64,000 bases of DNA from Candidatus Jordarchaeales archaeon. GTDB taxonomy: Archaea > Asgardarchaeota > Jordiarchaeia > Jordiarchaeales > Freyrarchaeaceae. The notes beneath the pieces were generated by a model. That model had not been told where the DNA came from, ran no database searches, and worked only from the letters and a program-made list of their open reading frames with translations. The stretch is taken from contig JAWAHN010000003.1 in NCBI GenBank assembly GCA_038889235.1, positions 115,703 through 179,702 on the forward strand, given 5' to 3'. The translations under genes were made by a program, and so were the position numbers. Shown piece after piece: positions 1-64,000 of this stretch (within the stretch, counting starts at the first letter, position 1; each line of letters starts with the position of its first letter).

Positions 1-7
1 TTTTTAG

Positions 8-358
8 CTACCTTTGCGTCGGCTGCTCCTTCCTTGATGCTTGGAATACTTGTGCAGCTACCTCTTTGTCAATATCCCTGTAGTCTATTATCCCCGGGTG
101 TTGCTCGCAGCCGGAGGAATGCACTATTAGGTAGTAGCTTTCCCCGTTTTTAACTATGTAGTAGCGTATGACGCAGCAGTTCCGCTTCTCGTACTGCACT
201 ATCTGCATGTACCAGTCACAGTTTATCGTGAAGTAGCTGTACTGCTTCATCCCCTCAAAGGTCTGCCTGTTAATAACGGCTTCTAGTTTGGCAAAACTCG
301 GGAGGCGGTAATAAACCGGCCCTTCAATCCAGATTTCAAGCTTCACCATATTCACCAT
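8..358 (-). CDS. Hypothetical protein, 116 aa
   Basis: No family recognised. The protein is a compact soluble polypeptide with many Tyr residues, a CC pair near residue 56, and another Cys in a SSGCEQHPG segment. It has no signal peptide or membrane segment. ATG codons at 356-358 and 347-349 are both possible starts; the second has a GGTGA element close upstream. The gene ends at the window edge, so its downstream partners are unseen. It is separated from the next gene by about 250 bases with no recognisable element. Confidence 0.5.
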   Translation of the reverse strand: MVNMVKLEIWIEGPVYYRLPSFAKLEAVINRQTFEGMKQYSYFTINCDWYMQIVQYEKRNCCVIRYYIVKNGESYYLIVHSSGCEQHPGIIDYRDIDKEVAAQVFQASRKEQPTQR

Positions 359-611
359 CCAGAGAACATAGAGAAAAACCTTTTTTGTAAACTTTTCGGT
401 CAGAGTAAACGGAACCCTGAGAGACCGCTAAAAGTGAGAAGACAGGCCTCCACCAGAGTAGTTAAGGCATCAATCTAAGCACATTTGAGGCGGACGCCAA
501 CTAAGACTCGGGCCCAAGGTTCGTGAGGCAAGCTTTTAGAGGAAGTCTAATAGGAGCCGCGGCGCTAAGTGCTCTTCGCCGCCTGCCGGTTAAACGCGCC
601 AACACCCTTGC

Positions 612-1949
612 TTAGACGCTTATCCTCGCGGCGTAGTTTTGGAGGAACCAGTACTCATAGTACTTCTCCGGCGGCCTCCCTACGGCGTCAACCTTGGCAG
701 CCCTCTCACACCACTCCTTGTACTTCTCGACCGCCTCCTTGAAACACCGCTCGGTGACCTCTCTGAGCGTTTTCCTCCTCTCGCCCGCCGAGGACCTAAG
801 ACACTTGTCCCTAGCTTTGTAGGCGTCCTCTAGGAACTTTCTCTGAGTGCTTTCAAGCTCAGAACGCATAATTCCAGCCAGGTTACTGTATCCTTTCAAG
901 TGGACTGTGCGTACAAATTTTTCGTGAACCCACCACGGTGAATCCGCACTGAAAACACCTTCACCCCTGCCAGCCTCCTCTGGTACGCCAACCCCTCCCA
1001 TGAAAACCGGAATGTAGAGGCTGAGGCACGGCGTTGATGGTGCAAACCAGTGGACTTGCTCTTCAACTGTCAGGTGTCCGACGTAACTCCCAGCAGTGTT
1101 GCTCACAACGCTTGGCCCGGCGTGCATACAGATCGTTGCCTTCGTCTGGCTCCACGGATCCCACTCTCCACCTCCGTGGTCTCTTAAAAAGTCCATCATA
1201 AGCTCTACGCTTATGTTCCCCTTGTTATCCTTGAGAAGCGTCATAGACCTAGAGAATCTTTCCGCGCACATCGCTATCTGTTCCATTTGCGGGTCACCGT
1301 AGCAGCGGGCGAAGTCAAAGTCTTTCCTAGACTCACACCACCCCATCTCCACCGCGTGCTCAACCAGCCCGGGGGACGCCATGTCCCACCTGTCCCTTAT
1401 AGTGTAACCGTTCGAGATGGCGCGTACATCCCTAACTCTCTCAGCTACCCAGAACTTGTCGGCCGTCTCCAGCACCCAAGCTTCCCTAGTGTCAGCTATT
1501 ATGAACGAGTTGTGGTAGAGCAGTTCGAAGTCCTTGTTAGCAGACCCACCTTGGCCGTACTTCTCCAGCATCTCTACTATGACCTGCAAGGCTTTGCGGG
1601 CGCTGTTGGCCCTCTCGAGTGCAAGCCTCAGCAAGTCCATTCCCAGTAGCCCGGTCTTCCTGTAAGGCTCCTTAGACCAGACAGCCTCGTTCCCTATCGC
1701 TACCCCGTACTCGTTGACCCCCATCTCGGCCCCCCAAATCCAATAGGGGGAGGACAAGACCACCTCGTACGTCTCGGGAACCTGCGGAACCTCGATGTAA
1801 GTGCACTTCACCACGGCGCCTTCAGGGTGCTCCATGCGCGGGAAGTACCTCAAAACCTGCGCTTCATTCGGGGGGCGGTCACTGTTCTTGCCAAATATGA
1901 CCGAGCCGTCCTCGGTCGAGTTCCCTAAAGCCACAAGGGTATCACACAT
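612..1949 (-). CDS. Peptidase family C69 (secernin/dipeptidase-like) hydrolase
   Basis: The 445-residue protein begins MCDTLVALG, and the Cys at position 2 is the expected N-terminal nucleophile of the C69 (Ntn-hydrolase) family after Met removal. A GKNSDRPPNEAQ segment follows, also typical of the family. The length matches secernin-like members, which hydrolyse dipeptides or act as amidohydrolases; the substrate cannot be read from sequence. There is no signal peptide, so it is probably cytoplasmic. It lies downstream of a small membrane protein and the trpY-like gene on the same strand, but gaps of about 100 bases make a shared operon uncertain. Confidence 0.85.
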   Translation of the reverse strand: MCDTLVALGNSTEDGSVIFGKNSDRPPNEAQVLRYFPRMEHPEGAVVKCTYIEVPQVPETYEVVLSSPYWIWGAEMGVNEYGVAIGNEAVWSKEPYRKTGLLGMDLLRLALERANSARKALQVIVEMLEKYGQGGSANKDFELLYHNSFIIADTREAWVLETADKFWVAERVRDVRAISNGYTIRDRWDMASPGLVEHAVEMGWCESRKDFDFARCYGDPQMEQIAMCAERFSRSMTLLKDNKGNISVELMMDFLRDHGGGEWDPWSQTKATICMHAGPSVVSNTAGSYVGHLTVEEQVHWFAPSTPCLSLYIPVFMGGVGVPEEAGRGEGVFSADSPWWVHEKFVRTVHLKGYSNLAGIMRSELESTQRKFLEDAYKARDKCLRSSAGERRKTLREVTERCFKEAVEKYKEWCERAAKVDAVGRPPEKYYEYWFLQNYAARISV

Positions 1950-2047
1950 TTACGGCACCCAGAAACTGTGTAAGCCCCATAAAAGCATTTATCACTTTCG
2001 CAGAAAACACTGGAACCCTCGAAGCATAGAGGGTTTTCCTCATTTAC

Positions 2048-2257
2048 CTATTTTTCGTTCACTACGAAGTATACTGTTAACCCTATTATCCCAGCTAGGA
2101 GTACTACTAGGAACCAGAAGGCTGCACTTGCCCCCCTCCCCCTAGCATCCCTATACACCCGAACGGCGATCACAGCGTTAAAAACAATTACGGCCACAAC
2201 GGCGGCAGCCCAAATAGCGGTGAACACCAGGGTCCCCGGCAGCTGGAGCTGAAGCAT
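2048..2257 (-). CDS. Small two-helix membrane protein, 69 aa
   Basis: The protein has two hydrophobic stretches (about residues 8-31 and 44-64) separated by a short basic loop with RVYRDARGRG, giving a helical hairpin. It resembles small archaeal membrane proteins of unknown function, including phospholipase_D-nuclease-N-like (PLDc_N) hairpins, but the assignment is weak. The ATG has a GGGGGGTT ribosome site a few bases upstream. It follows the trpY-like gene on the same strand, about 140 bases away. Confidence 0.6.
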   Translation of the reverse strand: MLQLQLPGTLVFTAIWAAAVVAVIVFNAVIAVRVYRDARGRGASAAFWFLVVLLAGIIGLTVYFVVNEK

Positions 2258-2398
2258 CCTGCCAACCCCCCTAAGTGACGAGAACTCTCGTTAGATTAAA
2301 CTTTTCCGCCACAACTCGCTTAATTGCGTTCACATTGAAGGAGCCAGCTTCGCTCGTTAGTTGTATGAAGCTGAGAGGCGCGCTCCCGGGGGAGAGGG

Positions 2399-2920
2399 CT
2401 AGTATATTGAGACTTTCGCGACCCCCTTCACCTTCAAGAATTCTGGTACAAGCTCTCCTGGGATCTTTCCGTCGGTTATCACGGTCAGCTTGGGCTCGGG
2501 GCTGAGCTCAGGGTCGTCGGTCAGCACCTGCCTTATGCTTATGCCGTTCCTAGCTATGATGGACGTTATCCCAGCGACTATTCCGACGGTCTTCGGGTCA
2601 TCTGGAGTCACTTCTACTACTCCGAAGTTGAAGAAGCGTGCAACCTCCTTGAGGGAGGCGCCAGCGTTCCTTATCATGGAGAATATGTTCCTCAGTTCCT
2701 CGTCCATGCTTATCATTTTCAGTGTTTCAACAACGGTCCTCCTGTCAACGCCCGCGGCTCTCGCCACTCTCACCGGCGGCACCTCAATCTCGTTGCAGTA
2801 TATTTTGCCATTCCTCACGCTCAGCCCATTCTCCACGAGAACCCTAGCTACGCTGAGCCTTTTAGGGTGGTCACTAAAGTAGCTAGCTATCTTACTCCAC
2901 ACGTCGACCACCATGCACAT
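2399..2920 (-). CDS. trpY: TrpY-like regulator (HTH plus C-terminal ACT domain)
   Basis: A 173-residue protein of the COG2150 type, a predicted regulator of amino-acid metabolism. The N-terminal half (about residues 5-70) is a helix-turn-helix region including VARAAGVDRRTVVETL. The C-terminal part (about 95-173) is an ACT domain with VVEVTPDDPKTVGIVAGITS. In Methanothermobacter the homologue TrpY represses the trp operon and trpB2 in response to tryptophan, and binds TGTACA. Here the gene is divergent from trpB2, with a TGTACA box just upstream of both genes, so the same control is inferred. The start may be the first ATG (2918-2920) or the ATG two codons later. Confidence 0.85.
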   Translation of the reverse strand: MCMVVDVWSKIASYFSDHPKRLSVARVLVENGLSVRNGKIYCNEIEVPPVRVARAAGVDRRTVVETLKMISMDEELRNIFSMIRNAGASLKEVARFFNFGVVEVTPDDPKTVGIVAGITSIIARNGISIRQVLTDDPELSPEPKLTVITDGKIPGELVPEFLKVKGVAKVSIY

Positions 2921-2923
2921 TTA

Positions 2924-2929
2924 TGTACA
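2924..2929. promoter_or_regulatory. TGTACA box, candidate TrpY operator
   Basis: A TGTACA palindrome lies in the 75-base gap between the divergent trpY-like and trpB2 genes, 4 bases from the trpY-like start codon. TGTACA is the known core of the TRP box bound by Methanothermobacter TrpY. A palindromic AT-rich GATTTAAATC at 2935-2944 next to it could serve as TATA element in one or both directions. Confidence 0.6.
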
Positions 2930-2995
2930 CACAAGATTTAAATCTAACCTAAAAAACTAATTTAAGACATCAACCCCCCTGAAAGGGTGTGAAAA

Positions 2996-4375
2996 ATGCC
3001 TTCGCGAAAAATCGTGCTAGACGAGGATGAGCTGCCCAAGCAGTGGTACAACATAGTTCCAGACCTACCAAAGCCCCTGCCGCCGCCACTAGGCCCAGAC
3101 GGCAACCCCGTGAAACCCGCCATGCTTGAAAGAATATTCGCCAAGGAGCTCGTGAGACAGGAGGTCAGCCAAGAAAGGTGGATAAAGATTCCAGAGGAGG
3201 TAAGAGAAATATACATGATCTGGAGGCCCACCCCGATGTACAGGGCGGTTAGGCTTGAGAGGGCCCTCAAGACGCCGGCGAAAATATACTTCAAGTATGA
3301 AGGGGTGAGCCCTCCGGGAAGCCATAAGCCCAACACTGCTGTCGCTCAAGCTTACTACAACATGAAGGAGGGTGTTGAGAGGCTGACCACCGAGACGGGG
3401 GCAGGGCAGTGGGGTTCGGCGCTGGCGTTCAGCTGCTGTCTTTTCGGCATGAAGGCAACCGTTTACATGGTTAAGGCGAGCTACATGCAGAAGCCGTACA
3501 GGAGGATTCTCATGGAGACGTGGGGGGCTGAAGTGCTCGCCAGTCCAAGTGACAGGACGGAGTTTGGTAGAAACGTTCTTAAGAGTGACCCGAACAACCC
3601 TGGAAGTCTCGGAATAGCGATAAGCGAAGCGATAGAGGATGCGTTGACCAGTGACAACACGAAGTACACGCTTGGAAGCGTCCTCAACCACGTCCTCATG
3701 CACCAAACGGTCATAGGGCTTGAGGCCAGGAAGCAGTTCGAGCTTGTTGACGACTACCCGGACGTGGTTATAGGGTGCATAGGCGGAGGGAGCAGCTTTT
3801 CTGGCACCTTCTGGCCATTCTACTATGATAAGGTGTCAGGGAAAGCACCTAAAGACGTCGAGTTCATAGCAGTTGAGCCAAAGGCTTGTCCATCAGTCAC
3901 TAAGGGCGAGTACATATACGACCACGGGGACTCTGCGAGGCTAACCCCTCTCTTAAAAATGCACACGCTGGGGCACACTTACATCCCACCGCCAATACAC
4001 GCCGGCGGGCTCAGATACCACGGTATGGCGCCGACGCTCAGCTTGCTTAACGTTGAAGGACACGTTAAGGCGGTAGCGTACGACCAGGTTGAAGTATTTG
4101 AAGCTGCAACGCTCTTCGCGCGGACAGAGGGGCTCCTGCCCGCTCCAGAGCCGGCGCACGCTATAAAAGCAGTTATAGACGAGGCGGTTAAGTGCAGGGA
4201 GACAGGTGAGGAGAAAACGATATTCTTCCCACTGTGCGGCCACGGGTTCTTCGACCTCCAGGCTTACGACGCGTATAACCACGGCCAGTTGCAGTCCTAC
4301 GAGTACCCAGAGGAGGAAGTCAAGAAGGCTATAAAGAATTTGAAGGAAATGTATCCATGGGTGGCGTCAAAGTAA
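2996..4375 (+). CDS. trpB2: Tryptophan synthase beta chain 2 (TrpB2 type)
   Basis: The 459-residue protein is a PLP enzyme converting indole and serine to tryptophan. The PLP lysine is K111 in PPGSHKPN, and a glycine-rich phosphate-binding loop GCIGGGSS sits near residue 263. The extended N-terminus and the length (about 50 residues more than TrpB1) are typical of TrpB2. TrpB2 enzymes often act without the alpha subunit, probably salvaging free indole, and no trpA is near. The gene starts with ATG and is followed by T-rich sequence (CTAATTTTTT near 4411) that could terminate transcription. It is probably regulated by the divergent TrpY-like protein. Confidence 0.95.
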
Positions 4376-4462
4376 ACGTGCGAAAACCGTTTTTCCTCAA
4401 ACCACCCGCCCTAATTTTTTAAAGGCTAGCCTTATTGCTGTTGGGCGCTTGAACCACGCTTG

Positions 4463-5374
4463 CTAAAGGATTTTGTATAGCGGGGTTTCCTTGTTTTCCA
4501 ACTCGTAGCCTTCCACTACGAGGCTGTATGTTAGAACAGCGTCGACTGTTGCGCATGCTGGGAAGACCACCTCAGCTAGGCTCACAGGCCCGTACAGTAT
4601 GAAGTCTGCTCCAAAGCACCGGGCGAAAACGCACAGGGACACTAGAAGTGTCCTCTTGGCATGAGGGGCTATGTTATCTATTTTTCTTGATCCGCCCAGC
4701 GCGTTTGCAGGTGAGCAGCCGCTCGGGAGACCCGTCGACTCCTTAACCGCCGTTATCGACTCGGCCGCGTACGCCATGCTCACCACGTCTAGGAGCGATA
4801 CGTCCACGAGCACGTTTTTAACGCCTGCTTTCTCCGCTTTCGAAAGAAGTGAGTCGCCGTCGCGGAGCAGCTTCAGCTTTTCTTCGGGTGAAAACTCTGA
4901 CTCGCTGAACGTTAGGAGGACGGCGTTCTCAACTCCCAGTTCTCTTAAGGCCTCAATTTCCTTTGGGCTAGAATCTGGAGTTATCGAGTTATACACGACG
5001 CGCTCCTTTAGACCTACCTCGACAGCGTGACTGCACGCTTCGAGCCGGGCCTCAGTTGAAGGGGAGTCGACGAGTATTGGGGCATCAATCACAGTTGACA
5101 CGAAGTCTATGTAGTTGATGAGGGCGTTGCCGGTTCGCCCCACAACGTCAACCATGCACGGGTTACCCGTGGCGTCGGAGAGCTCCTCCTGTTTTAACAG
5201 GAGTGACTCAGCTCTTCCTCGGTCGAAGGCTCCCTTAACTGGGTCTACCACAAGCTTGTCCCCTTCGTAGAATATAGTACCAACAAGCACTGTAGGGTTC
5301 TCTCCAAGCTGTCCTCCGACGCGGACGCCAGCTATCCTGAAAACCTTTTGTTTTGACTTGAAGCGGAGAAGCAT
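4463..5374 (-). CDS. MtrH-family methyltransferase (methyl-corrinoid:pterin), copy 1
   Basis: The 303-residue protein matches the H subunit of tetrahydromethanopterin S-methyltransferase. Visible family features are the N-terminal IAGVRVGGQ segment, VGTIFYEGDKLVVD, a PILVDSPSTEARLEA segment and GLPSGCSPANALGG. MtrH is the cytoplasmic methyltransferase of the Mtr complex. Stand-alone homologues outside Mtr operons are thought to move methyl groups between a corrinoid protein and H4MPT or H4F. None of the other Mtr subunits is encoded here, so this copy is the stand-alone type. It is the last gene after a corrinoid protein (11-base gap) and a flavoprotein, probably in one operon. Confidence 0.9.
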   Translation of the reverse strand: MLLRFKSKQKVFRIAGVRVGGQLGENPTVLVGTIFYEGDKLVVDPVKGAFDRGRAESLLLKQEELSDATGNPCMVDVVGRTGNALINYIDFVSTVIDAPILVDSPSTEARLEACSHAVEVGLKERVVYNSITPDSSPKEIEALRELGVENAVLLTFSESEFSPEEKLKLLRDGDSLLSKAEKAGVKNVLVDVSLLDVVSMAYAAESITAVKESTGLPSGCSPANALGGSRKIDNIAPHAKRTLLVSLCVFARCFGADFILYGPVSLAEVVFPACATVDAVLTYSLVVEGYELENKETPLYKIL

Positions 5375-5385
5375 TATCTTGTCTC

Positions 5386-6018
5386 CTAGCTTACTCCCAG
5401 GAGCTTTTTGGCGAGCTCGACTGCGCCCTCCGCGTCGGGCGCCCAGCCGTCTGCCCCAACACTTTCAGCCCATTCCTTCGAGGTCACGGCCCCGCCGACG
5501 ATCACCTTGTACTTGTCTCTAACACCCATCTCCTTAAGTATCCTGATTAGTTCCTCGAACTTGGCTAGGGCCGGGGTGAACACTATTGATACAGCTATTA
5601 GGTCAGCTCCGACCTCTTCAGCCTTCTCGTAGAATGTCCATGGTTCAAGGTTTTCACCCAGATCGTAGACTTCGAAGCCGTTTATCGTTAGAAACATGCT
5701 CACAAGGGTCTTCCCGATGTTGTGCTTGCTGAGGAGTGTTCCTATGACGACTTTTTTCTTAGCTCCAGCCTTCTCCTTCGGCAACACTTTTTCAACGAGG
5801 TCTATGCACTTCTTAGCGATCTTGCTTCCCTTAATTAGGTCAGGGATGAAAGCCTGCCTCTTCTCAAACTTGGCGCCTAAGTCGTAGAGCCCCTTGACAA
5901 CCCCCTCCTCGATTATCTTCACGGGGTTAACCCCCTCCTCCAAAAGCTTCCTCGTTAACTCCTCCGCCTCCTCTCTAATCTCAGCTATCGCCCTTCTAAG
6001 ATCTGAGACTTCAACCAA
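5386..6018 (-). CDS. Corrinoid (B12-binding) methyl carrier protein with altered DxHxxG motif
   Basis: The protein has the two domains of MtaC/MttC-type methyl carriers: a helical bundle (about residues 1-85) and a Rossmann-like cobalamin domain. The cobalt-ligand His is kept in GTLLSKHNIGK, but the usual Asp of DxHxxG is replaced by Ser and the loop looks one residue shorter. The lower-ligand side keeps VIVGGA. I chose the TTG at 6016-6018 (210 aa), which has GGGGTGGT just upstream; a longer reading from 6090 would overlap the upstream gene. It sits between a flavoprotein and MtrH copy 1, so it probably carries methyl groups from the divergent MtmB-like enzyme to MtrH. Confidence 0.9.
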   Translation of the reverse strand: MVEVSDLRRAIAEIREEAEELTRKLLEEGVNPVKIIEEGVVKGLYDLGAKFEKRQAFIPDLIKGSKIAKKCIDLVEKVLPKEKAGAKKKVVIGTLLSKHNIGKTLVSMFLTINGFEVYDLGENLEPWTFYEKAEEVGADLIAVSIVFTPALAKFEELIRILKEMGVRDKYKVIVGGAVTSKEWAESVGADGWAPDAEGAVELAKKLLGVS

Positions 6019-6058
6019 GCAACCACCCCATAATGAAAAGTTTGGGCCACGCTTTTTT

Positions 6059-7747
6059 TCATTTTTTCGCGAGGTCTCTTGTGAGCTCACTCGCCGCTAT
6101 GTAGCCGAAGCATATCCCTGCGCCTATAGTTATGCCGCTGCTCGGGTATCCTCCGCCCGAAACAGCAGCTGTGACGTTGCCAGCCGCGTAGAGCCCTGGT
6201 ATAGGCTTGTCGTTGTAGTCGAGAACTTGCGCCTTCTCGTTTATCTTCAAGCCGCCACACGTGCCAAGGCACCCGGGGTACACTTCAATGGCGTAGAATG
6301 GTGGCTTCTCTAGTGGTCCGAGAGTCGGGTTAGGCTTCCAGTTGGGGTCACCGTAGAACCTGTCGAAGTGGCTCTCCCCGCGGTGGAATTCCGGGTCGAC
6401 GCCCTCCTTGGCGTACTTGTTGAACCTTTCAACGGTCTCTTCAAGCCCGTCGGGGTCTATTCCCGCTTTCTTCGCGAGGTCTCTGATCGTGTCAGCCCAC
6501 TTGAAGGGTGGATCAGTCGGCTTAGCCCCTGGGTAGAGGGTGAATACGGTGTAGCTTTGGTGGACGCGCTCGTCGAAAATCATCCACGCTGGAATGTTTG
6601 TGTACTCGTGCTTATTCGGATCCCAGGTGTGCATAGCCCTTGTGAAGTCAAAGTAGTTTGCGGCCTCGTTAGCGAAGCGCTTGCCGTACTTGTTGACTAT
6701 TATCACTCCGGGCAAAGCCTTCTCGAAGAACACTCCCCTGTAGTAGGGTTTCCCGTCGTAAGTGTCGCCCGTGTAGACCGTCGGGAACCACCACGCCTCA
6801 CTCATAAGGTCAACTTGCGCTCCTACCTCCATCGCCATGCGGTGTCCGTCCCCGGTGTTGTGGGGCGGAGACATGGGCCCCCTCATAGGCCCCCTTAGGA
6901 AGGCTGAGGGCATTTTTTCATGCCACTCGAAGCCACCCGTCGCTAGGACCACTCCTTTCCTAGCACGGATCCTGAGCTCTTTTCCCTCGTGCTCCGCTAT
7001 CACGCCGACAACTCTTCCGTTCTCGACGACAAGCTTCTTGGCTGGAGTTTTGTACTTGATCTCTATACCTCTCTCGTAGCAGGAGTACAGCAGGCGGGCT
7101 ATGAGCGCCGTCCCCCACCCGTAGACCCTTTCTTTAAGTCTCTCGTTTATTAGGTTGAAATCCCACTTGCCGCTCATCATCGTTGCTAGCCCGCCCCACT
7201 CAACGAGCTCTTCGAGCAGTATCGGTAGACTGACGGGGGAAAGCCTTACCCGCTCGGCAACCTCTTTCGGTAGAGAGTTGAAGCTTATAAGTTGTGCCTC
7301 CATCACCCTTCCACCCTTCACTCCTCCCTCCCACTCGGGGAAGTAGTCTGGCATCAGTTTGACATGTGACCACTTGACGTGCGTGTTCTTCTCCAGGTAG
7401 TCGCAAGCCTCGTTTACCGTCCTAAGGTACGTTCTTATCAGCTCGTCGCTCGATCTTCCAGCAGCTATCGCCTTCATGTATTTGAAGGCCTTTTCTTCGG
7501 AGTCGGGAGCCTTAACCCACTCCTTTTTAACGGGATCCCAGAACTCCGGCTGGAACCCCTCCCTGATGAACCTGTTATTCGGCACCCAGACGGCTCCCCC
7601 GGAGACAGCGCTTGCTCCACCAGCCTTATCCGTTTTCTCGAGAACGACGACCTTGGCGCCCCTATCGTGGGCGACTATGGCTGCAGTCAGGGCGCCCGCG
7701 CCGCTGCCGACTACCACAACATCTACTTCAAGATCCCACGGCAACAA
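6059..7747 (-). CDS. FAD flavoprotein, ketosteroid-dehydrogenase/fumarate-reductase-like
   Basis: With a TTG start at 7745-7747 behind GGGAGGGG the protein is about 562 residues. The N-terminus has a dinucleotide fold (VVVVGSGAGALTAA) and the EKTDKAGGASAVSGGAVW segment typical of 3-ketosteroid dehydrogenase and fumarate reductase flavoproteins. The C-terminus ends with GLYAAGNVTAAVSGGGYPSS and GITIGAGICFGYIAA, which closes the FAD site. No heme or signal peptide is seen, so it is probably cytoplasmic. It heads an operon with a corrinoid protein and MtrH and is divergent from an MtmB-like gene. A role in oxidising or reducing the substrate, or its demethylated product, is inferred; the substrate is unknown. 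Confidence 0.85.
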   Translation of the reverse strand: MLPWDLEVDVVVVGSGAGALTAAIVAHDRGAKVVVLEKTDKAGGASAVSGGAVWVPNNRFIREGFQPEFWDPVKKEWVKAPDSEEKAFKYMKAIAAGRSSDELIRTYLRTVNEACDYLEKNTHVKWSHVKLMPDYFPEWEGGVKGGRVMEAQLISFNSLPKEVAERVRLSPVSLPILLEELVEWGGLATMMSGKWDFNLINERLKERVYGWGTALIARLLYSCYERGIEIKYKTPAKKLVVENGRVVGVIAEHEGKELRIRARKGVVLATGGFEWHEKMPSAFLRGPMRGPMSPPHNTGDGHRMAMEVGAQVDLMSEAWWFPTVYTGDTYDGKPYYRGVFFEKALPGVIIVNKYGKRFANEAANYFDFTRAMHTWDPNKHEYTNIPAWMIFDERVHQSYTVFTLYPGAKPTDPPFKWADTIRDLAKKAGIDPDGLEETVERFNKYAKEGVDPEFHRGESHFDRFYGDPNWKPNPTLGPLEKPPFYAIEVYPGCLGTCGGLKINEKAQVLDYNDKPIPGLYAAGNVTAAVSGGGYPSSGITIGAGICFGYIAASELTRDLAKK

Positions 7748-7770
7748 ACAACCCCTCCCATCCAACTGTA

Positions 7771-7785
7771 GAAACTGAAAGTTTC
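7771..7785. promoter_or_regulatory. Short inverted repeat in divergent promoter region
   Basis: GAAACT-GAA-AGTTTC forms a perfect 6-base inverted repeat with a 3-base spacer, about 25 bases upstream of the flavoprotein start. It lies in the 134-base region between the two divergent units of methyltransferase cluster 1. It could be an operator for the minus-strand operon. Chance occurrence is possible. Confidence 0.3.
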
Positions 7786-7833
7786 TCTCTAAAAAAAGTT
7801 TTCCGAGAAAGGATTTTTCAAAAAATGGGAAAC

Positions 7834-7843
7834 GCATATATGC
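7834..7843 (+). promoter_or_regulatory. TATA element of the MtmB-like gene
   Basis: The palindrome GCATATATGC is centred about 44 bases upstream of the GTG start at 7882. A TATA box here would place the transcript start near 7864, leaving a short leader that contains the ribosome site (CCGGGGGG at about 7868-7875). Confidence 0.45.
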
Positions 7844-7881
7844 TTGGAGCACCTCATTAGAGAGATTCCGGGGGGTTTAGT

Positions 7882-9237
7882 GTGTCTTTGTTATGGGAAG
7901 TTTTGGAGAGGTCTCAAACTGGTCCTCTCATGAAGGAGGAAGAGTTTGAAACTGAGTTTTTCCCGTCAAAGATAAGGGAGATTGTGAAGGAGCACGGGAT
8001 TAAGTATGACCCGGAAGAAGTCGTTATGACTGATGCGAACATGGCTGACGAGATCTTCGAGGCGGGACTTGAGCTACTACTGGAGGTTGGACTATACAAC
8101 AAGGACACGAAGAGGATAGTGAAGTTCACGGAGGAGGAGATCAAGGAGGTTCTCGCTACGAGGAAGAGGGAGCTCGTTCTCGGGGAGGGGAGAGACCAAA
8201 TAGTCCTGAGGCCTAGGAAGCCGGAGGACAGGGAGCCTCCTAAGACTTTCCTGCCCGCCGGCATACTGACCAGTAACATCGAGCTGTACAAGGCCTATGT
8301 GCTCTCAGCGGCAAAGGAGCCTGTTGCAGATGGACTCATAGCCCTCCCCCTCCAGGGGATAGGTGAACTGAAACCTGTGAGCGGGACTCCCAGCGAAACC
8401 CTCCTCGGACTGACTGAAGGCTTCATCCTCAGAGAAGCAGCTGTGCGCGTAGGTAGGCCTGGAATGTTCCTAGGGATCCCCATGAGCGTGTCGAGCGCAA
8501 AGGCTGTGATGGGCTCTTTCCACCCTGCAGGTTACACGAGGTACAACTGTATGTGCCCGGTTCACATAATACAAGACATGAGGATTGACTATGACAGGCT
8601 TAACTTGGCTTTTTTCGCCCAGCAGAACGGGATAAACCCGTGGATCAGCAGCTGCCCCACGATGTACGCCTATATAGGTGGACCGGAAGAGGCGGCGGTT
8701 GAAGGGATAGCTCACGTCCTCGGAATGATGGCCTATTCCGGTGGCTCCTTTGCTCAAGCCATGAGCGCGACTATTCAGGGGAGGTACGAGGGGAGAGATG
8801 TTTTCTGGGCTAACTCGGCTCAAGCACTCGCCGCTGAGAGGAACATTAGGGTTCCATGGATAAGTTTCGGCGGTGGTGTTACGGGGCAGCAGGCGACCGA
8901 AGTGTCCTTCTATTCAATCGCCGCCACAGTTATAACGAACACTATTTCAGGCATGGAGGGGATGTGGCTTACGGGGGGTGTGCCGGGGATTGAGGGAAGG
9001 TGGGGTGGAGAAGTGGCGAGGGCTGCGGCTGGCATAAAAGTAAGTGACGGAGTAGAGATAGTGAAAGAGCTGCTTAAGAGGTACGAGGACAAGGCGAAAG
9101 TCGGGTTGCCGAGCGAGACGCTAATACTAGAAAAGTACGACATGAAAACTCTTACACCGAAGAAGGAGTACGTCGAACTCTACTCGAGGATGAAGAAGGA
9201 ATTACAGGACATGGGCCTAGAGTATGAAGCGTGGTGA
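7882..9237 (+). CDS. Monomethylamine methyltransferase (MtmB) homologue without pyrrolysine
   Basis: The 451-residue protein has the length of MtmB and shares its segments: MADEIFEAGLELLLEVGLY, RIVKFTEEEI, ELVLGEGRD, a GRPGM segment near residue 192, and a C-terminal GGEVARAAAG plus VKTLTPTEEY-like tail (MKTLTPKKEY). MtmB moves the methyl group of monomethylamine to a corrinoid protein and uses pyrrolysine, encoded by an in-frame UAG. Here the reading frame is uninterrupted, and the matching region (about residues 215-225, GYTRYNCMC) has ordinary residues. The substrate is therefore probably not monomethylamine. Start is GTG with a G-rich ribosome site. Divergent from the flavoprotein-corrinoid-MtrH operon, which should supply its methyl acceptor. 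Confidence 0.85.
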   Translation: MSLLWEVLERSQTGPLMKEEEFETEFFPSKIREIVKEHGIKYDPEEVVMTDANMADEIFEAGLELLLEVGLYNKDTKRIVKFTEEEIKEVLATRKRELVLGEGRDQIVLRPRKPEDREPPKTFLPAGILTSNIELYKAYVLSAAKEPVADGLIALPLQGIGELKPVSGTPSETLLGLTEGFILREAAVRVGRPGMFLGIPMSVSSAKAVMGSFHPAGYTRYNCMCPVHIIQDMRIDYDRLNLAFFAQQNGINPWISSCPTMYAYIGGPEEAAVEGIAHVLGMMAYSGGSFAQAMSATIQGRYEGRDVFWANSAQALAAERNIRVPWISFGGGVTGQQATEVSFYSIAATVITNTISGMEGMWLTGGVPGIEGRWGGEVARAAAGIKVSDGVEIVKELLKRYEDKAKVGLPSETLILEKYDMKTLTPKKEYVELYSRMKKELQDMGLEYEAW

Positions 9238-9264
9238 ACTTAAGTAGACAAGTCCATTTCCCCC

Positions 9265-9270
9265 TTTTTT
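9265..9270. terminator. T-run between convergent genes
   Basis: CCCCCTTTTTT lies between the convergent MtmB-like gene and the lipoate operon. Archaeal terminators are often simple T-runs; this one would serve the plus strand. Confidence 0.35.
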
Positions 9271-9287
9271 CTCCCACCTCACCAGCT

Positions 9288-10328
9288 TTAGAGTATTCTG
9301 CGAAGCTCGCGTCTAACGAATGCCTCCCTCTTTTCGTCGTCTAATTTGTTCGTTAATTGTGAAAGACTCTTTACGAGGAGTGTTATGCCATCCACATCGT
9401 CCACGTACCTTTCCAGGGGGTTGTCTTCATGCTCTAGGGCGCGCGCAGCAGCCGTGCCTGTCTCTACGGCGAACCTAATGCCCTCCCCAGAAAACGGGTT
9501 GCAGAAGCCCCCCGCGTCGCCTACGAGGAGCACGTTCCCCTGCCCGTGTAAGACCGTCCCCTGCGGTATAAACCAGTGCTCCCTCCTCAACAATCTACGC
9601 AGCTTAAACCCTAGTCCCTCTAAAACCTCTTTGACCTTCCCGATGCTGGATTTAGCTTCTCTAAGCGTCGACGCCCCAGACCCCACTATGAAAAAGTCTC
9701 CTTTAGGTATCAGGTAACCGTAAAGGGGGGTAATGTTTCTCCCCAGGAGGAGCATGTAGAAGCACTCTTCGAGCTCACCGTCACCCTTCCAGTGCTCTTG
9801 GACAACGGATGCTGTTTTGAAATGAGCCCCGGGGAACAAGGTCCGCCTAGCCTTCGAAAAAACCCCGTCCGCCCCAACCAGGAATCTCGCCTCAATTCTT
9901 TCCACCCGCCCCCCAAGTTTAACCGCGACAGTCACTTCGCCCCCGTGCTGCTTAATGTCCACGAGGCGGGCGCCGTAGAGCAGCTCGACCCCCCTACTCT
10001 CTGCCTCTCTCCTAAGCCATTTGTCGAACGCGTGTCTTTCAATGTTCACAAGCCTGTAACTTTTCACGCGCCCCCTGTAGCCGCTCGGGGAAACATAGAA
10101 TAAGCCTAGCTTGCCGGGCGTGCTTAGAACGCTCTTAGGCAGACTTAGGCCTAGTTCGTGTGCGAGGACGTCTACGCACACCTCGGTTAGCACTCCCCCG
10201 CACGGCTTACACGCCTGAACACTGCCTTTCTCCACTAGCAGGGTGTTGTAGCCTTCCTCAGCCGACTTTATTGCTGCACTCGCCCCCGCTGGGCCAGCTC
10301 CGGCTACTATTAAGTCGTATTTTTTCAA
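9288..10328 (-). CDS. Geranylgeranyl-reductase-family FAD protein, LipT-like
   Basis: The 346-residue protein starts with an FAD dinucleotide fold (DLIVAGAGPAGASAAIKSAEEG, read in two parts). It has the KPCGGVL segment and the GDAGGFCNPFSGEGIRFAVETG segment of the geranylgeranyl reductase family. Such proteins reduce isoprenoid chains. However, a member called LipT is found in gene clusters for the LipS1/LipS2 lipoate pathway and is proposed to supply electrons. The gene overlaps the lipoate-ligase gene by 4 bases (ATGA) and follows two radical SAM genes, so LipT is the better reading. A lipid role cannot be excluded. Confidence 0.75.
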   Translation of the reverse strand: MKKYDLIVAGAGPAGASAAIKSAEEGYNTLLVEKGSVQACKPCGGVLTEVCVDVLAHELGLSLPKSVLSTPGKLGLFYVSPSGYRGRVKSYRLVNIERHAFDKWLRREAESRGVELLYGARLVDIKQHGGEVTVAVKLGGRVERIEARFLVGADGVFSKARRTLFPGAHFKTASVVQEHWKGDGELEECFYMLLLGRNITPLYGYLIPKGDFFIVGSGASTLREAKSSIGKVKEVLEGLGFKLRRLLRREHWFIPQGTVLHGQGNVLLVGDAGGFCNPFSGEGIRFAVETGTAAARALEHEDNPLERYVDDVDGITLLVKSLSQLTNKLDDEKREAFVRRELRRIL

Positions 10329-11911
10329 CGCTGCTTCTCTCCCTTAAACTTGCAAATACTGCCTATTATCTTGGACAGCGTGTCCAGCTTGAGCCTGGTT
10401 TGAGCCTCAAAGTTCCCCTTGTATGCTTCCTCGCTTTTCCCCAGCTCGTAGCAGGTTTTGTCGTCTATCGTGATTATGAGTCCTGGAACGCCCACTGCTT
10501 CCAGCTCGTCCCTATGTTTCTGGTAGAACGCCTCACAGCAGCACCCTACGAAGCCCCTCGCCCCCTTCTTCTTCATGAAATTAAGGACTTCCATGAGGTG
10601 CTCGAAGTTCTGTATGGTGATCGGGGTTAGCCCGGCTTCCTCAGCCATTCTGTAGGCTTCTCCAACGCTGCAGACGCCGCACTTCTCGCATCCCTCAACT
10701 CTCCTGTAACTGCACTCCACGTGTTTTGCGCAGTAGGGGAGTAGCAGGTAGTCGCATTCTCCTAGTGGCATCATCCAGGCTTTACTTGTTACGGGGAGCA
10801 CGTAGTTTAACTCGTCCCCTCTCAACCCATACTTCTCGTAGTGCAACTTCCCGGCGGCCTCAATTATTAGGTCGGCGACGTCGTCTGGGGAAATGCCGGG
10901 AATACACTCACCCCTCAACTTGAAGAACTCTTTAACCCTTCTGCGTATCTCCTCCTCATCGCATGGTGAAAACTTCAGGGCTGCTTCGAGGTCATATACC
11001 ACTCTGGGTGGGAAGGCGAAGAAGTCTCCTGTTATAAGTACGTGTTTTATGAGGTTTGCCTCTCTATCGACTGTCAGCGCCACTCTTATCAGCCCACCAG
11101 GCTTCTTCGCTATGGAGTAGAGGACCGCCGGTTCATCGGACGACCTCCTGTCCAGGAATACCCAGTCATCGGACTGGAAGTACGGCAGCCTCTCACGTAG
11201 CATTTTCTCCTCCTCTTCGAGGAGGCCTGACTCCTCGAGCTCCACTCCCATCGCTTCCTCGAAGCCGCTTATCAAGCACTCTTTGATCTCCTCGTAGGAT
11301 GGCTTATAGCCGAGCTCCCACGACAAGCAGGTGACCCTCTCCCTCACCGACTGTATCTCCTTGTCCTTAAGCTTGACGACAGGTATTCTTAACGCTTTGA
11401 TCATCGTTTCAACGTCGAAGTCGACGAGCAACGTCCCCTGGAACAGTATCGCCCCACCCCTCTCCGTTCCTCCTGTCCCCGAGATCTTCCTGCCCTCAAC
11501 CTCTATGTCGTTCTTCGGGCGGAATGAGGCCCTAACCCCTAGCTTCTCCAGAGCCTTAATGGCGCCGGCGCACATTATTCTGAAAAGGGACTCGATGCTT
11601 CCATATGGCGGGATATCACTCTTCGAAGCAATTACTTCCCAGCCGACGGACTCCTCGTCGAAGTATATCGCGCCGCCACCAGTGATCCTCCTGTTCACAT
11701 GTATTCCTTTCTCCTTAACGTAGTCCATCCTCACCTCCTGCGTGACATCCTGGTGGTAGCCTACAAGTACGGCTGGGGGCTTGAACCTCAAGAGGCGGAA
11801 GGTGTTCGGGCTAACACCCCTCGCCTTACACTCAAGTAGGACGTCGTCAAGCGCCATGTTCTCCGCGGCTGTTCTGAGCCCGGTATCCAGGAGACGCCAG
11901 ACAGCCCTCAA
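10325..11911 (-). CDS. Lipoate-protein ligase LplA-LplB fused to a DUF116 Cys-rich domain
   Basis: Residues about 1-235 form a lipoate/octanoate ligase (RRITGGGAIYF, PKNDIEVEGRKISGTGG with the catalytic Lys, and LFQGTLLVD). About 240-345 is an LplB-like accessory domain. About 370-528 is a DUF116 domain with many Cys (LPYCAKHVECSYR, CEKCGVC, GCCCEAFY), which may bind an Fe-S cluster or metal. The ligase would load octanoate or lipoate on lipoyl domain proteins. I chose TTG at 11909-11911: it overlaps the upstream stop as TTGA, and GGAG lies 8 bases ahead. It is part of a tight operon with two radical SAM proteins and a LipT-like flavoprotein. No lipoyl-domain target is in the window. Confidence 0.85.
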   Translation of the reverse strand: MRAVWRLLDTGLRTAAENMALDDVLLECKARGVSPNTFRLLRFKPPAVLVGYHQDVTQEVRMDYVKEKGIHVNRRITGGGAIYFDEESVGWEVIASKSDIPPYGSIESLFRIMCAGAIKALEKLGVRASFRPKNDIEVEGRKISGTGGTERGGAILFQGTLLVDFDVETMIKALRIPVVKLKDKEIQSVRERVTCLSWELGYKPSYEEIKECLISGFEEAMGVELEESGLLEEEEKMLRERLPYFQSDDWVFLDRRSSDEPAVLYSIAKKPGGLIRVALTVDREANLIKHVLITGDFFAFPPRVVYDLEAALKFSPCDEEEIRRRVKEFFKLRGECIPGISPDDVADLIIEAAGKLHYEKYGLRGDELNYVLPVTSKAWMMPLGECDYLLLPYCAKHVECSYRRVEGCEKCGVCSVGEAYRMAEEAGLTPITIQNFEHLMEVLNFMKKKGARGFVGCCCEAFYQKHRDELEAVGVPGLIITIDDKTCYELGKSEEAYKGNFEAQTRLKLDTLSKIIGSICKFKGEKQR

Positions 11912-12918
11912 TTTTTCACTCTCCAAGCGAGTGAGCAACATTCATCGTGAAACACAACCGACAAACCCCTCTTGACCGACAAGCGGTAGGCTGCCTCCGA
12001 CGGGTAGGCTATCCCGTTTACCCCGGCTTTCACTCCTAGCACGTCTAAGGCCCCCCCATACCTCCCCCTAGGCCTAGCACATCCTAGGAGCAGCGGGGTT
12101 TTAGGCTTCGCCATCCTAGCGGCGACGACAACCCTCAACACGTCTCTTAAGGGGGGCGGTGGCGTCTTTTCCATCGGAGTGGCCTCGAGGGGCATCAATA
12201 CGACTATGACGAGCGACGCTATCTTTCTCTCGCAGACGGCTTTCAGCGCTTCTCTCTCCCCCCTCAGCCTGCCCCCCTGTAGTCCGACCACCACGTGGGG
12301 AGCTAGCGGGACGCCGTGTTGCTCCAGTAGTTCAAGCGAGTGAACGTAGTCCTCCACGCTCCGGTTCAAATGGAGCACCCCCCTTATGGTTTCATTTGAG
12401 CCGACGACGTCTATCATGGCGCAGTCCACGCCTGCTGAGGCGAGCCCTTCAGCGGTCTCCTCGTCGACCAGTCCCGTGTGAACGACGACGCTCAACCCCA
12501 ACTCCTCCTTGATTCTCCTCATCACTTTGAAAAAGGGTTTCAGTGGAACACTGCCGTCGGCAAGACTTCCACCGCTGACGAGGATACCCGTCCCTCCCTC
12601 CTCCCTCACTTTCAGGGCGACCTCGTAAAGCTTCTCCGGGCTCCCCGCCGGCAACATCCTCCTCAGTAGTCTGCCCCTGCAGTGGTCACAGTTCAGCTGG
12701 CACACCTTTCCCGTCACGGATACAGCGGGGAAGCGGTATGGGTTCATCGCCCTATAGAAACTCGCCTCGAAGTGGACCATTCCCGGGAAGTAGAAGTGGA
12801 TGACGTCTGGGAAGTTTTCAGACCTAACCTTGTAGGCTGACCTCAGTAGGTGCGTCAGCTCTTCGGGGCTGCACTCGAAAGGTCGGTCGACGGCCTGGCT
12901 GCAACGCGGGCTACTCAT
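11908..12918 (-). CDS. Radical SAM protein, candidate LipS1/LipS2-type lipoyl synthase subunit
   Basis: The 336-residue protein has a CxxxCxxC cluster motif at VCQLNCDHCRG (about residues 73-80) for a [4Fe-4S] cluster that cleaves S-adenosylmethionine, and a GGSLADG SAM-binding segment. Two Cys near the C-terminus (DECCSL) could hold an auxiliary cluster. In Thermococcus two different radical SAM proteins together insert sulfur into octanoyl chains, and their genes cluster with a ligase. The arrangement here matches that pathway. Which of the two is LipS1 and which LipS2 is not decided. The gene overlaps its upstream partner by 8 bases. Confidence 0.75.
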   Translation of the reverse strand: MSSPRCSQAVDRPFECSPEELTHLLRSAYKVRSENFPDVIHFYFPGMVHFEASFYRAMNPYRFPAVSVTGKVCQLNCDHCRGRLLRRMLPAGSPEKLYEVALKVREEGGTGILVSGGSLADGSVPLKPFFKVMRRIKEELGLSVVVHTGLVDEETAEGLASAGVDCAMIDVVGSNETIRGVLHLNRSVEDYVHSLELLEQHGVPLAPHVVVGLQGGRLRGEREALKAVCERKIASLVIVVLMPLEATPMEKTPPPPLRDVLRVVVAARMAKPKTPLLLGCARPRGRYGGALDVLGVKAGVNGIAYPSEAAYRLSVKRGLSVVFHDECCSLAWRVKN

Positions 12919-14032
12919 CTATCGCCGCCACCTCTCGCACCCACACTTTGACGGGTGTGTCCGAGTAGTCTCTCAGCTGCAGCTTAATTATTTCCACGTC
13001 CTCCCTTCCCGGTTTGAATGGGTAGTTTCTCATCTCTCCTATGTAAGCTTGGTACGGTGTAAAGTCTGAGAAAGGCCTGTTGCACGCGTTCTCCCTGTTC
13101 TTGCTCGAGCAGCCCGAAGTCATGAAGGGTAGCCCGCTCTCGACGACCTTTTCGTAGACACTGTCGGTGACTCCGAAACCTGTGATTCGCCCCCTTTCGT
13201 CGAACTCCATGTCCTCAAACCTAGAGATACCCTTGTTTATGAGGTACCTTGCAAGTTGAACCCTCCTGTAGCTGCCTATGGGAGGCTGAGGCATTGACTC
13301 TAGAAGGGAGCCTGCTTCCGGGAAGAAGGAGAAGAGGTGTGTTAGCGCGCCCATGTCATAGGCGGCCTGAATCGTCTGAACCGCCTCCCTCTCCGTCTCC
13401 CCTAACCCAACTATCAAGTGGATTCCAACGTTAAATGCGCCGAAAACGTCCACCGACTCCTCTACAGTTTTCCAGTATTTCTCCCACTTGTGCGGTCCCT
13501 TGACGCCGCGCCCCCTAAGCTTCTCGAACAGCTCGGGTGTAGCCGCGTCCACGGCAACGCCTACCTTGTCGACCCCTGCGCTTTTAGCACTCCACAGCCA
13601 ATCCCTGTCCACTATGGTCGGCGAAATTAGGGCTGAGATCTCGTCAATCACCTCTCTAACGGCTTCTACGACTTTCAGCGTGTCCTCCCTAGCCCTCCTG
13701 TGTGTAATCATGGAGACGCAGGCGCGCTCAACGTGCGGACAAGCTCCCTCAGCGACCCTTCTCACAACATCCGCGAGGGGGACCACCGGCCAATCAACAC
13801 GTATAAAGCTGCGCGCACTCCAAGACCAGCCGGAGCTCCTGGACCTTGAAAGTCCGCAGTAGGCACACCTACCGACGCAGCCATCGTTATATGTCAGGAG
13901 CAGGTTCAAGCAGTAGAGCTTCGTCTCCCTAAAAAACCTTCCGCGGCATAGACCCAGTGTGATAGCTGCCGCCAAGCTGACCCTCACGTATTCAGGCGAC
14001 TCGCCAAACAACACTTCGCCGGCTTCACTCAA
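12911..14032 (-). CDS. Radical SAM protein (biotin-synthase-like), candidate LipS1/LipS2 partner
   Basis: The 373-residue protein carries the radical SAM motif GCVGRCAYCG at about residues 55-62, followed by a TIM-barrel region (GVAVDAATPELFEKLRGRG; GIHLIVGLGETEREAV) as in biotin and lipoyl synthases. A Cys-containing C-terminal segment (TSGCSSKNRENACNRPF) may hold an auxiliary cluster used as the sulfur source. It is the first gene of the four-gene operon with the ligase and LipT-like protein, which supports a sulfur-insertion role in lipoate assembly. A biotin-synthase role is less likely because no bio genes are near. Confidence 0.75.
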   Translation of the reverse strand: MSEAGEVLFGESPEYVRVSLAAAITLGLCRGRFFRETKLYCLNLLLTYNDGCVGRCAYCGLSRSRSSGWSWSARSFIRVDWPVVPLADVVRRVAEGACPHVERACVSMITHRRAREDTLKVVEAVREVIDEISALISPTIVDRDWLWSAKSAGVDKVGVAVDAATPELFEKLRGRGVKGPHKWEKYWKTVEESVDVFGAFNVGIHLIVGLGETEREAVQTIQAAYDMGALTHLFSFFPEAGSLLESMPQPPIGSYRRVQLARYLINKGISRFEDMEFDERGRITGFGVTDSVYEKVVESGLPFMTSGCSSKNRENACNRPFSDFTPYQAYIGEMRNYPFKPGREDVEIIKLQLRDYSDTPVKVWVREVAAIDE

Positions 14033-14384
14033 CGGAGCTCACCGCCATAAAATCGGAGGCGACGAGAAATAAAGATTCCTAGAGGTTTTAGGAGCCGGAT
14101 CCTTGACCGCCGCGATGTACAGATTCGCCGTCAACATGCCGAGAAACCTTTTTCACAGTCACCACGGCTACACCAGGAGACGGGCAACAAGAGAAGGGCA
14201 CAATGCCCTTCAGAGTTGCGTTTCCACGCCAATACCCCCCTTCACGACCCCTGCTATCCGGGGGAGCATAAAACCAGAGGGATTATCCAACCACTTAACC
14301 GGGCAGATTGCCGCCTTAACAAGTGACAGGTGGTTGTCCACGGGTAGAAAGGAATGAGCGTCTTCGATGAAATGGTGGACGCGT
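14033..14384. other. Intergenic region between lipoate and ilv operons
   Basis: About 350 bases without a convincing gene. It holds the promoter of the lipoate operon near 14040-14080 (AT-rich GAAATAAAG) and a strong small hairpin. An 84-codon frame on the plus strand (14103-14357) has no family features or ribosome site and is not called. Confidence 0.5.
14193..14211. other. Perfect hairpin (8-base stem, 3-base loop)
   Basis: GAAGGGCA-CAA-TGCCCTTC is a perfect stem-loop in the gap downstream of ilvD. There is no T-run after it, so it may be part of the ilv operon 3' end, an RNA element, or a protein-binding palindrome. Confidence 0.35.
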
Positions 14385-16046
14385 CTAGCCTAGCACCGCT
14401 CCTGAACTAGCTGACGAAACGCTTTTCAGGTACCTTTTAAGGTAGCCTTTCTTCGCATGCTCCGGCGGGCTCCAGCTCCACTTCTTGCGCCGCTCTTCAA
14501 GCTCCTCGCGTGGCAGCAAGACGTCTAGCCTCCTGTTTGGTAGGTCTATTCTGACTATGTCGCCGTCCCTTAGTAGAGCTATTGGTCCGCCCTCAGCTGC
14601 CTCCGGTGATATGTGGCCGACACTTATGCCTCTCGTAGCCCCCGAGAAGCGCCCGTCTGTGAGCAGTGCTACTTTTTCGCCCAGCCCCATGCCCGAAACA
14701 GCGGCAGTAACAGACAACATTTCCCTCATACCTGGACCGCCACGCGGCCCCTCATACCTTATCACCAGTATGTCTCCTTCCTCTATTCCTCCGCTCATTA
14801 CAGCCTTCATGCAGGGCTCCTCTCCATCGAACACTTTGACTGGCCCCTCCATGACAACATTCTCGTTCTTCAAGCCTGACAACTTTATCACACTTCCTCC
14901 GGGGGCCAGTGTTCCCTTGAGAATCGCTATCGCTCCATGCGCCCGGACGGGGCTACTAGCAGGCCTTATGACGTCCCTTCTTAGGACGTGCGCTTTATCA
15001 ACGGAGTCTCTCAGGGTGCCGTAGACTGTTCTGGCGTCAAGGTTCACGTGGCCCTTTAGCTCTAAGAGCAGTGCTGGTATTCCACCGGCTTCTTCTAAGT
15101 CCTCCATCGTGTGGCTTCCTCCTGGGACAAGCGTGCACAGCTGGGGTGTCGACCTACTCACCTCCTCGAAGACGTCGATCTCAAGTTTCACGCCGGCTTC
15201 CGCGGCTATCGCTGGGAGGTGTAGGACGGTGTTCGTTGAGCCGCCGAGGGCCACGTCAACTGCTATAGCGTTTCTGAACGCTTCCTCGCTCATCACGTCC
15301 CTCGGTTTGACATCCTCCTTTACTAGTTTGACGGCTAGCCTGCCGGTCTCGACAGCTATGCGCTCCTTCTTTGCTGAGCAGGCTGAGGCTGTTGCGCAGC
15401 CCGGGAGGGACATTCCGAGAGCCTCTGTTAGGCATGCCATCGTGTTGGCTGTGAACAAGCCGTTGCACGACCCAGCCCCCGGGCATGCGACGTCCTCCAT
15501 CGCCTTGAGCTCTTCGATCGCAAGTTCCCCTCTCTTAAAACGCCCCACAGCCTCGAACATGCTCGCAACGCCTATTCTTTGCCCCTTGTAGACGCCTGAA
15601 GGCATCGGTCCCCCCGTCAGTACAACTGAGGGTATGTTCACCCTAGCCGCGGCCATAAGCATGCCCGGCGTGATCTTGTCGCAGTTCGTTATGAGCACCA
15701 TCCCGTCAAACCTGTGTGCTTCGACAACGAGCTCCACGGAGTCGGCTATGACTTCCCTTGACGGGAGCGAGTAGCGCATGCCGGCGTGCCCCATGGCTAT
15801 TCCGTCGCATATAGCTATGGTGTTAACTTCGAATGGTACGCCTCCCGCGGCTCTCACGCCCATCTTAACGAGCTCAGCCAGCCTCTTCAAGTGGATGTGT
15901 CCCGGAACTATCTCGCTGTAACTGTTGACCACAGCTATGAACGGCTTTTCGAGGTCTTCATCCGTCACGCCGAGCGCTTTGAGAAGCGCTCTATGAGGGG
16001 CTCTCTCGACGCCCCTTTTAACCTCCTCGCTTCTCAAACACGACAA
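14385..16046 (-). CDS. ilvD: Dihydroxy-acid dehydratase
   Basis: The 553-residue protein dehydrates 2,3-dihydroxy-3-methylbutanoate and its methylpentanoate analogue to the 2-oxo acids of valine and isoleucine synthesis. Fe-S cluster Cys are seen in [11 protein letters not shown] and [17 protein letters not shown], and the C-terminal barrel has [13 protein letters not shown]. Length is normal for IlvD. It is the last gene of the cimA-ilvB-ilvN-ilvC-ilvD operon, 42 bases after ilvC. Start is ATG at 16044-16046, although GTG and TTG alternatives nearby cannot be excluded. Confidence 0.97.
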
Positions 16047-16088
16047 CCTCCCGAAGGGTAAAAAGAGGGTGAGACGCGTGGAGGGTGG

Positions 16089-17075
16089 CTATTTCTCTAT
16101 CCCGGCTAGCTTTCTCAGGTTTTTCCCGACGACTTCTATTTGGTGGCTCGCCATTTTTTCCATTAACTCTTTGAGCTTCTTCTGCCCCGACCTGTACTCT
16201 TCAACCCACTCCTTGGTGAAGGATCCATCTTTAACCCTTTTCGCCGCCTTCTTCATGTTCTTTTTGACTCTGTCGTCTATCACTTTTGGCCCGACGGTTA
16301 GCCCACCATACTTGGCTGTGTCGCTGACAGCCATCAGCATTCCCGTTATGCCGCCCCTGTATATCATGTCCATTATTAGCTTCGCCTCGTTGAGCACCTC
16401 GAAGTATGCAACCTCCGGCTGGTATCCTTCCTCGACTAGGACCTCGAAGCCCTTCTTTATGAGCTCCATAAGTCCCCCGACGAGGACGCACTGCTCACCT
16501 ATGAGGTCTGTTTCAACCTCCTCCTTGAAAGTTGTCTCTATTGCTCCCGCCCTCGTCGCTCCTATCGCCTTAGCTATTGCTAGGGCTACCTTCATGGCGT
16601 TTCCGGTGTAGTCCTGGTGGACTGCGACCAGTGCTGGCGCCCCGAACCCTTGAAGGTAGAGCTCTCTAACCATGGCGCCCGGGCTCTTGGGGGCTACCAT
16701 GAAGACGTCAACTGTTCTTGGCGGTTTTATTAACCCATAGTAGATGTTGAAGGCGTGGGCAAACCCTAAGGCGGCTCCTTCTTTAAGGTTTGGCGCCACG
16801 TGCTTCTCGTAGACTTCCGGTTGAGCCATGTCGGGGATGAGCATTAAGATTATGTCGGCTCTCCTGACGGCGTCGCTTATTTCGAAAACTTTGAACCCGT
16901 CTGCCGAAGCGGCTTCCCAGGACTTTCCCTTCCTGAGCCCGATTATCACGTTGACGCCACTGTCTCTCAGGTTTAGCGCTTGGGCTCTACCCTGACTCCC
17001 GTAGCCTACTACCGCCACGGTTCGCCCGTCGAGTATTGAGGAGTCGACATCCTTATCCTTGAATATTTTAGCCAT
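16089..17075 (-). CDS. ilvC: Ketol-acid reductoisomerase (class I)
   Basis: The 328-residue enzyme isomerises and reduces acetolactate or acetohydroxybutyrate with NAD(P)H. The N-terminal nucleotide fold reads [15 protein letters not shown], followed by a short LRKGKSW specificity loop, then the all-helical knotted C-terminal domain (about 185-328) with the metal and substrate Glu/Asp. The length is that of the short class I form. It overlaps ilvN by 8 bases, which indicates coupled translation in the ilv operon. Confidence 0.97.
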
Positions 17076-17598
17076 TTATACCGACCCCTTTAATTGTGGG
17101 CTCAGCGCCCTTAATGACGGCGGTTATCCCAGTCCTCGCAATCTCAATGATGTTTACTTTTCCTATCTCTCTTATGAAGCTGTCTATTTTTTCGGGTGTC
17201 TCGACGAGCTCGACTGTGACAGTTCTTGGTGTTATGTCTAGTATGTGTCCTCTGTAGCGGCTGATCTTGTCGATTATCTCTGTTTGAAGCCCGTTGTTTG
17301 GCAACGCCACTTTTATGAGGGCGAGCTCCCTCACCACCATGTCGTCCGGTTTAAGGGCAACTATGCTTATCACTTCCACGAGCTTGTCCAGCTGGTAGAT
17401 CACCTGTCTCAGCTCCTGCTCGTTACCGTAAATGGTGAAGGTCATCCGCGATATACCTTCATACTCAGTTGACCCAACGGTTATAGTCGCTATGTTGAAG
17501 TTCCTTCTCCTTATCAGGCTAGTGACCTTGAAGAGCACGCCTGGCTTGTCCTCGACCAGTGTAACTATCACGTGCATCCTATCTTTCTCGCTACTCAT
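17068..17598 (-). CDS. ilvN: Acetolactate synthase small (regulatory) subunit
   Basis: The 176-residue protein has an N-terminal ACT domain (about 7-82: [23 protein letters not shown], read as two parts) that binds valine for feedback control, and a C-terminal domain (about 85-165) that activates the large subunit. The length matches archaeal IlvH/IlvN. It overlaps ilvB and ilvC by 8 bases each, so the three are translated together. Confidence 0.95.
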
Positions 17599-19273
17599 GG
17601 AGGATCACCTCTTTCAAGCTCTTCCCCGGAGGCACGAACGGGAACACTTTCTCGTCAGGTGAAATCTTCACGTCAATTATGGATGTGACGTCGCTCGCCA
17701 GGCTTTCTTTCACAGCTTTCTCGAAGTCGTCGTACGACTGCACCGTGAAACCTTGGGCTCCATGTATTTCGGCGAACTTAGCGAAGTCGGGGTTTCCTCT
17801 CAGGTTGGTTGCCATGTACCTCTTACCGTAGAAGAGGGATTGCCACTGTCTAACCATACCGAGCCATCCGTTGTTGAGTATTATCGTTATAACGGGCAGG
17901 TCCTCGGCCATCGACGTTACAAGCTCCTGGCTTGTCATCATGAAGCCCCCATCGCCGTCTATGTCTACGACCACTTTGTCTGGGGCTGCCGCCCTAGCGC
18001 CGACAGCCGCTGGGAGCCCGAAGCCCATGGCGCCTAAGCCACCTGAAGTTATAAATGTTCGGGGGTGGTAGACGTCGAAGAAGAGCGCCGCCCACATCTG
18101 GTTTTGACCTACACCCGTCGTAATTATGGCGTCCTCGGGGAGCATTTTTCTCAGCATTTTCATCAGCATTCCAGGCTTGAGGTCGCCTTCCAGGTCGTAA
18201 ACTGACTTGGCCTCCTCTTTCACCTCTTCGACTCTTTTAACCCACTCGGTTCTACCATTCTTCGCAATCTTCTTCTTGGCTTCCTCCAGTATCCTTCTGA
18301 GGCCTATCTTGGCGTCGCATATAACTGGTATATGGGCTGGCACGTTCTTCGATATCTCTGACGGGTCTATGTCGACGTGTATTACTACAGCGTTCTTAGC
18401 GAACTCGTCGAAGCGGCCGGTAGACCTATCGGAGAACCTAGTCCCAACGGCCAGTATCACGTCTGCCTCCGTGACTATCTTGTTCGCCTCATACCTCCCG
18501 TGCATTCCTATCATTCCGAGGCAGAGGGGGTGGTTTTCAGGCATAGCCCCCTTACCCATGAGCGTGGTGACAACGGGGATCATTAGCTGCTCTGAGAGGG
18601 CGCACAGCTCCTGGCTGGCGTTCGAACGTATAACTCCCCCGCCGGCAATTATGACGGGTTTTTCAGCATTCATGAGGGCCTCGACGGCGCGCCTCACTTG
18701 AAGCATGTCAGGCTCCACCTTCACGTTGTATCCCAGCAGCTCCACCTTTTCCGGAAACTCCATTTCACACTCCTCTGTCTGGACGTCCCTTGGGAGGTCT
18801 ATAAGCACAGGCCCCGGCCTCCCCGTCGACGCTATGTGGAACGCTGCTTTAACAGCCTTAGGGACTTCTCTAGCGCGCCTGGGCTGGAATGTTTCCTTGG
18901 TTATCGGGGTCACTATTCCAACTATGTCAGCTTCCTGAAAGGCGTCTCTCCCTATCATATAAGTTGGAACCTGCCCTGTTATGGTGAGCATGGGCGAGCT
19001 GTCCATGTACGCGACAGCGATACCCGTAACGGTGTTTGTTGCCCCAGGGCCTGAGGTAACCATGCAGACTCCAACTCTACCGCTGACCCTTGCGTAGGCG
19101 TCAGCCATGTGGGCTGCTCCCTGCTCGTGTCTCGCTAGGATGTGCCTTATGGCGCCATCGTTATACAGGACGTCGTACACGGGGAGTATTGCGCCCCCCG
19201 GGAGCCCGAACACTATCTTAACATTTTCTTTCTTGAGTGCTTCTACGAGGGCCTTCGCTCCGCTCATCTTCAT
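17591..19273 (-). CDS. ilvB: Acetolactate synthase large (catalytic) subunit
   Basis: The thiamine-diphosphate enzyme joins pyruvate with pyruvate or 2-oxobutyrate. The catalytic Glu is in ILARHEQGAAHMADAYAR. The ThDP/metal motif is IDGDGGFMM ending at NN (ILNNGWLG). I chose ATG at 19271-19273 (560 aa), which has GGAGGG upstream and lies just after the cimA stop; an open frame upstream to 19405 lies inside cimA. It is the second gene of the ilv operon and supplies both valine and, with CimA, isoleucine precursors. Confidence 0.95.
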   Translation of the reverse strand: MKMSGAKALVEALKKENVKIVFGLPGGAILPVYDVLYNDGAIRHILARHEQGAAHMADAYARVSGRVGVCMVTSGPGATNTVTGIAVAYMDSSPMLTITGQVPTYMIGRDAFQEADIVGIVTPITKETFQPRRAREVPKAVKAAFHIASTGRPGPVLIDLPRDVQTEECEMEFPEKVELLGYNVKVEPDMLQVRRAVEALMNAEKPVIIAGGGVIRSNASQELCALSEQLMIPVVTTLMGKGAMPENHPLCLGMIGMHGRYEANKIVTEADVILAVGTRFSDRSTGRFDEFAKNAVVIHVDIDPSEISKNVPAHIPVICDAKIGLRRILEEAKKKIAKNGRTEWVKRVEEVKEEAKSVYDLEGDLKPGMLMKMLRKMLPEDAIITTGVGQNQMWAALFFDVYHPRTFITSGGLGAMGFGLPAAVGARAAAPDKVVVDIDGDGGFMMTSQELVTSMAEDLPVITIILNNGWLGMVRQWQSLFYGKRYMATNLRGNPDFAKFAEIHGAQGFTVQSYDDFEKAVKESLASDVTSIIDVKISPDEKVFPFVPPGKSLKEVILHE

Positions 19274-19290
19274 CTTTCTCAACCCTCCAC

Positions 19291-20895
19291 TTACGCGGCT
19301 CGTTTCAGGCTGGCTCTCCTCTTGTGAATGTAGTAGTAGTAACCGTCGAGGAGCGCCTCCTTCGTGGCTTTCAAAATGTTGGGCGATACTCCAACTGTAG
19401 CCCAAGTTTCCTGGCCGTCGGTGAACTCTATGTAGACGCGTACGGTCGCCCCGGTCCCTGTCTTGTCCTCCACTCTGGGTTTCACGTCGACGGTAGTGAC
19501 TTTGTAGTTTATAAGGCGAACTTTCTCGATCTCCGGGTATGTTTCCACGAGCGCTTTCCTGATAGCCATGTCCTGCGCGTGGACCGGGCCCTCACCTTCA
19601 GATATCTCGTGGAAGACTTTGTCGCCGACTTTGACTCTGACTGTGCTCTCGGAAATGACTTCGCCGTCCTTGCCTTCAACTAGCGTTCGCCAGGATAGGA
19701 GCTTGAACAAGTTCACCTTTAATCCGACTTCCTCTAGCAGCATCATGTAAAACGTCCCATTCGCGTTCTCAAGCTGGTAGCCCATGCTCTCAAGCTGTTT
19801 AACGCGGCTAAGGAGGCGGGCGGCTTCCTCAGAGTCTCTTTCGATCTCAAACCCGAGCTCTCTGGCCTTAGCAACTACGGCGGCCCTGCCAGCGACCTCC
19901 GAGAGCGCTATGATCCTCATATTCCCCACGGATGCCGGGTCGACGTGCTCGTAGCTCCTCTCAACTTTCAGCACAGCGTCTATGTGCACGCCACCCTTGT
20001 GCGCGAAAGCATACTTGCCAACGTACGGCTGGTACGGGTTCGGCTTAATGTTCGTCAGCTCGTACACGTAGCTCGAAACTTCGCTTATCTTCTTAAGCGG
20101 ACCCGAGATGGCCTTTATGCCCATTTTCAACTCCAGTGTCGGTATGATCTGGCAGAGGTCGGCGTTCCCACACCGCTCCCCTATACCGTTGAACGTCCCC
20201 TGAACCTGAAAGACGCCCTCCTTGACTGCAAGGAGACTGTTGGCTACAGCTACCCCGGTATCGTTATGACAGTGTACGCCGAGAGGCACAGTAAACCGCT
20301 TAGCGACCTCGCGTGTTATCTCGATGAACTCCCAGGGAAGCGTGCCGCCGTTCGTGTCACAGAGCACCACGCGGGACGCGCCGGCGCTAACAGCTGTTTC
20401 CACCACTTTCAACGCGTACTCCCTGTTGGCTTTAAAGCCATCGTAGAAGTGTTCTGCGTCGAAGATAACCTTCAACCCGTGCTCCCTAAGGTATTCTATG
20501 GAGTCTGCGACCATCTCTATGTTCTCCTCAAGCGAGGCGCTCAACACGTGTGTGACGTGCAGGTCCCAAGACTTCCCGAAAATAGTGGCCCACTCCACAT
20601 CTGACTCCACTATGGACTGGAGGCTCTCATCCCTGTGCGCTGGGACACCCTTCCTTCTAGTGCTGCCGAAAGCCACAATCTTAGAACAAGAGAGGGATAT
20701 GTCTTTTACGGCTTTAAAATACTCCTTGTCTTTTGGATTAGAACTAGGCCACCCCCCTTCTATGAAGGGGATTCCGAGTTCATCGAGTTTTGCTGTTATT
20801 CGCAGCTTATCCTGGAGCGAGAAGGTGACCTCGCAGGCCTGTGCTCCTTCACGGAGCGTAGCGTCGTAGATCTCGACCCTCCTGAATTTGGCAAT
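19291..20895 (-). CDS. cimA: Citramalate synthase, with a non-canonical start codon
   Basis: The protein condenses pyruvate and acetyl-CoA to citramalate, the first step of threonine-independent isoleucine synthesis. It has the DATLREGAQ active-site motif, the metal motif HCHNDTG, the GTFNGIGERCGNADL motif and a C-terminal LeuA-type regulatory domain (about 400-525). Conserved coding sequence runs in frame up to a TGA at 20899-20901, yet no ATG, GTG or TTG lies between that stop and DATLREG. I give ATT at 20893-20895 as the boundary (about 534 aa); ATC at 20869-20871, 5 bases after AGGAGGG, is the other candidate. A GTG at about 20676 would remove the active-site motif. First gene of the ilv operon. 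Confidence 0.9.
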   Translation of the reverse strand: MAKFRRVEIYDATLREGAQACEVTFSLQDKLRITAKLDELGIPFIEGGWPSSNPKDKEYFKAVKDISLSCSKIVAFGSTRRKGVPAHRDESLQSIVESDVEWATIFGKSWDLHVTHVLSASLEENIEMVADSIEYLREHGLKVIFDAEHFYDGFKANREYALKVVETAVSAGASRVVLCDTNGGTLPWEFIEITREVAKRFTVPLGVHCHNDTGVAVANSLLAVKEGVFQVQGTFNGIGERCGNADLCQIIPTLELKMGIKAISGPLKKISEVSSYVYELTNIKPNPYQPYVGKYAFAHKGGVHIDAVLKVERSYEHVDPASVGNMRIIALSEVAGRAAVVAKARELGFEIERDSEEAARLLSRVKQLESMGYQLENANGTFYMMLLEEVGLKVNLFKLLSWRTLVEGKDGEVISESTVRVKVGDKVFHEISEGEGPVHAQDMAIRKALVETYPEIEKVRLINYKVTTVDVKPRVEDKTGTGATVRVYIEFTDGQETWATVGVSPNILKATKEALLDGYYYYIHKRRASLKRAA

Positions 20896-20945
20896 CCCTC
20901 ACTTCCGACACCCTTTAAACCATTGTCAAGACTAGAATAGCGGAT

Positions 20946-20954
20946 TATTTATAA
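20946..20954 (-). promoter_or_regulatory. TATA box of the cimA-ilv operon
   Basis: On the minus strand the sequence reads TTATAAATA, about 50 bases upstream of the proposed cimA start. A transcript starting 25 bases downstream (near 20924) would have a leader of about 30-55 bases. A minimal ATG-GTT-TAA frame lies at about 20919-20927 and may or may not be in the leader. Confidence 0.5.
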
Positions 20955-21099
20955 GTCTTTCGTACCCTCTCCTGAGACTAAGTGTGCTTCCACGGTAAAG
21001 GGGGTCCGGACTGACGGCAACATGCAACGCTTGGCCTGCTTTATGTGGCAAGGGAAAACTTAAAGGAGTGGTGAAGCCGAGTTATAAGGGGTTTTAGCT

Positions 21100-22566
21100 T
21101 TGGCGGAAAGGAGTGGTGCTGTGAAGGCTGCCCTTAGCTCGGTCACAGCGGCATTATTCCTCGTCTCGTTGAAGCTCGCCATAGGGTGGATTTCAGGCAG
21201 CCTAGGCGTGCTTTCTGAAGCCATCCACTCCGGGCTGGATTTGGCTGCAGCAGCTATCACTTTTCTCGCAGTCAGAGCTGCAAGTAAGCCTGCCGATGTT
21301 GACCACCACTATGGGCACGGCAAGATCGAGAACCTCTCCGCGCTGGTTGAGATAGGTCTCCTCTTTGTGGCTTGCAGTTGGATAATCTACGAGGCGGTTG
21401 ACAGGATTCTTTCAGACGAGTTTGTGATCGAGGTAAGCTTGTGGACCTTTCTCGTTATGGCGGTCTCCATCGTTGTCGACTTTTCACGCTCCCGCGTTCT
21501 GTACAGGGCTGCCATGAAATACGGTAGCCAAGCCCTTGAAGCCGACGCGCTCCACTTCAGCACGGACATGCTGAGCTCATCTGTAGTTATCGCGGGCTTA
21601 GCGCTCGTCTGGCTCTATGAGAGGGGGCTAGGCATACCTCTAAAATACCTCGACTACACGGCCTTTTACCCGTTGGTGAAGATGGTTAGTTCTAGCCCGC
21701 TGCGCCACGCCGACTCCGTCGCCGCGCTTCTCGTATCCCTCATGGTGCTTCTCACAGCCTTTAGGCTTGGAAAAAGGGCGGTGGACGCTCTTCTAGATAG
21801 AGCGCCCACAAGGGTTCGTGAGCTTGTGGAAGAAGCTGTGCTAAGCGTGGATGCTGTTAAGGAGTGCAGGAGGGTTAGGGTGAGAGCTGTTGGGCCAACA
21901 CACTTCGTCGACGTTGTCCTAGCAGTCGACCCGTCATGCCCCCTAGCGAAAACACACGAGGTAGCTTCAAGAGTTGAAAGCAGGATTCTGAGCGTGCTGC
22001 CGGGGGCAGACGTCATGGTTCACGTTGAGCCGGCTGAAATTGACGGGGACATTGCTGAGAGAGTCAAAAAGATTGCTTTCTCAAGTGGGTTTGAAGTCCA
22101 CGACGTTCACGTCCACGAGGTGGGCGAGGCGCTCAGCGTGGACCTACACTTAGAGGTCCCTTCATGGATGAACCTCGAGAAGGCGCACGAAGTGGCGGAC
22201 AGGCTGGAGAAAGAGATACAGGCGCGCGTCGAGGAAGTTAGAGAGGTGAACGTCCACATAGAGCCATCCGAGGAGAGAGCGACCAGCTCCACGGACGTCA
22301 AGGGTGATGTGGAACTCGAAGTTAGGGAGGTCGTGGAGCGAATGGTTGGGGAGGGAAGCTGCTGTAAAGTGTCTGTAAGGGAGACCGATGGAAAACTCAA
22401 CATATACGTCGACTGCACGCTTAACGGCTCCACTCCTATAGGGGAGGCGCACAGGCTGGCTGTAGAAGTTGAAAACGAACTTAGGAAAAAGATCCCGAAT
22501 GTTGAGGAAGTTAACGTGCACATGGAGCCCCGGAAGCCACCTGGAGGAGAACGAAGGGATAAGTGA
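21100..22566 (+). CDS. Cation diffusion facilitator (CDF) metal exporter with three tandem cytosolic domains
   Basis: The 488-residue protein has the CDF transmembrane domain (about residues 10-230) with the metal-site pairs HSGLD and HFSTD, and the DHHYGHGKIENLSALVE segment. CDF proteins export Zn, Mn, Fe or other divalent ions in exchange for protons. Between helices 5 and 6 there is an insertion of about 40 residues (YERGLGIPLKYLDYTAFYP). The C-terminus has three ferredoxin-like repeats of about 80 residues, each ending in VxVHxEP; the usual number is one. Start is TTG behind AAGGGG. It is a single gene, divergent from the ilv operon. Confidence 0.9.
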   Translation: MAERSGAVKAALSSVTAALFLVSLKLAIGWISGSLGVLSEAIHSGLDLAAAAITFLAVRAASKPADVDHHYGHGKIENLSALVEIGLLFVACSWIIYEAVDRILSDEFVIEVSLWTFLVMAVSIVVDFSRSRVLYRAAMKYGSQALEADALHFSTDMLSSSVVIAGLALVWLYERGLGIPLKYLDYTAFYPLVKMVSSSPLRHADSVAALLVSLMVLLTAFRLGKRAVDALLDRAPTRVRELVEEAVLSVDAVKECRRVRVRAVGPTHFVDVVLAVDPSCPLAKTHEVASRVESRILSVLPGADVMVHVEPAEIDGDIAERVKKIAFSSGFEVHDVHVHEVGEALSVDLHLEVPSWMNLEKAHEVADRLEKEIQARVEEVREVNVHIEPSEERATSSTDVKGDVELEVREVVERMVGEGSCCKVSVRETDGKLNIYVDCTLNGSTPIGEAHRLAVEVENELRKKIPNVEEVNVHMEPRKPPGGERRDK

Positions 22567-22611
22567 AGTATGTGCGGGATCGTAACGCTTTATTCTGAGG
22601 GCGCAGGTAGG

Positions 22612-23625
22612 CTAGTCCTCTATGTGGTCGTAGAACTCGACTGGTTTTAGCTCCGGGAACTCCCCGCTGCTCACCAAGTGTCTTCTTATGTCCAGGCATA
22701 GGTGGCATTTTGACACGTACCCTTCCTCAAGCTCTTTGTACCCATGTTTCCTTCCAAGCTCATAGAGCTCCCTCAGGTCTGAGAGCAGCGCCTTCACCAC
22801 CTGACACTTTTTCAGGCTTAGAGGGCTGCATACCTCGCTCATGTTTCGCGCGTCCCCGAAGGATATCCCGGCGCAGTACCCTGGGATATAGTTGCAGTAG
22901 TTGTCTACGTGAATATGCCAATCCCTTAAAATTTCGCGTCTACACGAGGAGCCGAAGAAGTGTTTCGCAGGGTACTTAACGTAAAGGTCGCCCAGCTTGT
23001 ACGGCGCCCTTCCTGCCGGTATCAGCTCGGCGTAGCGTAGGACGCCGCCTGCCTCCTCGAGGAAGCGCTGGAAGCTCATCGTCCCCCTCAAACCCATAGA
23101 CTTGAAGAGCTCGAAGAACAAGGCCTGGTAGACAATCACGTTTCTACCGAAAACTTCAACCCCAACTCTGACAGCCCTCTCTATTCTCTCGAATGGTACC
23201 GACTCCACTATGAACGGATTGACGCTCACCAGTATCCCCTTCAACCCAGCCCCCTTAAGCTCCTCCATCTTACCCCTCACATCATCGTAGCTCCTGCACC
23301 AAAAACAGTTCGTCTCAACAAAGGTTGAGGGAAGCCCAAGCCTCGACGATGCCTCGACGAGCTCTAAGAGGAGGTCGAACTTGAGAAATGGCTCACCGCC
23401 CGTGAAGTGGAAGCCGTAGTTTATTCCAACTAATTCAGTGTCGGGGTACCTTCCCCTAACTCCCTCAGCAAGCTGGGATAAAACCTTCAAAGCGTCCTCC
23501 TCGGAAATCCAGTCCCCCTTCCAGCGCGGGGAGCAAGCGTACATGCAGTGCCTGCATCTAAGGTTACACTTGTAAGAAAGGAATATGCCACCGGAGAAAG
23601 GCTTGGGGACGCAGGGCTCACTCAC
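22612..23625 (-). CDS. Radical SAM protein of unknown function
   Basis: The radical SAM motif is YKCNLRCRHCMYAC near the N-terminus, followed by FHFTGGEPFL (SAM-binding GGEP). Further Cys occur in the C-terminal half (GSSCRRE, DNYCNYIPGYC, SKCHLCLD), which resembles SPASM-like auxiliary cluster regions. I chose GTG at 23623-23625 with GAGGAGG upstream; it overlaps the preceding radical SAM gene by 8 bases. An upstream ATG at 23655 is less likely. The pair is probably translationally coupled. A substrate cannot be inferred; no precursor peptide gene was found next to it. Confidence 0.8.
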   Translation of the reverse strand: MSEPCVPKPFSGGIFLSYKCNLRCRHCMYACSPRWKGDWISEEDALKVLSQLAEGVRGRYPDTELVGINYGFHFTGGEPFLKFDLLLELVEASSRLGLPSTFVETNCFWCRSYDDVRGKMEELKGAGLKGILVSVNPFIVESVPFERIERAVRVGVEVFGRNVIVYQALFFELFKSMGLRGTMSFQRFLEEAGGVLRYAELIPAGRAPYKLGDLYVKYPAKHFFGSSCRREILRDWHIHVDNYCNYIPGYCAGISFGDARNMSEVCSPLSLKKCQVVKALLSDLRELYELGRKHGYKELEEGYVSKCHLCLDIRRHLVSSGEFPELKPVEFYDHIED

Positions 23626-24463
23626 CGCCAAGAGCCTCCTCAAGCCTTCTTGCAAAGTCTTCGTCGACGTATGCTTTAAGCCTCATCAGCGTGGTCTCGT
23701 ACATGTCTATCACCTCCTCCTCCAGTGTCTGAGAGTAGTTCGCGGAAGGGTCTATTTCGTCGAGCAAAAAGATTAAGAGGTTCCTCTCCTCCGGCGGCAT
23801 TACCCTTGGATCCGTCATCGCCGCTGCCCTAGCGTAGACCCCTTCATCGAGGAGGTATCTTAAAGCTTTGAAGGGAAGCTCGTAGTACTTGCCGATCGCT
23901 CCCGTCCTGTACGTGAAGCCCTCAGGAGTTGCCGCCTTGAACGAGACCCTAACGTAGAGCATTTCTGAGAACTCGGCAATCCGCTTAACGTAGCCCCTAT
24001 CAGCTCCAAGCAGTATACCATTAGTTTCGAGGTAGAAGGGGTAACCCGACCTTTTAACGTGCTCAAGTAGGCTGAGTAGGTGCTCCTTGCCGAGTGTTGG
24101 CTCGCATCCTGAAAGCCTCAGCTTGTTAACCTTCAAGTTCCTGAATCGCTCCCATCCAGGTGAAGTTATACCCGCCCTAGCCGCCTCGACAAGTCTCCTC
24201 GCAGCCTCACCGGGTGAGTAGAATTCCCCAAAGCGCTCAGGGAAATCCCTCGACCAGTTACTCCAACAGTAAATGCACCTAAGACAGCAGCCGACAGCAT
24301 ACCCTGTAGCTATCCCCCTGTAAACCGGGGCGGAATAGAAGTCAACATACTTCCTCTCAACACCCTCCTCACCCTCCCTGGTAACTATGCCCTCAGTCTC
24401 CTTTGCCAGCTCCAATGGATCAAAGGGCCTAAAGCCAGGCTTCAAAAAACGCTGGTAGCCCAA
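23618..24463 (-). CDS. Radical SAM protein of unknown function, partner of the downstream gene
   Basis: The motif is GCCLRCIYCW (CxxxCxxC) at about residue 60, with the SAM-binding LSGCEPTLG downstream. It looks like the AmmeMemoRadiSam or PFL-activase-like archaeal radical SAM proteins that begin with a variable N-terminus. I give TTG at 24461-24463 behind GGGAGTGG; ATG at 24476-24478 is also possible. The C-terminus is a helical tail (TTLMRLKAYVDEDFARRLEEA). It overlaps the next radical SAM gene, so both probably act on one pathway. Confidence 0.75.
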   Translation of the reverse strand: MGYQRFLKPGFRPFDPLELAKETEGIVTREGEEGVERKYVDFYSAPVYRGIATGYAVGCCLRCIYCWSNWSRDFPERFGEFYSPGEAARRLVEAARAGITSPGWERFRNLKVNKLRLSGCEPTLGKEHLLSLLEHVKRSGYPFYLETNGILLGADRGYVKRIAEFSEMLYVRVSFKAATPEGFTYRTGAIGKYYELPFKALRYLLDEGVYARAAAMTDPRVMPPEERNLLIFLLDEIDPSANYSQTLEEEVIDMYETTLMRLKAYVDEDFARRLEEALGGE

Positions 24464-24632
24464 ACCAACCACTCCCATGAAAAACAGAGAAAACCCGGAG
24501 TAAATCCGAGTATAACTCGGCACCGCCTAACTATAAATTTAACCGGAAAAGAGGGTCGAAAAAGAGGATAAATGAGGGGGGCCTTTATGGCGAAAAAGGG
24601 GGCGCACTCACGGTCTACGTGCCCTTGAAGCT

Positions 24633-25646
24633 TTAAACTACATATTTATTAAGCCCTTTTATTATGGACTCGGCTTCCTTCACTATTCTCTCTATGAGCT
24701 CTTTCACAGTCGGCAGGTCCTTTACGTTTCCACATGACTGGCCGCAGAGTACTGGACCATTATCTATGTCTCCCTTGTAGACTAACTCGTACTTCTTCAT
24801 GTCCTCAGCTATTTCCTGCGGCGTAAGCCGGGACTCCCTTGCAATCATTTCTTCTTTCGTGAGGAGTTGCGGGTGCTCCATAGCGTACTTGTTCCTAAGG
24901 AGCCTTATTGGGCCGAAGGCGCCCGTGACGACCACAGTGTCCCTATCCTGTGACCGCAGTATGAACTCCTTGTAGGCGGGGTGGAACTCGCACTCCTTGG
25001 TGGCTATGAAGCGCGTCCCCATTTGTACCCCTATAGCTCCCATTGCTAGTGCTGCTGCTAGACCCTTACCGTCGCTAAAGCCGCCGCACGCGACAACCGG
25101 CTTCTTGCAGTTGTTGACCACTTCTGGTATTAAGACCAGCGTTGTGACACCTTCGTAGCTCTGGTGCCCTCCTCCCTCATACCCTGTAGCAATTATCCCG
25201 TCGCACAGCTTGTCAACCTTCATGGCGTGGTACAGTGTTGGGGCCACGTGGAAGTGTAAAAGGTCTGGGTCCTTCTGCTTAAGGAATTTGGCCGGCGGCT
25301 CAGGGTTGCCTGCAGACGTGATCACTAGCTTTAACCTCTCTCTAAGCTCGGGGTCTTTAGAGCGCAGCTCAACTATCTTCTCAAGTATTGCAGGCGCGTC
25401 TATTTGAATTCTCGCAACTCTCACGTTGACACCGAACGGTCCATCGCAGTTCTCCTTTACCTCGAGTATGTTCTTCTCCATTTCCTTAACTGGGTCTACG
25501 CCGAACAGGTTTGTGTGGGAAATCACTCCTAGGGCTCCGGCGTTCGTCACCGCCGCTGCAAGCTTTGTCGTGTAGAACGGCCCCATGGGTGCCTGAATTA
25601 TGGGGTACTTTATGCCGAGCATTTCACATAGGGGAGTTTTTATCAA
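24633..25646 (-). CDS. Nitronate monooxygenase / FabK-like FMN protein
   Basis: The protein begins with the IKYPIIQAPMGPF segment and has ACGGFSDGKGLAAALAMGA plus GVQMGTRFIATKEC, as in the nitronate monooxygenase (2-nitropropane dioxygenase) family of FMN TIM barrels. Anaerobic relatives act as enoyl reductases or have unknown roles. I chose TTG at 25644-25646 (337 aa), which has GAGGAGGGA 5 bases ahead. An AsnC-like regulator lies just upstream on the same strand (about 115 bases). The true substrate is not evident; the catalytic His region of nitronate monooxygenases is kept as GYEGGGHQSYEG. Confidence 0.85.
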   Translation of the reverse strand: MIKTPLCEMLGIKYPIIQAPMGPFYTTKLAAAVTNAGALGVISHTNLFGVDPVKEMEKNILEVKENCDGPFGVNVRVARIQIDAPAILEKIVELRSKDPELRERLKLVITSAGNPEPPAKFLKQKDPDLLHFHVAPTLYHAMKVDKLCDGIIATGYEGGGHQSYEGVTTLVLIPEVVNNCKKPVVACGGFSDGKGLAAALAMGAIGVQMGTRFIATKECEFHPAYKEFILRSQDRDTVVVTGAFGPIRLLRNKYAMEHPQLLTKEEMIARESRLTPQEIAEDMKKYELVYKGDIDNGPVLCGQSCGNVKDLPTVKELIERIVKEAESIIKGLNKYVV

Positions 25647-25760
25647 AGACGCTCCCTCCTCGGCTAGCTCACCAACCTCAAGGAAAGTACTGCTTAAAAA
25701 GGTTTCCACTAGCTCCCAGCTGTCGCCGGGCGGGAAGCCGATAGGAGAGTCTGACCTTTG

Positions 25761-26462
25761 TTAGAATGCATGTTGGAGGTTGACGCTTCTCAACACGTTC
25801 TCCCTAAACTTGTTGGTACGTGCCACGCGTTCAAATCTGCCTGTTTCGCACTTCATGTTCTTCAATGTGGAAATCGTGTGCTCTCTGTAGTCTACGCACG
25901 CCTCCTTCCCTTCAATCCTAGTGTTGTCGTGGAGCCTGGCGCCTAAGTTTTCGTGCGTAAGGGCACGGAAAGAGAAATCCTTGTATATTGAATTGCCCCT
26001 CGTTAGGGAGACTATGAAAAACTGAAGGTTGTCTAGTTTGGGCTGTGAGGCGCGTCTGAGAAAGTCGATAAAGGAAGAAAAGTCGGCGAAGTTCCTATGC
26101 AGGGACACGATGATGTTAGTGGCCAACCCCTCGCCGGCAGAGCAGAAAAGAACATTTGGCAGGCTTGCAAGCCACTTCCTTCCCACAACAAGCTCGTCCT
26201 CGCTCGGATACTCCCTCCAACTCAAGAATATGAACGCGCATATTTCGTAGCCCATCTTGGCTAGGTTGGGAATAACAGTGTACTCTTTGATCAAGCCCTC
26301 CTCTTCCAGCTCTTTCCTCCTCCGGTAAACTGTTGCACGCGTGCAGCCGATAATTTTAGACAGCTCTTTGTCGCTCCTCCTAGAACACTTAATCAGTTCG
26401 AACAGGAGGCGACGTTTTACCTCTTCTTTCTTCTTCTTTCCAATGTTTTTTGCGTCACACAT
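25761..26462 (-). CDS. Winged-helix transcriptional regulator (Lrp/AsnC-like)
   Basis: The 233-residue protein has an N-terminal winged helix-turn-helix (about 18-65: LIKCSRRSDKELSKIIGCTRATVYRRRKELEE, in overlapping parts) and a central domain like the Lrp ligand-binding fold (GYEICAFIFLSW). It is longer than standard Lrp (about 150 aa) and the C-terminal third (about 165-233) is not recognised. It may regulate the downstream nitronate-monooxygenase-like gene or the divergent gene at 26790. Start ATG at 26460-26462; an in-frame stop lies close upstream. Confidence 0.75.
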   Translation of the reverse strand: MCDAKNIGKKKKEEVKRRLLFELIKCSRRSDKELSKIIGCTRATVYRRRKELEEEGLIKEYTVIPNLAKMGYEICAFIFLSWREYPSEDELVVGRKWLASLPNVLFCSAGEGLATNIIVSLHRNFADFSSFIDFLRRASQPKLDNLQFFIVSLTRGNSIYKDFSFRALTHENLGARLHDNTRIEGKEACVDYREHTISTLKNMKCETGRFERVARTNKFRENVLRSVNLQHAF

Positions 26463-26789
26463 TACTGCCCGCCACCCCTTTTTTCAATATACTTCAAACC
26501 ACTATGAACTTGTATTACAACTACATTTTTTCCTTTCTCCTCACTAGAGGGGCCTTTCTCGTGAATTTCTGGATGTTCTTAAAAGTAGCTTCATTCCTGC
26601 TTTTGGCCCCTTTCTAAAAATGTGCTAGCTGTTTTTGGAGAGTGCAAGTCAAGGAGCTGCCGTGGACTTGTTTCCAGCGTCACCTCTCCTAAATGATTCT
26701 AGAGCGTGCGCGGTCAAACCTTCACTTCACAGGCTCTACAGTTTTCCGAAAAAACTTAAGAGACAAAATTTCCACATGACACAATTACT
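26463..26789. other. Divergent promoter region
   Basis: About 325 AT-rich bases between the regulator and the gene at 26790. A candidate TATA (CTTAAGAGACAAAATT, near 26755) lies about 30 bases before the 26790 start. No gene or strong repeat is seen. Confidence 0.4.
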
Positions 26790-27506
26790 ATGGAGCGTGA
26801 AGCTATGAGCTTCGTGGAAAAGTTTAAAGAGATGGGCTTTAAGGTTTTGGAGAACGAGCCATTAGATCCTGAGACGTTAATTAAGGTGCTTGTTGCTGGG
26901 ATAAAGAGCAACGAGGAAGTTTACGGCCCAATTTTCTCGAAAAGGGCCGTTGATTACGCTTTAAAGTTTATTTCCGGCAAAATCGGTGAGAGCGCGCCAA
27001 GCAATATTGAGACACTAGAACAGCTGACAGAGTACCTAGTATCGATCGTAGAGAAGTATCCTAGGGCATATTGTGCCGTTCTGTACGCTGAAATAATGGT
27101 TGAAGCGGAGCTTCAAGGCAGAATCGGAGCGGCAATTCAGATAAGTGAGATTAAGTGGGCTAGAGGCCTCCTAGGAGGCGCGAAGAAGGATGTTAATGTC
27201 GACGTAGAGAAAATCATTTTGGACATGAATAAGACGACGCGTGCTCTGAAGATCAACCCTAATGATGGAAGCGGTTACAGGGTCAACGAAGACGGGACGC
27301 TGGACATGTTCTTTGTAAATTGCTACTTCATGGATGTTTGCAAGCAGGTGTTGAAAGAAGGCCATAGGAGGGTTGACGGGAGAATGTACTGTCCGTCGTC
27401 CTCCGGAATCTGCAGGTACTTCAGAGGGGTTACAGGGCGCGAGTGGGACTACGACTTGTTGGAGTTTGACAAGCCATATTGCACGTCTAAAATCTACATG
27501 CTCTGA
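26790..27506 (+). CDS. Conserved-looking hypothetical protein with Cys-rich C-terminus
   Basis: No family recognised with confidence. The 238-residue soluble protein is mainly helical in its first 150 residues. The last 70 residues carry six Cys (VNCYFMDVC, MYCPSSSGICRYF, KPYCTSK), which suggests metal or Fe-S binding, or a V4R-like or hydrolase-type Cys site. ATG at 26790 may be leaderless; a second ATG at 26805 has GGAG upstream. It lies upstream of methyltransferase cluster 2 on the same strand, about 225 bases away, so a link is possible but not shown. Confidence 0.55.
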   Translation: MEREAMSFVEKFKEMGFKVLENEPLDPETLIKVLVAGIKSNEEVYGPIFSKRAVDYALKFISGKIGESAPSNIETLEQLTEYLVSIVEKYPRAYCAVLYAEIMVEAELQGRIGAAIQISEIKWARGLLGGAKKDVNVDVEKIILDMNKTTRALKINPNDGSGYRVNEDGTLDMFFVNCYFMDVCKQVLKEGHRRVDGRMYCPSSSGICRYFRGVTGREWDYDLLEFDKPYCTSKIYML

Positions 27507-27656
27507 AAGAAGAGGCGCACGTCCTTCCCAAGGTTGACACGTTGCCTTTAAGTGCACGCTTTTCTTATGCAGGTGGAACCCATTACGAGGCTGTGCATTC
27601 TAGTTTTGTCAACGCACTACTTTTCCTTTGATCCCAAAATTTATTTGATTCCCCCT

Positions 27657-27674
27657 CCCTTCCTTGAGGAAGGG
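27657..27674 (+). promoter_or_regulatory. Hairpin in the leader of mtrH copy 2
   Basis: CCCTTCC-TTGA-GGAAGGG is a perfect 7-base stem with a 4-base loop, about 60 bases before the ATG at 27732. It follows an AT-rich TATA-like stretch (AAATTTATTT, 27638-27647), so it overlaps the expected transcript start and could be an operator or RNA element. Confidence 0.4.
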
Positions 27675-27731
27675 CGGTAACAAAATTGGATTTGCAGGGC
27701 TTAGGGAAAAGGGGAGGTGAGGTGGGCTTTT

Positions 27732-28652
27732 ATGTTTAGGTTTACAGCCGAGCAAAAAACGTTCAACATAGCGGGAGTTAAGGTCGGCGGCCAGCCGGGA
27801 CAGGTCCCCACTGTTATGATAGGCACTATTTTCTATCACGGAGACAAGCTTGTTGTAGACGAGCGGGAGGGTGTCTTTAACAGATCGGCTGCCGAGGAAG
27901 TGCTGAGAAAGGAGGAGGAGATTTCCCTCAGGACTGGGAACCCACGCATAGTCGACGTCTGTGCCTCTCATCCTCAAGCGTTCGAGAAGTTCATCGACTT
28001 CGTGGCTGACGTTGTGGAAGGACCTTTCTGCATCGATGGCACCACGGCTGACGTTAGGATAGCGGGAGCGAGGTATGTTATGGAGGTTGGCTTGTCGAAC
28101 CGTGTCATATACAACTCCATAAGCCCAGACGTGAAGGATGCTGAGCTTCAAGCAATCAAGGACGCTGGAATTAAGTCCGCGGTGCTGCTGCTCCTCAACG
28201 TTAGAAATCCGCTTATCAGTGGAAAATTCGAGGTAATCGATGAACTATTGCGAAAGGCTTCGACCGCAGGCGTGGAAAACGTCCTCATAGATACTGCTAC
28301 CATAGACATATTAGACCCCGGCCCCGTATCTAAAGCGATTTACTTGGTGAAAGAGAGGTATGGCTACCCGGCAGGTTGCGGCGCGCACAACGCCATCGAC
28401 ATATGGCGTAAGCGCACGAAGCTGAGCCCAGGCGTAAAGTTCTCAGGGACCATTCTGGCAAACGTCCTACCCGTGGTCATGGGGGCAGACTTCCTCCTCT
28501 ATGGACCCATAGAAAACGCGGCAAAAATATACCCTCCAGTGGCGCTTGCAAATGCGTACGCGGCGTACACTTTGTGGCAGGAGTACGGTGTAAAGCCCCC
28601 GGCGGGGAACCACCCGTTTTACAACCTTAGCAAAATAGCTGCCATAGAGTAG
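27732..28652 (+). CDS. MtrH-family methyltransferase (methyl-corrinoid:pterin), copy 2
   Basis: The 306-residue protein is a paralogue of MtrH copy 1 in this window, with FNIAGVKVGGQPGQVPTVMIG, GTIFYHGDKLVVD and GYPAGCGAHNAIDIW. It would transfer methyl groups between a corrinoid protein and a pterin. I chose ATG at 27732 because a GGAGGTGAGGTGGG ribosome site lies just ahead; an upstream GTG at 27717 is inside that site. The chaperonin-like gene follows after 14 bases on the same strand, so both are probably cotranscribed. The partner corrinoid and MttB genes are on the opposite strand just downstream. Confidence 0.9.
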   Translation: MFRFTAEQKTFNIAGVKVGGQPGQVPTVMIGTIFYHGDKLVVDEREGVFNRSAAEEVLRKEEEISLRTGNPRIVDVCASHPQAFEKFIDFVADVVEGPFCIDGTTADVRIAGARYVMEVGLSNRVIYNSISPDVKDAELQAIKDAGIKSAVLLLLNVRNPLISGKFEVIDELLRKASTAGVENVLIDTATIDILDPGPVSKAIYLVKERYGYPAGCGAHNAIDIWRKRTKLSPGVKFSGTILANVLPVVMGADFLLYGPIENAAKIYPPVALANAYAAYTLWQEYGVKPPAGNHPFYNLSKIAAIE

Positions 28653-28666
28653 AAACAGCTATCTCT

Positions 28667-30415
28667 ATGAAGCATCCAACTCTCTTCGAGGGAGTGGACG
28701 TGGAGCTGGGTGGCGGGCTAGCTCATGTTCTTTCTAAGGCTTACAGTAGGCTGGATGACGTCAGGAAAACGAACATTGCAGTCGCAGTGGTTATCTCTGA
28801 GATTTTGAAGACGATGATTGGTCCTAAAGGAATGAGTAAGATGCTGGTTACTGAGACCGGAGACGTGCTAGTGACTAGTAGTGGCAGGGCTATGCTGGAG
28901 AGGCTGAGGGTTTCCCACCCTGTTGCTAGAGGCTTGGTGGATGTTGCTAGGGTCCAGGGCGAGCTCACCGGCGATGGAACGAAAACGGCAGTGGTGGTTG
29001 CAGGGGCGCTGCTGAGGGAGGCGGAGAAGCTCATGGATCAGAAGGTTCACGTTACAACCATAATTGAGGGCTACAGGAAGGCGGCTGTCAAAGCCGTGGA
29101 AGTTCTAGAAAGGCTTGCAATTAGAACGTCTGCTGAAAATGAGGAGGTTATAAGGAGTGTCGCAAGAACGTTCCTTAGAGGACGTTTTAATGAGGACGTC
29201 CAGGACCATGTTGCCGACCTGATGCTAAAAGCGGTCCTTCTCACCCACAAAGGGGGGAAAGATGCATCCATTGAAGATGAAGTCTGCTTCGTCAAAAAAG
29301 CCGGTTCAGACGTGAGCGCTTCCGAATTGATTCGCGGCGTTGTTATATGCAGGGAGAAACCTCACCCGAGGATGCCCAGCAAGATGACTAATGTTAAAGT
29401 TGCACTGCTGAACTGTTCGCTTCAACCCTTCCTGCGTAAAAGCGAAGAGTGGAAGAAGGAGTACTTGATTGGCGAGGAAGGTCGACTGGCGGCTTTCATA
29501 AAAGGTGAAAGCGAGATTTACAGGGAAATTGTGGGGCGGGTTAAGCGAGTGGGTGTGTCCGCCGTCTTTTGCCGCAAAAGAATTAGTGAGAAACTGGTTA
29601 GTTGCTTCGCGAGCGAGGGCCTCCTAGCCTTTGAACTTGTTTCGGAGGAGGACATTGCTAGGCTTACGAGGGCAACCAGGGGGCGGGTGGTTTCGTACGT
29701 AAATGACTTGACAGAGAGAGACTTAGGTGTAGCGAGACTCGTGGAGTTCCGGAAAATCGCTGGTGACGAAGTCTTGGTCGTAGAGGGGGGTGAGGGGTCT
29801 ACCGCTGTTACACTGCTCCTGAGAGGGGGAACTACGGAAGCTGTTGAAGAGCTTGAGAGAATGACGAGAAACGGGCTTAAAGCCTTGTCTCTCGCCCTTA
29901 AGGATGGAAGAATCTTGCCGGGCGGTGGGGCTACAGAGGTCGAGGTCTCTAGGGAGTTGAGAAGTTTTTCGAGAGCATTTACCGGCAAGGAGCAACTAGC
30001 CATAGAGGCTTTTGCAAAAGCCATTGAAACAATTCCGAGGATCATCGCGGAGAACGCTGGACTCAAAGCCAGCGACGTTCTACCGGATCTATACGCTAAG
30101 CACGCCGCCGGCGGCAGGAATTTCGGGGTGGACGTTGTCAAGCGCGAGGTCGTCGACACAGTTAAAGCCGGATTGTTCGACGTGTTTGAAGTTAAGAGAC
30201 GCGCAATTCTAGCAGCCTACGAGTTCGCTACGATGATCCTCCGCGTGGACGACGCTGTTGTCGCGAAGACGAGTGAATTGAGGAAAATGGAGGAAGAGAA
30301 GGTGAAGGAAAGGAAGAGGTTTCTCGACGAGAAAATCAGGAAGGTGCTAGGAAAGGACGAGGAGCTAATGAAAGTGAGCAAAAAACTTACAAGCTTAAGC
30401 CCAGCGTTGGACTAA
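28667..30415 (+). CDS. Divergent group II chaperonin (thermosome-like) with altered ATPase residues
   Basis: The 582-residue protein has all three thermosome domains: IGPKGMSKMLV at about 51, apical ELIRGVVICREKPHPRMP at about 220-237, and equatorial C-terminal LAIEAFAKAIETIPRIIAENAG. Two ATPase Asp positions are changed: the normal SNDG loop is T70-S-S-G, and the catalytic Asp before the GGG loop (normally LNDA) is N402 in TRNG. GDGT at 102-105 is kept, but the next residue is Lys106. The tail is long and charged (KVKERKRFLDEKIRKV) and lacks the GGM repeats. Altered residues match positions that in GroEL (D52, D398) control hydrolysis. It follows mtrH copy 2 by 14 bases; a folding or scaffold role for the methyltransferase system is inferred. 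Confidence 0.9.
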   Translation: MKHPTLFEGVDVELGGGLAHVLSKAYSRLDDVRKTNIAVAVVISEILKTMIGPKGMSKMLVTETGDVLVTSSGRAMLERLRVSHPVARGLVDVARVQGELTGDGTKTAVVVAGALLREAEKLMDQKVHVTTIIEGYRKAAVKAVEVLERLAIRTSAENEEVIRSVARTFLRGRFNEDVQDHVADLMLKAVLLTHKGGKDASIEDEVCFVKKAGSDVSASELIRGVVICREKPHPRMPSKMTNVKVALLNCSLQPFLRKSEEWKKEYLIGEEGRLAAFIKGESEIYREIVGRVKRVGVSAVFCRKRISEKLVSCFASEGLLAFELVSEEDIARLTRATRGRVVSYVNDLTERDLGVARLVEFRKIAGDEVLVVEGGEGSTAVTLLLRGGTTEAVEELERMTRNGLKALSLALKDGRILPGGGATEVEVSRELRSFSRAFTGKEQLAIEAFAKAIETIPRIIAENAGLKASDVLPDLYAKHAAGGRNFGVDVVKREVVDTVKAGLFDVFEVKRRAILAAYEFATMILRVDDAVVAKTSELRKMEEEKVKERKRFLDEKIRKVLGKDEELMKVSKKLTSLSPALD

Positions 30416-30440
30416 AAAATGATTTTGGGACTGGGGAACT

Positions 30441-31130
30441 TCACTTTTTACCTGTCGCCGGCTTACCCTTTTTTCGCTCTGCGAGAAGTTTTTTCGCCTT
30501 TTCGAGGGCTATCATCACGTCGGTAGCGTAGTCGTCGGCTCCGCACTCCCTACACCACTCTTCACCAGGGAAAGCACCGCCACCAACCATGTAAATGTAC
30601 TTGTCTCTGAGCCCCCTCTTCTTCAAGGCTTCTCCTAGGAACTTTTGCTGTTGAAGCGTATTGCTCATGAGTGCGGAGGCACCAATAATGTCCGCGTTGA
30701 CTTCTTCAGCCTTCTTTATGAAGTTTTCCACAGGCTGATCTACGCCTATATTGTACACCTTGAAGCCCGCTGCAGTAAACACGGCGGTGACGATGTTAAT
30801 GCCAAGACTGTGAATGTCACCCTCAACCGTCCCTATAACCATCACGCCAAGGGGCTCCGGCCTCTTGTCCTCGGGTATGTATTTGAGAAGTTCGTTCGTC
30901 GCTTTCTCCATGACTTGCGCTGCCAGCATTAGGAAGGGTAACGGGATCTCACCTCTACCAAACTTGTCGCCGACTTCCTTTATCCCGGCTGTAAGCCCCT
31001 TAGTGATGGCTTCTACAGGGTCTATCTGGGCTGATATCGCCTCTTTCACTGCAGCCATGGCGGCTGCCTCGTCGAAGTTTACGACAGCCTCGGCCAGCCT
31101 CTTTAGTATCGCTTCTTTCTTGGCGCTCAT
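30441..31130 (-). CDS. Corrinoid (B12-binding) methyl carrier protein, MttC-like
   Basis: The 229-residue protein has a helical bundle (about 1-90) and a cobalamin-binding domain with the intact motif GDIHSLG, whose His is the lower cobalt ligand, plus a glycine-rich GGGAFPG segment. It would accept the methyl group from the MttB-family enzyme encoded just upstream (4-base ATGA overlap) and pass it to an MtrH. In contrast to the first corrinoid protein of this window, the DxHxxG motif is standard. The C-terminal tail is Lys-rich. Confidence 0.93.
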   Translation of the reverse strand: MSAKKEAILKRLAEAVVNFDEAAAMAAVKEAISAQIDPVEAITKGLTAGIKEVGDKFGRGEIPLPFLMLAAQVMEKATNELLKYIPEDKRPEPLGVMVIGTVEGDIHSLGINIVTAVFTAAGFKVYNIGVDQPVENFIKKAEEVNADIIGASALMSNTLQQQKFLGEALKKRGLRDKYIYMVGGGAFPGEEWCRECGADDYATDVMIALEKAKKLLAERKKGKPATGKK

Positions 31131-32632
31131 CCCACCCTCACCCTTAACTTTTCGTTCCCCTCCTTAACTATCGCGTTCATCCGCTCAACAACGTCTTTCG
31201 GCAGCGGTTTCGGCTCGTGCTTCTCCAGCTCCTTCAACTTTTCCCTGCAGAGATCGTAAACCCATGAGCGCGCCCCTTTGTTAAGCCACGTGTCAAAGGC
31301 GTCGGTGTCCAGGCAGAAACCTCTAGGGAACATGTTTAAGCGGTCAAGGTTGTACTTATGTGTCATCCACCTCTCGCCCTTGGCGCCAACCTCTTTTATA
31401 ACGTCGAGGGCAAGGTTTTCAGGGGTCGGGTAGATCTGGTGGAAGGTGGACATAAGGGTCCTACCCATCCTTGCTATCTCGGCGCAGATAGGTATTAACG
31501 CTGGGTCGAAGGCTTCTCCTCCACACTGCTCGAATATGAAGTCCGTCCCAGAAATTATTTGTAGCGTCAGATACCTTGCAAGGTTGAATGCTTGCTGATC
31601 AAGACTCGCGGCGAAAGTTCCACCGTACTGCGCTGTTGGCAGCCCGTAGAGCTCATGCCAAAGCTGGTTCATGGCACACGTCCCCAGCATGAAGTGGGGG
31701 ACGTGCGCTCCTCCCCTTCCCGTCATGGGGTCTAAGCTGAAAACTATGTTGTTCGGGACCACCGCGGCTCCGGGGTCGTGAAACTGCTTGAGAGCGGTCA
31801 GGAAGAGTATTCCCGCATGTGAAATGGCAGTGTTTCCGGCAGCCATAGCCGGCCCCATAAGGGGCGCCGCGGCTGTTACAGCAGGCATAATAGGCCAGTG
31901 GTATTTCACGGAGGCTCGGAACAGCCAGCTGTTAAACCTGTTCAGCTGCAATGTGCCGATATAGTTGTAAACTGTCCAGAAAAGCGGCCTCTTCCTCAGC
32001 TCTTCCTCTCCTCCAGCAACTATGGCAGCCAGCCTCTCCACGTAATCGTACTCCTCTATAGTCGAGACCGTTGTGCAGAGGTGGCCCGCCCACTTAGTGG
32101 TGCCCTGGAACATTGCGTTCATCTTGTTGAGCTCTGATGGTAACCCCTGGTGTCCTTCCTCTGCCGCGTCGTATATGTAGACGTTTACGTCGAAGTCGTC
32201 TATTCCGTCCACTATCTTGGCGGCGTATAGCGTGTCCTTCGAGCTCGCCCTCCTACGATAGTACTTTTTGCTTTTCTCGTCCCAGACGAGGACGTCCGTT
32301 GCGCCGCTCTCCGGGGCCCAGTACTGCCTGCGCGCCGGTCCTTCAACCTCGACATCCCACTCAGGCTCCCTTCCAGCTAGGAGGAAGCTCCTAGGCGCCT
32401 TGCGAACTTGCTCCCTGACAACGTGCTCCGGTACATCTGTGACCAGTTTCGTTTCGTAGTTGACGCTGCACCCCATTTCCTCCGCCATCTTTAGCATTTC
32501 TTTGTCGTCTATGAAGACGCCGACATCCTTCAGTATCTTGTAAGCCGCGTTGTCAATTATTTCCAGCTCCTCCCGGTCCAGCACCCTCCATAGGCGACTT
32601 TTAGGCGGTAAAGGAACACCTGTTTTGGGCAA
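31127..32632 (-). CDS. MttB-family (trimethylamine methyltransferase-like) methyltransferase, no pyrrolysine
   Basis: The 501-residue protein has the MttB family layout: N-terminal helices (LDREELEIIDNAAYKILKDVG, in parts), the APESGATDVLV segment, GTTKWAGHL, and a barrel with PAVTAAAPLMGPAM and YGGTFAASLDQQA. True MttB uses pyrrolysine; this frame has no in-frame UAG, like the non-pyrrolysine members (for example MtgB for glycine betaine). The substrate is thus unknown; quaternary amines or other methylated compounds are options. It is the first gene of a two-gene operon with a corrinoid protein, and divergent from the corrinoid-reactivating protein. Confidence 0.92.
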   Translation of the reverse strand: MPKTGVPLPPKSRLWRVLDREELEIIDNAAYKILKDVGVFIDDKEMLKMAEEMGCSVNYETKLVTDVPEHVVREQVRKAPRSFLLAGREPEWDVEVEGPARRQYWAPESGATDVLVWDEKSKKYYRRRASSKDTLYAAKIVDGIDDFDVNVYIYDAAEEGHQGLPSELNKMNAMFQGTTKWAGHLCTTVSTIEEYDYVERLAAIVAGGEEELRKRPLFWTVYNYIGTLQLNRFNSWLFRASVKYHWPIMPAVTAAAPLMGPAMAAGNTAISHAGILFLTALKQFHDPGAAVVPNNIVFSLDPMTGRGGAHVPHFMLGTCAMNQLWHELYGLPTAQYGGTFAASLDQQAFNLARYLTLQIISGTDFIFEQCGGEAFDPALIPICAEIARMGRTLMSTFHQIYPTPENLALDVIKEVGAKGERWMTHKYNLDRLNMFPRGFCLDTDAFDTWLNKGARSWVYDLCREKLKELEKHEPKPLPKDVVERMNAIVKEGNEKLRVRVG

Positions 32633-32695
32633 CCCTCCTCACCCACCAATTTTTTGGTTTTTTAAGTATAAAATAATTTGTTTCACGAAGTTACA

Positions 32696-32706
32696 ACATA
32701 GTGATT
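32696..32706. promoter_or_regulatory. Operator candidate, arm 1 of an 11-base inverted repeat
   Basis: ACATAGTGATT is the exact reverse complement of AATCACTATGT at 32797-32807. The two copies flank the centre of the divergent promoter region between the mttB-like operon and the corrinoid-activation gene. This copy is 64 bases upstream of the mttB-like start. Confidence 0.5.
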
Positions 32707-32796
32707 CATGTTGGTAGCTTTGGCCGAGAAATAACGCAACTTTATGCATAAACGTCCGTTTTACTCGAACCTACTCTTAAAAAAGGATAAGGTTGA

Positions 32797-32807
32797 AATC
32801 ACTATGT
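32797..32807. promoter_or_regulatory. Operator candidate, arm 2 of an 11-base inverted repeat
   Basis: AATCACTATGT is the exact reverse complement of the sequence at 32696-32706. This copy is 14 bases before the GTG at 32821 and probably overlaps the transcript start of the corrinoid-activation gene. A shared regulator binding both sites is inferred. Confidence 0.5.
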
Positions 32808-32820
32808 ATAGTGGACGCCG

Positions 32821-34755
32821 GTGAAGTGGATGAGCGGAGATGTAACCGTTGTTTTTCAGCCTGAAGGAAAGCGTGTCACAGTGAAGCCTGGGGGGAACCT
32901 GCTGGAGATAGCTAAGCTTGTAGGCGTAGACATCACCTCGGTGTGTGGTGGTAGAGGGACTTGTGGCAAGTGTAAGGTGGTGATCGAGGAGAACAGGGGG
33001 AATGTTTCCCCGCTGACTGCAAAGGAGGGGAAAATCCTGTCCCCCAGCGAGGTTGCTAAAGGGTATAGGCTGGCATGTTGCACGTTCGTTGGTGGCCAAG
33101 TCGTCGTTAAGGTGCCCGAGGAAAGTAGGACGGGGCGGCAGCGGCTTCAAGTTGAGGGAGTAGAAACACCTGTGGCTTTGAATCCACCTGTGTGCAAATA
33201 CTTTTTGAAGCTGCCTAAGCCGTCCCTCAGCGATCCTAAGCCTGACGCCGAGATACTACTCGGCGAGCTGAGACGCCAGGGTGTGGGACGAGATGTGGAA
33301 ATAGACTTTCACGTGCTGCAGACTTTGCCGGTAGCTCTCAGGAAGAAAGATTGGAGTGTAACTGTCGTCATGTGGAATGGCAGGGTCATAGGTGTGGAGC
33401 CCGGTGATACGACTAGGAGAGCGTTCGGCTACGCTGTCGATATAGGGACGACGAAGCTTGCCGGTTACTTGCTCGACCTCTTAACCGGGAAGGTTGTCGC
33501 CGTGGAGTCAATGATGAACCCGCAGATATCTTACGGCGAGGACGTCATAGCCAGGATCACGTACGCGTCTAAGGGGTTAAGGGAGCAGAGGAGACTTCAA
33601 AAAGTTGTCATAAGCGCCATAAACAAGATGCTCGACTCGCTCCTTAATAAGACTGGCGTGAAGAGGGGGGAGGTTTACGAGATGGTTGCCGTTGGCAACA
33701 CCGCAATGCACCACCTCGCTCTGGGCATATGTCCAAAGTATTTAGCCCTGTCACCCTATACGCCAGCCAACAGGAGGGGGGTAAACGTCGCCGCCCGCAA
33801 TCTCGGTGTGAGGATAAACCCGAATGGTAACGTCTACTTTCTCCCCATTATAGGTGGCTTCGTGGGCGCTGACACCATGGGCGTACTTTTAGCGACGGGA
33901 ATGTACAAAAGGGATGAAATGTGCCTAGCGATAGATATTGGGACCAATACGGAAGTCCTTTTGGGAAACAAGGACGAAATATTGGCGTGCTCCTGTGCGT
34001 CGGGCCCGGCTTTTGAGGGGGCACACATAAAACACGGAATGAGGGCGGCCACTGGCGCCATCGAGAAGATAAAGATAGATGAGAAGTTTGAAGTTAAATA
34101 TGAGACCATAGACGGCGAGAAGCCTCGCGGGATATGCGGCTCAGCTATGATAGATTTTCTGGCGGAAGCGCTAAAGGCGGGGTTAATTGACTTCACCGGC
34201 GTTTTCAATAGGGAAATAAGCTCGGACAGGCTGCGCAGCGGGGAAAGAGGACTTGAATTCGTAGTGGCATGGGGAGAGGAAACGTTTACAGGTGAGGACA
34301 TAGTTATAACTCAAAATGACATTAAGGAGATCTTGCTGGCTAAAGCAGCGATACACACGGGGATCAGCATCCTTATGAAGAAGAAGGGTTTAACTGAGAG
34401 GGACATCGACGTCTTCTTCGTCGCCGGAGCATTCGGCTCATACATAAACCCGGAGAACGCTAGGATAATAGGAATGTACCCCGAGCTGCCGTTGGAGAGA
34501 GTACGCGTAGTGGGTAATGCTGCCGGTACTGGTGCTCGCATGGCCCTCTGTTCCAGAGACGTAAGGGAGACCGCCGAAACCCTTGTAGGAAAGGTGAAAT
34601 ATGTTGAGCTCGCCGCGGAGGCGGGCTTTCAAGCGGAGTTCCTTAACTCGTACTTCCTGCCTCACGCTGACCTCTCAAGATATCCTGAAACAAGTGATCT
34701 TCTCAGAAAGCTGGGTAGATACCCCAAAAGGCCTCCAGTATGCTTCCCAACCTGA
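32821..34755 (+). CDS. Corrinoid reductive activator (2Fe-2S ferredoxin plus ASKHA ATPase, RACo/DUF4445 type)
   Basis: The 644-residue protein has an N-terminal plant-type ferredoxin domain with Cys 42, 48 and 51 (CGGRGTCGKC) and 86 or 87 (RLACC), a linker, and an actin-like ATPase part with YAVDIGTTKLAG, LAIDIGTNTEVLLG, ASGPAFEGAHIKHGM and VAGAFGSYI. Such proteins use ATP to drive electrons into inactive Co(II) corrinoid proteins. Both the MtrH/MttB clusters in this window would need it. GTG at 32821 and ATG at 32830 are possible starts. It is divergent from the mttB-like operon and probably shares its control. Confidence 0.93.
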   Translation: MKWMSGDVTVVFQPEGKRVTVKPGGNLLEIAKLVGVDITSVCGGRGTCGKCKVVIEENRGNVSPLTAKEGKILSPSEVAKGYRLACCTFVGGQVVVKVPEESRTGRQRLQVEGVETPVALNPPVCKYFLKLPKPSLSDPKPDAEILLGELRRQGVGRDVEIDFHVLQTLPVALRKKDWSVTVVMWNGRVIGVEPGDTTRRAFGYAVDIGTTKLAGYLLDLLTGKVVAVESMMNPQISYGEDVIARITYASKGLREQRRLQKVVISAINKMLDSLLNKTGVKRGEVYEMVAVGNTAMHHLALGICPKYLALSPYTPANRRGVNVAARNLGVRINPNGNVYFLPIIGGFVGADTMGVLLATGMYKRDEMCLAIDIGTNTEVLLGNKDEILACSCASGPAFEGAHIKHGMRAATGAIEKIKIDEKFEVKYETIDGEKPRGICGSAMIDFLAEALKAGLIDFTGVFNREISSDRLRSGERGLEFVVAWGEETFTGEDIVITQNDIKEILLAKAAIHTGISILMKKKGLTERDIDVFFVAGAFGSYINPENARIIGMYPELPLERVRVVGNAAGTGARMALCSRDVRETAETLVGKVKYVELAAEAGFQAEFLNSYFLPHADLSRYPETSDLLRKLGRYPKRPPVCFPT

Positions 34756-34846
34756 AGGGAACGGAACTGGTGGTATGTCGCGGGATTGGTTATAGCGTTT
34801 TTTGGTAGTTTAAGGTTTCCTTCCAGGAGTGCTGGTGGGCTGGTGA

Positions 34847-35452
34847 TTGGAGGTGGTTAGCGATAGGCTGAGGAGGGTTGTAGAGTTCCTTCAGACTGTT
34901 CAAGGTGTGAGGAAAGTAATAGTTCTAGGTAACGTTGAGCGTGAAGCCCTTCTTCAAGCCGAGTTAAGGGGCGAGAAAAGCGTCATAGGAGGGCAGGGGT
35001 TCAATGAAGGGGTGAGGGAAGCACTTTCCAGGGAGTTTGTTGTCGCATGCTCCACTGATAAACGCTTTAAGTGGCCTAAGGGGCCTTACGTCGTCCTAAA
35101 GAGCGGGGACACTGTTGTCGGCTTCATAACGGATGACGTTGAAAACATAAAGCGACAGTGTAACGAAGAGACTTACGTTTTCGGGGGTAGCTTGATACTC
35201 TTCCCAGACAGAATTAGGAAGTTGAAGGATAAGGAGAAGGCCACGATTTTCGTCTATAAGGGGTTTAAAATGGAGGCGCTTGAGGCAGAAGCGGATGTGA
35301 AGGACGCGGTTTTAGCTTTCTGCACGCGGGCCGGTGACGCGTATCTAAAAAGGCTGCTTGGTGAAAGTGAAGATGCGAGCATCGGGACAATAGTAGTAGG
35401 TTTTAACCTTGAAAAAAGAGGAGAGGACAAAGAGTTGGAGGGAAAGTGTTAG
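34847..35452 (+). CDS. Hypothetical protein, 201 aa, next to the corrinoid activator
   Basis: No family recognised. The protein has an N-terminal region with RKVIVLGNVEREALLQ, a middle segment YVVLKSGDTVVGFITDD, and a mixed alpha/beta pattern without membrane helices. It starts with TTG at 34847 behind GGTGGGCTGGTGA and lies 91 bases after the activator on the same strand, so it may be cotranscribed and serve the methyltransferase system. It is convergent with a 3-hydroxyacyl-CoA dehydrogenase gene and the two stops are almost adjacent. Confidence 0.65.
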   Translation: MEVVSDRLRRVVEFLQTVQGVRKVIVLGNVEREALLQAELRGEKSVIGGQGFNEGVREALSREFVVACSTDKRFKWPKGPYVVLKSGDTVVGFITDDVENIKRQCNEETYVFGGSLILFPDRIRKLKDKEKATIFVYKGFKMEALEAEADVKDAVLAFCTRAGDAYLKRLLGESEDASIGTIVVGFNLEKRGEDKELEGKC

Positions 35453-35453
35453 T

Positions 35454-36683
35454 TTAGTACTTGTAGAAGCCTTTTCCAGTCTTTCTTCCCAGCTCGCCCT
35501 TAGCGACCATCTCTTTGAGCAGTGGGTGTGGTGTGAGCAAGGCTTTGAGGTTGTCTATGTGTCCATACTTCTTCGCTAGTTCTTCTAGCTGCTGGACTAC
35601 GACATCTATTCCAAAGCTGTCAGCCAGCTCAAGCACGCCAAACGGCATGTTGAATCCTAATTTCACGGCCTTGTCGACATCTTCTGGTGTTGCAACCTTG
35701 TTGGCGACGAGCTCGGCTGCTATGTTTATCGAGAGGTATATCCCCCAGAATGGCTGGAACTTCTGCTCGGCGGCCTTAGCCGTGCTTTCATTCCACACAG
35801 ATGGAACTTGCCACTTCTTCTCAGGGTACTTGTAGAAGCCCTCCCCCGTCTTAACGCCAAGCTTACCCTCCTTAAAGAGCTTCTCAATTATCGGCGGCAC
35901 CTTGAACTTGCTTGGCTCACGCTCCTCAAAGAACTTCATAACGTGGTAGTTCGTGTCTATACCAGTGTAGTCCATAAGGCCTAGAGCGCCCATCGGCTGA
36001 CCAGCTCTCAAGTGGAGAACCGAGTCTATCTCCTCAGGCTTGAGAATCCCTTCACTTATAAGCCAGCAGAAGAATATCCCGGGCGGAGTCATAACCCTGT
36101 TAGCTATGAAGCCGGGTACATCCTTCTTGCAGTATACCGGGTCCTTGCCCAGCTTCTTCGCAAGATCGTACGTCACTTTGGCTGTCTCATCACTAGTTTT
36201 TTCGCCGTATATGACCTCGACCAGCCTCATCAGCTGCGGCGGGTTGAAGAAGTGCATCCCCACAACTTTGTCCGGCCTCTTCGTCGCCTTAGCAATCTCA
36301 GTTATCGAAAGCGAGCTCGTGTTAGACGCGAGTATGGCGTGAGGCGGGCATATTTTGTCTAGCTCTTTGAATGTCTCCTGCTTAAGGCTCATGACTTCGG
36401 GTATCGCCTCTATTACGAAGTCCGCCTCTTTGGCCGCCTCCTTGAGGTCTAGCGTTGTAGATATCCTTCCCAGCGTGGCTTTAGCGTCAGCCTCGGAAAT
36501 CTTCTGCTTCTCCACAAGTTTGCTGAGACTCCACTGAATCTTCTGCATTCCCGAGTCGAGAAACTCCTGCTTTATGTCACGCAGCCAGACCTTGTAACCG
36601 GCCATGGCGCAGATCTGGGCTATACCGTGACCCATCAGGCCTGCGCCTAGAACTGTTATAGTCTTGATATCCTCAACTTTCAT
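35454..36683 (-). CDS. 3-hydroxyacyl-CoA dehydrogenase, copy 1
   Basis: The 409-residue enzyme oxidises 3-hydroxyacyl-CoA with NAD. It has a Rossmann fold (VLGAGLMGHGIAQ), the ASNTSSLSI segment, the catalytic-His segment VGMHFFNPP, and PGFIANRV with the active-site Asn. Two C-terminal 3HCDH domains follow (about 190-290 and 305-405), each ending in a GEGFYKY / GKGFYKY sequence, as in Archaea. A paralogue of the same length class occurs at 52423. No crotonase domain is fused. Probable role is beta-oxidation or a CoA-based carbon pathway. Confidence 0.95.
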   Translation of the reverse strand: MKVEDIKTITVLGAGLMGHGIAQICAMAGYKVWLRDIKQEFLDSGMQKIQWSLSKLVEKQKISEADAKATLGRISTTLDLKEAAKEADFVIEAIPEVMSLKQETFKELDKICPPHAILASNTSSLSITEIAKATKRPDKVVGMHFFNPPQLMRLVEVIYGEKTSDETAKVTYDLAKKLGKDPVYCKKDVPGFIANRVMTPPGIFFCWLISEGILKPEEIDSVLHLRAGQPMGALGLMDYTGIDTNYHVMKFFEEREPSKFKVPPIIEKLFKEGKLGVKTGEGFYKYPEKKWQVPSVWNESTAKAAEQKFQPFWGIYLSINIAAELVANKVATPEDVDKAVKLGFNMPFGVLELADSFGIDVVVQQLEELAKKYGHIDNLKALLTPHPLLKEMVAKGELGRKTGKGFYKY

Positions 36684-36747
36684 TTCACACCATCCTCCAA
36701 CACGCTCGTCCAGCTAGAGATTGAAACTCTCTATTAAGTCTTTCCCT

Positions 36748-37794
36748 CTACCCCTGGAAGGCTGGAGCTATTTTCTCCATATATGTTTTAAGCACGTACT
36801 TTGGATCTGGCCCGATGTTTATGAGGAGGAAGTGTCTGACGCCAGCTTTCCTGAACTCCTCTATCTTTTCTATGCAGTCTTTCGGTGTTCCGACTATGAA
36901 GAAGTCTGTGAGCATTTCGTCTGTAACTTGCTCTGAGAGTTTAACCAGTTGCGTGAGCATTTCGTTTTCCACAAGCAACTCCTCGAAGTAATACCTCTTG
37001 GAGAACTCCTCGGGGATGTTTAAAGTGTACCCTGCCTGCTCGACTTTCTCCACGGTTGATATCAGCATTCCTTTGTAGAGGCGGGCCCTTTCCAAGGCCT
37101 TCTCGTAGCTTTCGTCAACCGCCGTGTACACTTGGAGAGAAGTGTCTATGTCTCTTATGCTCCGGCCAGCCCTCTCCGCCCCCCTCTTAACATCCTCCAA
37201 GTTTTCCCTGTACGTTTTCGGCGTCTCGGTTATGGGCATCCACCCCTCGCAAAGCTCCCCGGCGAGCTCCCTCGTCTTTGGACCATTTGCACCGAGGTAT
37301 ATCGGTATGGTCTTCTGGACAGGTGTGATCTGGAGGAAGGCGTTCCTAAACTTGAAGTACGTTCCATTGTAGGAGAACTTCTCACCTGACCAAAGCTTCT
37401 TCAGAACCTCCACACCTTCTCTAAGTCTCGTGTAAGGGCGCCCCCATTCTATGCCGAAAGGTTTAATGTTCATCGCCTCTCCCGCTCCCAAGCCAAGGAA
37501 GGCCCTACCACCAGACAAATGGTCGATAGTAGCCATAACTTGAGCGAGGACGGACGGGTGATACCTTACCACGTCTGAAACTCCGGTTCCAAGTCTCACC
37601 CTCTTAGTTGTCATCGAGAGCGCCGACATAAGGCTCAGTGCGTTCGGCGTGAAGCCGGGAGGCACCATCAGCGTGTGATCCGGGATAATCAGCGAGAAGT
37701 AGCCTGCCTCGTCAATCATCCCAGCGATTTTCAAAATCTTGTCCATAGGAGGTAGAGGAGGAGGCAAAAGCATACCGAACTTCACTTCAGACAA
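36748..37794 (-). CDS. Luciferase-like (Mer-like) F420-type oxidoreductase
   Basis: The 348-residue protein is a TIM-barrel luciferase-like monooxygenase family member with VRLGTGVSDVVRYHPSVLAQ, LSGGRAFLGLGAGE and PIYLGANGPKTRELAG. This family includes F420-dependent methylene-H4MPT reductase (Mer), which is about 320-330 residues and has the same GxGxG layout. In a cell with two MtrH-type enzymes, Mer would oxidise methyl-H4MPT. The family also contains many other F420 or FMN enzymes, so the Mer role is inferred only. It stands alone, 64 bases upstream of 3-hydroxyacyl-CoA dehydrogenase copy 1, on the same strand. Confidence 0.75.
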   Translation of the reverse strand: MSEVKFGMLLPPPLPPMDKILKIAGMIDEAGYFSLIIPDHTLMVPPGFTPNALSLMSALSMTTKRVRLGTGVSDVVRYHPSVLAQVMATIDHLSGGRAFLGLGAGEAMNIKPFGIEWGRPYTRLREGVEVLKKLWSGEKFSYNGTYFKFRNAFLQITPVQKTIPIYLGANGPKTRELAGELCEGWMPITETPKTYRENLEDVKRGAERAGRSIRDIDTSLQVYTAVDESYEKALERARLYKGMLISTVEKVEQAGYTLNIPEEFSKRYYFEELLVENEMLTQLVKLSEQVTDEMLTDFFIVGTPKDCIEKIEEFRKAGVRHFLLINIGPDPKYVLKTYMEKIAPAFQG

Positions 37795-38263
37795 GCTAAC
37801 CCCTCCAACTGGAAAACACTCCTATTCACTGAAATTAAAAGCTTTGCTCGCAAAACACATGTCGAAAGCCCAAGTAGCCTTCACAAAGCTAAACCCCACC
37901 AAGCGAAGATGCCAAGTGGGCGCCAAAACAGCAACCGTTTAGGCAGACTCAACAGAGTGCAACACCACCCGCAAGATTCCCCGGCTAGCCAGAAGACAAG
38001 ACACCCTCTCCAAGAACCCGTGAACACACGCCAGAGCCCACCCAGGCCACGACCCACCAAACGAGAGTATAGGACAACTCTCTGAAGGAAAGAACAGCAA
38101 AGCCAGCTTACCCAAGGCCAAAAATCACCGGCTCCTCCAAAACTTCAAAACCCTCAATCGGTGACGCACTCACCCTCTCTTAAATAACCCACCAGCCAAA
38201 CTAAATATCAATATTATTTTAATTTAGTAATGTTTATAATGTAGCTTAGGTCGGACTTCTCTG
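37795..38263. other. Long A/C-rich intergenic region with acyl-CoA dehydrogenase promoter
   Basis: About 470 bases. The first 330 bases are rich in A and C and poor in T on the plus strand, with no convincing gene. The last 80 bases are very AT-rich (AATATTATTTTAATTTAG and TTTATAATG) and should hold the promoter of the acyl-CoA dehydrogenase gene. Confidence 0.5.
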
Positions 38264-39520
38264 ATGGTGGTCGGTTTGTTTGACATTGTTTTGAGTGAAG
38301 AGGAGAAAAGGATTAGGGATGAGGTTAGGGAGTTCGTTAGGCGCGAGATAACCAGTGAGTATCTTAACATGCTTGACAGGGATGAGCTCGACTTCCCCTT
38401 GGAAGTTTACAGGAAGTTTGGTGAGAGAAACCTTCTTGGGATCAGGTTTCCGAGGGAGTATGGTGGGCGTGGGAGTACTTGGGTGGCTGAGTGCGCTGCT
38501 GTCGAAGAGGTTGGTGTCGTCGGCTCAGCTATAGGGTGCGCTTACTCCATGCCCAGCATTGTTGGTGAGGCGCTTTACCACTTTGGGACTGAGGAGCAGA
38601 AGAGGAAGTACCTTGTGCCCATGCTTAAGGGGAAACTGGTTTCGGCTGAGGCGCTGACGGAGCCCCGCGGGGGCGGTGGCTCAGACTTCTTTGGAACGAC
38701 GACCGTTGCCCGGAAGGAAGGCGAGTATTATATCCTCAATGGGGAGAAGAGGTTTATAGCTGGAGGCAAGACAGCGGACTTCATACTGGTTTACGCTAGG
38801 ACGAACCTCGACCCCAGTGTTCCCGGCCATAGGGCTATAAGTGCCTTCATAGTTGAAAGGAACATGGGTGTCGAAGTCGCATACTCCTACAAGCTCCTCG
38901 GCTTTAGAGGGATGGGGACCTCGCGGCTGGTTTTCAAGGATGTTCAAGTTCCAGCCGAGAACCTCCTCGGAAGGGAGAACGAGGGAGCGGCTATATTCAA
39001 CAAGATGATGGTGCCGGAGAGGCTTACGTCCGCCGCTGGGGCGATAGGTGGCGGCCGGGCGGCACTAGATGTCGCGATAAGGTATAGCATTCTGAGGAAA
39101 GCCTTCGGTAGACCTATAAGGGACTTTCAAGGGGTGAGCTTCAAGGTTGCTGACAGCGTGATGAAACTTGACGCGGCGAGGGCTCTGACGTATATGGCTG
39201 CTAGGACAGCTGACCTTGGGCTTGACGCTAGGAGGCTTGTTGCTGAGGCTAAGGCGTTTGCCACAGAGGCGGCATGGGAGGCTGTGAACAACGCCATGCA
39301 AATACTAGGAGGGATAGGATACACCACTGTTTACCCGGTGGAAAGGGCGCTCAGAGACGCGCGCTTGGGCCTCATATGGACTGGGTCGAACGAAGTCATG
39401 AGGATGATAATACAGCACGAGGTTTACAAAGAGTACTTGAAAGGGGAAAGGCCGCCTGTCAGGGACGTAGAGGAAGACGCCGCGGACGCCGACAAGACAG
39501 AGGAGAAGAGGTATGAGTGA
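38264..39520 (+). CDS. Acyl-CoA dehydrogenase, probable isovaleryl/long-chain type active site
   Basis: The 418-residue flavoprotein oxidises acyl-CoA to enoyl-CoA. It has the N-terminal helical domain, the LTEPRGGGGSDFFG and GEKRFIAGG segments, the FRGMGTSRLVF beta domain, and the C-terminal bundle with ILRKAFGRPIRDFQ. The usual catalytic Glu in YEGT is Thr (T373, IWTGSNE). A Glu (E252, VPERL) is found at the alternative helix-G position used by isovaleryl-CoA and long-chain dehydrogenases. Branched-chain or long-chain substrates are therefore inferred. No electron-transfer flavoprotein genes are in the window. Confidence 0.9.
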   Translation: MVVGLFDIVLSEEEKRIRDEVREFVRREITSEYLNMLDRDELDFPLEVYRKFGERNLLGIRFPREYGGRGSTWVAECAAVEEVGVVGSAIGCAYSMPSIVGEALYHFGTEEQKRKYLVPMLKGKLVSAEALTEPRGGGGSDFFGTTTVARKEGEYYILNGEKRFIAGGKTADFILVYARTNLDPSVPGHRAISAFIVERNMGVEVAYSYKLLGFRGMGTSRLVFKDVQVPAENLLGRENEGAAIFNKMMVPERLTSAAGAIGGGRAALDVAIRYSILRKAFGRPIRDFQGVSFKVADSVMKLDAARALTYMAARTADLGLDARRLVAEAKAFATEAAWEAVNNAMQILGGIGYTTVYPVERALRDARLGLIWTGSNEVMRMIIQHEVYKEYLKGERPPVRDVEEDAADADKTEEKRYE

Positions 39521-39629
39521 GCCAAGCGTTGTAAAGGTTAGCTTTGACGCGCAAATCAAATAGTTTTTAGGGAAGTGAGACAATACAATTAGTCTGTGTT
39601 CTCTCGTACTGGGTGAGAGGTGTTTCGTT

Positions 39630-40853
39630 TTGAAGGCGTGCGTTTTAGGTTGCGGCACTGTTGGTGGAACGGCCGCGATGATCCTGGGCGGCAGCGAGCT
39701 GTTCGACGAAATAGTCTTGGGAGATATTCGAGTGGAAGCTGCGAAGAGGATAGTCCCGTTCTGCAAGTGCAAGACTGAGGCTAAGCGTGTAGACGTGAAC
39801 AACAAGAACAGTTTGAAGAAGTTTATGAGAGGCGCGGACGTCATATTAAACTGTACGGGTCCGTTCTACGAGTATGGACCAAAGGTTTTAAGGGCCGCGA
39901 TAGAGGCCGGGGTAAACTATGTTGACGTATGCGACGACTTGGACGCGACGCTTGAGCAGCTGAAAATGGACGAGGACGCGAAGAAAGCGGGTGTGACCGC
40001 GCTCATAGGCATGGGCAGCTCGCCTGGTCTCGCCAACGTGATAGCGAAGTACTGCGCTGAGAACCTCTTGGACGAAACAGAGGCCATAGACATACTCCAC
40101 GTTCACGGAGGGGAGGCGAGTGAGGGAGCTGCTGTGATAAAGCACAGGATACACTCGATGATGATGGACATACCAATGTTCCTAGACGGGAAAATGGTGA
40201 CAGTTAGGCTTTTCGAGGAGAGTGGGAGGGCCCTTGAGACGGACGTGGAGTTCCCGGAAATCGGAACATACCGTGTCCACGCGTACCCCCACCCTGAAAC
40301 GATAACCCTGCCAAAGTACATCAAGGGAGTTAAGAGGGTGACAAACCTCGGCACGGTTGCGCCTCCAAAGTACATTAACCTCATAAAGGACGTAGTCAGG
40401 CTCGGGATGACCAGCGAGGAGCCCATAGAAGTGCAGGGGCGAAAGGTCGTCCCGCTGGAGTTCGCGGTCGCTTTCATACTCTCGCAGAGAGAAAAGATAC
40501 TCAAGGAGGCCGGCATGACTCAAGCCATGGGGTGTCTCAAGATAGACGTTAAGGGGAAGAAGAAGGGGGAAGAAGTAACATACTCGTTCTCCTTCACATC
40601 TAAAGGGGCGGGGATGGGTGAAGGAACAGGGATACCAGCAGCAATAGGAACAATATTAATGGCGCAGGGGAAAGTCCACGGGAAAGGTGTGCTCCCACCG
40701 GAGGCTTGCCTAGACCCAATGGATGTCCTAAAGTTGGCACAAGAGATCCTCAAGCGCATGGGGGCTAAAGGCATACCCCTCATAGTGGAGATCACAGACA
40801 AGAAGGGCAAGAGAAGGGTTAAACTAGAAGAAGTCATACCCGGGCTAGCCTAA
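39630..40853 (+). CDS. Saccharopine-dehydrogenase-like NAD(P) oxidoreductase, copy 1
   Basis: The 407-residue protein has an N-terminal Rossmann fold (VLGCGTVGGTAAMIL), an ADVILNCTGPFYEYG segment and GVNYVDVCDD, which is the layout of saccharopine dehydrogenase and related C-C/C-N oxidoreductases. The substrate is not known; lysine, carboxynorspermidine and other amine pathways use this fold. It starts with TTG at 39630 after GTGAGAGGTG. It lies among acyl-CoA genes and has a paralogue at 47209. Confidence 0.8.
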   Translation: MKACVLGCGTVGGTAAMILGGSELFDEIVLGDIRVEAAKRIVPFCKCKTEAKRVDVNNKNSLKKFMRGADVILNCTGPFYEYGPKVLRAAIEAGVNYVDVCDDLDATLEQLKMDEDAKKAGVTALIGMGSSPGLANVIAKYCAENLLDETEAIDILHVHGGEASEGAAVIKHRIHSMMMDIPMFLDGKMVTVRLFEESGRALETDVEFPEIGTYRVHAYPHPETITLPKYIKGVKRVTNLGTVAPPKYINLIKDVVRLGMTSEEPIEVQGRKVVPLEFAVAFILSQREKILKEAGMTQAMGCLKIDVKGKKKGEEVTYSFSFTSKGAGMGEGTGIPAAIGTILMAQGKVHGKGVLPPEACLDPMDVLKLAQEILKRMGAKGIPLIVEITDKKGKRRVKLEEVIPGLA

Positions 40854-40950
40854 ACCCCCCTTTTTCCCTCTGACTCCACTAACCTGCATGTTGAAAACCC
40901 ATAGTATGCGACTTTTACTCGTCCAACTAAAACTTGAAAAGAGAAAGATG

Positions 40951-40972
40951 TTCTATTAGACGATTAATAGAA
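40951..40972. promoter_or_regulatory. Inverted repeat upstream of larE
   Basis: TTCTATTA-GACGAT-TAATAGAA is a perfect 8-base inverted repeat with a 6-base spacer, about 117 bases before the larE start. It is a plausible operator; no other copy was noticed. Confidence 0.35.
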
Positions 40973-41088
40973 GAGCTATGCAGATGAGAAGCAAGGTTGG
41001 CTGGAGAGATGCTCTCCCCTCATTAGGGAACGTGAAATTTAACTCATCTTCGTTGCAGGCTTCATTGTAGAAAAAAGGGTGTTCCGCC

Positions 41089-41934
41089 TTGGAGGCTGCT
41101 TTACTTGTTTTTGGTGACAAGTACGATAGGTTGAGGAGGTTCATCCTTGATAAGGGGAGAAATGGTGTTGTCGTCGCCTTTTCCGGCGGTGTTGATAGTT
41201 CCACACTGGCCGCTGTATGTCGCAGACTGCTGGGGGACAAGGCTGCCGCGGTAACCGTGGTTTCGCCACTCCACCCTCCCGAGGAGGTCGAAGAGGCGTG
41301 CAGGGTCGCGCGTGAGATAGGTGTGAGACACCTTCTTGTTGAGGGTGACCAGCTTTCAGATGAGAACTTTGTCCGGAACATGGAGGACAGGTGTTACCAC
41401 TGCAAGAAGGGTATGTTGAAGACGCTGAGGAAGGTTGCAGACGAACTCGGGTTTGAGGCGATTTTCGAGGGGACGAGCTTCTCGGATTTGGGGGGTCATA
41501 GGCCTGGGTGGAAGGCTGTCATTGAAGTGGACCGTGTTTACAGCCCGTGGGTTGAAGCGAGGTTCACGAAGGACGAAATTAGGGCGTTTGCCAGGGCGCT
41601 GGGTCTCTCGGTGCACGACAAGCCCTCAACAGCGTGCCTAGCAACGCGCATACCCTTTAATGAAAGGATAACAGTCGAGAAGCTTGTAAGGGTAGGTAGG
41701 GCTGAAAGCGTCGTGAAGCGCATAGCAGGGGTAAGGCAGGTTAGGGTGAGAGATCACTGCGGATTGGCGAGGATAGAGGTTAGCAGGAGTGAGCTCGAAA
41801 GGATGCTCAGCTTAGAAGTGTTGGACTCCGTTGCTAGGGAACTTAAAAAACTCGGTTTCAACTATGTCACCTTAGACTTGGAGGGGTATAGGGAGGGGAG
41901 CATGCTTCTAACGGCCAGAGGCTCTGGTAGCTAG
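41089..41934 (+). CDS. larE: ATP-dependent sacrificial sulfur transferase, LarE-like
   Basis: The 281-residue protein has a PP-loop ATPase motif FSGGVDSS, the segment RCYHCKKGM and the KPSTACLATRIP segment that carries the Cys used as sulfur donor in LarE. LarE adds sulfur to the pyridinium precursor of the nickel-pincer cofactor of lactate racemase. Archaeal versions with more Cys (as in RCYHC) can bind an Fe-S cluster and use sulfide. No larB, larC or larA is near, so another sulfur-transfer target is possible. Start is TTG at 41089. Confidence 0.85.
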   Translation: MEAALLVFGDKYDRLRRFILDKGRNGVVVAFSGGVDSSTLAAVCRRLLGDKAAAVTVVSPLHPPEEVEEACRVAREIGVRHLLVEGDQLSDENFVRNMEDRCYHCKKGMLKTLRKVADELGFEAIFEGTSFSDLGGHRPGWKAVIEVDRVYSPWVEARFTKDEIRAFARALGLSVHDKPSTACLATRIPFNERITVEKLVRVGRAESVVKRIAGVRQVRVRDHCGLARIEVSRSELERMLSLEVLDSVARELKKLGFNYVTLDLEGYREGSMLLTARGSGS

Positions 41935-42021
41935 CCTGAAAGCTGGTGGTAAGCTTTGGGAGCAACGTTGAGAAAAGTGTTCTCGAAGCACAGAGTATTT
42001 GTCCACTCTTCTTAGGGGTTT

Positions 42022-42441
42022 TCAGCACTTGAAGAAGAGCCAGCCGTCTTTCACTTTTTCAAACCTTATCAGGCAGTATCGTCCCCTCAGTTTTTCCCCC
42101 TTCATGTAGACGACTATCTCCTTGTCGGTCCACTTCTCCTCCTCGTAAACCCCCCGGTCCCATATTTCCACTTTCCCCGCTCCATACTCCCCTTCGGGGA
42201 TTATCCCTTCGAAGGACGCGTAGTCTAATGGGTGGTCTGCTACGGCTACAGCGAGCCTTTTCACGCCCCTTGTAGTCGGCGGCTCTTTGGGTACCGCCCA
42301 GCTTTTAAGAACACCGTCTTTCTCCAGTCTTAAATCCCAGTGCAGGTGGCTGGCGTAATGCTTCTGGATAACATAAATTCTTTCAGAACTCTTCACGAGA
42401 TAATTGAAGCCTAGTGCTCCCAATAAAAATTTAACTTTCAT
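42022..42441 (-). CDS. Stand-alone DNA ligase D-type 3'-phosphoesterase
   Basis: The 139-residue protein matches the phosphoesterase (PE) domain of Lig[40 protein letters not shown] and IPEGEYGAG. The His and Asp/Arg residues bind metal and remove 3'-phosphate or terminal ribonucleotides from DNA ends. In bacteria the domain is fused to ligase and polymerase domains; stand-alone archaeal versions are known, for example in Korarchaeum. No ku or ligase gene is near. Length fits the isolated domain. Confidence 0.88.
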
Positions 42442-42565
42442 GGGTCGGCGCCGGTTCCTTCCCTTGGAAAACTCTAAACATTTAAGCCCACAAGCAGCGT
42501 TTGAGAATGAGAAAAGTAAATAAGCCAGGTGGAATGAGAGTTGGCTCGCAAGGGAGGGGAATAGT

Positions 42566-43741
42566 ATGTGGAATGTTGTTATCGCTGGTTACTTGAGGAC
42601 GCCCATCTCCCGTTCTCGGCCAAGAGAGCCTGAAAAAGATGTGTTTAACAGTTTGAGGGCGGACGAGCTAGCTGCGATAGTTGTCAGAGAACTCGTGGAG
42701 CGGTCTGGGATAGACAAGAAGGACATTGACCACTGCATAATGGGGTGTGCCAACCAGTCTGGGGAACAGTTCAACTATGGTGGAAGGCTGATAAGCCTCC
42801 AGGCTGGGCTGGAGTTTGAGACACCGGCTCTCGGCGTTGAACGACAATGCGGCTCAGCAATGACTGCGATCGGGATAGGGGCAATGGAGATAGAGACAGG
42901 GGTCTCCGAAGTAGTCATAGCAGGCGGCTACGAGCACATGACTCACGTTCCCATGGGTGCAAACGTGAACCCCAACCCGGAGTACATAAAGAGGGAGAAG
43001 AGGTTCGACTGGATGATAGCGTTCAACATGGGCTTAACGGCGGAAAAGCTCGCTGAAGAGTCAGGCATAACAAAACAGGAAATGGACGAGTGGTCCCTGA
43101 GAAGCCACCAGCTCGCCGCTAAAGCGTACAGGGAGGGCTACTTCAAAGGCGAAATCCTCCCGATAGAGGTCACATTGCCAGACGGCAAGAAAACGGTGAT
43201 AGACCGGGATCAGAGTATTAGGGAGGACACGACGCTCGAAAAGATTGCCAGTCTACCTCCGGCGTTCAAGCCGGGTGGCGTAATAACTGCTGGCAACTCG
43301 TCCCCCCTAAACGCCGGCGCTGGTGCAGTCCTCTTGATGAGCGAAAGGAAGGCTAAAGAGTACGGCATTGAGCCTATGGCATACGTGAGGTACGCTGCCT
43401 GGGCCGGAGTAGACCCAAGCGTTATGGGCAAGGGCCCCGTCCCGGCCTCAAGGAAAATATTGAAGAAGGCTAACCTCAAGGTGAGCGACATAGACTTCTG
43501 GGAGATAAACGAGGCGTTCGCCGTCGTGACACTTTACTGCATAAAAGAGCTCGGCATAAACCCGGACATCGTAAACGTTAAGGGCGGAGCGATAGCCATC
43601 GGCCACCCGCTGGGCATGACTGGAGCAAGACTGACGGGAACGCTAGCGAGAATACTAAACCTCATGGATGGCAGGTATGGCATCGCGACAATGTGCTGTG
43701 GCGGAGGACAGGGAACGGCAGTCCTAATAGAAAGACCGTGA
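42566..43741 (+). CDS. Acetyl-CoA acetyltransferase (thiolase), copy 1
   Basis: The 391-residue enzyme has the complete thiolase active site: nucleophile Cys in [10 protein letters not shown] (near residue 93), the EINEAFAVV segment, His in [14 protein letters not shown] and the second Cys in MCCGGGQG. It cleaves 3-ketoacyl-CoA or makes acetoacetyl-CoA. It fits with the acyl-CoA dehydrogenase, hydratase and 3-hydroxyacyl-CoA dehydrogenase genes nearby. An ATG start with GGGAGGGG upstream. It is followed by a region with transposase remains. Confidence 0.95.
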
Positions 43742-43784
43742 ACACCCCTCCCCCTATTTTGATTTTTAGAGGAAAGAAAGAGGC

Positions 43785-43913
43785 AGGGATGTGAACCTGG
43801 CTACCGCTAGTTGCAACGTGAAACTCTTAGAAGCTTAGGGGAGGCTTGCCAACCCCTCGTTAAAGCATCCCGTCTGCGGCCAGGGATGGTGAGGGGGGAG
43901 ATTTTTTAGACGA
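43785..43913 (+). pseudogene. Candidate tnpB C-terminal remnant
   Basis: One frame reads [17 protein letters not shown] then stop; another frame continues GEACQPLVKASRLRPGM. RDVN followed by a small-residue stretch is the last RuvC motif and C-terminus of TnpB proteins in IS200/IS605-type elements. A frameshift would connect the two parts. The match is short, so this is tentative. Confidence 0.4.
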
Positions 43914-44084
43914 AAAGAGGCTACGTTAATGTTCCACGTTGCTGTGCTCCGTCCCGGGACACTAAATAGCCGACTGCGCTGTTAATAGTTCAGCGTTATA
44001 ACGGCGAGCCACGGTTAATGATCGTTACCTAATACGAACCCCCCTTTTCAGCCTTCTAAGGGAAACCGGCTGGAGTGCGTAGAA

Positions 44085-44186
44085 TGCAATGTAGAGCCCC
44101 CTCTTGGGGTCAACGAACCCGGTTGGGATTCAAGCGTCATGTGGAGTTGGGGCTTAACACCTGCAATCGAAGCCCTCAGAGTTTGA
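44085..44186 (+). pseudogene. Coding remnant, possible transposase C-terminus
   Basis: The frame reads ECVECNVEPPLGVNEPGWD and ends TPAIEALRV-stop. The CxxC and the downstream Pro/Trp-rich tail look like the end of an insertion-sequence protein, but the family is not certain. No start or upstream frame of useful length exists. Confidence 0.3.
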
Positions 44187-44409
44187 GCGCTTTGGTTTCA
44201 ACTGTGTTGCGACAGGTGCGTTTACGCCTAGGGTGCCGTTGATCTTGTGCCGCAAAAGAGTTACATTTTTGCCAGTGTTATTGGCATTTAGCGGCTTACT
44301 TGGCTAAAGTTAGGATCGACAGGTTTGGGAGGATATTGATACCAAGAACATGCTCTCCTCGGGGGAAGTTTAAAAAAAGAAAGGTCAAAAAAGGGAGGTG
44401 GATTCTCTC

Positions 44410-45219
44410 TTATTCTCCCTTGAACTGTGGTGCCCGCTTTTCTAGGAAGGCCATAACTCCTTCCATGGCGTCTTTGCTCGCGCTCGCTATGGATGCTAGG
44501 GCGCCCTCAAGGATTAATCCGCTACTTATTGGAGCTTCTGCTCCGAAGTTGAGCGCGTACTTCGTTACACGCTGGGCTATAGGCGGTCCCTGTGCGAGCT
44601 TCATAGCGAAGGCTCTAACCTCTTCCTCAAACTTCTCCCGCGGCACCACTTTGTTGACGAGACCTATCCTGTAGGCTTCCTGGGCGCTTATCGGCTCAGC
44701 TATCAGGCAGAGCTCCTTAGCCTTTGCTAGGCCGACGAGACGTACCAGTCTCTGTGTTCCACCCCACCCTGGGATGATGCCTCTTTGAAGCTCGGGCTGA
44801 CCTATTTGGGCATCCTCAACAGCTATCCTGAAGTCACATGCCAGTGCGAGCTCGCACCCTCCTCCCAGGGCGAACCCGTTTATGGCCGCTATAACTATCT
44901 TGGGGAACCTTTCAATCTTCTGCGTCACTTTCGCCATGTACATTGCCGTCTCAAGCATGCCTACAACTTGCGCAGTTCCTTTCGTCTGCATAAGCGTCAG
45001 CGGCAATGGCTCCTTTAAGTCTGCCCCAGCCGAGAAGAACCTGTCACCGGACCCGGTTATTATCACGACGCGCGTGTCCTTGTCAAACCAGAGCTCGTCG
45101 AGCGCCTTGTCAAGCTCGTCTATGAGCTTCTGGTTTATCGCGTTAGCCTTAGGCCTGTTAAGTATTATCCATGCTAGTGGCGGCTCTTTCTTTAAAATTA
45201 TGGTCTCGTATGTGGACAA
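44410..45219 (-). CDS. Enoyl-CoA hydratase (crotonase family)
   Basis: The 269-residue enzyme hydrates enoyl-CoA. It has the oxyanion-hole segments SAGADLKE and GFALGGGCELALACDF, the active-site Glu-containing QPELQRGIIPGWGGTQRL, and a normal length. With the other acyl-CoA genes it would complete beta-oxidation. The promoter probably contains ACTTATAAGT, a palindrome near 45265. It is divergent from the sirtuin gene. Confidence 0.93.
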   Translation of the reverse strand: MSTYETIILKKEPPLAWIILNRPKANAINQKLIDELDKALDELWFDKDTRVVIITGSGDRFFSAGADLKEPLPLTLMQTKGTAQVVGMLETAMYMAKVTQKIERFPKIVIAAINGFALGGGCELALACDFRIAVEDAQIGQPELQRGIIPGWGGTQRLVRLVGLAKAKELCLIAEPISAQEAYRIGLVNKVVPREKFEEEVRAFAMKLAQGPPIAQRVTKYALNFGAEAPISSGLILEGALASIASASKDAMEGVMAFLEKRAPQFKGE

Positions 45220-45430
45220 GACACACCCTCCTTCGGCTTACAAGTTAGGTGGAACTGCAACTGACTTATAAGTTTTGCCGAACACACGCGTCTATCGAAG
45301 CTCTGAAACACCTTAAGCAGCGCTTTACATGCCCCTCTTAGAAAGAAATAAGTGTGTTCGCAGAAAGGTAATCTTGAGTGCTGTCCTTCTTCTAGCTGTG
45401 GTTGGTTCTGAATTTTCGGAGGGAGGCGAG

Positions 45431-46237
45431 TTGGAGGCTGAAAGCGAGTTAATTAGGGAGGCGGCAAGGGTTCTCTCGAGGTCCAGGTATGCGGTGGCAC
45501 TTACAGGTGCCGGGGTTTCAACTGAGTCGGGGATCCCGGATTTCAGGGGGCCATCCGGGGTATGGACGAAGAATCCTGAAGCAGAGAGGAAAGCCTACGA
45601 GGTTTATGAGAAGTTTCTTAGGGATCCGAAGGCATACTGGGAGGATGTGTTGAGGGGGCCTTCACTCTTAGGTGATATTTGGAAGGCGCAGCCGAACCCT
45701 TCGCACTACGCGCTGGCGGAGTTGGAGCAGATGGGGATTCTCAAGTGCGTTATCACGCAAAACATTGACAACTTACACCAGAAGGCTGGTAGTAGAAACG
45801 TCTTAGACTTCCACGGGAACATCTTCAAGCTCAGGTGCGTGAGCTGTGGTACGAGGTACGAACGGGTCAACTTCAACGTGGCTGAGGTCTTGTCGAGAGG
45901 CGACGTCCCTAGGTGTAGTAGGTGCAATTACCCGTTAAAATCGGACGTCGTCTACTTTGGCGAGCCGATTCCGGGCGACGTTTACGAGAAAAGCTTGGAG
46001 GAAGTTAGAAGGTGTGATGTTATGATTGTCGCTGGGACCTCGGCTGTTGTGTACCCAGCGGCATACCTTCCAAGGTTAGCGAAGTTCAAGCCGAACCCAG
46101 CGGTGATCATTGAAGTTAACGCCCAGCCTACGCCGCTGACGGAAGAAGTGACAGACTACTTCATTCAGGGCTTAACCGGAAAAATACTCCCAAAAATAGT
46201 TGAAGAAGTTAAGCGATTGAGGGAAGGGCACGCGTGA
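45431..46237 (+). CDS. NAD-dependent protein deacylase (Sir2 family)
   Basis: The protein has all sirtuin motifs: TGAGVSTESGIPDFRGP, TQNIDNLHQKAG, catalytic His in DFHGN, a zinc site CVSCG/CSRCN and GTSAVVYPAA. It removes acetyl or acyl groups from Lys using NAD. I chose TTG at 45431 (268 aa), which has GGAGGGAGG ahead. The frame is open up to an ATG at 45329; that extension would add a hydrophobic N-terminal stretch not found in sirtuins. The divergent crotonase gene suggests a link to control of acyl-CoA enzymes, as in other systems, but this is inference. Confidence 0.92.
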   Translation: MEAESELIREAARVLSRSRYAVALTGAGVSTESGIPDFRGPSGVWTKNPEAERKAYEVYEKFLRDPKAYWEDVLRGPSLLGDIWKAQPNPSHYALAELEQMGILKCVITQNIDNLHQKAGSRNVLDFHGNIFKLRCVSCGTRYERVNFNVAEVLSRGDVPRCSRCNYPLKSDVVYFGEPIPGDVYEKSLEEVRRCDVMIVAGTSAVVYPAAYLPRLAKFKPNPAVIIEVNAQPTPLTEEVTDYFIQGLTGKILPKIVEEVKRLREGHA

Positions 46238-46361
46238 AGCTGGGGGATTAATGAGCTGAAGTACACGTGCTTGAAGGATTTTGGTTCCAAAGGACGCTGA
46301 CATGCTAGGCGTGTTCCCGGTGATCCCTGCGGCTTCTGCGGGGGGTGCAGCGGTGTCACCT

Positions 46362-46757
46362 TCACACTACTTCCTTTAAGCTCAGCGCACTCACGTAGCT
46401 CCCAACTTTCATTTTGAGTTTCTCGTCCTCCGTCACCAGTGTGAAGTTGTTGCTTTTTGCCGCGAAAACGTAGGAGGCGTCATAGAACGTGATGCCCAGC
46501 TTAACTGCAATGTCAATCACCTCCTGCTCATGGCAGCTCACATCAACTTTCTTGAGCAACTTGAACACTCTTTTAACTAAAGCTGTCAGTCGGATAGCCT
46601 CCTCGTAACCGACATCCCTTAGCAAGGACACCCTTTTCCACAGAACGTTCCCCACTTCGTATACAGCTAAGTCCAGAGTATAGTTTCCATACAGGACCCC
46701 CACTTTCCTCTCCACCAGAGCTTTAAATATCGATGAGGCATCGAAAAGGAGGCTCAT
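46362..46757 (-). CDS. vapC: VapC-type PIN-domain toxin (ribonuclease)
   Basis: The 131-residue protein begins with the PIN motif LLFDASSIF and has the acidic residues expected for Mg binding: D6, E in LDLAVYEVGN, D in ITFYDASYV, and D in TEDEKL. PIN toxins cut RNA. It overlaps the antitoxin gene by 4 bases (ATGA-type), typical of vapBC operons. Confidence 0.9.
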   Translation of the reverse strand: MSLLFDASSIFKALVERKVGVLYGNYTLDLAVYEVGNVLWKRVSLLRDVGYEEAIRLTALVKRVFKLLKKVDVSCHEQEVIDIAVKLGITFYDASYVFAAKSNNFTLVTEDEKLKMKVGSYVSALSLKEVV

Positions 46758-46984
46758 CTAAAACCCCTATCCTCCCTCACACTCTTCACCACGAAATCAT
46801 CTGAAAACTTTTCTAGGACGGTGCCAAGCTCATCTAGTTCGCTTTCAATCTCCTCTAACTCCCTCCTCCTCAACTCTTCCTCTATAGCTTTCCTAAGCAA
46901 GTCTGATGGCTTGATGCCGAGCTCTTCGAGTCGCCTCTTCACCTCCAATGGCACCTTCACAGACACCGTTACATATTTACCCAT
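46754..46984 (-). CDS. vapB: VapB-type antitoxin
   Basis: The small acidic protein starts MGKYVTVSVKVPLEVKRR, a ribbon-helix-helix type DNA-binding N-terminus, followed by a helical acidic C-terminal part (EELRRRELEEIESELDEL) that would bind the toxin. I chose ATG at 46984, which has GGTGG ahead; a TTG four codons upstream is possible. A perfect 14-base palindrome lies just upstream. Confidence 0.85.
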   Translation of the reverse strand: MGKYVTVSVKVPLEVKRRLEELGIKPSDLLRKAIEEELRRRELEEIESELDELGTVLEKFSDDFVVKSVREDRGFR

Positions 46985-47002
46985 TATAACCACCAATAGT
47001 TA

Positions 47003-47016
47003 CTACATTAATGTAG
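47003..47016. promoter_or_regulatory. Palindromic operator candidate of vapBC
   Basis: CTACATTAATGTAG is a perfect 14-base palindrome about 20 bases upstream of the vapB start. Ribbon-helix-helix antitoxins bind such sites to repress their own operon. Confidence 0.55.
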
Positions 47017-47208
47017 ACATTTAAGGTTTACCTCGCAGCACGGATGGTTCAGAGGTCTGTCCGGAAAGGCGGCGGTAAAGGGTTCCCGGTAGGAGGGACG
47101 AAAAGCTCGTGAAGGGAATGCGGAATTTTGCGGGCTCGTTCACGAAGTCTTAATAAACAGACGTAAACCTAATAGAGTGGTTGTAGTGTTTAGCGGGAGG
47201 AGTTATAC

Positions 47209-48345
47209 GTGCGTTTTGTGTTGCTTGGTGCAGGTGGTATGGGGGAACTTGCCCTAAAAGACCTTGTTGAAAGTGGTGTCGAAAAAATCGTTGTTGCCGA
47301 CTACGATGTAGGGAAGGCGGAGGCCTTAGCGAGGAAATATGGCGGGAGGGTGCACGTTTCAGCCGAATTCGTTGACGCCAATGACCGCAACTCCATGTTG
47401 AGAGTTATGGATGGCGCCGACGTCGTAGCGAGCACTATTGGCCCGTTCAGTGATTATGGTGTTAAAGTTCTTGAGGCGGCGATAGAAGCTGGAGTGAACT
47501 TCGTCGACATATGCGATGATCCACAACCGACTGTCGATGAGCTTAACTTGCACGGCGAAGCTAAGCGGGCGGGTATAACCGCGGTCATAGGTATGGGCAA
47601 CAACCCAGGAGTGGGAAACTTGTGTGCCAGGTACGGCGCGCAGAAGCTGGATGAAGTTGAAGAAATCAAGCTAATCTGGGTTCACCCGGCAATTTCACGA
47701 ACAGGGGAAGCAGCCTTGCTACACGCAATTAGCGCCTTTTCCGGAATGGTCCCCTCTTACCGCGATGGTCAATGGGTTTACGTTGCTGCTGGATCAGAGA
47801 AGGAGGAGGTTGAGTTCCCTGACCCCGTGGGGAAGGTCGAAGTGTACCACTCCGGGCACCCTGAACCCTTAACCATACCAAGGTATATCCATGTCAGAAA
47901 CGTGTCCTGTAAGGGCGGTATTGTCCCAACATGGACTGGGCAGGAATTCATAAAACTCCTCTCCTACGGACTGGGAGATGTAGAGCCCGTCGAGGTTAGG
48001 GGGGTGAAAGTAGTTCCCAGAGAGTTCACGGCATCCCTCCTCAAAAAGGTTGTCCGCAACTTGGGTGGCAGTCTAACTATTGGAGGAAGCGTCAAGGCTT
48101 CGCGCGTGATAGTTAAAGGCAGGAAGGGTGGGGACAAGGTTACTTATACTTACGATAGGATAGGCAATGAGTGGGAGGCGGGAGTCGCACTATCCATAGG
48201 AGCCCAAATGGTTGCTAGAGGCGAAGTCAAGGAGAAAGGCGTTTTTCCACCTGAAGGCTGCATTGAACCTCAAAAGTTCTTTGAAGAACTGAGGAAGAGA
48301 GGGTTAAGGATCGTGGAAAGGATCATCATAGAACACGAGCTTTGA
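47209..48345 (+). CDS. Saccharopine-dehydrogenase-like NAD(P) oxidoreductase, copy 2
   Basis: The 378-residue paralogue of the protein at 39630 has FVLLGAGGMGELAL, ADVVASTIGPFSDYG and GVNFVDICDDP, and the GMGNNPG segment after the Rossmann fold. Function is not known. The two copies keep the same order of motifs but differ in the C-terminal half. Starts with GTG at 47209 behind GGGAGGAG. It stands between vapBC and PEPCK. Confidence 0.8.
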   Translation: MRFVLLGAGGMGELALKDLVESGVEKIVVADYDVGKAEALARKYGGRVHVSAEFVDANDRNSMLRVMDGADVVASTIGPFSDYGVKVLEAAIEAGVNFVDICDDPQPTVDELNLHGEAKRAGITAVIGMGNNPGVGNLCARYGAQKLDEVEEIKLIWVHPAISRTGEAALLHAISAFSGMVPSYRDGQWVYVAAGSEKEEVEFPDPVGKVEVYHSGHPEPLTIPRYIHVRNVSCKGGIVPTWTGQEFIKLLSYGLGDVEPVEVRGVKVVPREFTASLLKKVVRNLGGSLTIGGSVKASRVIVKGRKGGDKVTYTYDRIGNEWEAGVALSIGAQMVARGEVKEKGVFPPEGCIEPQKFFEELRKRGLRIVERIIIEHEL

Positions 48346-48639
48346 ACGATTTAAGGCCAAAGAGCCTGTCACCCAGTATATGGCAACCCGTAGAAAGGGT
48401 GCGGCGGCTAAAATACTTCACAGTAAACCTCCAGCGCACAGTAGCCAACCGTCTACTGAGCCCTCTCTGCTTTAGCCCCGACCACGGGGAAGAAAGGCCC
48501 TAAAAAGGTCGTCTCAAAACAGGGGAAAACAAGCGTCCGTGACGGGGGTTTCAGCTAACAAGTAAAAACAGGGTATGAATTTAAGGCTTGCTCCACGTTT
48601 TTCAGTCAAATTCACCGGACAACCGTGCTCTCGAGCCTC

Positions 48640-50487
48640 CTAGTGGAGGGACAGCGGGTTAAGGTTTGGGCCGTGGTCCTGTATGTAGCGTCTCAGTCTC
48701 GAAAGCTGCTCTTTAAGCGTGGTGAAGACCTCAGCTGGGGTTTCAGGAATCTCACTGTATATTTTGAGCATTCTTTCGAATTTCTCAGCGTACTTTTCCA
48801 GCCTTATCGTGAACTGCTTCTTGTATGTCTCTACATCGTACTCTTTGTTTAGCGTTTCCTTAAACAGCTTTTTAAGGTCGCTGTACGTAGGTATGTAGCC
48901 TATCGGCGTGGTCAGTGCTTCTGCCTCTCCTTCCACCCTGCACGCCATCCACTTCAGCCACACTCTCTTGTCCTCCCTGTCAGTCAAGTACCTCCCATTC
49001 TCGCTGAGGAAGTAATTCACCCCGTATATCTTAGGTGGCCTCTTCAGCTTCCGCCCAAACTCTATGTGGTTCCTAATGTATACACCCAGGTTTATGGACA
49101 TGAAGTCTAGGTTAGCGAAGGGGTTAAACTCCAGCTCACCAGGCTTACCTAGGACCGCTGTAGTCCTCTCAGTCTCCATAGAAGCGCCTATGGTGACCAC
49201 GCCGTGAAGCCAGTCGAATGCCTCAACAAGCGGGATCACGTACGTAGAATCCCTAACACCGTAAATTATGGCGCTCACAATGACGCCTTCAGGGTCATCG
49301 TACTTGGGATCTAAGTTGGGGAACGACGAAAGTGGGACAGTGAAGCGAGCATTCGGGTGCGATGCCGGCACAGGGTTACCTTTCTCGTCCTTCATTCCGG
49401 GGAACCATTCGCCGAGGTAATTTCTCCCCTTGTTGGGCAGGTTCTTCTTTGAACCGTTCCAGTAAACTTCTTTGTCCTCCCCTAGAAGGACGTTTGAGAA
49501 TATGACTTCTCCGGGTTTGTTGAGTACATCCCATATCACCGGGTCGTCTTTTGCGTTTATACCGTCAATTATGCCAAATATGCCGATTTCGGGGTTGACC
49601 GCCCTAGCCTCCCCGTCAATCGCCCTGATGAACGCTATGTCGTCGCCAATGATCTTTCCAACCATGCACGTGGAAGTCTTACCCGAAGCAGATGGAAAGG
49701 CGCCGGTGAAGTACAGTAAACCTTTCCGTCCTTCGACCCCTATCACGAACATGTGTTCTGCTAGCCAGCCCTCCCTCAATGCCCTACAAATCGTCAGCCT
49801 TAAAGACAGCTTCTTGAGACCAATGCTATTGCCACCGTACTGCGTGTTGACACTGTAAACGGTTTCAGACGCGAGGTCAATGTATATCCTCCGCTTGCTA
49901 ACGTTCTTACTTCTACAACACTCGTCAAGCTCACCTTGAGAGTGGATAAACTTAAGGAAACTTGCACTCTCGCCCAGCCTAACGAACTCGTCGTAAGCGC
50001 TCCTGTAGAGTATGTTCTCACTGTGGAGGACATAGTATGAATCTGTGACCTGCACCGCCAGAACCTGGAAGGGTGACTTTTTGGGGCCTAAGGAGTAGAA
50101 CCCCACGAGCATCTCCCTGCCCTTCATCGAACCCCTTAGAAGACCGACTATCTCTTCTAAGCCCTCGCGGCGCGGCTTCGTGTTGATAAATGGAATCTTC
50201 TCGTCAGTTAGGATGAAAGTGTCCCCACGAGCCCTAGCCTGATCAAGTGGGCTGTCGAAGTGCACGGTGTGGCCTAGGATCCTCGCGGGCAGCTCCTCAC
50301 CGTTCTCAAGCGCCTTCCTCCTAACGTATTCGTAGTCCTCGCGGCTTCCCGTAGAGATGAAAACGCTTGACGGGTCACAGAGAGATATAACTTCACTTAG
50401 GAAGGCGTGGAGCTCCCTGTTGTTTATCCGTTTAACTCTCTCGAACATCTCCTTGCTCAATCTTTCTTCAAGGTACTCTAAGCCCAT
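48640..50487 (-). CDS. pckG: Phosphoenolpyruvate carboxykinase, GTP type
   Basis: The 615-residue enzyme converts oxaloacetate and GTP to PEP. The P-loop is [10 protein letters not shown], and segments such as [23 protein letters not shown] (parts) and PHARF-type NARFTVPLS match GTP-dependent archaeal PEPCK. Length is typical. It would feed acetyl-CoA and TCA-derived carbon into gluconeogenesis. A 15-base inverted-repeat motif lies 60 bases upstream of its start. Confidence 0.95.
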
Positions 50488-50909
50488 GTTAGCACAGACT
50501 CCTCAAACGGTTTTCAAGCCACACTTAGGCATATGTAAAGATGCAATTTGTCATAAACAAAGATGCATAAGACTTGGGTCCTATATTTTAAGATTCCTCT
50601 ATAAATTTTACTCCTCAAAATCTTCCTTTCGAAGCGTGAACATTAAGCACTCTTAAGTTTCAACGCTAAGCCGAGATTTGCTTGCAATAAACCTGTTAAT
50701 CTAAGCTTCGAAATGCCCCTCACCTTTAAACAAAATCGAGCACACGTTTCGGTGGTTCACAGCGTGCACAAAAAGGTACCAATAATTCCTGAACAACTTC
50801 TTAAAGCCACTAATCTTCTCCTTCGAGCTGTGAAGAGAAAAAATTTAATATTCTTGCCTTTCTAATAAGGGAATTGTTAAATAAAGGCTTCCCGGAGGGA
50901 GAGAGGGTC
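50488..50909. other. Promoter region between PEPCK and the V4R genes
   Basis: About 420 AT-rich bases. It contains the PEPCK promoter (TATA-like TTTACATATG on the minus strand near 50525), the TTTGTCATAAACAAA motif, and an AT-rich promoter for the V4R genes (AAAAAATTTAATATTC, near 50840). No gene is seen. Confidence 0.5.
50547..50561. promoter_or_regulatory. Inverted-repeat motif TTTGT-N5-ACAAA, copy 1
   Basis: TTTGTCATAAACAAA is a 5-base inverted repeat around CATAA, located just upstream of the PEPCK TATA region. The same 15 bases occur at 57642-57656. A common transcription factor is a reasonable reading. Confidence 0.5.
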
Positions 50910-51416
50910 TTGGCATTAAGAGAGTGGAGCTACCACCAGCCTATCAAGGGGAAAGCGAACATTGACGCATACCTTTCCACGCATTATGCAATGATAGACT
51001 ACTTAATAGAGAAGGACGGAAACATTACTGCAGCTATTAAGGACGGGTGGGAATTGGGAAGAAAAGCAGGGACGCGGTTTTTCGTCAGGTTTTCCGATAA
51101 AATTAAGAAGTACGGCAGGAATCTAGAAGGAGTCGCAAAGGTTCTAAACGAAATCTATGAGTCGATTACCGGAAAAAAGTTTGACGAAATAGAAGTTGGG
51201 GAGAAAACCATAGTATTCGAAGATTACAAGTGCCCACTCTGCGAGGACTATGTTTTCCCCGACGAGTTCAAGAAAGAGGGAAGAGCCTGCATAGCAATTT
51301 CAGGCGTTTTCACAGAAGTGTGCAACCTAGCCGGGCTTAAGGTAAAATGCTGGGAGACCAAGTGCAAGGCTGCGGGAGACGACTGCTGCAGACACGAGCT
51401 TGAGATAACCAAGTAA
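50910..51416 (+). CDS. V4R-domain protein, copy 1
   Basis: The 168-residue protein ends with TEVCNLAGLKVKCWETKC-KAAGDDCCRHELEI, the 4-vinyl reductase (V4R) type Cys-rich end, and has CPLCEDYVF in the middle. V4R domains bind small molecules such as hydrocarbons or act in sensing. I chose TTG at 50910 with GGAGGGAGAG ahead, which aligns its N-terminus with copy 2; an upstream TTG at 50874 is possible. Copy 2 follows by 50 bases, so this is a tandem duplication in one operon. Confidence 0.75.
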   Translation: MALREWSYHQPIKGKANIDAYLSTHYAMIDYLIEKDGNITAAIKDGWELGRKAGTRFFVRFSDKIKKYGRNLEGVAKVLNEIYESITGKKFDEIEVGEKTIVFEDYKCPLCEDYVFPDEFKKEGRACIAISGVFTEVCNLAGLKVKCWETKCKAAGDDCCRHELEITK

Positions 51417-51466
51417 AATCCACTTAAAATTTTGAAAAACTTTTTGAGGGTTGGAGGTGTGTTCGC

Positions 51467-51979
51467 TTGGGGTTGAAGGGGTGGATTGCATGGCACGCTG
51501 TGGCTAAAAAAATCGATTTAGAAGCCCTAATCTCGATGACACTTGCAACATATATGACCCTCCTAGAGAAAGAGGGGGATGCCGAAAAAGCTACACGTAT
51601 GCTCTGGAATATCGGAAGGAAGGCTGGAGCCAGAATGCTTGCGAAATATGCTGAGCACGTAGGTAAGCATGCCGTTGAGTTTTACGAGTTCTCCAAAACC
51701 TATAACTTCGCGTACTACTTCTACCTAGGAAAAACGTACGACAAAATATACATAATCCCCGAGGAGAAGAAAATAGTATTCGAAGATTACAATTGCCCCC
51801 TCTGCAAAGGAATACTCGCTCCAAAGGAAATAAGGGATAAAGTCAGGCTATGTGTAATAGTAGACGGCATTTACACCGAAGTGTGCAAGCTTAGAGGCTT
51901 TAATGCTGAAAGCTGGGAGACCAAGTGCAAGGCTGCAGGGGACGAGTGTTGTAGGCATGAGCTGAAACTCATAGAGTGA
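51467..51979 (+). CDS. V4R-domain protein, copy 2
   Basis: The 170-residue protein is a tandem paralogue of copy 1 with CPLCKGILAPKE and the same Cys-rich end (CKAAGDECCRHELKL). The two are clearly related through their full length. Start TTG at 51467 with GGAGGTG ahead. The conserved Cys may bind metal. Their position next to PEPCK and acyl-CoA genes does not prove a shared function. Confidence 0.75.
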   Translation: MGLKGWIAWHAVAKKIDLEALISMTLATYMTLLEKEGDAEKATRMLWNIGRKAGARMLAKYAEHVGKHAVEFYEFSKTYNFAYYFYLGKTYDKIYIIPEEKKIVFEDYNCPLCKGILAPKEIRDKVRLCVIVDGIYTEVCKLRGFNAESWETKCKAAGDECCRHELKLIE

Positions 51980-51998
51980 GGAGAAACATTTTCTCCTC
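51978..51998 (+). terminator. Hairpin terminator after the V4R genes
   Basis: GAGGAGAAA-CAT-TTTCTCCTC is a perfect 9-base stem with a 3-base loop; it begins inside the stop codon and is followed by a T-rich stretch. Confidence 0.6.
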
Positions 51999-52422
51999 TC
52001 TTCTATTTTAATGACTTTTTTCCCTTATTTCTGCTTGCAGTGTCTCCTTCAAGATGGAGGCTTCATAACGTTTCAGAAAGTGTTTTGTCTAGACACGTAG
52101 TAAAGCATGAGAAGTAAAGGTGACTGGGCCCACGTTGCCCGGTGGTGGTCGCGGCGTCGAGCTTAAAAATTGCAGCGTGGTTGCTGGGAGTGCTAGAAGC
52201 CAGGCCACTAAGGGGGCTGACGAAAAAGGGATGCAGGAAGTTGAACAAAGCTTAACGCTAAGAAAATGATAACAGTAAGAGAGTTAACGGGAAAGGTGGC
52301 GTTTTCGAATGATGTTTCTCTTTCACCTATACTCTGTTCTCCTTTTGCCCGGTCTGTGGGAGAAAAGTTAAATGTCAGCTTGTGATTATGACGCTTGGTT
52401 TTCGCCTTGGAGGGTGGGGAGG
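51999..52422. other. Intergenic region
   Basis: About 420 bases without a supported gene. The end should hold the promoter of the 3-hydroxyacyl-CoA dehydrogenase copy 2. A frame extending that gene upstream to 52372 lacks a ribosome site. Confidence 0.4.
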
Positions 52423-53616
52423 ATGAAGGTTGAGGACGTAAAGAATGTTGCTGTCATCGGAGCGGGCATTATGGGCCACGGAATAGCGCAGCTAGCTGCC
52501 CAATCTGGCTATGAGGTCACGCTTATGGATTTAAAGCAGGAAATACTTGACAGAGCGCTTGAAAAAATAAGGTGGAGCTTGGGTAAGCTCGTCGATAAAG
52601 GCGTTATTCCGAGGGAAAAAGCGGGTGAAATTGCCGGCAGAATAAGGACGACGACAAGTTTAGAGGAAGCGGTTAAGGAAGCAGACTTTGTTGTGGAAGC
52701 TGTAGTGGAAGACGTAAATGTAAAAAAAGACGTTTTTAGAAGAGTGGATGAGCATGCTCCCAAACACGCTGTTCTTGCGTCTAACACAAGCACGCTCCCC
52801 ATAACCGAGATAGCTTCTGCGACTTCTAGGCCCAGCAGGGTTGTCGGAATGCACTTCTTCGCCCCTCCAGTCGTAATGTCTCTAGTTGAAGTTGTGAAAG
52901 GCGGTAAAACGAGTAAGGAGACCTTGCAGCTAGCAGTTGAACTAGCTAGAAGACTGGGAAAAACCGTGATAGTGTGTAGGAAGGACGTCGCCGGCTTTAT
53001 AGTGAACAGGGTCCTAGGGCCCATTCTTCACGAAGCCGCCTGGACTGTTTACAGAGGGGGGGCGACAGTCGAAGAGGTTGACTCAGCCATGGTTCACAAG
53101 GTGGGGCTACCAATAGGCGCCTTTAGGCTGGCAGACTACATTGGAATAGATACCGTGTACATGGCCGGGAAGGCTGTAAGTGAGAGAGACCCCGCCGCGT
53201 TAATGCCATGCCCCATTTTCGAGGAGTACTATAGGAGAGGGTGGCTTGGGCAGAAGACGGGGAGAGGCTTCTATGAGTGGAAGGAGGGGGGCGCGCCCAT
53301 CGTAGCTAGGGAGGTAGGAGAGCGGCTTGACCCGGTGCCCATAATGGCTCCAGCGGTCAACGCTGCCGCATGGCTTGTGAGGAACAAAATAGCAACCGTG
53401 AAAGACGTGGATCTGGGTGTCAGACTTGGGCTTGGGTACCCAAAGGGAATACTCGAGTTAGCCGACACATGGGGGCTTGACAAAGTGGTGTCAACGCTGG
53501 AAGAGAAAAGGAGAATATACGGCGACTACTATACCCCAGACCCTCTCCTGGTGAGAAAGATTAACGAGGGAAAAACAGGTGTCAAAGCTGGAGAGGGATT
53601 CTACAAGTACAAATGA
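52423..53616 (+). CDS. 3-hydroxyacyl-CoA dehydrogenase, copy 2
   Basis: The protein is a paralogue of copy 1 with VIGAGIMGHGIAQ, ASNTSTLPITE, VGMHFFAPP and GFIVNRVLGP. Two C-terminal 3HCDH domains end in TGRGFYEWK and GEGFYKYK. I chose ATG at 52423 (397 aa), which has GGAGGGTGGGGAGG directly upstream; an ATG at 52372 is less likely. The two copies may differ in chain length or branched substrates. Confidence 0.94.
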   Translation: MKVEDVKNVAVIGAGIMGHGIAQLAAQSGYEVTLMDLKQEILDRALEKIRWSLGKLVDKGVIPREKAGEIAGRIRTTTSLEEAVKEADFVVEAVVEDVNVKKDVFRRVDEHAPKHAVLASNTSTLPITEIASATSRPSRVVGMHFFAPPVVMSLVEVVKGGKTSKETLQLAVELARRLGKTVIVCRKDVAGFIVNRVLGPILHEAAWTVYRGGATVEEVDSAMVHKVGLPIGAFRLADYIGIDTVYMAGKAVSERDPAALMPCPIFEEYYRRGWLGQKTGRGFYEWKEGGAPIVAREVGERLDPVPIMAPAVNAAAWLVRNKIATVKDVDLGVRLGLGYPKGILELADTWGLDKVVSTLEEKRRIYGDYYTPDPLLVRKINEGKTGVKAGEGFYKYK

Positions 53617-54136
53617 GTACGCTTAACAGTTTTGAGGATAGGAAAAAATCGCAGCGAAACCGGTCCCTTTCAACTATTGGTGGCTGACAAACTTTCGGGA
53701 AAACGAAAATGGGACCACGCTTTTCCGGAATCTTCTCATTCCTTGAAAGTGCTTGTTCATCTCCCGCGCGGAGGAATAAGTGTCGACTGGTGGAGCCAAC
53801 ACCGAAAATCCCGAGGAGTTCCTGCGAGGCAGCTCCAGTTGGAAAGCAAGCATTAACAGAAGACGCAGGTCTGCCTCGCTGCAAAGAAAAAACCCTTTCA
53901 AGCTTCAAGCCCCATCGACGGAGCCCACTAGCGATGCGCTCGTTTACAAACGCGGGGACGTGAATAGCGCTTCCTACGCTTCAGAAAGACACGCGAAGAG
54001 CCTTCCAAGAACGGCGATGCTAAAAGTGACACTAACCCACATTTAACACGTTCAATGAGCTTGCGAAATCCCTTTGGAGGAAGCGATGGAAACTCAACCA
54101 CAAGAAAGAAATTCAAGTTGAACACTATATCTCTGA
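53617..54136. other. Intergenic region without a supported gene
   Basis: About 520 bases of normal composition. Frames on both strands reach 60-108 codons but overlap each other, lack ribosome sites and show no recognisable motifs. It may be a decayed gene. Confidence 0.4.
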
Positions 54137-55582
54137 ATGGGAGAGGAGAAGTTGGTTGGTGTCATCTCTTATGGCGCCTATATACCCCTGCATGCTTTAA
54201 GCAGGGAGCTCATTGCTAAAGCATGGGACTTCCCCTTTGTTCCCGGAACTAAAAGCGTCGCCAACGCAGATGAGGACAGCGTGACCATGGCTGTTGAGGC
54301 CTCAATGGACTGCCTTACGGGGCTTGAGCCGCAAAGCGTCGACGGCGTCTTTTTCGCGACAACAACACCCCCTTATGCCGAGAAGATGAGCGCGCCCACA
54401 ATAGCTTGGGCTCTCGACATGAGGAGAGACGTGATGACCATAGACTTCACAGGCTCGCTTAGAGCTGGCACAACAGCGCTGATCGCAGCATACAACACCA
54501 TCAAAAGTGGGGCAGCAAAGAGGATTCTTGTCGCTGCAGCCGACTGCAGGATACCTGAACCGGAAAGCATGTACGAGTTCCAGTTTGGAGACGGAGCAGC
54601 GGCAGTTCTACTCGGAAACGAGGACGGAGCAGCCAGAATAGTGGACTACTACACGGTGAGCGACGAGTTCGTCGGCCCCTGGAGGAAGAGCGGAGACGTT
54701 TGGGTTAGAGAGTTCGAGGCTAGGCACGACGTGATCTATGGTTACGGAAAGAACGCAATCGACGCCATCGCCGGGCTCATGGCTAAGACGGGCGTTAATG
54801 CGAGTGACATATCGAAGCTCGTCCTCTACGCTCCTGAGCCTAGAAGCCACATGACCGTCGCCCAGATGCTCGGCTTCAAGTTCGAGCAACTGCAAGACAC
54901 GTTCTTCTTCTCGCTGGGCGTGACAGGGGCACCTCACCCCCTCATAATGTTAGCCTCAGCGCTAGAAGCCGCGAAGCCCGGCGACAGGATCATTGTGGCA
55001 GGTGCAGGCGATGGAGGGGACGCGATACTCCTAGAGGTCGAAGAGGGGATAAAAGAGGTTAACAAGGTCCCGAGGAGAGGGGTGAAGGGAAACCTTGAGA
55101 CGATGAAGACCCTCAAGAACTATAACGACTACATAAGGTTCAGGAACCTGTTGGGCAAGCAGAGGTTCACGCGGAAGACCTCCACGGTAACCTACTGGAG
55201 GGACAGGAAGGAGATACTCCCCCTCAAGGGGGTTAGATGCAGGAACTGTGGAACCGTCCAGTACCCGATCGTTAGGGTGTGCTACGAGTGCGGGTCAAAG
55301 GACAACTTTGACGAGGTTAGGCTGGCTAAAAGGGGGGTTGTCTACACTTTCACGCTAGACCACCTGGTTGGAGGCGAGTACTACACCACTCCCGTCCCGC
55401 GCGTCGTAGTCGAACTTGAAGGCGGAGGGCGGGTTTTCGTCGAAATGACTGATTGTGAACCCGGCGAGGTGAAGATCGGCATGCCCGTCGAGTTAACGTT
55501 CAGAATAATACATGAGAGCGAAGGCTTCTACCACTACTACTGGAAGGCTAGACCTGTTAGGGAGAAAAGAAGGGAGGGGTGA
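54137..55582 (+). CDS. HMG-CoA-synthase-like protein fused to a DUF35 Zn-ribbon/OB domain, catalytic residues missing
   Basis: Residues about 1-330 have the thiolase fold of HMG-CoA synthase (VISYGAYIP, FQFGDGAAAVLLG). The catalytic Cys position is Leu108 (TGSLRAGTTA, where archaeal enzymes have CKAGT), and the catalytic His of the HQPN segment is missing (YAPEP). Residues about 355-475 form a DUF35 domain with zinc ribbon CRNCG/CYECGS and OB fold. In methanogenic archaea HMGS, DUF35 and thiolase form one complex; here HMGS and DUF35 are fused and the thiolase gene follows after 3 bases. A non-catalytic or altered role is inferred. The first ATG at 54137 or TTG at 54152 may be the start. Confidence 0.9.
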   Translation: MGEEKLVGVISYGAYIPLHALSRELIAKAWDFPFVPGTKSVANADEDSVTMAVEASMDCLTGLEPQSVDGVFFATTTPPYAEKMSAPTIAWALDMRRDVMTIDFTGSLRAGTTALIAAYNTIKSGAAKRILVAAADCRIPEPESMYEFQFGDGAAAVLLGNEDGAARIVDYYTVSDEFVGPWRKSGDVWVREFEARHDVIYGYGKNAIDAIAGLMAKTGVNASDISKLVLYAPEPRSHMTVAQMLGFKFEQLQDTFFFSLGVTGAPHPLIMLASALEAAKPGDRIIVAGAGDGGDAILLEVEEGIKEVNKVPRRGVKGNLETMKTLKNYNDYIRFRNLLGKQRFTRKTSTVTYWRDRKEILPLKGVRCRNCGTVQYPIVRVCYECGSKDNFDEVRLAKRGVVYTFTLDHLVGGEYYTTPVPRVVVELEGGGRVFVEMTDCEPGEVKIGMPVELTFRIIHESEGFYHYYWKARPVREKRREG

Positions 55583-55585
55583 TAG

Positions 55586-56749
55586 TTGAGAGGTAGAATT
55601 AAGGATAAGGTGGCCATAATAGGGGTTGGATGCACGAAGTTCGGCGAGCTCTGGGAGAAGGACATGGAGGACCTCCTCGTCGAGGCCTCATACGAGGCAT
55701 TCGAGGACGCTGGAATAGAGCCGCGCGACGTCGACGCCATATGGTGCGGCATATTCTACTACTTCACGGGGCTTGCAGGCGTCTCAGCAGCTGAGCCACT
55801 CAAGCTGTACGGCAAGCCGGTGACTAGGGTTGAGAACTTCTGCGCCTCTGGGATGGACGCCTTCAGGAACGCCTGCTTCGCCGTAGCGTCAGGGGCATAC
55901 GACATAGTCATGGCTTGCGGTGTCGAGAAGCTAATGGACCAGGGGTCGAGGGGGCTACCCGGGCTAACGGAGTTCGGTCACCCGTTCTACGGCCAGATAT
56001 CCGCCCCCGGAATGTTCGCTCTGGCTGCAACCCGCTGCTTCCACGAGTACGGCTGGACTAAGGAGGATCTGGCGCTAGTAGCCGTGAAGAACCATTACAA
56101 CGGGGCAGCACATCCTAAAGCCCACTTCAGGCGCCAAGTGACCGTCGACGAGGTTCTTAAAGCCCCTATGATTGCTTGGCCCCTCGGGAGATACGACTGT
56201 TGCGCTATGTCCGACGGCGCCGCTGCAGTGATAATAACTAGGCCGGAGATAGCCAAACAGTACAGAGATGACTATGTCTTGGTAAAGGGGAACGGTTTAG
56301 CGGTCGAAACCGTGTACCCGTTCTTTAAGCCGTCATTCGACTTTCTAGGTTTCCCCGCCACCAGGAAGGCGGCTGAGGAAGCATACAAGGAGGCCGGTAT
56401 AGAGAACCCGCGCAAGGAAATAGACTTCGCCGAGGTGCACGACTGCTTCACGATAACCGAGCTGCTCAACTACCAGGACCTAGGCTTCTGCGAGAGGGGG
56501 CAGGGGGCGAGCCTGATACGTGAAGGCATCACGTCGATAGAAGGCGAGCTACCCGTCAACCCGTCAGGTGGGCTCAAGTGCTTCGGGCACCCAATAGGGG
56601 CTACAGGGTGCAGGATGATATATGAAGTGACAAAGCAGCTCCAGGGGAGAGCTGATGGGAGACAAGTGGAGGACCCGGAGATCGGGCTTGCGCACAACCT
56701 TGGAGGACCGGCAAGCGTTGCTTCAGTGACTATACTGGGGCGAAGATAG
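55586..56749 (+). CDS. SCP2-type thiolase
   Basis: The 387-residue protein has the nucleophile Cys in NFCASGMDA (near residue 92), the EVHDCFTITELL segment, His in CFGHPIGATG, and the HNLGG end typical of SCP2-type thiolases, rather than the second Cys. Such enzymes act on branched or steroid-like 3-ketoacyl-CoA or in the archaeal thiolase/HMGS complex. Start is TTG at 55586, 3 bases after the HMGS/DUF35 stop, with GGGAGGGGTGAT ahead. Translational coupling and complex formation with the fusion protein are likely. Confidence 0.9.
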   Translation: MRGRIKDKVAIIGVGCTKFGELWEKDMEDLLVEASYEAFEDAGIEPRDVDAIWCGIFYYFTGLAGVSAAEPLKLYGKPVTRVENFCASGMDAFRNACFAVASGAYDIVMACGVEKLMDQGSRGLPGLTEFGHPFYGQISAPGMFALAATRCFHEYGWTKEDLALVAVKNHYNGAAHPKAHFRRQVTVDEVLKAPMIAWPLGRYDCCAMSDGAAAVIITRPEIAKQYRDDYVLVKGNGLAVETVYPFFKPSFDFLGFPATRKAAEEAYKEAGIENPRKEIDFAEVHDCFTITELLNYQDLGFCERGQGASLIREGITSIEGELPVNPSGGLKCFGHPIGATGCRMIYEVTKQLQGRADGRQVEDPEIGLAHNLGGPASVASVTILGRR

Positions 56750-56888
56750 ATGGTTGCAAGGGTAGCATTGGTTGAGGACGGCTACTGACAGCTAATTTTG
56801 ACGCTGCACAGAGCTAAGTTTTCTCGGGAGCCCCGTACGATGAGGTTTTATATGCCCTGCCACCATTTTTTTCCCTGAGGTGGGCTAG

Positions 56889-57041
56889 TTGAAGTATTGG
56901 GTGTCAAAGAGCCTGATCGAGAGGTTACGTGACGGTAAGGTTAAGCTTAGCTCTAAGAGGATCAAGCTCGGAAGGTACCTTATTAAGAGAAAGGTGGGCG
57001 TGTTGAGGTTTTATGGTAGTGAGAGTAAAAGTGAAGATTAA
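56889..57041 (+). CDS. Small basic protein, 50 aa
   Basis: A TTG-started frame with a strong ribosome site (GAGGTG, 7 bases ahead) encodes 50 residues, rich in Lys and Arg (SLIERLRDGKVKLSSKRIKL). It overlaps the next gene by 29 bases. The promoter region before it has a TATA-like GTTTTATATG at about 56845. It may be a DNA- or RNA-binding partner of the downstream protein. No family is recognised. Confidence 0.55.
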   Translation: MKYWVSKSLIERLRDGKVKLSSKRIKLGRYLIKRKVGVLRFYGSESKSED

Positions 57042-57435
57042 GTCTCTGTCAACTGGCAAATCTAAGGATGAAGTTGTGCTTGTGAATAGTGGCGCTGAGA
57101 GTGAGGAGCCTGTAGTTGTGGTTGATGAAGCTGTGGCTAAGGAGCTGGGTGTTTGGCCCCCTGAAAATGCCGAGGTCGTGGAAGTTGAGGAGGCTTCCAC
57201 CCGCGGGCAGGCATACATTCTACCTTATGCTGTTGACCTTCAACTTCTGGGGGAGAAGGGAATTCTGTCTAGCGTAAGGGCGCACCTGGTCATCCAAGAA
57301 GGCTTGAATGAGCCGTTAATAACCGACGTTACAATAGATGCTTTGGGTATACAAGTGATAAGTTTTGGTGAGGGATTATGGAAGCACAAGCTGGATCCAC
57401 CCGGCGTTGTTAGGAGAAGCGAGAAGGTGAAGTAG
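57013..57435 (+). CDS. Retropepsin-like aspartyl-protease-fold protein, altered active site
   Basis: The 140-residue protein has the layout of single-domain retropepsin-like proteases: DEVVLVNSGAES followed by a VVVDEAVAKELGV helix and a second half with DVTIDALGIQVI. The classic DTG/DSG catalytic motif would fall at LVNSGAE, where Asp is Asn, so it may not be active. Start ATG with GTTGAGG ahead. It overlaps the 50-aa gene, and the pair is probably one unit. Confidence 0.6.
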   Translation: MVVRVKVKIKSLSTGKSKDEVVLVNSGAESEEPVVVVDEAVAKELGVWPPENAEVVEVEEASTRGQAYILPYAVDLQLLGEKGILSSVRAHLVIQEGLNEPLITDVTIDALGIQVISFGEGLWKHKLDPPGVVRRSEKVK

Positions 57436-57641
57436 CGGGTTCGTTCAGCACGTAGAACGTTTTCAACCCAAACGATTACCAATTACTCTCAACTTTTAGC
57501 CATTTCTAGGCGAAAGCGTAATTACCCGGTAGAAAGAAGATTCAAAATTCCCTATCTGGGCGCTGGAAAATGTAGCGAGACTAAGAAGGGTATAACGGCA
57601 TTAGCCTTCTTTTAGCTCTCTTAACAGGAAGAGAGTATACG

Positions 57642-57656
57642 TTTGTCATAAACAAA
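57642..57656. promoter_or_regulatory. Inverted-repeat motif TTTGT-N5-ACAAA, copy 2
   Basis: The 15 bases TTTGTCATAAACAAA are identical to those upstream of PEPCK (50547-50561). Here they are 56 bases before the ATG of the beta-helix pseudogene. Confidence 0.5.
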
Positions 57657-57711
57657 AGAATGAAGAATTATAATTTTTCTAGAAGTGCCGTTTTATCGTC
57701 GGAGGATTTTT

Positions 57712-59537
57712 ATGAGGGGAGGAGTTAATGTATTTTTACTGTTATTTCCGCTTTTACTCGTTGTGGTTTTCGCAACTTGTTCTGTAGCTCACGATCAGCT
57801 GGTGCCGCTGCCAACGTTTCACTCCAGTGTTGTTCGTCTCCAGTTTCAGTTAGAAGTGAAGGAAATTAACATGACCGGGCCTTGGGAGGTATGGAACCGA
57901 GAAGTACCTGGACAAGGTAATAATTCTAGATGGGAGTTTGGTGGTTAAAGGTGGAGGTAGCTTCACTCTCACCAATGTGACGCTTAATGTTTGGAAGGAG
58001 ATATCAGTGTAGAAGTAGGAGTCTCACTTATCCTGAACTCACCATAAGCATTGGTTGTTACTTTAATGGGGAGCACCGGATAGATGGTTTATGGCGCGTT
58101 TAACGCTATTAATGGTTCAAGCATTCTCCTCTTTCAACAAAGCTTTCCTCCTCACTATTCATGAGGAGGCCAGCGTCTACATTGCCAACACAAGCATAAG
58201 TAAATGCGGCTACTATTTACAGGCATTGGGGGAAACCGTGTTTCAAACGTTTCTGAGGGCGGGCTGCTTGTTAAATCAAGCAATACTGACATAATTGCTT
58301 GCACCTTTACATACTGCTATGCCGGGGGTTATAGTTACCGCGAGCGGAGTCCTCATTGATGGCGTCCTCTTTAAAGACTGTGTGTATGGGGTAGTGACGA
58401 AGGAGGGATGGTTAACCTGAAGGGTTGCAGTGTTGTGAACTGCAGCTATAGCTTTCATCTGTTTTCCTCCCAGAATACTGTTAAGGGGTGTGTCGTTGAG
58501 GCGGCAAACGAAGGCATTGCACTGTACGAATCAGGTAACAGGATTTCCAGGTGCAACTTTTCACGCTGCAACCGCGCTGTGACCGCGTGTATGGCAGCGA
58601 AAACCGCGTGGAGGGCAACAAAGTCTCGGAGGCAGACGTAGGATTCACGACTGTTGGAAAGAAGAGTGAGGTTACCGGTAACTTTGCAGAGAAGTGTAAC
58701 CATTCTTCCTATGTAGTAAAATCAACAGACGGATTTTTGCGAGTAACAGTGTTGAGGGAGGAACGCATGGATTCTTGGTTGTGTTCTTCAGCCGGGAACT
58801 CCAGCAACGTTGTTAGGGTGCATGCTACGGTTTCTTTTTTGTCGAGTCCTAAGGGGCGACTGTTGTTGGCAACGAAATCTCCGACTGCGAGTACGCGGTA
58901 TTCTCATGGTTTTCGGAAGCTGAAACAAGCAACAACGCGTTCACATACAATATCTAAACATTTCTAATTTCACTCCTTACTTTAACCAGCTGGTCCAATC
59001 AGGCAATGTTCAACCAGACAGCCATCATGGCGCCTATCTTCTTCGCGGCTTTCATAGTCTACATGAGAGTGAAAGAGCACGTTGAGAGACGATGCAGAAC
59101 GCTCGGCACTACGGGAGCACTATTCTTTGCAGTAGCTGTAATCTCCTTCAACTCTGCATTATGGAGAGCGCGCGCCGGATTTAATTTGTCATTATTTTTC
59201 ATGTTCTACTTTGCTCAGTCAGCGCCTCCCTAACATCCAACCTTTATCCGACACCAGCAACGTACTTCGCTTACTACTATTATTGTTACATGTTCATATA
59301 CATGCCTTCCTTGTTTTACTACGTGAGAGTTGAGGCTTACTTTAAGTACGCCTTACTGACCGCGGCTTTCCTTTCAGCAAGATAAGCTTTCTCGGCACGA
59401 GCTGGATGAACTTCTTACACCCGGAAAGAGACATGCCAGGTACGGCAGAATTAACAACGCCCTTTATTTTGGTGATAAAGTACACTTTATTGACAACAGG
59501 ATTTATAAAGTTTGAAGGAGGCGGAGGGGGCTGTTGA
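57712..59537 (+). pseudogene. Secreted beta-helix (NosD-like) surface protein, broken by frameshifts
   Basis: ATG at 57712 follows GGAGG and begins a signal peptide (GVNVFLLLFPLLLVVVF). Coding sense then moves between frames: VILDGSLVVKGGGSFTLTNV (about 57917-57976), CSVVNCSYSFHLFSSQNTVKG (about 58426-58488, in parts), GSENRVEGNKVSEADVGFTTV (about 58585-58650, in parts). Such Asn/Val/Gly repeats are right-handed beta-helix repeats, as in NosD/CASH proteins. The 3' part encodes membrane segments (FFAAFIVYMRVKEHVERR; FILVIKYTLLTTGFIKF). At least four frameshifts or stops interrupt it, so it is inactive unless the sequence has errors. Boundaries are approximate. Confidence 0.75.
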
Positions 59538-59713
59538 GCGTAAGGAGACCGAGCTCGCCACTAAACCCAAAAAAATGGAAAGGAGACCATGTTTACGGTA
59601 ATGCGAAAACACTTAACAACAAAAAATTTATATCAATTATATCAATTTATTTTAGTCAAAAAGTTTTAAATATGAATGGAGGGTGAAGTAGGGCTTGTCT
59701 GGAGGGGGAAACA

Positions 59714-60607
59714 GTGGAGGTTGAAGTCACTAGGAGAGTTGCCGTGGATGCGGACTGGCTTTTGCTGGGTGGCCTAGGGGTGCTGGGGATAGCTGCCGTG
59801 AGCACTTTAACCCTCGCGTTATCCGTGCTACTCTACTCTTCTTCGCCCTTCACGATGGTCTACCCTAAGTTTCCATGGTACCTATACGTGGTTTTCCCAG
59901 TAATGCAGGACTACCTTAACATGTTGTGGCTTCTCTACGCGTCGTCGCCGCTCGCACCACTCTACGTTAGAGTGATGCAGGACTACCTTAACCTGGCGTG
60001 GTTTTTCTATTCGTCTTCGCCGCTCGCCCTAATTTATGCTAGGATCCCGTTCCTTGCCCCGAGAGTATCTTTCCCGTTCATCAACGTCGGCTACAGCCCC
60101 TTCTGGCAGTATATAAGCGAGCTCGGCATGGGGCCAACAGCGCACATATTCAACACTGGAATGATCATCACAGGAATTATAGCGGTTCCAGTCTTCGCCT
60201 TAGCCCATACGGTTCTCGGCCACTCACGCACGGTGAGAATAGGTAGAGTCATCGGAGTCTTCGGCTCCCTTTGCCTCATAGGAGTTGGAGTGTTTCCTAT
60301 GAGCCCGACGACTTTCTCGCTCATAAACTACCATGAGGCGTTTGCAGCTGGATTCTTCCTAGGAGTGGCGACGGCCGCAGCGCTCTTGGGATACGGGATG
60401 GCCAAGAACCCAGTCCTCTCAAGGTTCCACGCTGTCCTAGGAGCAGCAGTCTTCATGTCAGCAGTAATATTCCTGGCACTAGGATTCTACATCGGAGACA
60501 TTATCGCCCCAGTGCTAGAGTGGCTTACGGTAGCCTTGCTAATCTCATGGTTGTTCATAGCGGGAGGACAACTCCTCATCAAAGGAATAACACTCCCTTT
60601 AGCATAA
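59714..60607 (+). CDS. DUF998-like membrane protein with an internal tandem duplication
   Basis: The 297-residue protein has about 6-7 transmembrane helices. The YISELGMGPTAHIFNTGMI segment and FPMSPTTFSLINYHE loop match the DUF998 family of unknown function. Between helix 1 and the conserved part lies a repeated segment VMQDYLN...SSPLA...YAR, 24 residues, twice. Start GTG near 59714 after GGAGGGGG. The promoter region has TATATCAATTATATCAATTTA, and the gene stands alone. Confidence 0.8.
   Translation: MEVEVTRRVAVDADWLLLGGLGVLGIAAVSTLTLALSVLLYSSSPFTMVYPKFPWYLYVVFPVMQDYLNMLWLLYASSPLAPLYVRVMQDYLNLAWFFYSSSPLALIYARIPFLAPRVSFPFINVGYSPFWQYISELGMGPTAHIFNTGMIITGIIAVPVFALAHTVLGHSRTVRIGRVIGVFGSLCLIGVGVFPMSPTTFSLINYHEAFAAGFFLGVATAAALLGYGMAKNPVLSRFHAVLGAAVFMSAVIFLALGFYIGDIIAPVLEWLTVALLISWLFIAGGQLLIKGITLPLA
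59900..60043 (+). repeat. 72-base tandem duplication in frame
   Basis: Two units (59900-59971 and 59972-60043) are in frame and encode VMQDYLNMLWLLYASSPLAP-LYVR and VMQDYLNLAWFFYSSSPLAL-IYAR. A weaker third copy of the SSP part precedes them (SSSPFTMVYPKFPW). The duplication is diverged at DNA level, so it is not very recent. Confidence 0.85.
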
Positions 60608-60906
60608 AGTAACCCACCAACCCACTTTTTATTAGCGGATGAAAGGCGCGAAAAGCTCGTCAAAGAATGGTGCGAACACTTTTCCGCGTTCCCCGTAACT
60701 AAAAAGAACACTTACCCTCCGAGGACGCCGAGCTCCCTCCGCTGAACACGTAACCCACAATCTCCCACACATTTTTAAAATTATTGCGAATTACTTAACA
60801 AATTTAATAAAAATATCTGAATTGAAGGATGAAAAATTGAAAAATAATAATACTTAAAAGTTGTGGTGTACGTATTTTATTCGGTACGATGCGGTGGGTG
60901 ATCTAG

Positions 60907-61365
60907 TTGGTGAATATAAACCCGTTGTATAACGCGATATGTTTCGGAACTTTGCTGAGCGCCCTAGATAAGATAGGGGTCTCCCTGCCTATAGTGGCGA
61001 GGCAGACGTCGCAGCTGCTGGAGCCCCTCATGAGGGACTTTCTTAAGGGACTCATAGGAGCTAACGATCTGCCGAAAAACCTTTGCGAGGTTAAGGAAGT
61101 TATAGAAAAGCTTGTGGACGTCGGCGGGATAGGGGAGACGAAAGTGGAAGTCTCGGGTAACACGCTTACCGTTAGCGGCAAAGACTGCATGTACATCGAC
61201 ATGTCGCGCTTCGGCAGAACCCTGGGATACCCAACTTGCCCCATGTGCGTTATCTCACTGATGCTCATAGCGTTAATAAACGTCCCCAAGATAGGCGTAG
61301 TCACCGATACAGTAGTAGAGACAAACGACAACGAGTGCAAAATCAAAATAACGGTAGAAGAGTAA
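60907..61365 (+). CDS. Hypothetical protein, 152 aa, with CPMC motif
   Basis: A soluble or weakly membrane-associated protein; a CPMCVISLMLIALINVP segment near residue 110 has a CxxC and a hydrophobic helix. Cys at 12, 59, 94 and 143 also occur. The fold could be V4R-like or a small sensor, but this is not established. Start TTG at 60907 with GGTGGGTGATC ahead. The upstream region is AT-rich with a promoter-like TACTTAAAAG at about 60852. Confidence 0.55.
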   Translation: MVNINPLYNAICFGTLLSALDKIGVSLPIVARQTSQLLEPLMRDFLKGLIGANDLPKNLCEVKEVIEKLVDVGGIGETKVEVSGNTLTVSGKDCMYIDMSRFGRTLGYPTCPMCVISLMLIALINVPKIGVVTDTVVETNDNECKIKITVEE

Positions 61366-62528
61366 CAACACAACACCCCCAAGAGTGACGTAAGAAATGA
61401 CAGCGCTATTAAAACGCTAAACAAGCTCTCAAAAGCAAAGCTGGAAGGTAACAGTTGACATAACGAGCAACCTGCTGCTTAAACTTTTCAAACTCTTATT
61501 CTTTCTTGTCCTGGTTCATTTGTCACCCCTCCTGTCTGGGCCCCGCCCGGATTTGGTATCCAAGCTGCACGTGAACATTACCTCAGATTTCTCTGAAAGC
61601 TTATTCTTAGGGGAAACACTAGTTAGAAAGGCAGGCGCCCCGTCAGTCTTCACAAGAGAAGTTGCAGCAGGTTTTTCCAAGGAAGGGGGGCCTAAAGCCG
61701 GCAGTGCTAAAAAACATTTACATGGACGTTCAAATGAATCAGCATTATAAAAGCTGATTAGCAACTAAGACTGAAGTTAACGAGAGCCACGTCAACACCT
61801 TCAAAGTTCCGGCCGGGAACAAGGCAGTGACGCAACCACCAGTCTAGTTGAGCCCAGACAAACACCAACACGCACATGCTTCACCTTAAACATAATAAAA
61901 TAAAGCTCATAGAGCACGTAACGGTAACCGGGAGGCTTAAACCACTCACCGAAGAAGATTACATGAAGCTGGCAAGACTGTGTCTTCTGTAAAAGTTTTT
62001 AAGTTGTTTTAGTTACTATAAGTATCCTGTTTCGATGACGGCGAGATAGCCATCAGGAGCGGGAGGAGAAGTCTATCCCTCGAGGCGTCCCTGTGGTGCC
62101 CGTCGATGTAGCCCCAAATGACCCTGCAACAAGTGAGCAGGAGATAAGGGAGAAGCCCGTGGCGACAATACCCATGGTATTCAAAAATACCTAAACAAAC
62201 CCAAATAAACAACACGAGCAACCACACACAGCATCAGCATACCTCACAACACTCAAGTACATTCAAAACAGAAAAAAAAACATGTACAACTCCAGAGCAT
62301 ACAAACAGCCTAAATGAATAAAAAAGAAAACAGCCCAACTCCCACGGAAGCCCAACTCCCAACTCCAAACACCCGGAAACCTCCAACCCACCTCACGCCA
62401 ACAAACCCCCAACAATACACCCAACTAACTCGCGAAGAAAACAAAAAGCCAGCAGACCCCACCTGTCACTCCTAACTAAACAATAGGCTGTCGAAAATTA
62501 ATATTTATTTTCTAAACTAGTTTAATTT
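61366..62528. other. Gene-poor region with coding debris
   Basis: About 1.16 kb. It has short coding-like fragments without starts (for example NESHVNTFKVPAGNKAV near 61780-61830, GVPVVPVDVAPNDPATSEQ near 62085-62145), which look like decayed genes. From about 62160 to 62480 the plus strand is strongly rich in A and C. No intact gene is supported. The left end of the tnpB element is probably at the end of this region. Confidence 0.5.
61876..61992 (+). pseudogene. C-terminal gene fragment, 38 codons
   Basis: The frame ends IEHVTVTGRLKPLTEEDYM-KLARLCLL-stop and looks like the end of a larger soluble protein. There is no ribosome site or upstream frame. The family is not certain. Confidence 0.3.
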
Positions 62529-63606
62529 GTGGAAGTCGTTCAATCTGTGAAGTTCAAATATGAATCCAATGATGTTGTAAAGAAGCTTCTTGAGGACTTT
62601 AGAGGAATGGTGAACTTATGCTCAGATATAGCTATCAAGAACAAAGCTACTTCTCTGGCGAAAATTCACAGTCTAGCCTATCAGGAGCTTAAGAAAAGGT
62701 TCGATTACCATTCTCAATACTATATCTCTGCTATAAGAGTAGCTCAATCAATACTGAAGTCGTGGAAAAAGAGGGGAAAAGAGCCAACTTTAAGGAAGCC
62801 AGTAATAAGGTTTAGCCCATTACTGACAAAACTTGAGGGTGAGAGACTTAGGATAGCTTTGAGGCCGAGAGAGTTCATCTATATAAACCTTGTTGTTGGA
62901 GATTACCAACGCAAGTTTCTAGGCAAACCTCATGGAATGATAACTATGACTGAAGACTACATCATAATTCCCTTTAAGACTGAGGTTGAAGAACTGGATT
63001 GTGATAAAGCAGTAGCCCTCGACATCAATGAGACAAATATCACAGCCGTCACCTCCGATGGAAAGATTCATGTTTTTGATACAAAAGAAGTGAAAAGGCT
63101 GCATGATTGCTACTTTGAGATAAGGAGGGAAATCCAAAGCAAGTATAAGGGAAACGCTAAGAAAAGAGCCTTAATAAAGTATCGTGGAAGGGAGAAGAGG
63201 CGGTCAGGGATTTCCTACATAAGCTGACAAGAAAAATCGTTGATATTTTCAAGGGGTACACCATCATAATGGAGGACTTGAGGAACCTGAGGGGATCCAT
63301 TGATTATGAAAGAAAGCTCAACAGAAGACTGCATTCATGGAACTTCAGGCAAACTCAATTCTTCATAGACTACAAGGCTAAGCTCAATTGATCCAAGGTC
63401 ATCTACATGAACCCAAGAGGGACAAGCAAGAATTGTTCAGTATATGGGGGAACAATATCCCCGAAAGACAGGACTTGCCCCAAATGCGGAATAAATAGGC
63501 ATGTAAACGCCTGTTTAAACATGCTCAAGATGTGGGGAGCGCAGGGTCCCCCGACACGCCTCTCGATGACATGAGAGAGGAAGTCAAATTTTTCGACACC
63601 CTGTAA
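62529..63606 (+). pseudogene. Broken tnpB (IS200/IS605-type RNA-guided nuclease gene)
   Basis: The first part (62529-63200) encodes a TnpB N-terminus and first RuvC motif (AVALDINETNI). After a 1-base loss near 63201 the frame continues VRDFLHKLTRKIVD, with the second RuvC motif in IIMEDLRNLRG. A stop (TGA 63389-63391) follows KAKLN. Then TSKNCSVYGG...CPKCG shows a damaged zinc ribbon (one Cys is Tyr), INRHVNACLNML shows the third RuvC motif without its Asp, and another frameshift near 63550 precedes DTPLDDMREEVKFFDTL-stop. It cannot encode an active nuclease. No tnpA is present. Confidence 0.85.
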
Positions 63607-63749
63607 ACAACAAAAACACACAGGAAACGCAAAAGCCCAACGAAGAACGCACCCGCAACAACAAACAATGAACACTTTTACTATAAAAAATAAAAGGAGG
63701 AACACAAAAAACAACAGAACTAAGAAGCCTTAAAAAGGAGGGGGAACCA

Positions 63750-64000
63750 ACGAGAAAAACAGTAACACTACTACTCTCACTCCTACTGCTCCTAGCACCA
63801 CTCACAGCAACACTCACCCCAACACCAACAACACCAATAATACCAACACAATCACAACAAGCACCCAAACAATTTGCACCGCTCGAAGGTGTCACCTTCT
63901 ATCTTCACCCATCCTACAACGAAACAGGCATCCACGCATATACAACACAGAATGCTACATCATACCTCGGCATCAACTGTACCGGCATCCAAAACCTTAC
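63750..64000 (+). CDS. Start of a secreted protein with an apparent ACG start codon (partial)
   Basis: The frame runs to the window end. It begins with a signal peptide (RKTVTLLLSLLLLLAPLTA), then a Thr/Pro-rich linker (TPTPTTPIIPTQSQQ) and a folded part (PLEGVTFYLHPSYNETG). An AAGGAGGGGG ribosome site lies at 63735-63744, 5 bases before ACG (63750-63752). No ATG, GTG or TTG follows in this position. Either ACG is used or the start was mutated. It is probably exported or cell-surface attached, and it has A/C-rich codon use. Confidence 0.6.

Follow-up and report, generated by a model that had tools for sequence, protein, structure and literature searches.

Which substrate is served by a gene cassette of Jordarchaeia that combines a methyltransferase of the MtmB family lacking pyrrolysine, a corrinoid protein, an MtrH-like protein and a large flavoprotein? 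Non-pyrrolysine MtmB homologues are already known, and the idea in the initial annotation that this locus opens such a route for the MtmB branch is outdated in view of EmtA and MtqB (PMC7448270, PMC12507874, PMC13044021). EmtA of Denitratisoma has been implicated in estrogen methylation (PMC7448270, PMC12507874). The EmtABCD system converts estrogens to androsta-1,4-dien-3-ones by methylation at C10; SAM drives this endergonic reaction, genes for SAM regeneration lie alongside, and demethylation of 1-dehydrotestosterone, the reverse direction, has been measured in extracts (PMC7448270). According to a review of Wang et al. 2025, AbeABC from Phosphitispora sp. TUW77 removes the C19 methyl of testosterone and feeds it into the Wood-Ljungdahl pathway; the same review reports AbeABC to be 57% identical to EmtAB and to have homologues in uncultivated marine sediment bacteria (PMC12507874). 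MtqB, described in 2026, acts on tetramethylammonium and choline and was reported to branch near pyrrolysine MtmBs in a tree of 1,061 pyrrolysine and non-pyrrolysine MtmBs (PMC13044021). Anaerobic methyl removal from a steroid-like ring has so far been shown only in a few bacteria.

All four genes are present at positions 4463–9237 of the window, the whole 64-kb stretch of DNA that was analyzed (Table 1). The minus-strand genes are transcribed in the order flavoprotein, corrinoid protein, MtrH-like protein, with mtmB diverging on the plus strand. The starts in the open reading frame list lie too far upstream for the flavoprotein and the corrinoid protein; relatives place them near 7747 and near 6018, and with these corrected starts the three minus-strand genes are spaced by 11–41 bp. 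Alignment of the divergent intergenic region with relatives yielded no demonstrable conserved promoter motif. The view that the corrinoid protein, MtrH and FAD protein make up a set that looks complete for demethylation held up. SAM-cycle genes do not adjoin the cassette, and no further steroid genes were identified within the window. An AcsV/RamA-like activator in a neighboring MttB cluster is possibly shared with the cassette.

Table 1. Features of the cassette and a neighboring activator gene (window coordinates).
Feature	Coordinates	Strand	Details
MtrH-like methyl-corrinoid:pterin (H4MPT/H4F) methyltransferase	4463..5374	-	303 aa; PF02007 9e-81
Corrinoid protein, MtxC type	5386..6018	-	PF02607 + PF02310; start in ORF list 6090
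KstD-like FAD dehydrogenase	6059..7747	-	~562 aa; PF00890 3e-81; start in ORF list 7852
Divergent intergenic region, flavoprotein / mtmB	7748..7881		weakly alignable to same-genus relative
MtmB-family methyltransferase	7882..9237	+	451 aa; PF05369 4e-63; without pyrrolysine codon
AcsV/RamA-like corrinoid reductive activator, neighboring MttB cluster	32821..34755	+	NF040756 AcsV 2e-158, below cutoff

The plus-strand gene product is a member of the MtmB family, as given by a full-length match to PF05369 (end to end, over 4–450 of 450) and a TIM-barrel fold. It aligns end to end with MtmB of Methanosarcina barkeri at 26% identity. An AlphaFold model built from 29 sequences (pLDDT 94) superseded an earlier one built from 5 sequences only (pLDDT 42), and the predicted structure matches M. 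barkeri MtmB (1L2Q/1NTH) with a TM-score of 0.90. Membership in the MttB family was discounted after a Foldseek comparison, with TM-scores of 0.47–0.57 to MttB-superfamily structures versus 0.90 to MtmB. The initial annotation had described a full-length MtmB relative with an ordinary residue in the pyrrolysine region, and this proved correct: the mtmB reading frame contains no in-frame UAG, and Gly198 occupies the Pyl202 site. A search for pyrrolysyl-tRNA synthetase (PylS) in eight genomes of the class returned nothing above the family cutoff, while the control genome was positive. With no UAG, and no PylS above the cutoff in these genomes, pyrrolysine use by the MtmB homologue was discounted. 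Mcr has been reported absent, and pyrrolysine coding confined to Sifarchaeia within Asgardarchaeota (PMC9723677).

A tree of 63 sequences kept the protein inside the MtmB family, where the initial annotation had placed it. The three Jordarchaeia MtmBs share a clade of 100/100 support with one Dehalococcoidales and eleven Myxococcota sequences, and the pyrrolysine-containing MtmBs lie on the opposite side of the tree. Its closest bacterial relatives, from Chloroflexota and Myxococcota, are 48–60% identical; among 400 sampled Chloroflexota genomes the Dehalococcoidales sequence was the sole member of this clade. The plasmid collection gave no MtmB match. Ten genomes of the Thermincola class held MtmBs of pyrrolysine type only (at 1e-40), and 399 genomes of the Thermincola phylum gave no match at 1e-60.

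The substrate pocket is altered throughout this clade. In M. barkeri MtmB, we take Glu229, Glu259 and Gln333 to be the site that holds the amine, as in the 2002 structure; the Jordarchaeia homologue has Pro226, Ser256 and Phe/Tyr329 at these positions. Across the clade, Pyl202 is replaced by Gly, Glu259 by Ser, Glu229 by Pro except in one sequence, and Gln333 by Phe or Tyr except in two. Because all four residues are replaced, the amine site is gone and the volume of the pyrrolysine is freed. None of the marks of a pyrrolysine MtmB proper, namely UAG at 202, the pyrrolysine machinery and the trio Glu229/Glu259/Gln333, is found for the homologue.

The flavoprotein offers a clue to the substrate. 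Its best PDB match is the 3-oxosteroid 1-dehydrogenase AcmB of Sterolibacterium (7P18, 3e-108), with KstD1 (4C3X) also among its best solved relatives, and it is 36–40% identical to both along its length. All four catalytic residues of KstD1 (Tyr119, Tyr318, Tyr487 and Gly491), whose roles have been described (PMC5348764), are kept as Tyr170, Tyr400, Tyr569 and Gly573 in the numbering of the open reading frame, and they sit in a FAD_binding_2 fold (PF00890). Ring chemistry is therefore well supported at the level of sequence as the probable function, and residues of the KstD type may suit other cyclic ketones too. The best NCBIfam match is the 3-ketosteroid-delta-1-dehydrogenase model NF009478, at 478.6 bits short of the cutoff of 789; the 4-oxocyclohexanecarboxylate dehydrogenase model reaches 458 bits, likewise below its cutoff, and with scores so nearly equal an exact substrate is not supported. 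The initial annotation had assigned the set to demethylation of an unknown substrate, with the flavoprotein acting on substrate or product. The demethylation set stands. What went unnoticed is that the KstD active site of the flavoprotein is complete, which argues for a 3-keto ring of the EmtA/AbeA type over an unspecified methylated amine.

 The corrinoid protein comprises B12-binding_2 and B12-binding domains and carries the axial-His motif SKHNIG. The MtrH-like protein exceeds the cutoff of the NCBIfam MtrH-family subfamily NF002142 and is 76% and 62% identical to its counterparts in two other Jordarchaeia cassettes.

These cassettes have an identical four-gene divergent layout, so that the co-occurrence required by the initial annotation recurs in two further Jordarchaeia genomes: Candidatus Jordarchaeum sp. 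LHC_1308 (G074, locus L031), of the same genus as the source genome, and Candidatus Jordarchaeum madagascariense (G076, locus L034), of a different family. Between the source genome and the latter, identities are 86% for MtmB, 81% for the flavoprotein, 76% for the corrinoid protein and 62% for MtrH; flavoprotein identity among the cassettes ranges over 80–91%. MtmB fragments of this type, truncated by contig ends, also occur in genomes G073 and G078. In the 226 genomes surveyed across the phylum, every flavoprotein of at least 80% identity comes from a cassette-bearing genome, and the next-nearest ones, about 40% identical, belong to another family without MtmB. Since it is kept in three genomes across two families, the arrangement is not due to chance.

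Related MtmB genes extend this linkage to other phyla. In sister clades, mtmB at a Myxococcota locus (L130) is divergent from a KstD-like gene that retains all four catalytic residues, another locus (L128) has a KstD fragment immediately upstream of mtmB, and at a third (L111) mtmB is grouped with genes for an FAD protein and a BaiCD-like enone reductase, the corrinoid protein and methyl-THF methyltransferase being encoded divergently. A Jordarchaeia paralogue, likewise from a sister clade (L067), has a BaiCD-like gene 3' of an mtmB frame with one TAA stop. In total, 7 of 13 loci have such flavoprotein neighbors, whereas the 19 loci from other MtmB clades have neither KstD-like nor BaiCD-like ones (Fisher p = 0.0005); the value is indicative only, as the test was framed post hoc and the loci are related to one another, and it becomes p = 0.012 once the closest bacterial group, which lacks an adjacent KstD or BaiCD gene, is included. 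Flavoprotein "homologues" at L133, L137 and L139, picked as longest open reading frames, were left out as wrong-frame frames. In the fetched flanks of the closest Chloroflexota and Myxococcota relatives, no KstD lies within ~10 kb of mtmB; the KstD linkage is therefore not a property of the whole clade. The conserved mtmB partner in most of these bacteria is a fusion of MtrA-, thymidylate-synthase-like and DUF4346 parts, and KstD homologues occur elsewhere in the genome in 9 or 10 of 12 MtmB-bearing Myxococcota genomes tested. Taken across phyla, the gene neighborhoods suggest a recurring tie between C-methyl chemistry of the MtmB family and ring-desaturating flavoproteins that would point away from amines.

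Given that the KstD catalytic residues are kept and that KstD-like or BaiCD-like flavoproteins repeatedly neighbor MtmB genes in this clade and its sisters, we propose that the cassette removes a C-methyl group from a 3-keto steroid-like ring in a B12-dependent manner, much as bacterial AbeABC does, a reading by analogy to which we assign an even chance. From these features we infer its substrate class, its direction and every chemical step. The KstD-like enzyme would desaturate a 3-oxo-4-ene ring between C1 and C2 to yield a 1,4-dien-3-one. The non-pyrrolysine MtmB homologue would then position this ring for attack on the angular methyl at C10 by the Co(I) of the corrinoid protein; the ring would depart as a phenol, and its aromatization would drive the methyl transfer. 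MtrH would take the methyl over from cobalt and load it onto tetrahydromethanopterin, destined for the Wood-Ljungdahl pathway. As KstD makes exactly the 1,4-dien-3-one whose C19 demethylation yields an aromatic ring, the KstD-MtmB-corrinoid-MtrH operon can be read as a self-contained pathway of the AbeABC type. More specifically, but tentatively and at somewhat less than an even chance, Jordarchaeia may carry an oxygen-independent "aromatase" composed of KstD, the MtmB-type protein, the corrinoid protein and MtrH, which would strip a 3-keto steroid of its C19 methyl, aromatize ring A and transfer the methyl to tetrahydromethanopterin. The literature searched contains no report of steroid metabolism in Jordarchaeia.

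The cassette could instead demethylate a non-steroid methylated cyclic ketone or enone, such as a terpenoid, a methylcyclohexenone or another gem- or angular-methylated ring, with the KstD-like enzyme desaturating the ring. The KstD family has non-steroid members, the two NCBIfam models score similarly (458 versus 479 bits, both below cutoff), and the BaiCD-like enone reductases beside other MtmBs would also suit general enone chemistry; yet in the literature searched every characterized MtmB-family member that handles a C-methyl acts on steroids (PMC7448270, PMC12507874), and we regard this substrate range as unlikely. An MtqB-like role, in which the cassette would demethylate a methylated or quaternary amine and the flavoprotein would either oxidize the demethylated product or simply be a neighbor, seems to us similarly improbable. 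Tetramethylammonium and choline are substrates of MtqB, itself a non-pyrrolysine MtmB homologue (PMC13044021), and MtrH with a corrinoid protein is the layout of quaternary-amine systems too. However, the amine-site residues of MtmB are replaced, the homologue lies far from the pyrrolysine clade near which MtqB is reported to branch, and a KstD active site without obvious use on small amines has nonetheless been kept, at 80–91% identity.

Enzymes of the KstD type are reversible in principle, which would accommodate a cassette operating the other way, methylating a phenolic ring to a 1,4-dien-3-one that the KstD-like enzyme then reduces. EmtAB runs in the methylating direction in Denitratisoma, but it does so with SAM and SAM-regeneration genes (PMC7448270), whereas the cassette has MtrH and no adjoining SAM-cycle genes; such a reversal appears very improbable.

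Were C-demethylation of a steroid-like ring confirmed, the cassette would be the first oxygen-independent "aromatase" of this kind known from archaea, and the first of any origin whose operon includes KstD; anaerobic steroid C-demethylation would extend beyond bacteria to archaea that are close relatives of eukaryotes. It would also provide a testable substrate class for one branch of the many non-pyrrolysine MtmBs of unknown function, and the juxtaposition of genes for an MtmB homologue and for KstD- or BaiCD-like flavoproteins would become a suggested marker for such chemistry. Even with a non-steroid substrate, the link between MtmB C-methyl chemistry and a ring-desaturating flavoprotein still recurs across phyla and points away from amines.

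In the literature searched, neither an MtmB-KstD-corrinoid-MtrH operon nor archaeal C-demethylation of steroids has been reported, and neither KstD1 (4C3X) nor AcmB (7P18) is described there as belonging to a corrinoid methyltransferase cassette. MtmB1 of M. barkeri resembles the cassette protein in full-length homology and in the predicted fold (TM 0.90) and differs in sequence (26% identity), with Pyl202, Glu229, Glu259 and Gln333 all replaced. MtqB/MtqC of Methanococcoides methylutens Q3c likewise pairs a corrinoid protein with its cognate non-pyrrolysine MtmB homologue, here a demonstrated one, but has an amine substrate, a reported position near pyrrolysine MtmBs and no reported KstD-like partner. 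EmtABCD, likened here by description and not by sequence, has a non-pyrrolysine MtmB-type catalytic subunit with a corrinoid partner, and its 1,4-dien-3-one product is the product of a KstD; it differs in SAM-driven methylation with SAM-regeneration genes alongside and no described MtrH partner. AbeABC, also compared by description and through the review, is cobalamin-dependent, and its AbeAB is a relative of EmtAB, the catalytic subunit of which, EmtA, is homologous to MtmB; its host is bacterial and the review mentions no KstD gene in the cluster, whereas our cassette is archaeal and has an MtrH-like pterin step. With AbeABC and EmtAB, the cassette shares the pairing of a non-pyrrolysine MtmB-type subunit with a cognate corrinoid protein.

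Besides the four-gene MtmB cassette, the window carries a further corrinoid methyltransferase cluster, whose members are listed in the table. A lipoate cluster, flanked by mtmB and ilvD, encodes lipoyl synthases of the LipS1 and LipS2 types together with an unusually long lipoate-protein ligase (538 aa), and is adjoined by a geranylgeranyl-reductase-like protein. Between mtmB and ilvD of the same-genus genome G073 (locus L032), the lipoate cluster appears to be absent.

Near the bacterial MtmB/corrinoid pair, in Chloroflexota and Myxococcota alike, lies a conserved protein of ca. 150 aa, for which a Pfam scan of two copies and an NCBIfam search with the L065 copy returned no match. The pair in Myxococcota has another conserved neighbor, a fusion of MtrA-like, thymidylate-synthase-like and pterin-binding DUF4346 parts that is often accompanied by a TetR gene; this fusion may serve as an MtrH substitute. 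At the Myxococcota locus L111, from the MtmB sister clade, mtmB is grouped with genes for a BaiCD/bilirubin-reductase-like enone reductase and an FAD protein, and the genes for a methyl-THF methyltransferase and a corrinoid protein diverge from these three; the set is a candidate for a further C-methyl or enone system.

Coordinates of features in the window and at loci from other genomes
Feature	Locus	Position	Cluster
Lipoate cluster	window	9288-14032	
Further methyltransferase cluster	window	27717-37794	
MtrH-like	window	27717-28652	further cluster
Corrinoid protein	window	30441-31130	further cluster
Non-Pyl MttB	window	31127-32632	further cluster
AcsV/RamA-like activator	window	32821-34755	further cluster
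Mer-like F420 LLM protein	window	36748-37794	further cluster
~150-aa protein	L065	2527-2973	
~150-aa protein	L102	7843-8316	
~150-aa protein	L104	10121-10573	
Fusion protein (equivalents in L099, L100, L102-L104, L106-L108)	L101	6101-7483	
Divergent methyltransferase/mtmB set	L111	7569-14419	
Tandem Pyl-type mtmB units	L073	9281-16887	

KstD-like proteins are also encoded by many genomes from a different Asgard family (f7; L054-L062), where MtmB is absent; these proteins are ~41% identical, and all four catalytic residues were present in each of the three checked. A Thermincola genome (L073) holds two tandem units of a corrinoid protein and a Pyl-type mtmB, with TAG in frame at match residue 197 and identical match scores for both copies.

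Follow-up and report, generated by a model that had tools for sequence, protein, structure and literature searches.

The chaperonins of archaea are regarded as all-purpose folding machines, and Asgard archaea are the microbial group closest to eukaryotic cells. What, then, does a chaperonin whose catalytic aspartates are missing do inside a methyltransferase locus of such an archaeon? The window analysed here, a stretch of 64,000 nucleotides from a Candidatus Jordarchaeales contig (JAWAHN010000003.1), holds one such gene, called X below. Its host genome (2.14 Mb, 95% complete) carries exactly two ordinary thermosome genes besides X; it also encodes a true actin, which scores 658 bits against an actin chain with the label HC1 and about 560 bits against eukaryotic actins, and the host is thus an Asgard archaeon.

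Sequence and fold of the chaperonin

A first-pass annotation of this DNA had placed a full-length, thermosome-like protein beside mtrH, corrinoid and MttB genes. Pfam assignments bear out the neighbours (Table 1), and X is an open reading frame in which Cpn60_TCP1 (PF00118) spans residues 43-534 (E = 4.7e-140). The protein scored above the NCBIfam cut-offs of NF041082 (477.5 versus 450) and NF041083 (471.5 versus 400) but below that of TIGR02339 (476.6 versus 671.1 bits), and an origin from the CCT chaperonins was ruled out, the best score against the NCBIfam CCT equivalogs being 302 bits (gamma) versus a cut-off of 553. Its closest solved structures, by sequence and by fold, are archaeal thermosomes (Mm-cpn and KS-1 among the fold matches). 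The region that aligns with the built-in lid, the helical protrusion of the apical domain, is present, with a helix at residues 271-295 in an AlphaFold model that is weak over residues 1-104 and served for the fold and the tail only. Contigs of named genomes scanned with the X protein returned ordinary thermosomes only, at 38-42% identity.

X had also been said to lie 14 bases behind mtrH, which is correct for the ATG at 28667. The true start is probably the GTG at 28700, because the starts of two homologues with a complete 5' end align there and a ribosome-binding-like motif, GAGGGA, precedes it; the gap would then be 47 nt, and in relatives it is 53 nt (G001) or 61 nt (G003).

Table 1. Features of the methyltransferase locus, of X and of the fused chaperonins in related genomes
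Feature	Position	Strand	Basis or remark
238-aa protein of a lineage-expanded family, upstream of mtrH1	26790..27506	+	no Pfam/NCBIfam match
mtrH1, MtrH-family methyltransferase directly upstream of X	27717..28652	+	PF02007 and NF002142 over cut-off
X, divergent group II chaperonin, 582 aa from ATG 28667	28667..30415	+	open ORF; Pfam match
Codon 72, Ser for catalytic Asp (GroEL D52); TSSG versus TNDG	28880..28882	+	alignment
Codon 106, Lys in GDGTKT; Thr in canonical thermosomes	28982..28984	+	alignment
Codon 173, Arg for nucleotide-sensing-loop Lys (Lys in 100% of 35 canonical)	29183..29185	+	alignment
Codon 402, Asn for catalytic Asp (GroEL D398); TRNGL versus IHDAL	29870..29872	+	alignment
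Charged C-terminal helical tail, DEKIRKVL motif	30272..30412	+	in X and M, absent from canonical thermosomes
MtbC-like corrinoid protein, convergent with X	30441..31130	-	PF02607, PF02310; NF041607 below cut-off
MttB-family methyltransferase, ORF without internal amber codon	31127..32632	-	PF06253
RACo/AcsV-like reductive activator of corrinoid proteins (2Fe-2S and ASKHA)	32821..34755	+	PF14574, PF17651, PF17650, PF00111
201-aa protein, homologue adjoins X in G007	34847..35452	+	ORF
D1-D2, two complete fused chaperonins, single ORFs of 1057-1076 aa	L124:8867-12040, L125:375-3575, L126:303-3533	-

Alignment with 35 canonical thermosomes, all of which carry Asp in both the GroEL D52 and the GroEL D398 columns (35/35), confirmed the Ser and Asn that had been reported at these two sites of X. 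No compensating Asp adjoins residue 72 or 402 in this alignment, and the loss stands. Both changes are real, but they form an incomplete list, since Lys106, Arg173 and a charged tail also distinguish the protein. The Lys after GDGT occurs in 12/12 proteins that cover the site among X orthologues and the members of a related Asgard branch, M, described below (one M protein reads GDSTKT), and the nucleotide-sensing-loop position is Phe, Ser or Tyr in the sisters of the window's X. Two further canonical Asp residues are replaced by Ser and Thr at positions 57 and 62, the latter lying in the stem-loop region, where Asp is found in 100% of canonical subunits. In the apical domain the canonical CQKGIDD reads CRKRISE, with X-specific invariants, and AVRRxKKSD is replaced by AFELVSEKD-like or ALDLVGEKD-like sequences. 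Each of the 11 X and M proteins whose sequence extends to the C terminus carries an RK helix motif there (for example DEKIRKVLEKEE or QEKVRKYLNKKD), and no other chaperonin in the comparison has it. X retains the P-loop, GDGT, GGGA and an acid at the GroEL D495 (ribose-site) position, and 82 of the 174 columns conserved in at least 90% of canonical thermosomes are intact. Judged by its sequence, X is a group II chaperonin by descent that lacks the catalytic feature of group II chaperonins.

Several other genes at or near the locus deserve mention in their own right. The family of the 238-aa protein is almost confined to the order in which X occurs, with one match elsewhere among 59 genomes; G007 has about 40 copies, often in tandem (six or more in a row on G007:C49), and the family carries a conserved NCYFxDxC-like motif, the G003 copy being broken by stops. 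The mttB gene of G003 (L034:6341-7863, minus strand) is split into two overlapping frames by a frameshift or an assembly error. A second methyltransferase cluster in the window (4463-9237) comprises mtrH2, a corrinoid protein, a FAD protein and an MtmB-family protein, and contains no chaperonin. The MtmB-family protein (7882-9237, PF05369) is full-length and has no in-frame stop, and is therefore apparently without pyrrolysine.

Distribution, history and linkage of X and M

A profile of X run over 228 Asgard genomes set apart eight genomes of one order. Full-length copies scored 1020-1099 bits and the next score was 581; the copies in G001, G002 and G004 are partial, and all copies are full length unless cut by contig ends. 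Chaperonins found in MttB clusters of other Asgard families, around distant MttB homologues, form the branch M. Its profile recovered five members (G116, G117, G130, G153 and G181; 742-1029 bits), with X proteins at 345-412 and canonical proteins near 330. X and M formed one clade with support of 100/100 against a mainly canonical background and 100/99 when other divergent paralogues were included.

The loss of the two hydrolysis Asp residues, as claimed before, applies to the window's X and to most X and M proteins, but it is not universal. M proteins have neither Asp: the first site is Lys, and the second is Gly, Ser or Thr. The X orthologues read (first/second site) S/N in the window's genome (G000), N/N in G003 and G001, -/S in G002 and E/A in G005 and G006, whereas G007 retains D/D and G004 (D/-) at least the first Asp. 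Equal-weight parsimony gives two changes at the first site, one loss plus a regain in G007; without regain, three losses are needed. Because G007 has both residues, the loss was either repeated or followed by regain, and from the sequences at hand we consider repeated loss likelier, since G007 would need to regain both Asp and G004 has the first. An mtrH1 orthologue is present in G000-G003, G005 and G006 and absent from G004 and G007. This matches the loss of Asp perfectly, and a tie between the two was set aside, only two independent contrasts being available.

The linkage takes different forms in the two branches. Among the genomes of the window's genus, X comes after mtrH and converges on the corrinoid-MttB pair; it lies in the mttB cluster in 3/4 genomes, while the arrangement in G001 is consistent and split across contigs, and in G002 a contig break falls between mtrH and X. 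In G007, X adjoins the corrinoid-MttB-RACo genes, and mtrH is missing from the cluster. G005 and G006 have an MttB-corrinoid-RACo-mtrH cluster, with X on a different contig from mttB and mtrH. M lies directly downstream of RACo on the same strand in 5/5 genomes, separated from it by some 36 to 112 nt, in clusters that contain MttB, a corrinoid protein and MtrH. A strict mtrH-chaperonin pair as the conserved unit did not survive this neighbourhood survey: it is kept in the window's genus only, M adjoins RACo and not mtrH, and X is unlinked in G005 and G006.

The broader tie of the chaperonin to the methyltransferase locus fared better. A cognate mttB was found in 14 of the 228 Asgard genomes (13 at E <= 1e-60 plus a fragment in G001), and X or M occurs in 13 of these 14 and in none of the other 214 (Fisher 2.7e-20, a value that overstates the evidence because relatives sharing ancestry are counted as independent). 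The two occur together in six separate lineages, namely the order with X, G116, G117, G130, G153 and G181; in the remaining carrier, G128, whose genome is 74% complete, no M gene was detected. Chance linkage was ruled out by this co-occurrence. A search extended to 393 archaeal genomes, of which about 165 lie outside the phylum, revealed no other X or M protein, and the best non-Asgard matches (G298 and G236) are ordinary thermosomes with TNDG, GDGTTT and no tail motif. That X and M are confined to genomes bearing mttB points to a helper reserved for the assembly of a single enzyme system.

Divergent chaperonins are tied to MtrH/RACo loci more than once, because the f2 genomes have a second, paralogous locus with divergent chaperonins of its own: mtrH, RACo and DsrE/DsrH-like genes accompany the fused chaperonins D1-D2 and a chaperonin Y, and in G007 a corrinoid protein also. 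D2 has lost the second (GroEL D398-type) Asp, and in G005 and G006 the first as well.

Other observations in these and further genomes concern separate genes. A chaperonin paralogue, Z, of the f2 genomes (L128:7576-9183, L129:5444-7045, L130:7782-9413 and L131:5990-7597) carries GDGGK and has Asn in place of the GroEL D398-type Asp; its gene neighbourhood is conserved and lies apart from methyltransferase genes. Two more divergent Asgard chaperonins, L177 (G038:C357) and L172 (G024:C27), have lost only the GroEL D398-type Asp, to Asn and Ser. A 458-aa protein without Pfam or NCBIfam match is encoded in two copies, 88% identical, on L124 (1267-2643 and 6725-8101, minus strand); each copy adjoins a small protein, which is SCP2-like at the second copy, and one copy lies beside a corrinoid protein. 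The 458-aa protein is possibly a new corrinoid methyltransferase.

Proposed role and alternative explanations

The reading we prefer, at a probability of about one half, is that X serves as an ATP-holding, non-cycling, client-specific subunit in mixed thermosome rings, working for one methyltransferase system. X and M would then be an Asgard group II chaperonin family dedicated to MttB, the corrinoid protein, MtrH and RACo. X would bind ATP and barely hydrolyse it, would join the cell's own ordinary subunits, thermosome A and B, in mixed rings, and would present a client-specific surface through its altered apical face and C-terminal tail, thereby helping to fold or assemble one product of the cluster. 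Because it always adjoins M and has an ASKHA domain of actin-like fold, RACo is the likeliest candidate client, with MttB second. Actin is the classic client of CCT, the eukaryotic relative of these chaperonins, and the ASKHA domain has the actin fold.

The first-pass annotation had offered an ATP-locked cage, a scaffold and a mixed-ring folding partner; by sequence these look alike, and we favour the mixed-ring partner. In Mm-cpn the D386A substitution leaves ATP bound but not hydrolysed, and growth is no longer supported (PMC5019054), whereas an Asp-to-Ala change in a single CCT subunit permits assembly and, for the most part, luciferase folding (PMC5413064); a ring made of X alone would therefore be expected to stall, and a mixed ring would not. 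We caution that the Thr at position 62, where canonical subunits have the stem-loop Asp, could hinder mixed rings, and that the presence of both Asp in G007 means that non-hydrolysis is not essential to the family role everywhere.

The most serious competitor, which we nevertheless hold to be unlikely, is that X builds its own homo-oligomeric ring or single-ring assembly, binding ATP once and then staying closed or open as a holdase, scaffold or protective cage, with the tail as docking site and the oxygen-sensitive Co(I) corrinoid protein or RACo as cargo. The loss of both hydrolysis Asp residues together with the sensing Lys, the conserved linkage to the cluster, and the conserved charged tail, given that chaperonin C termini project into the cavity, would all suit such an assembly. 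However, loss in several lineages, one of which has both Asp, suggests a relaxed subunit over a designed lock, and a homo-ring carrying D386A is unable, as a chaperonin, to sustain growth.

Less probable still is a general role for X as a third, gamma-like thermosome subunit, its methyltransferase link reflecting mainly the co-inheritance of a transferred block. The host's two ordinary subunits plus X, the location of X off the cluster in G005 and G006, and a patchy distribution that suggests transfer are consistent with this, but co-occurrence holds where linkage is broken in those same two genomes and across six lineages, and the client-face residues are family-specific.

We think it improbable that X still hydrolyses ATP through substitute residues, such as Lys106 or the Glu at position 72 in G005 and G006, and is an ordinary but client-specific chaperonin. 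The remainder of the ATP pocket is intact, and Lys occupies the same GDG site in thermosomes with both Asp (L045); yet the substitutes vary (S, N, E or K at one site and N, S, A, G or T at the other), an inconsistency that is expected if hydrolysis is not selected.

Estimates of dN/dS for X ranged from 0.11 to 0.19, compared with 0.03-0.05 for ordinary thermosomes and 0.02-0.03 for MttB. In the G000-G003 comparison X gave 0.12, the ordinary thermosome genes 0.048 and 0.042, MttB 0.027 and the corrinoid protein 0.033, all Nei-Gojobori counts that are rough here, synonymous sites in this pair being near saturation; in the G005-G006 pair, X gave 0.19 and an ordinary thermosome gene 0.028. The rate of X is thus 2.5 to 7 times that of ordinary thermosome genes in the same genomes, and X is functional and under purifying selection. 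That X is a decaying paralogue without function is hardly credible: it evolves faster than its paralogues and has lost several motifs, but uncut copies are full length, tail and co-occurrence are conserved, and such dN/dS values across a large synonymous divergence largely refute a pseudogene.

A family that tracks a single methyltransferase system and no longer hydrolyses ATP would be evidence that subunits serving one client and not cycling can evolve in the archaea nearest to eukaryotes. X and M would offer a natural system for how non-hydrolysing subunits work in mixed rings, a question that CCT and the BBS chaperonins pose, and for the laboratory production of Asgard methyltransferases X is a candidate factor that has so far gone unrecognised.

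Comparison with known systems

X resembles the archaeal thermosomes (Mm-cpn, KS-1 and that of T. acidophilum) in fold, domain order, lid, P-loop, GDGT and GGGA; it differs from them, at about 36-44% identity, by the loss of the Asp pair and the sensing Lys, the change of Thr to Lys after GDGT, a new apical face and the RK-motif tail. The same kind of Asgard methyltransferase genes is known from the MttB-MtbC-MtrH clusters of Freyarchaeia and Atabeyarchaeia, in a report in which the word chaperonin is absent (PMC11291895), and our literature searches found no published description of such a chaperonin.

In setting, the nearest parallel is MmoG/MimG, GroEL-like paralogues that, like X, stand beside and are apparently dedicated to one enzyme, in this case in monooxygenase operons; MmoG is needed for soluble methane monooxygenase (PMC7994243). 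X and M share the trait of a chaperonin placed in its enzyme's gene cluster across species, with G005 and G006 as exceptions. MmoG and MimG are bacterial group I proteins, whereas X is an archaeal group II protein in a corrinoid methyltransferase cluster and has lost its hydrolysis residues.

In mechanism, CCT/TRiC tolerates single subunits with little or no turnover in a mixed ring, but the catalytic Asp, which was mutated in all eight CCT subunits in that study, is kept there and lost in X (PMC5413064). X also falls far below every NCBIfam CCT cut-off. Among eukaryotic chaperonins, BBS6, BBS10 and BBS12 join CCT subunits to assemble the BBSome, and their ATPase motifs are degenerate. They are described as diverged group II offshoots (PMC2846930), and in this they are like X; unlike X, they are eukaryotic and have no operon link. 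We tentatively suggest that a catalytically silent, client-specific Asgard subunit may join the thermosome for the sake of one metabolic complex, as an archaeal counterpart of the BBS-CCT assembly in which hydrolysis would have been lost repeatedly and in parallel.
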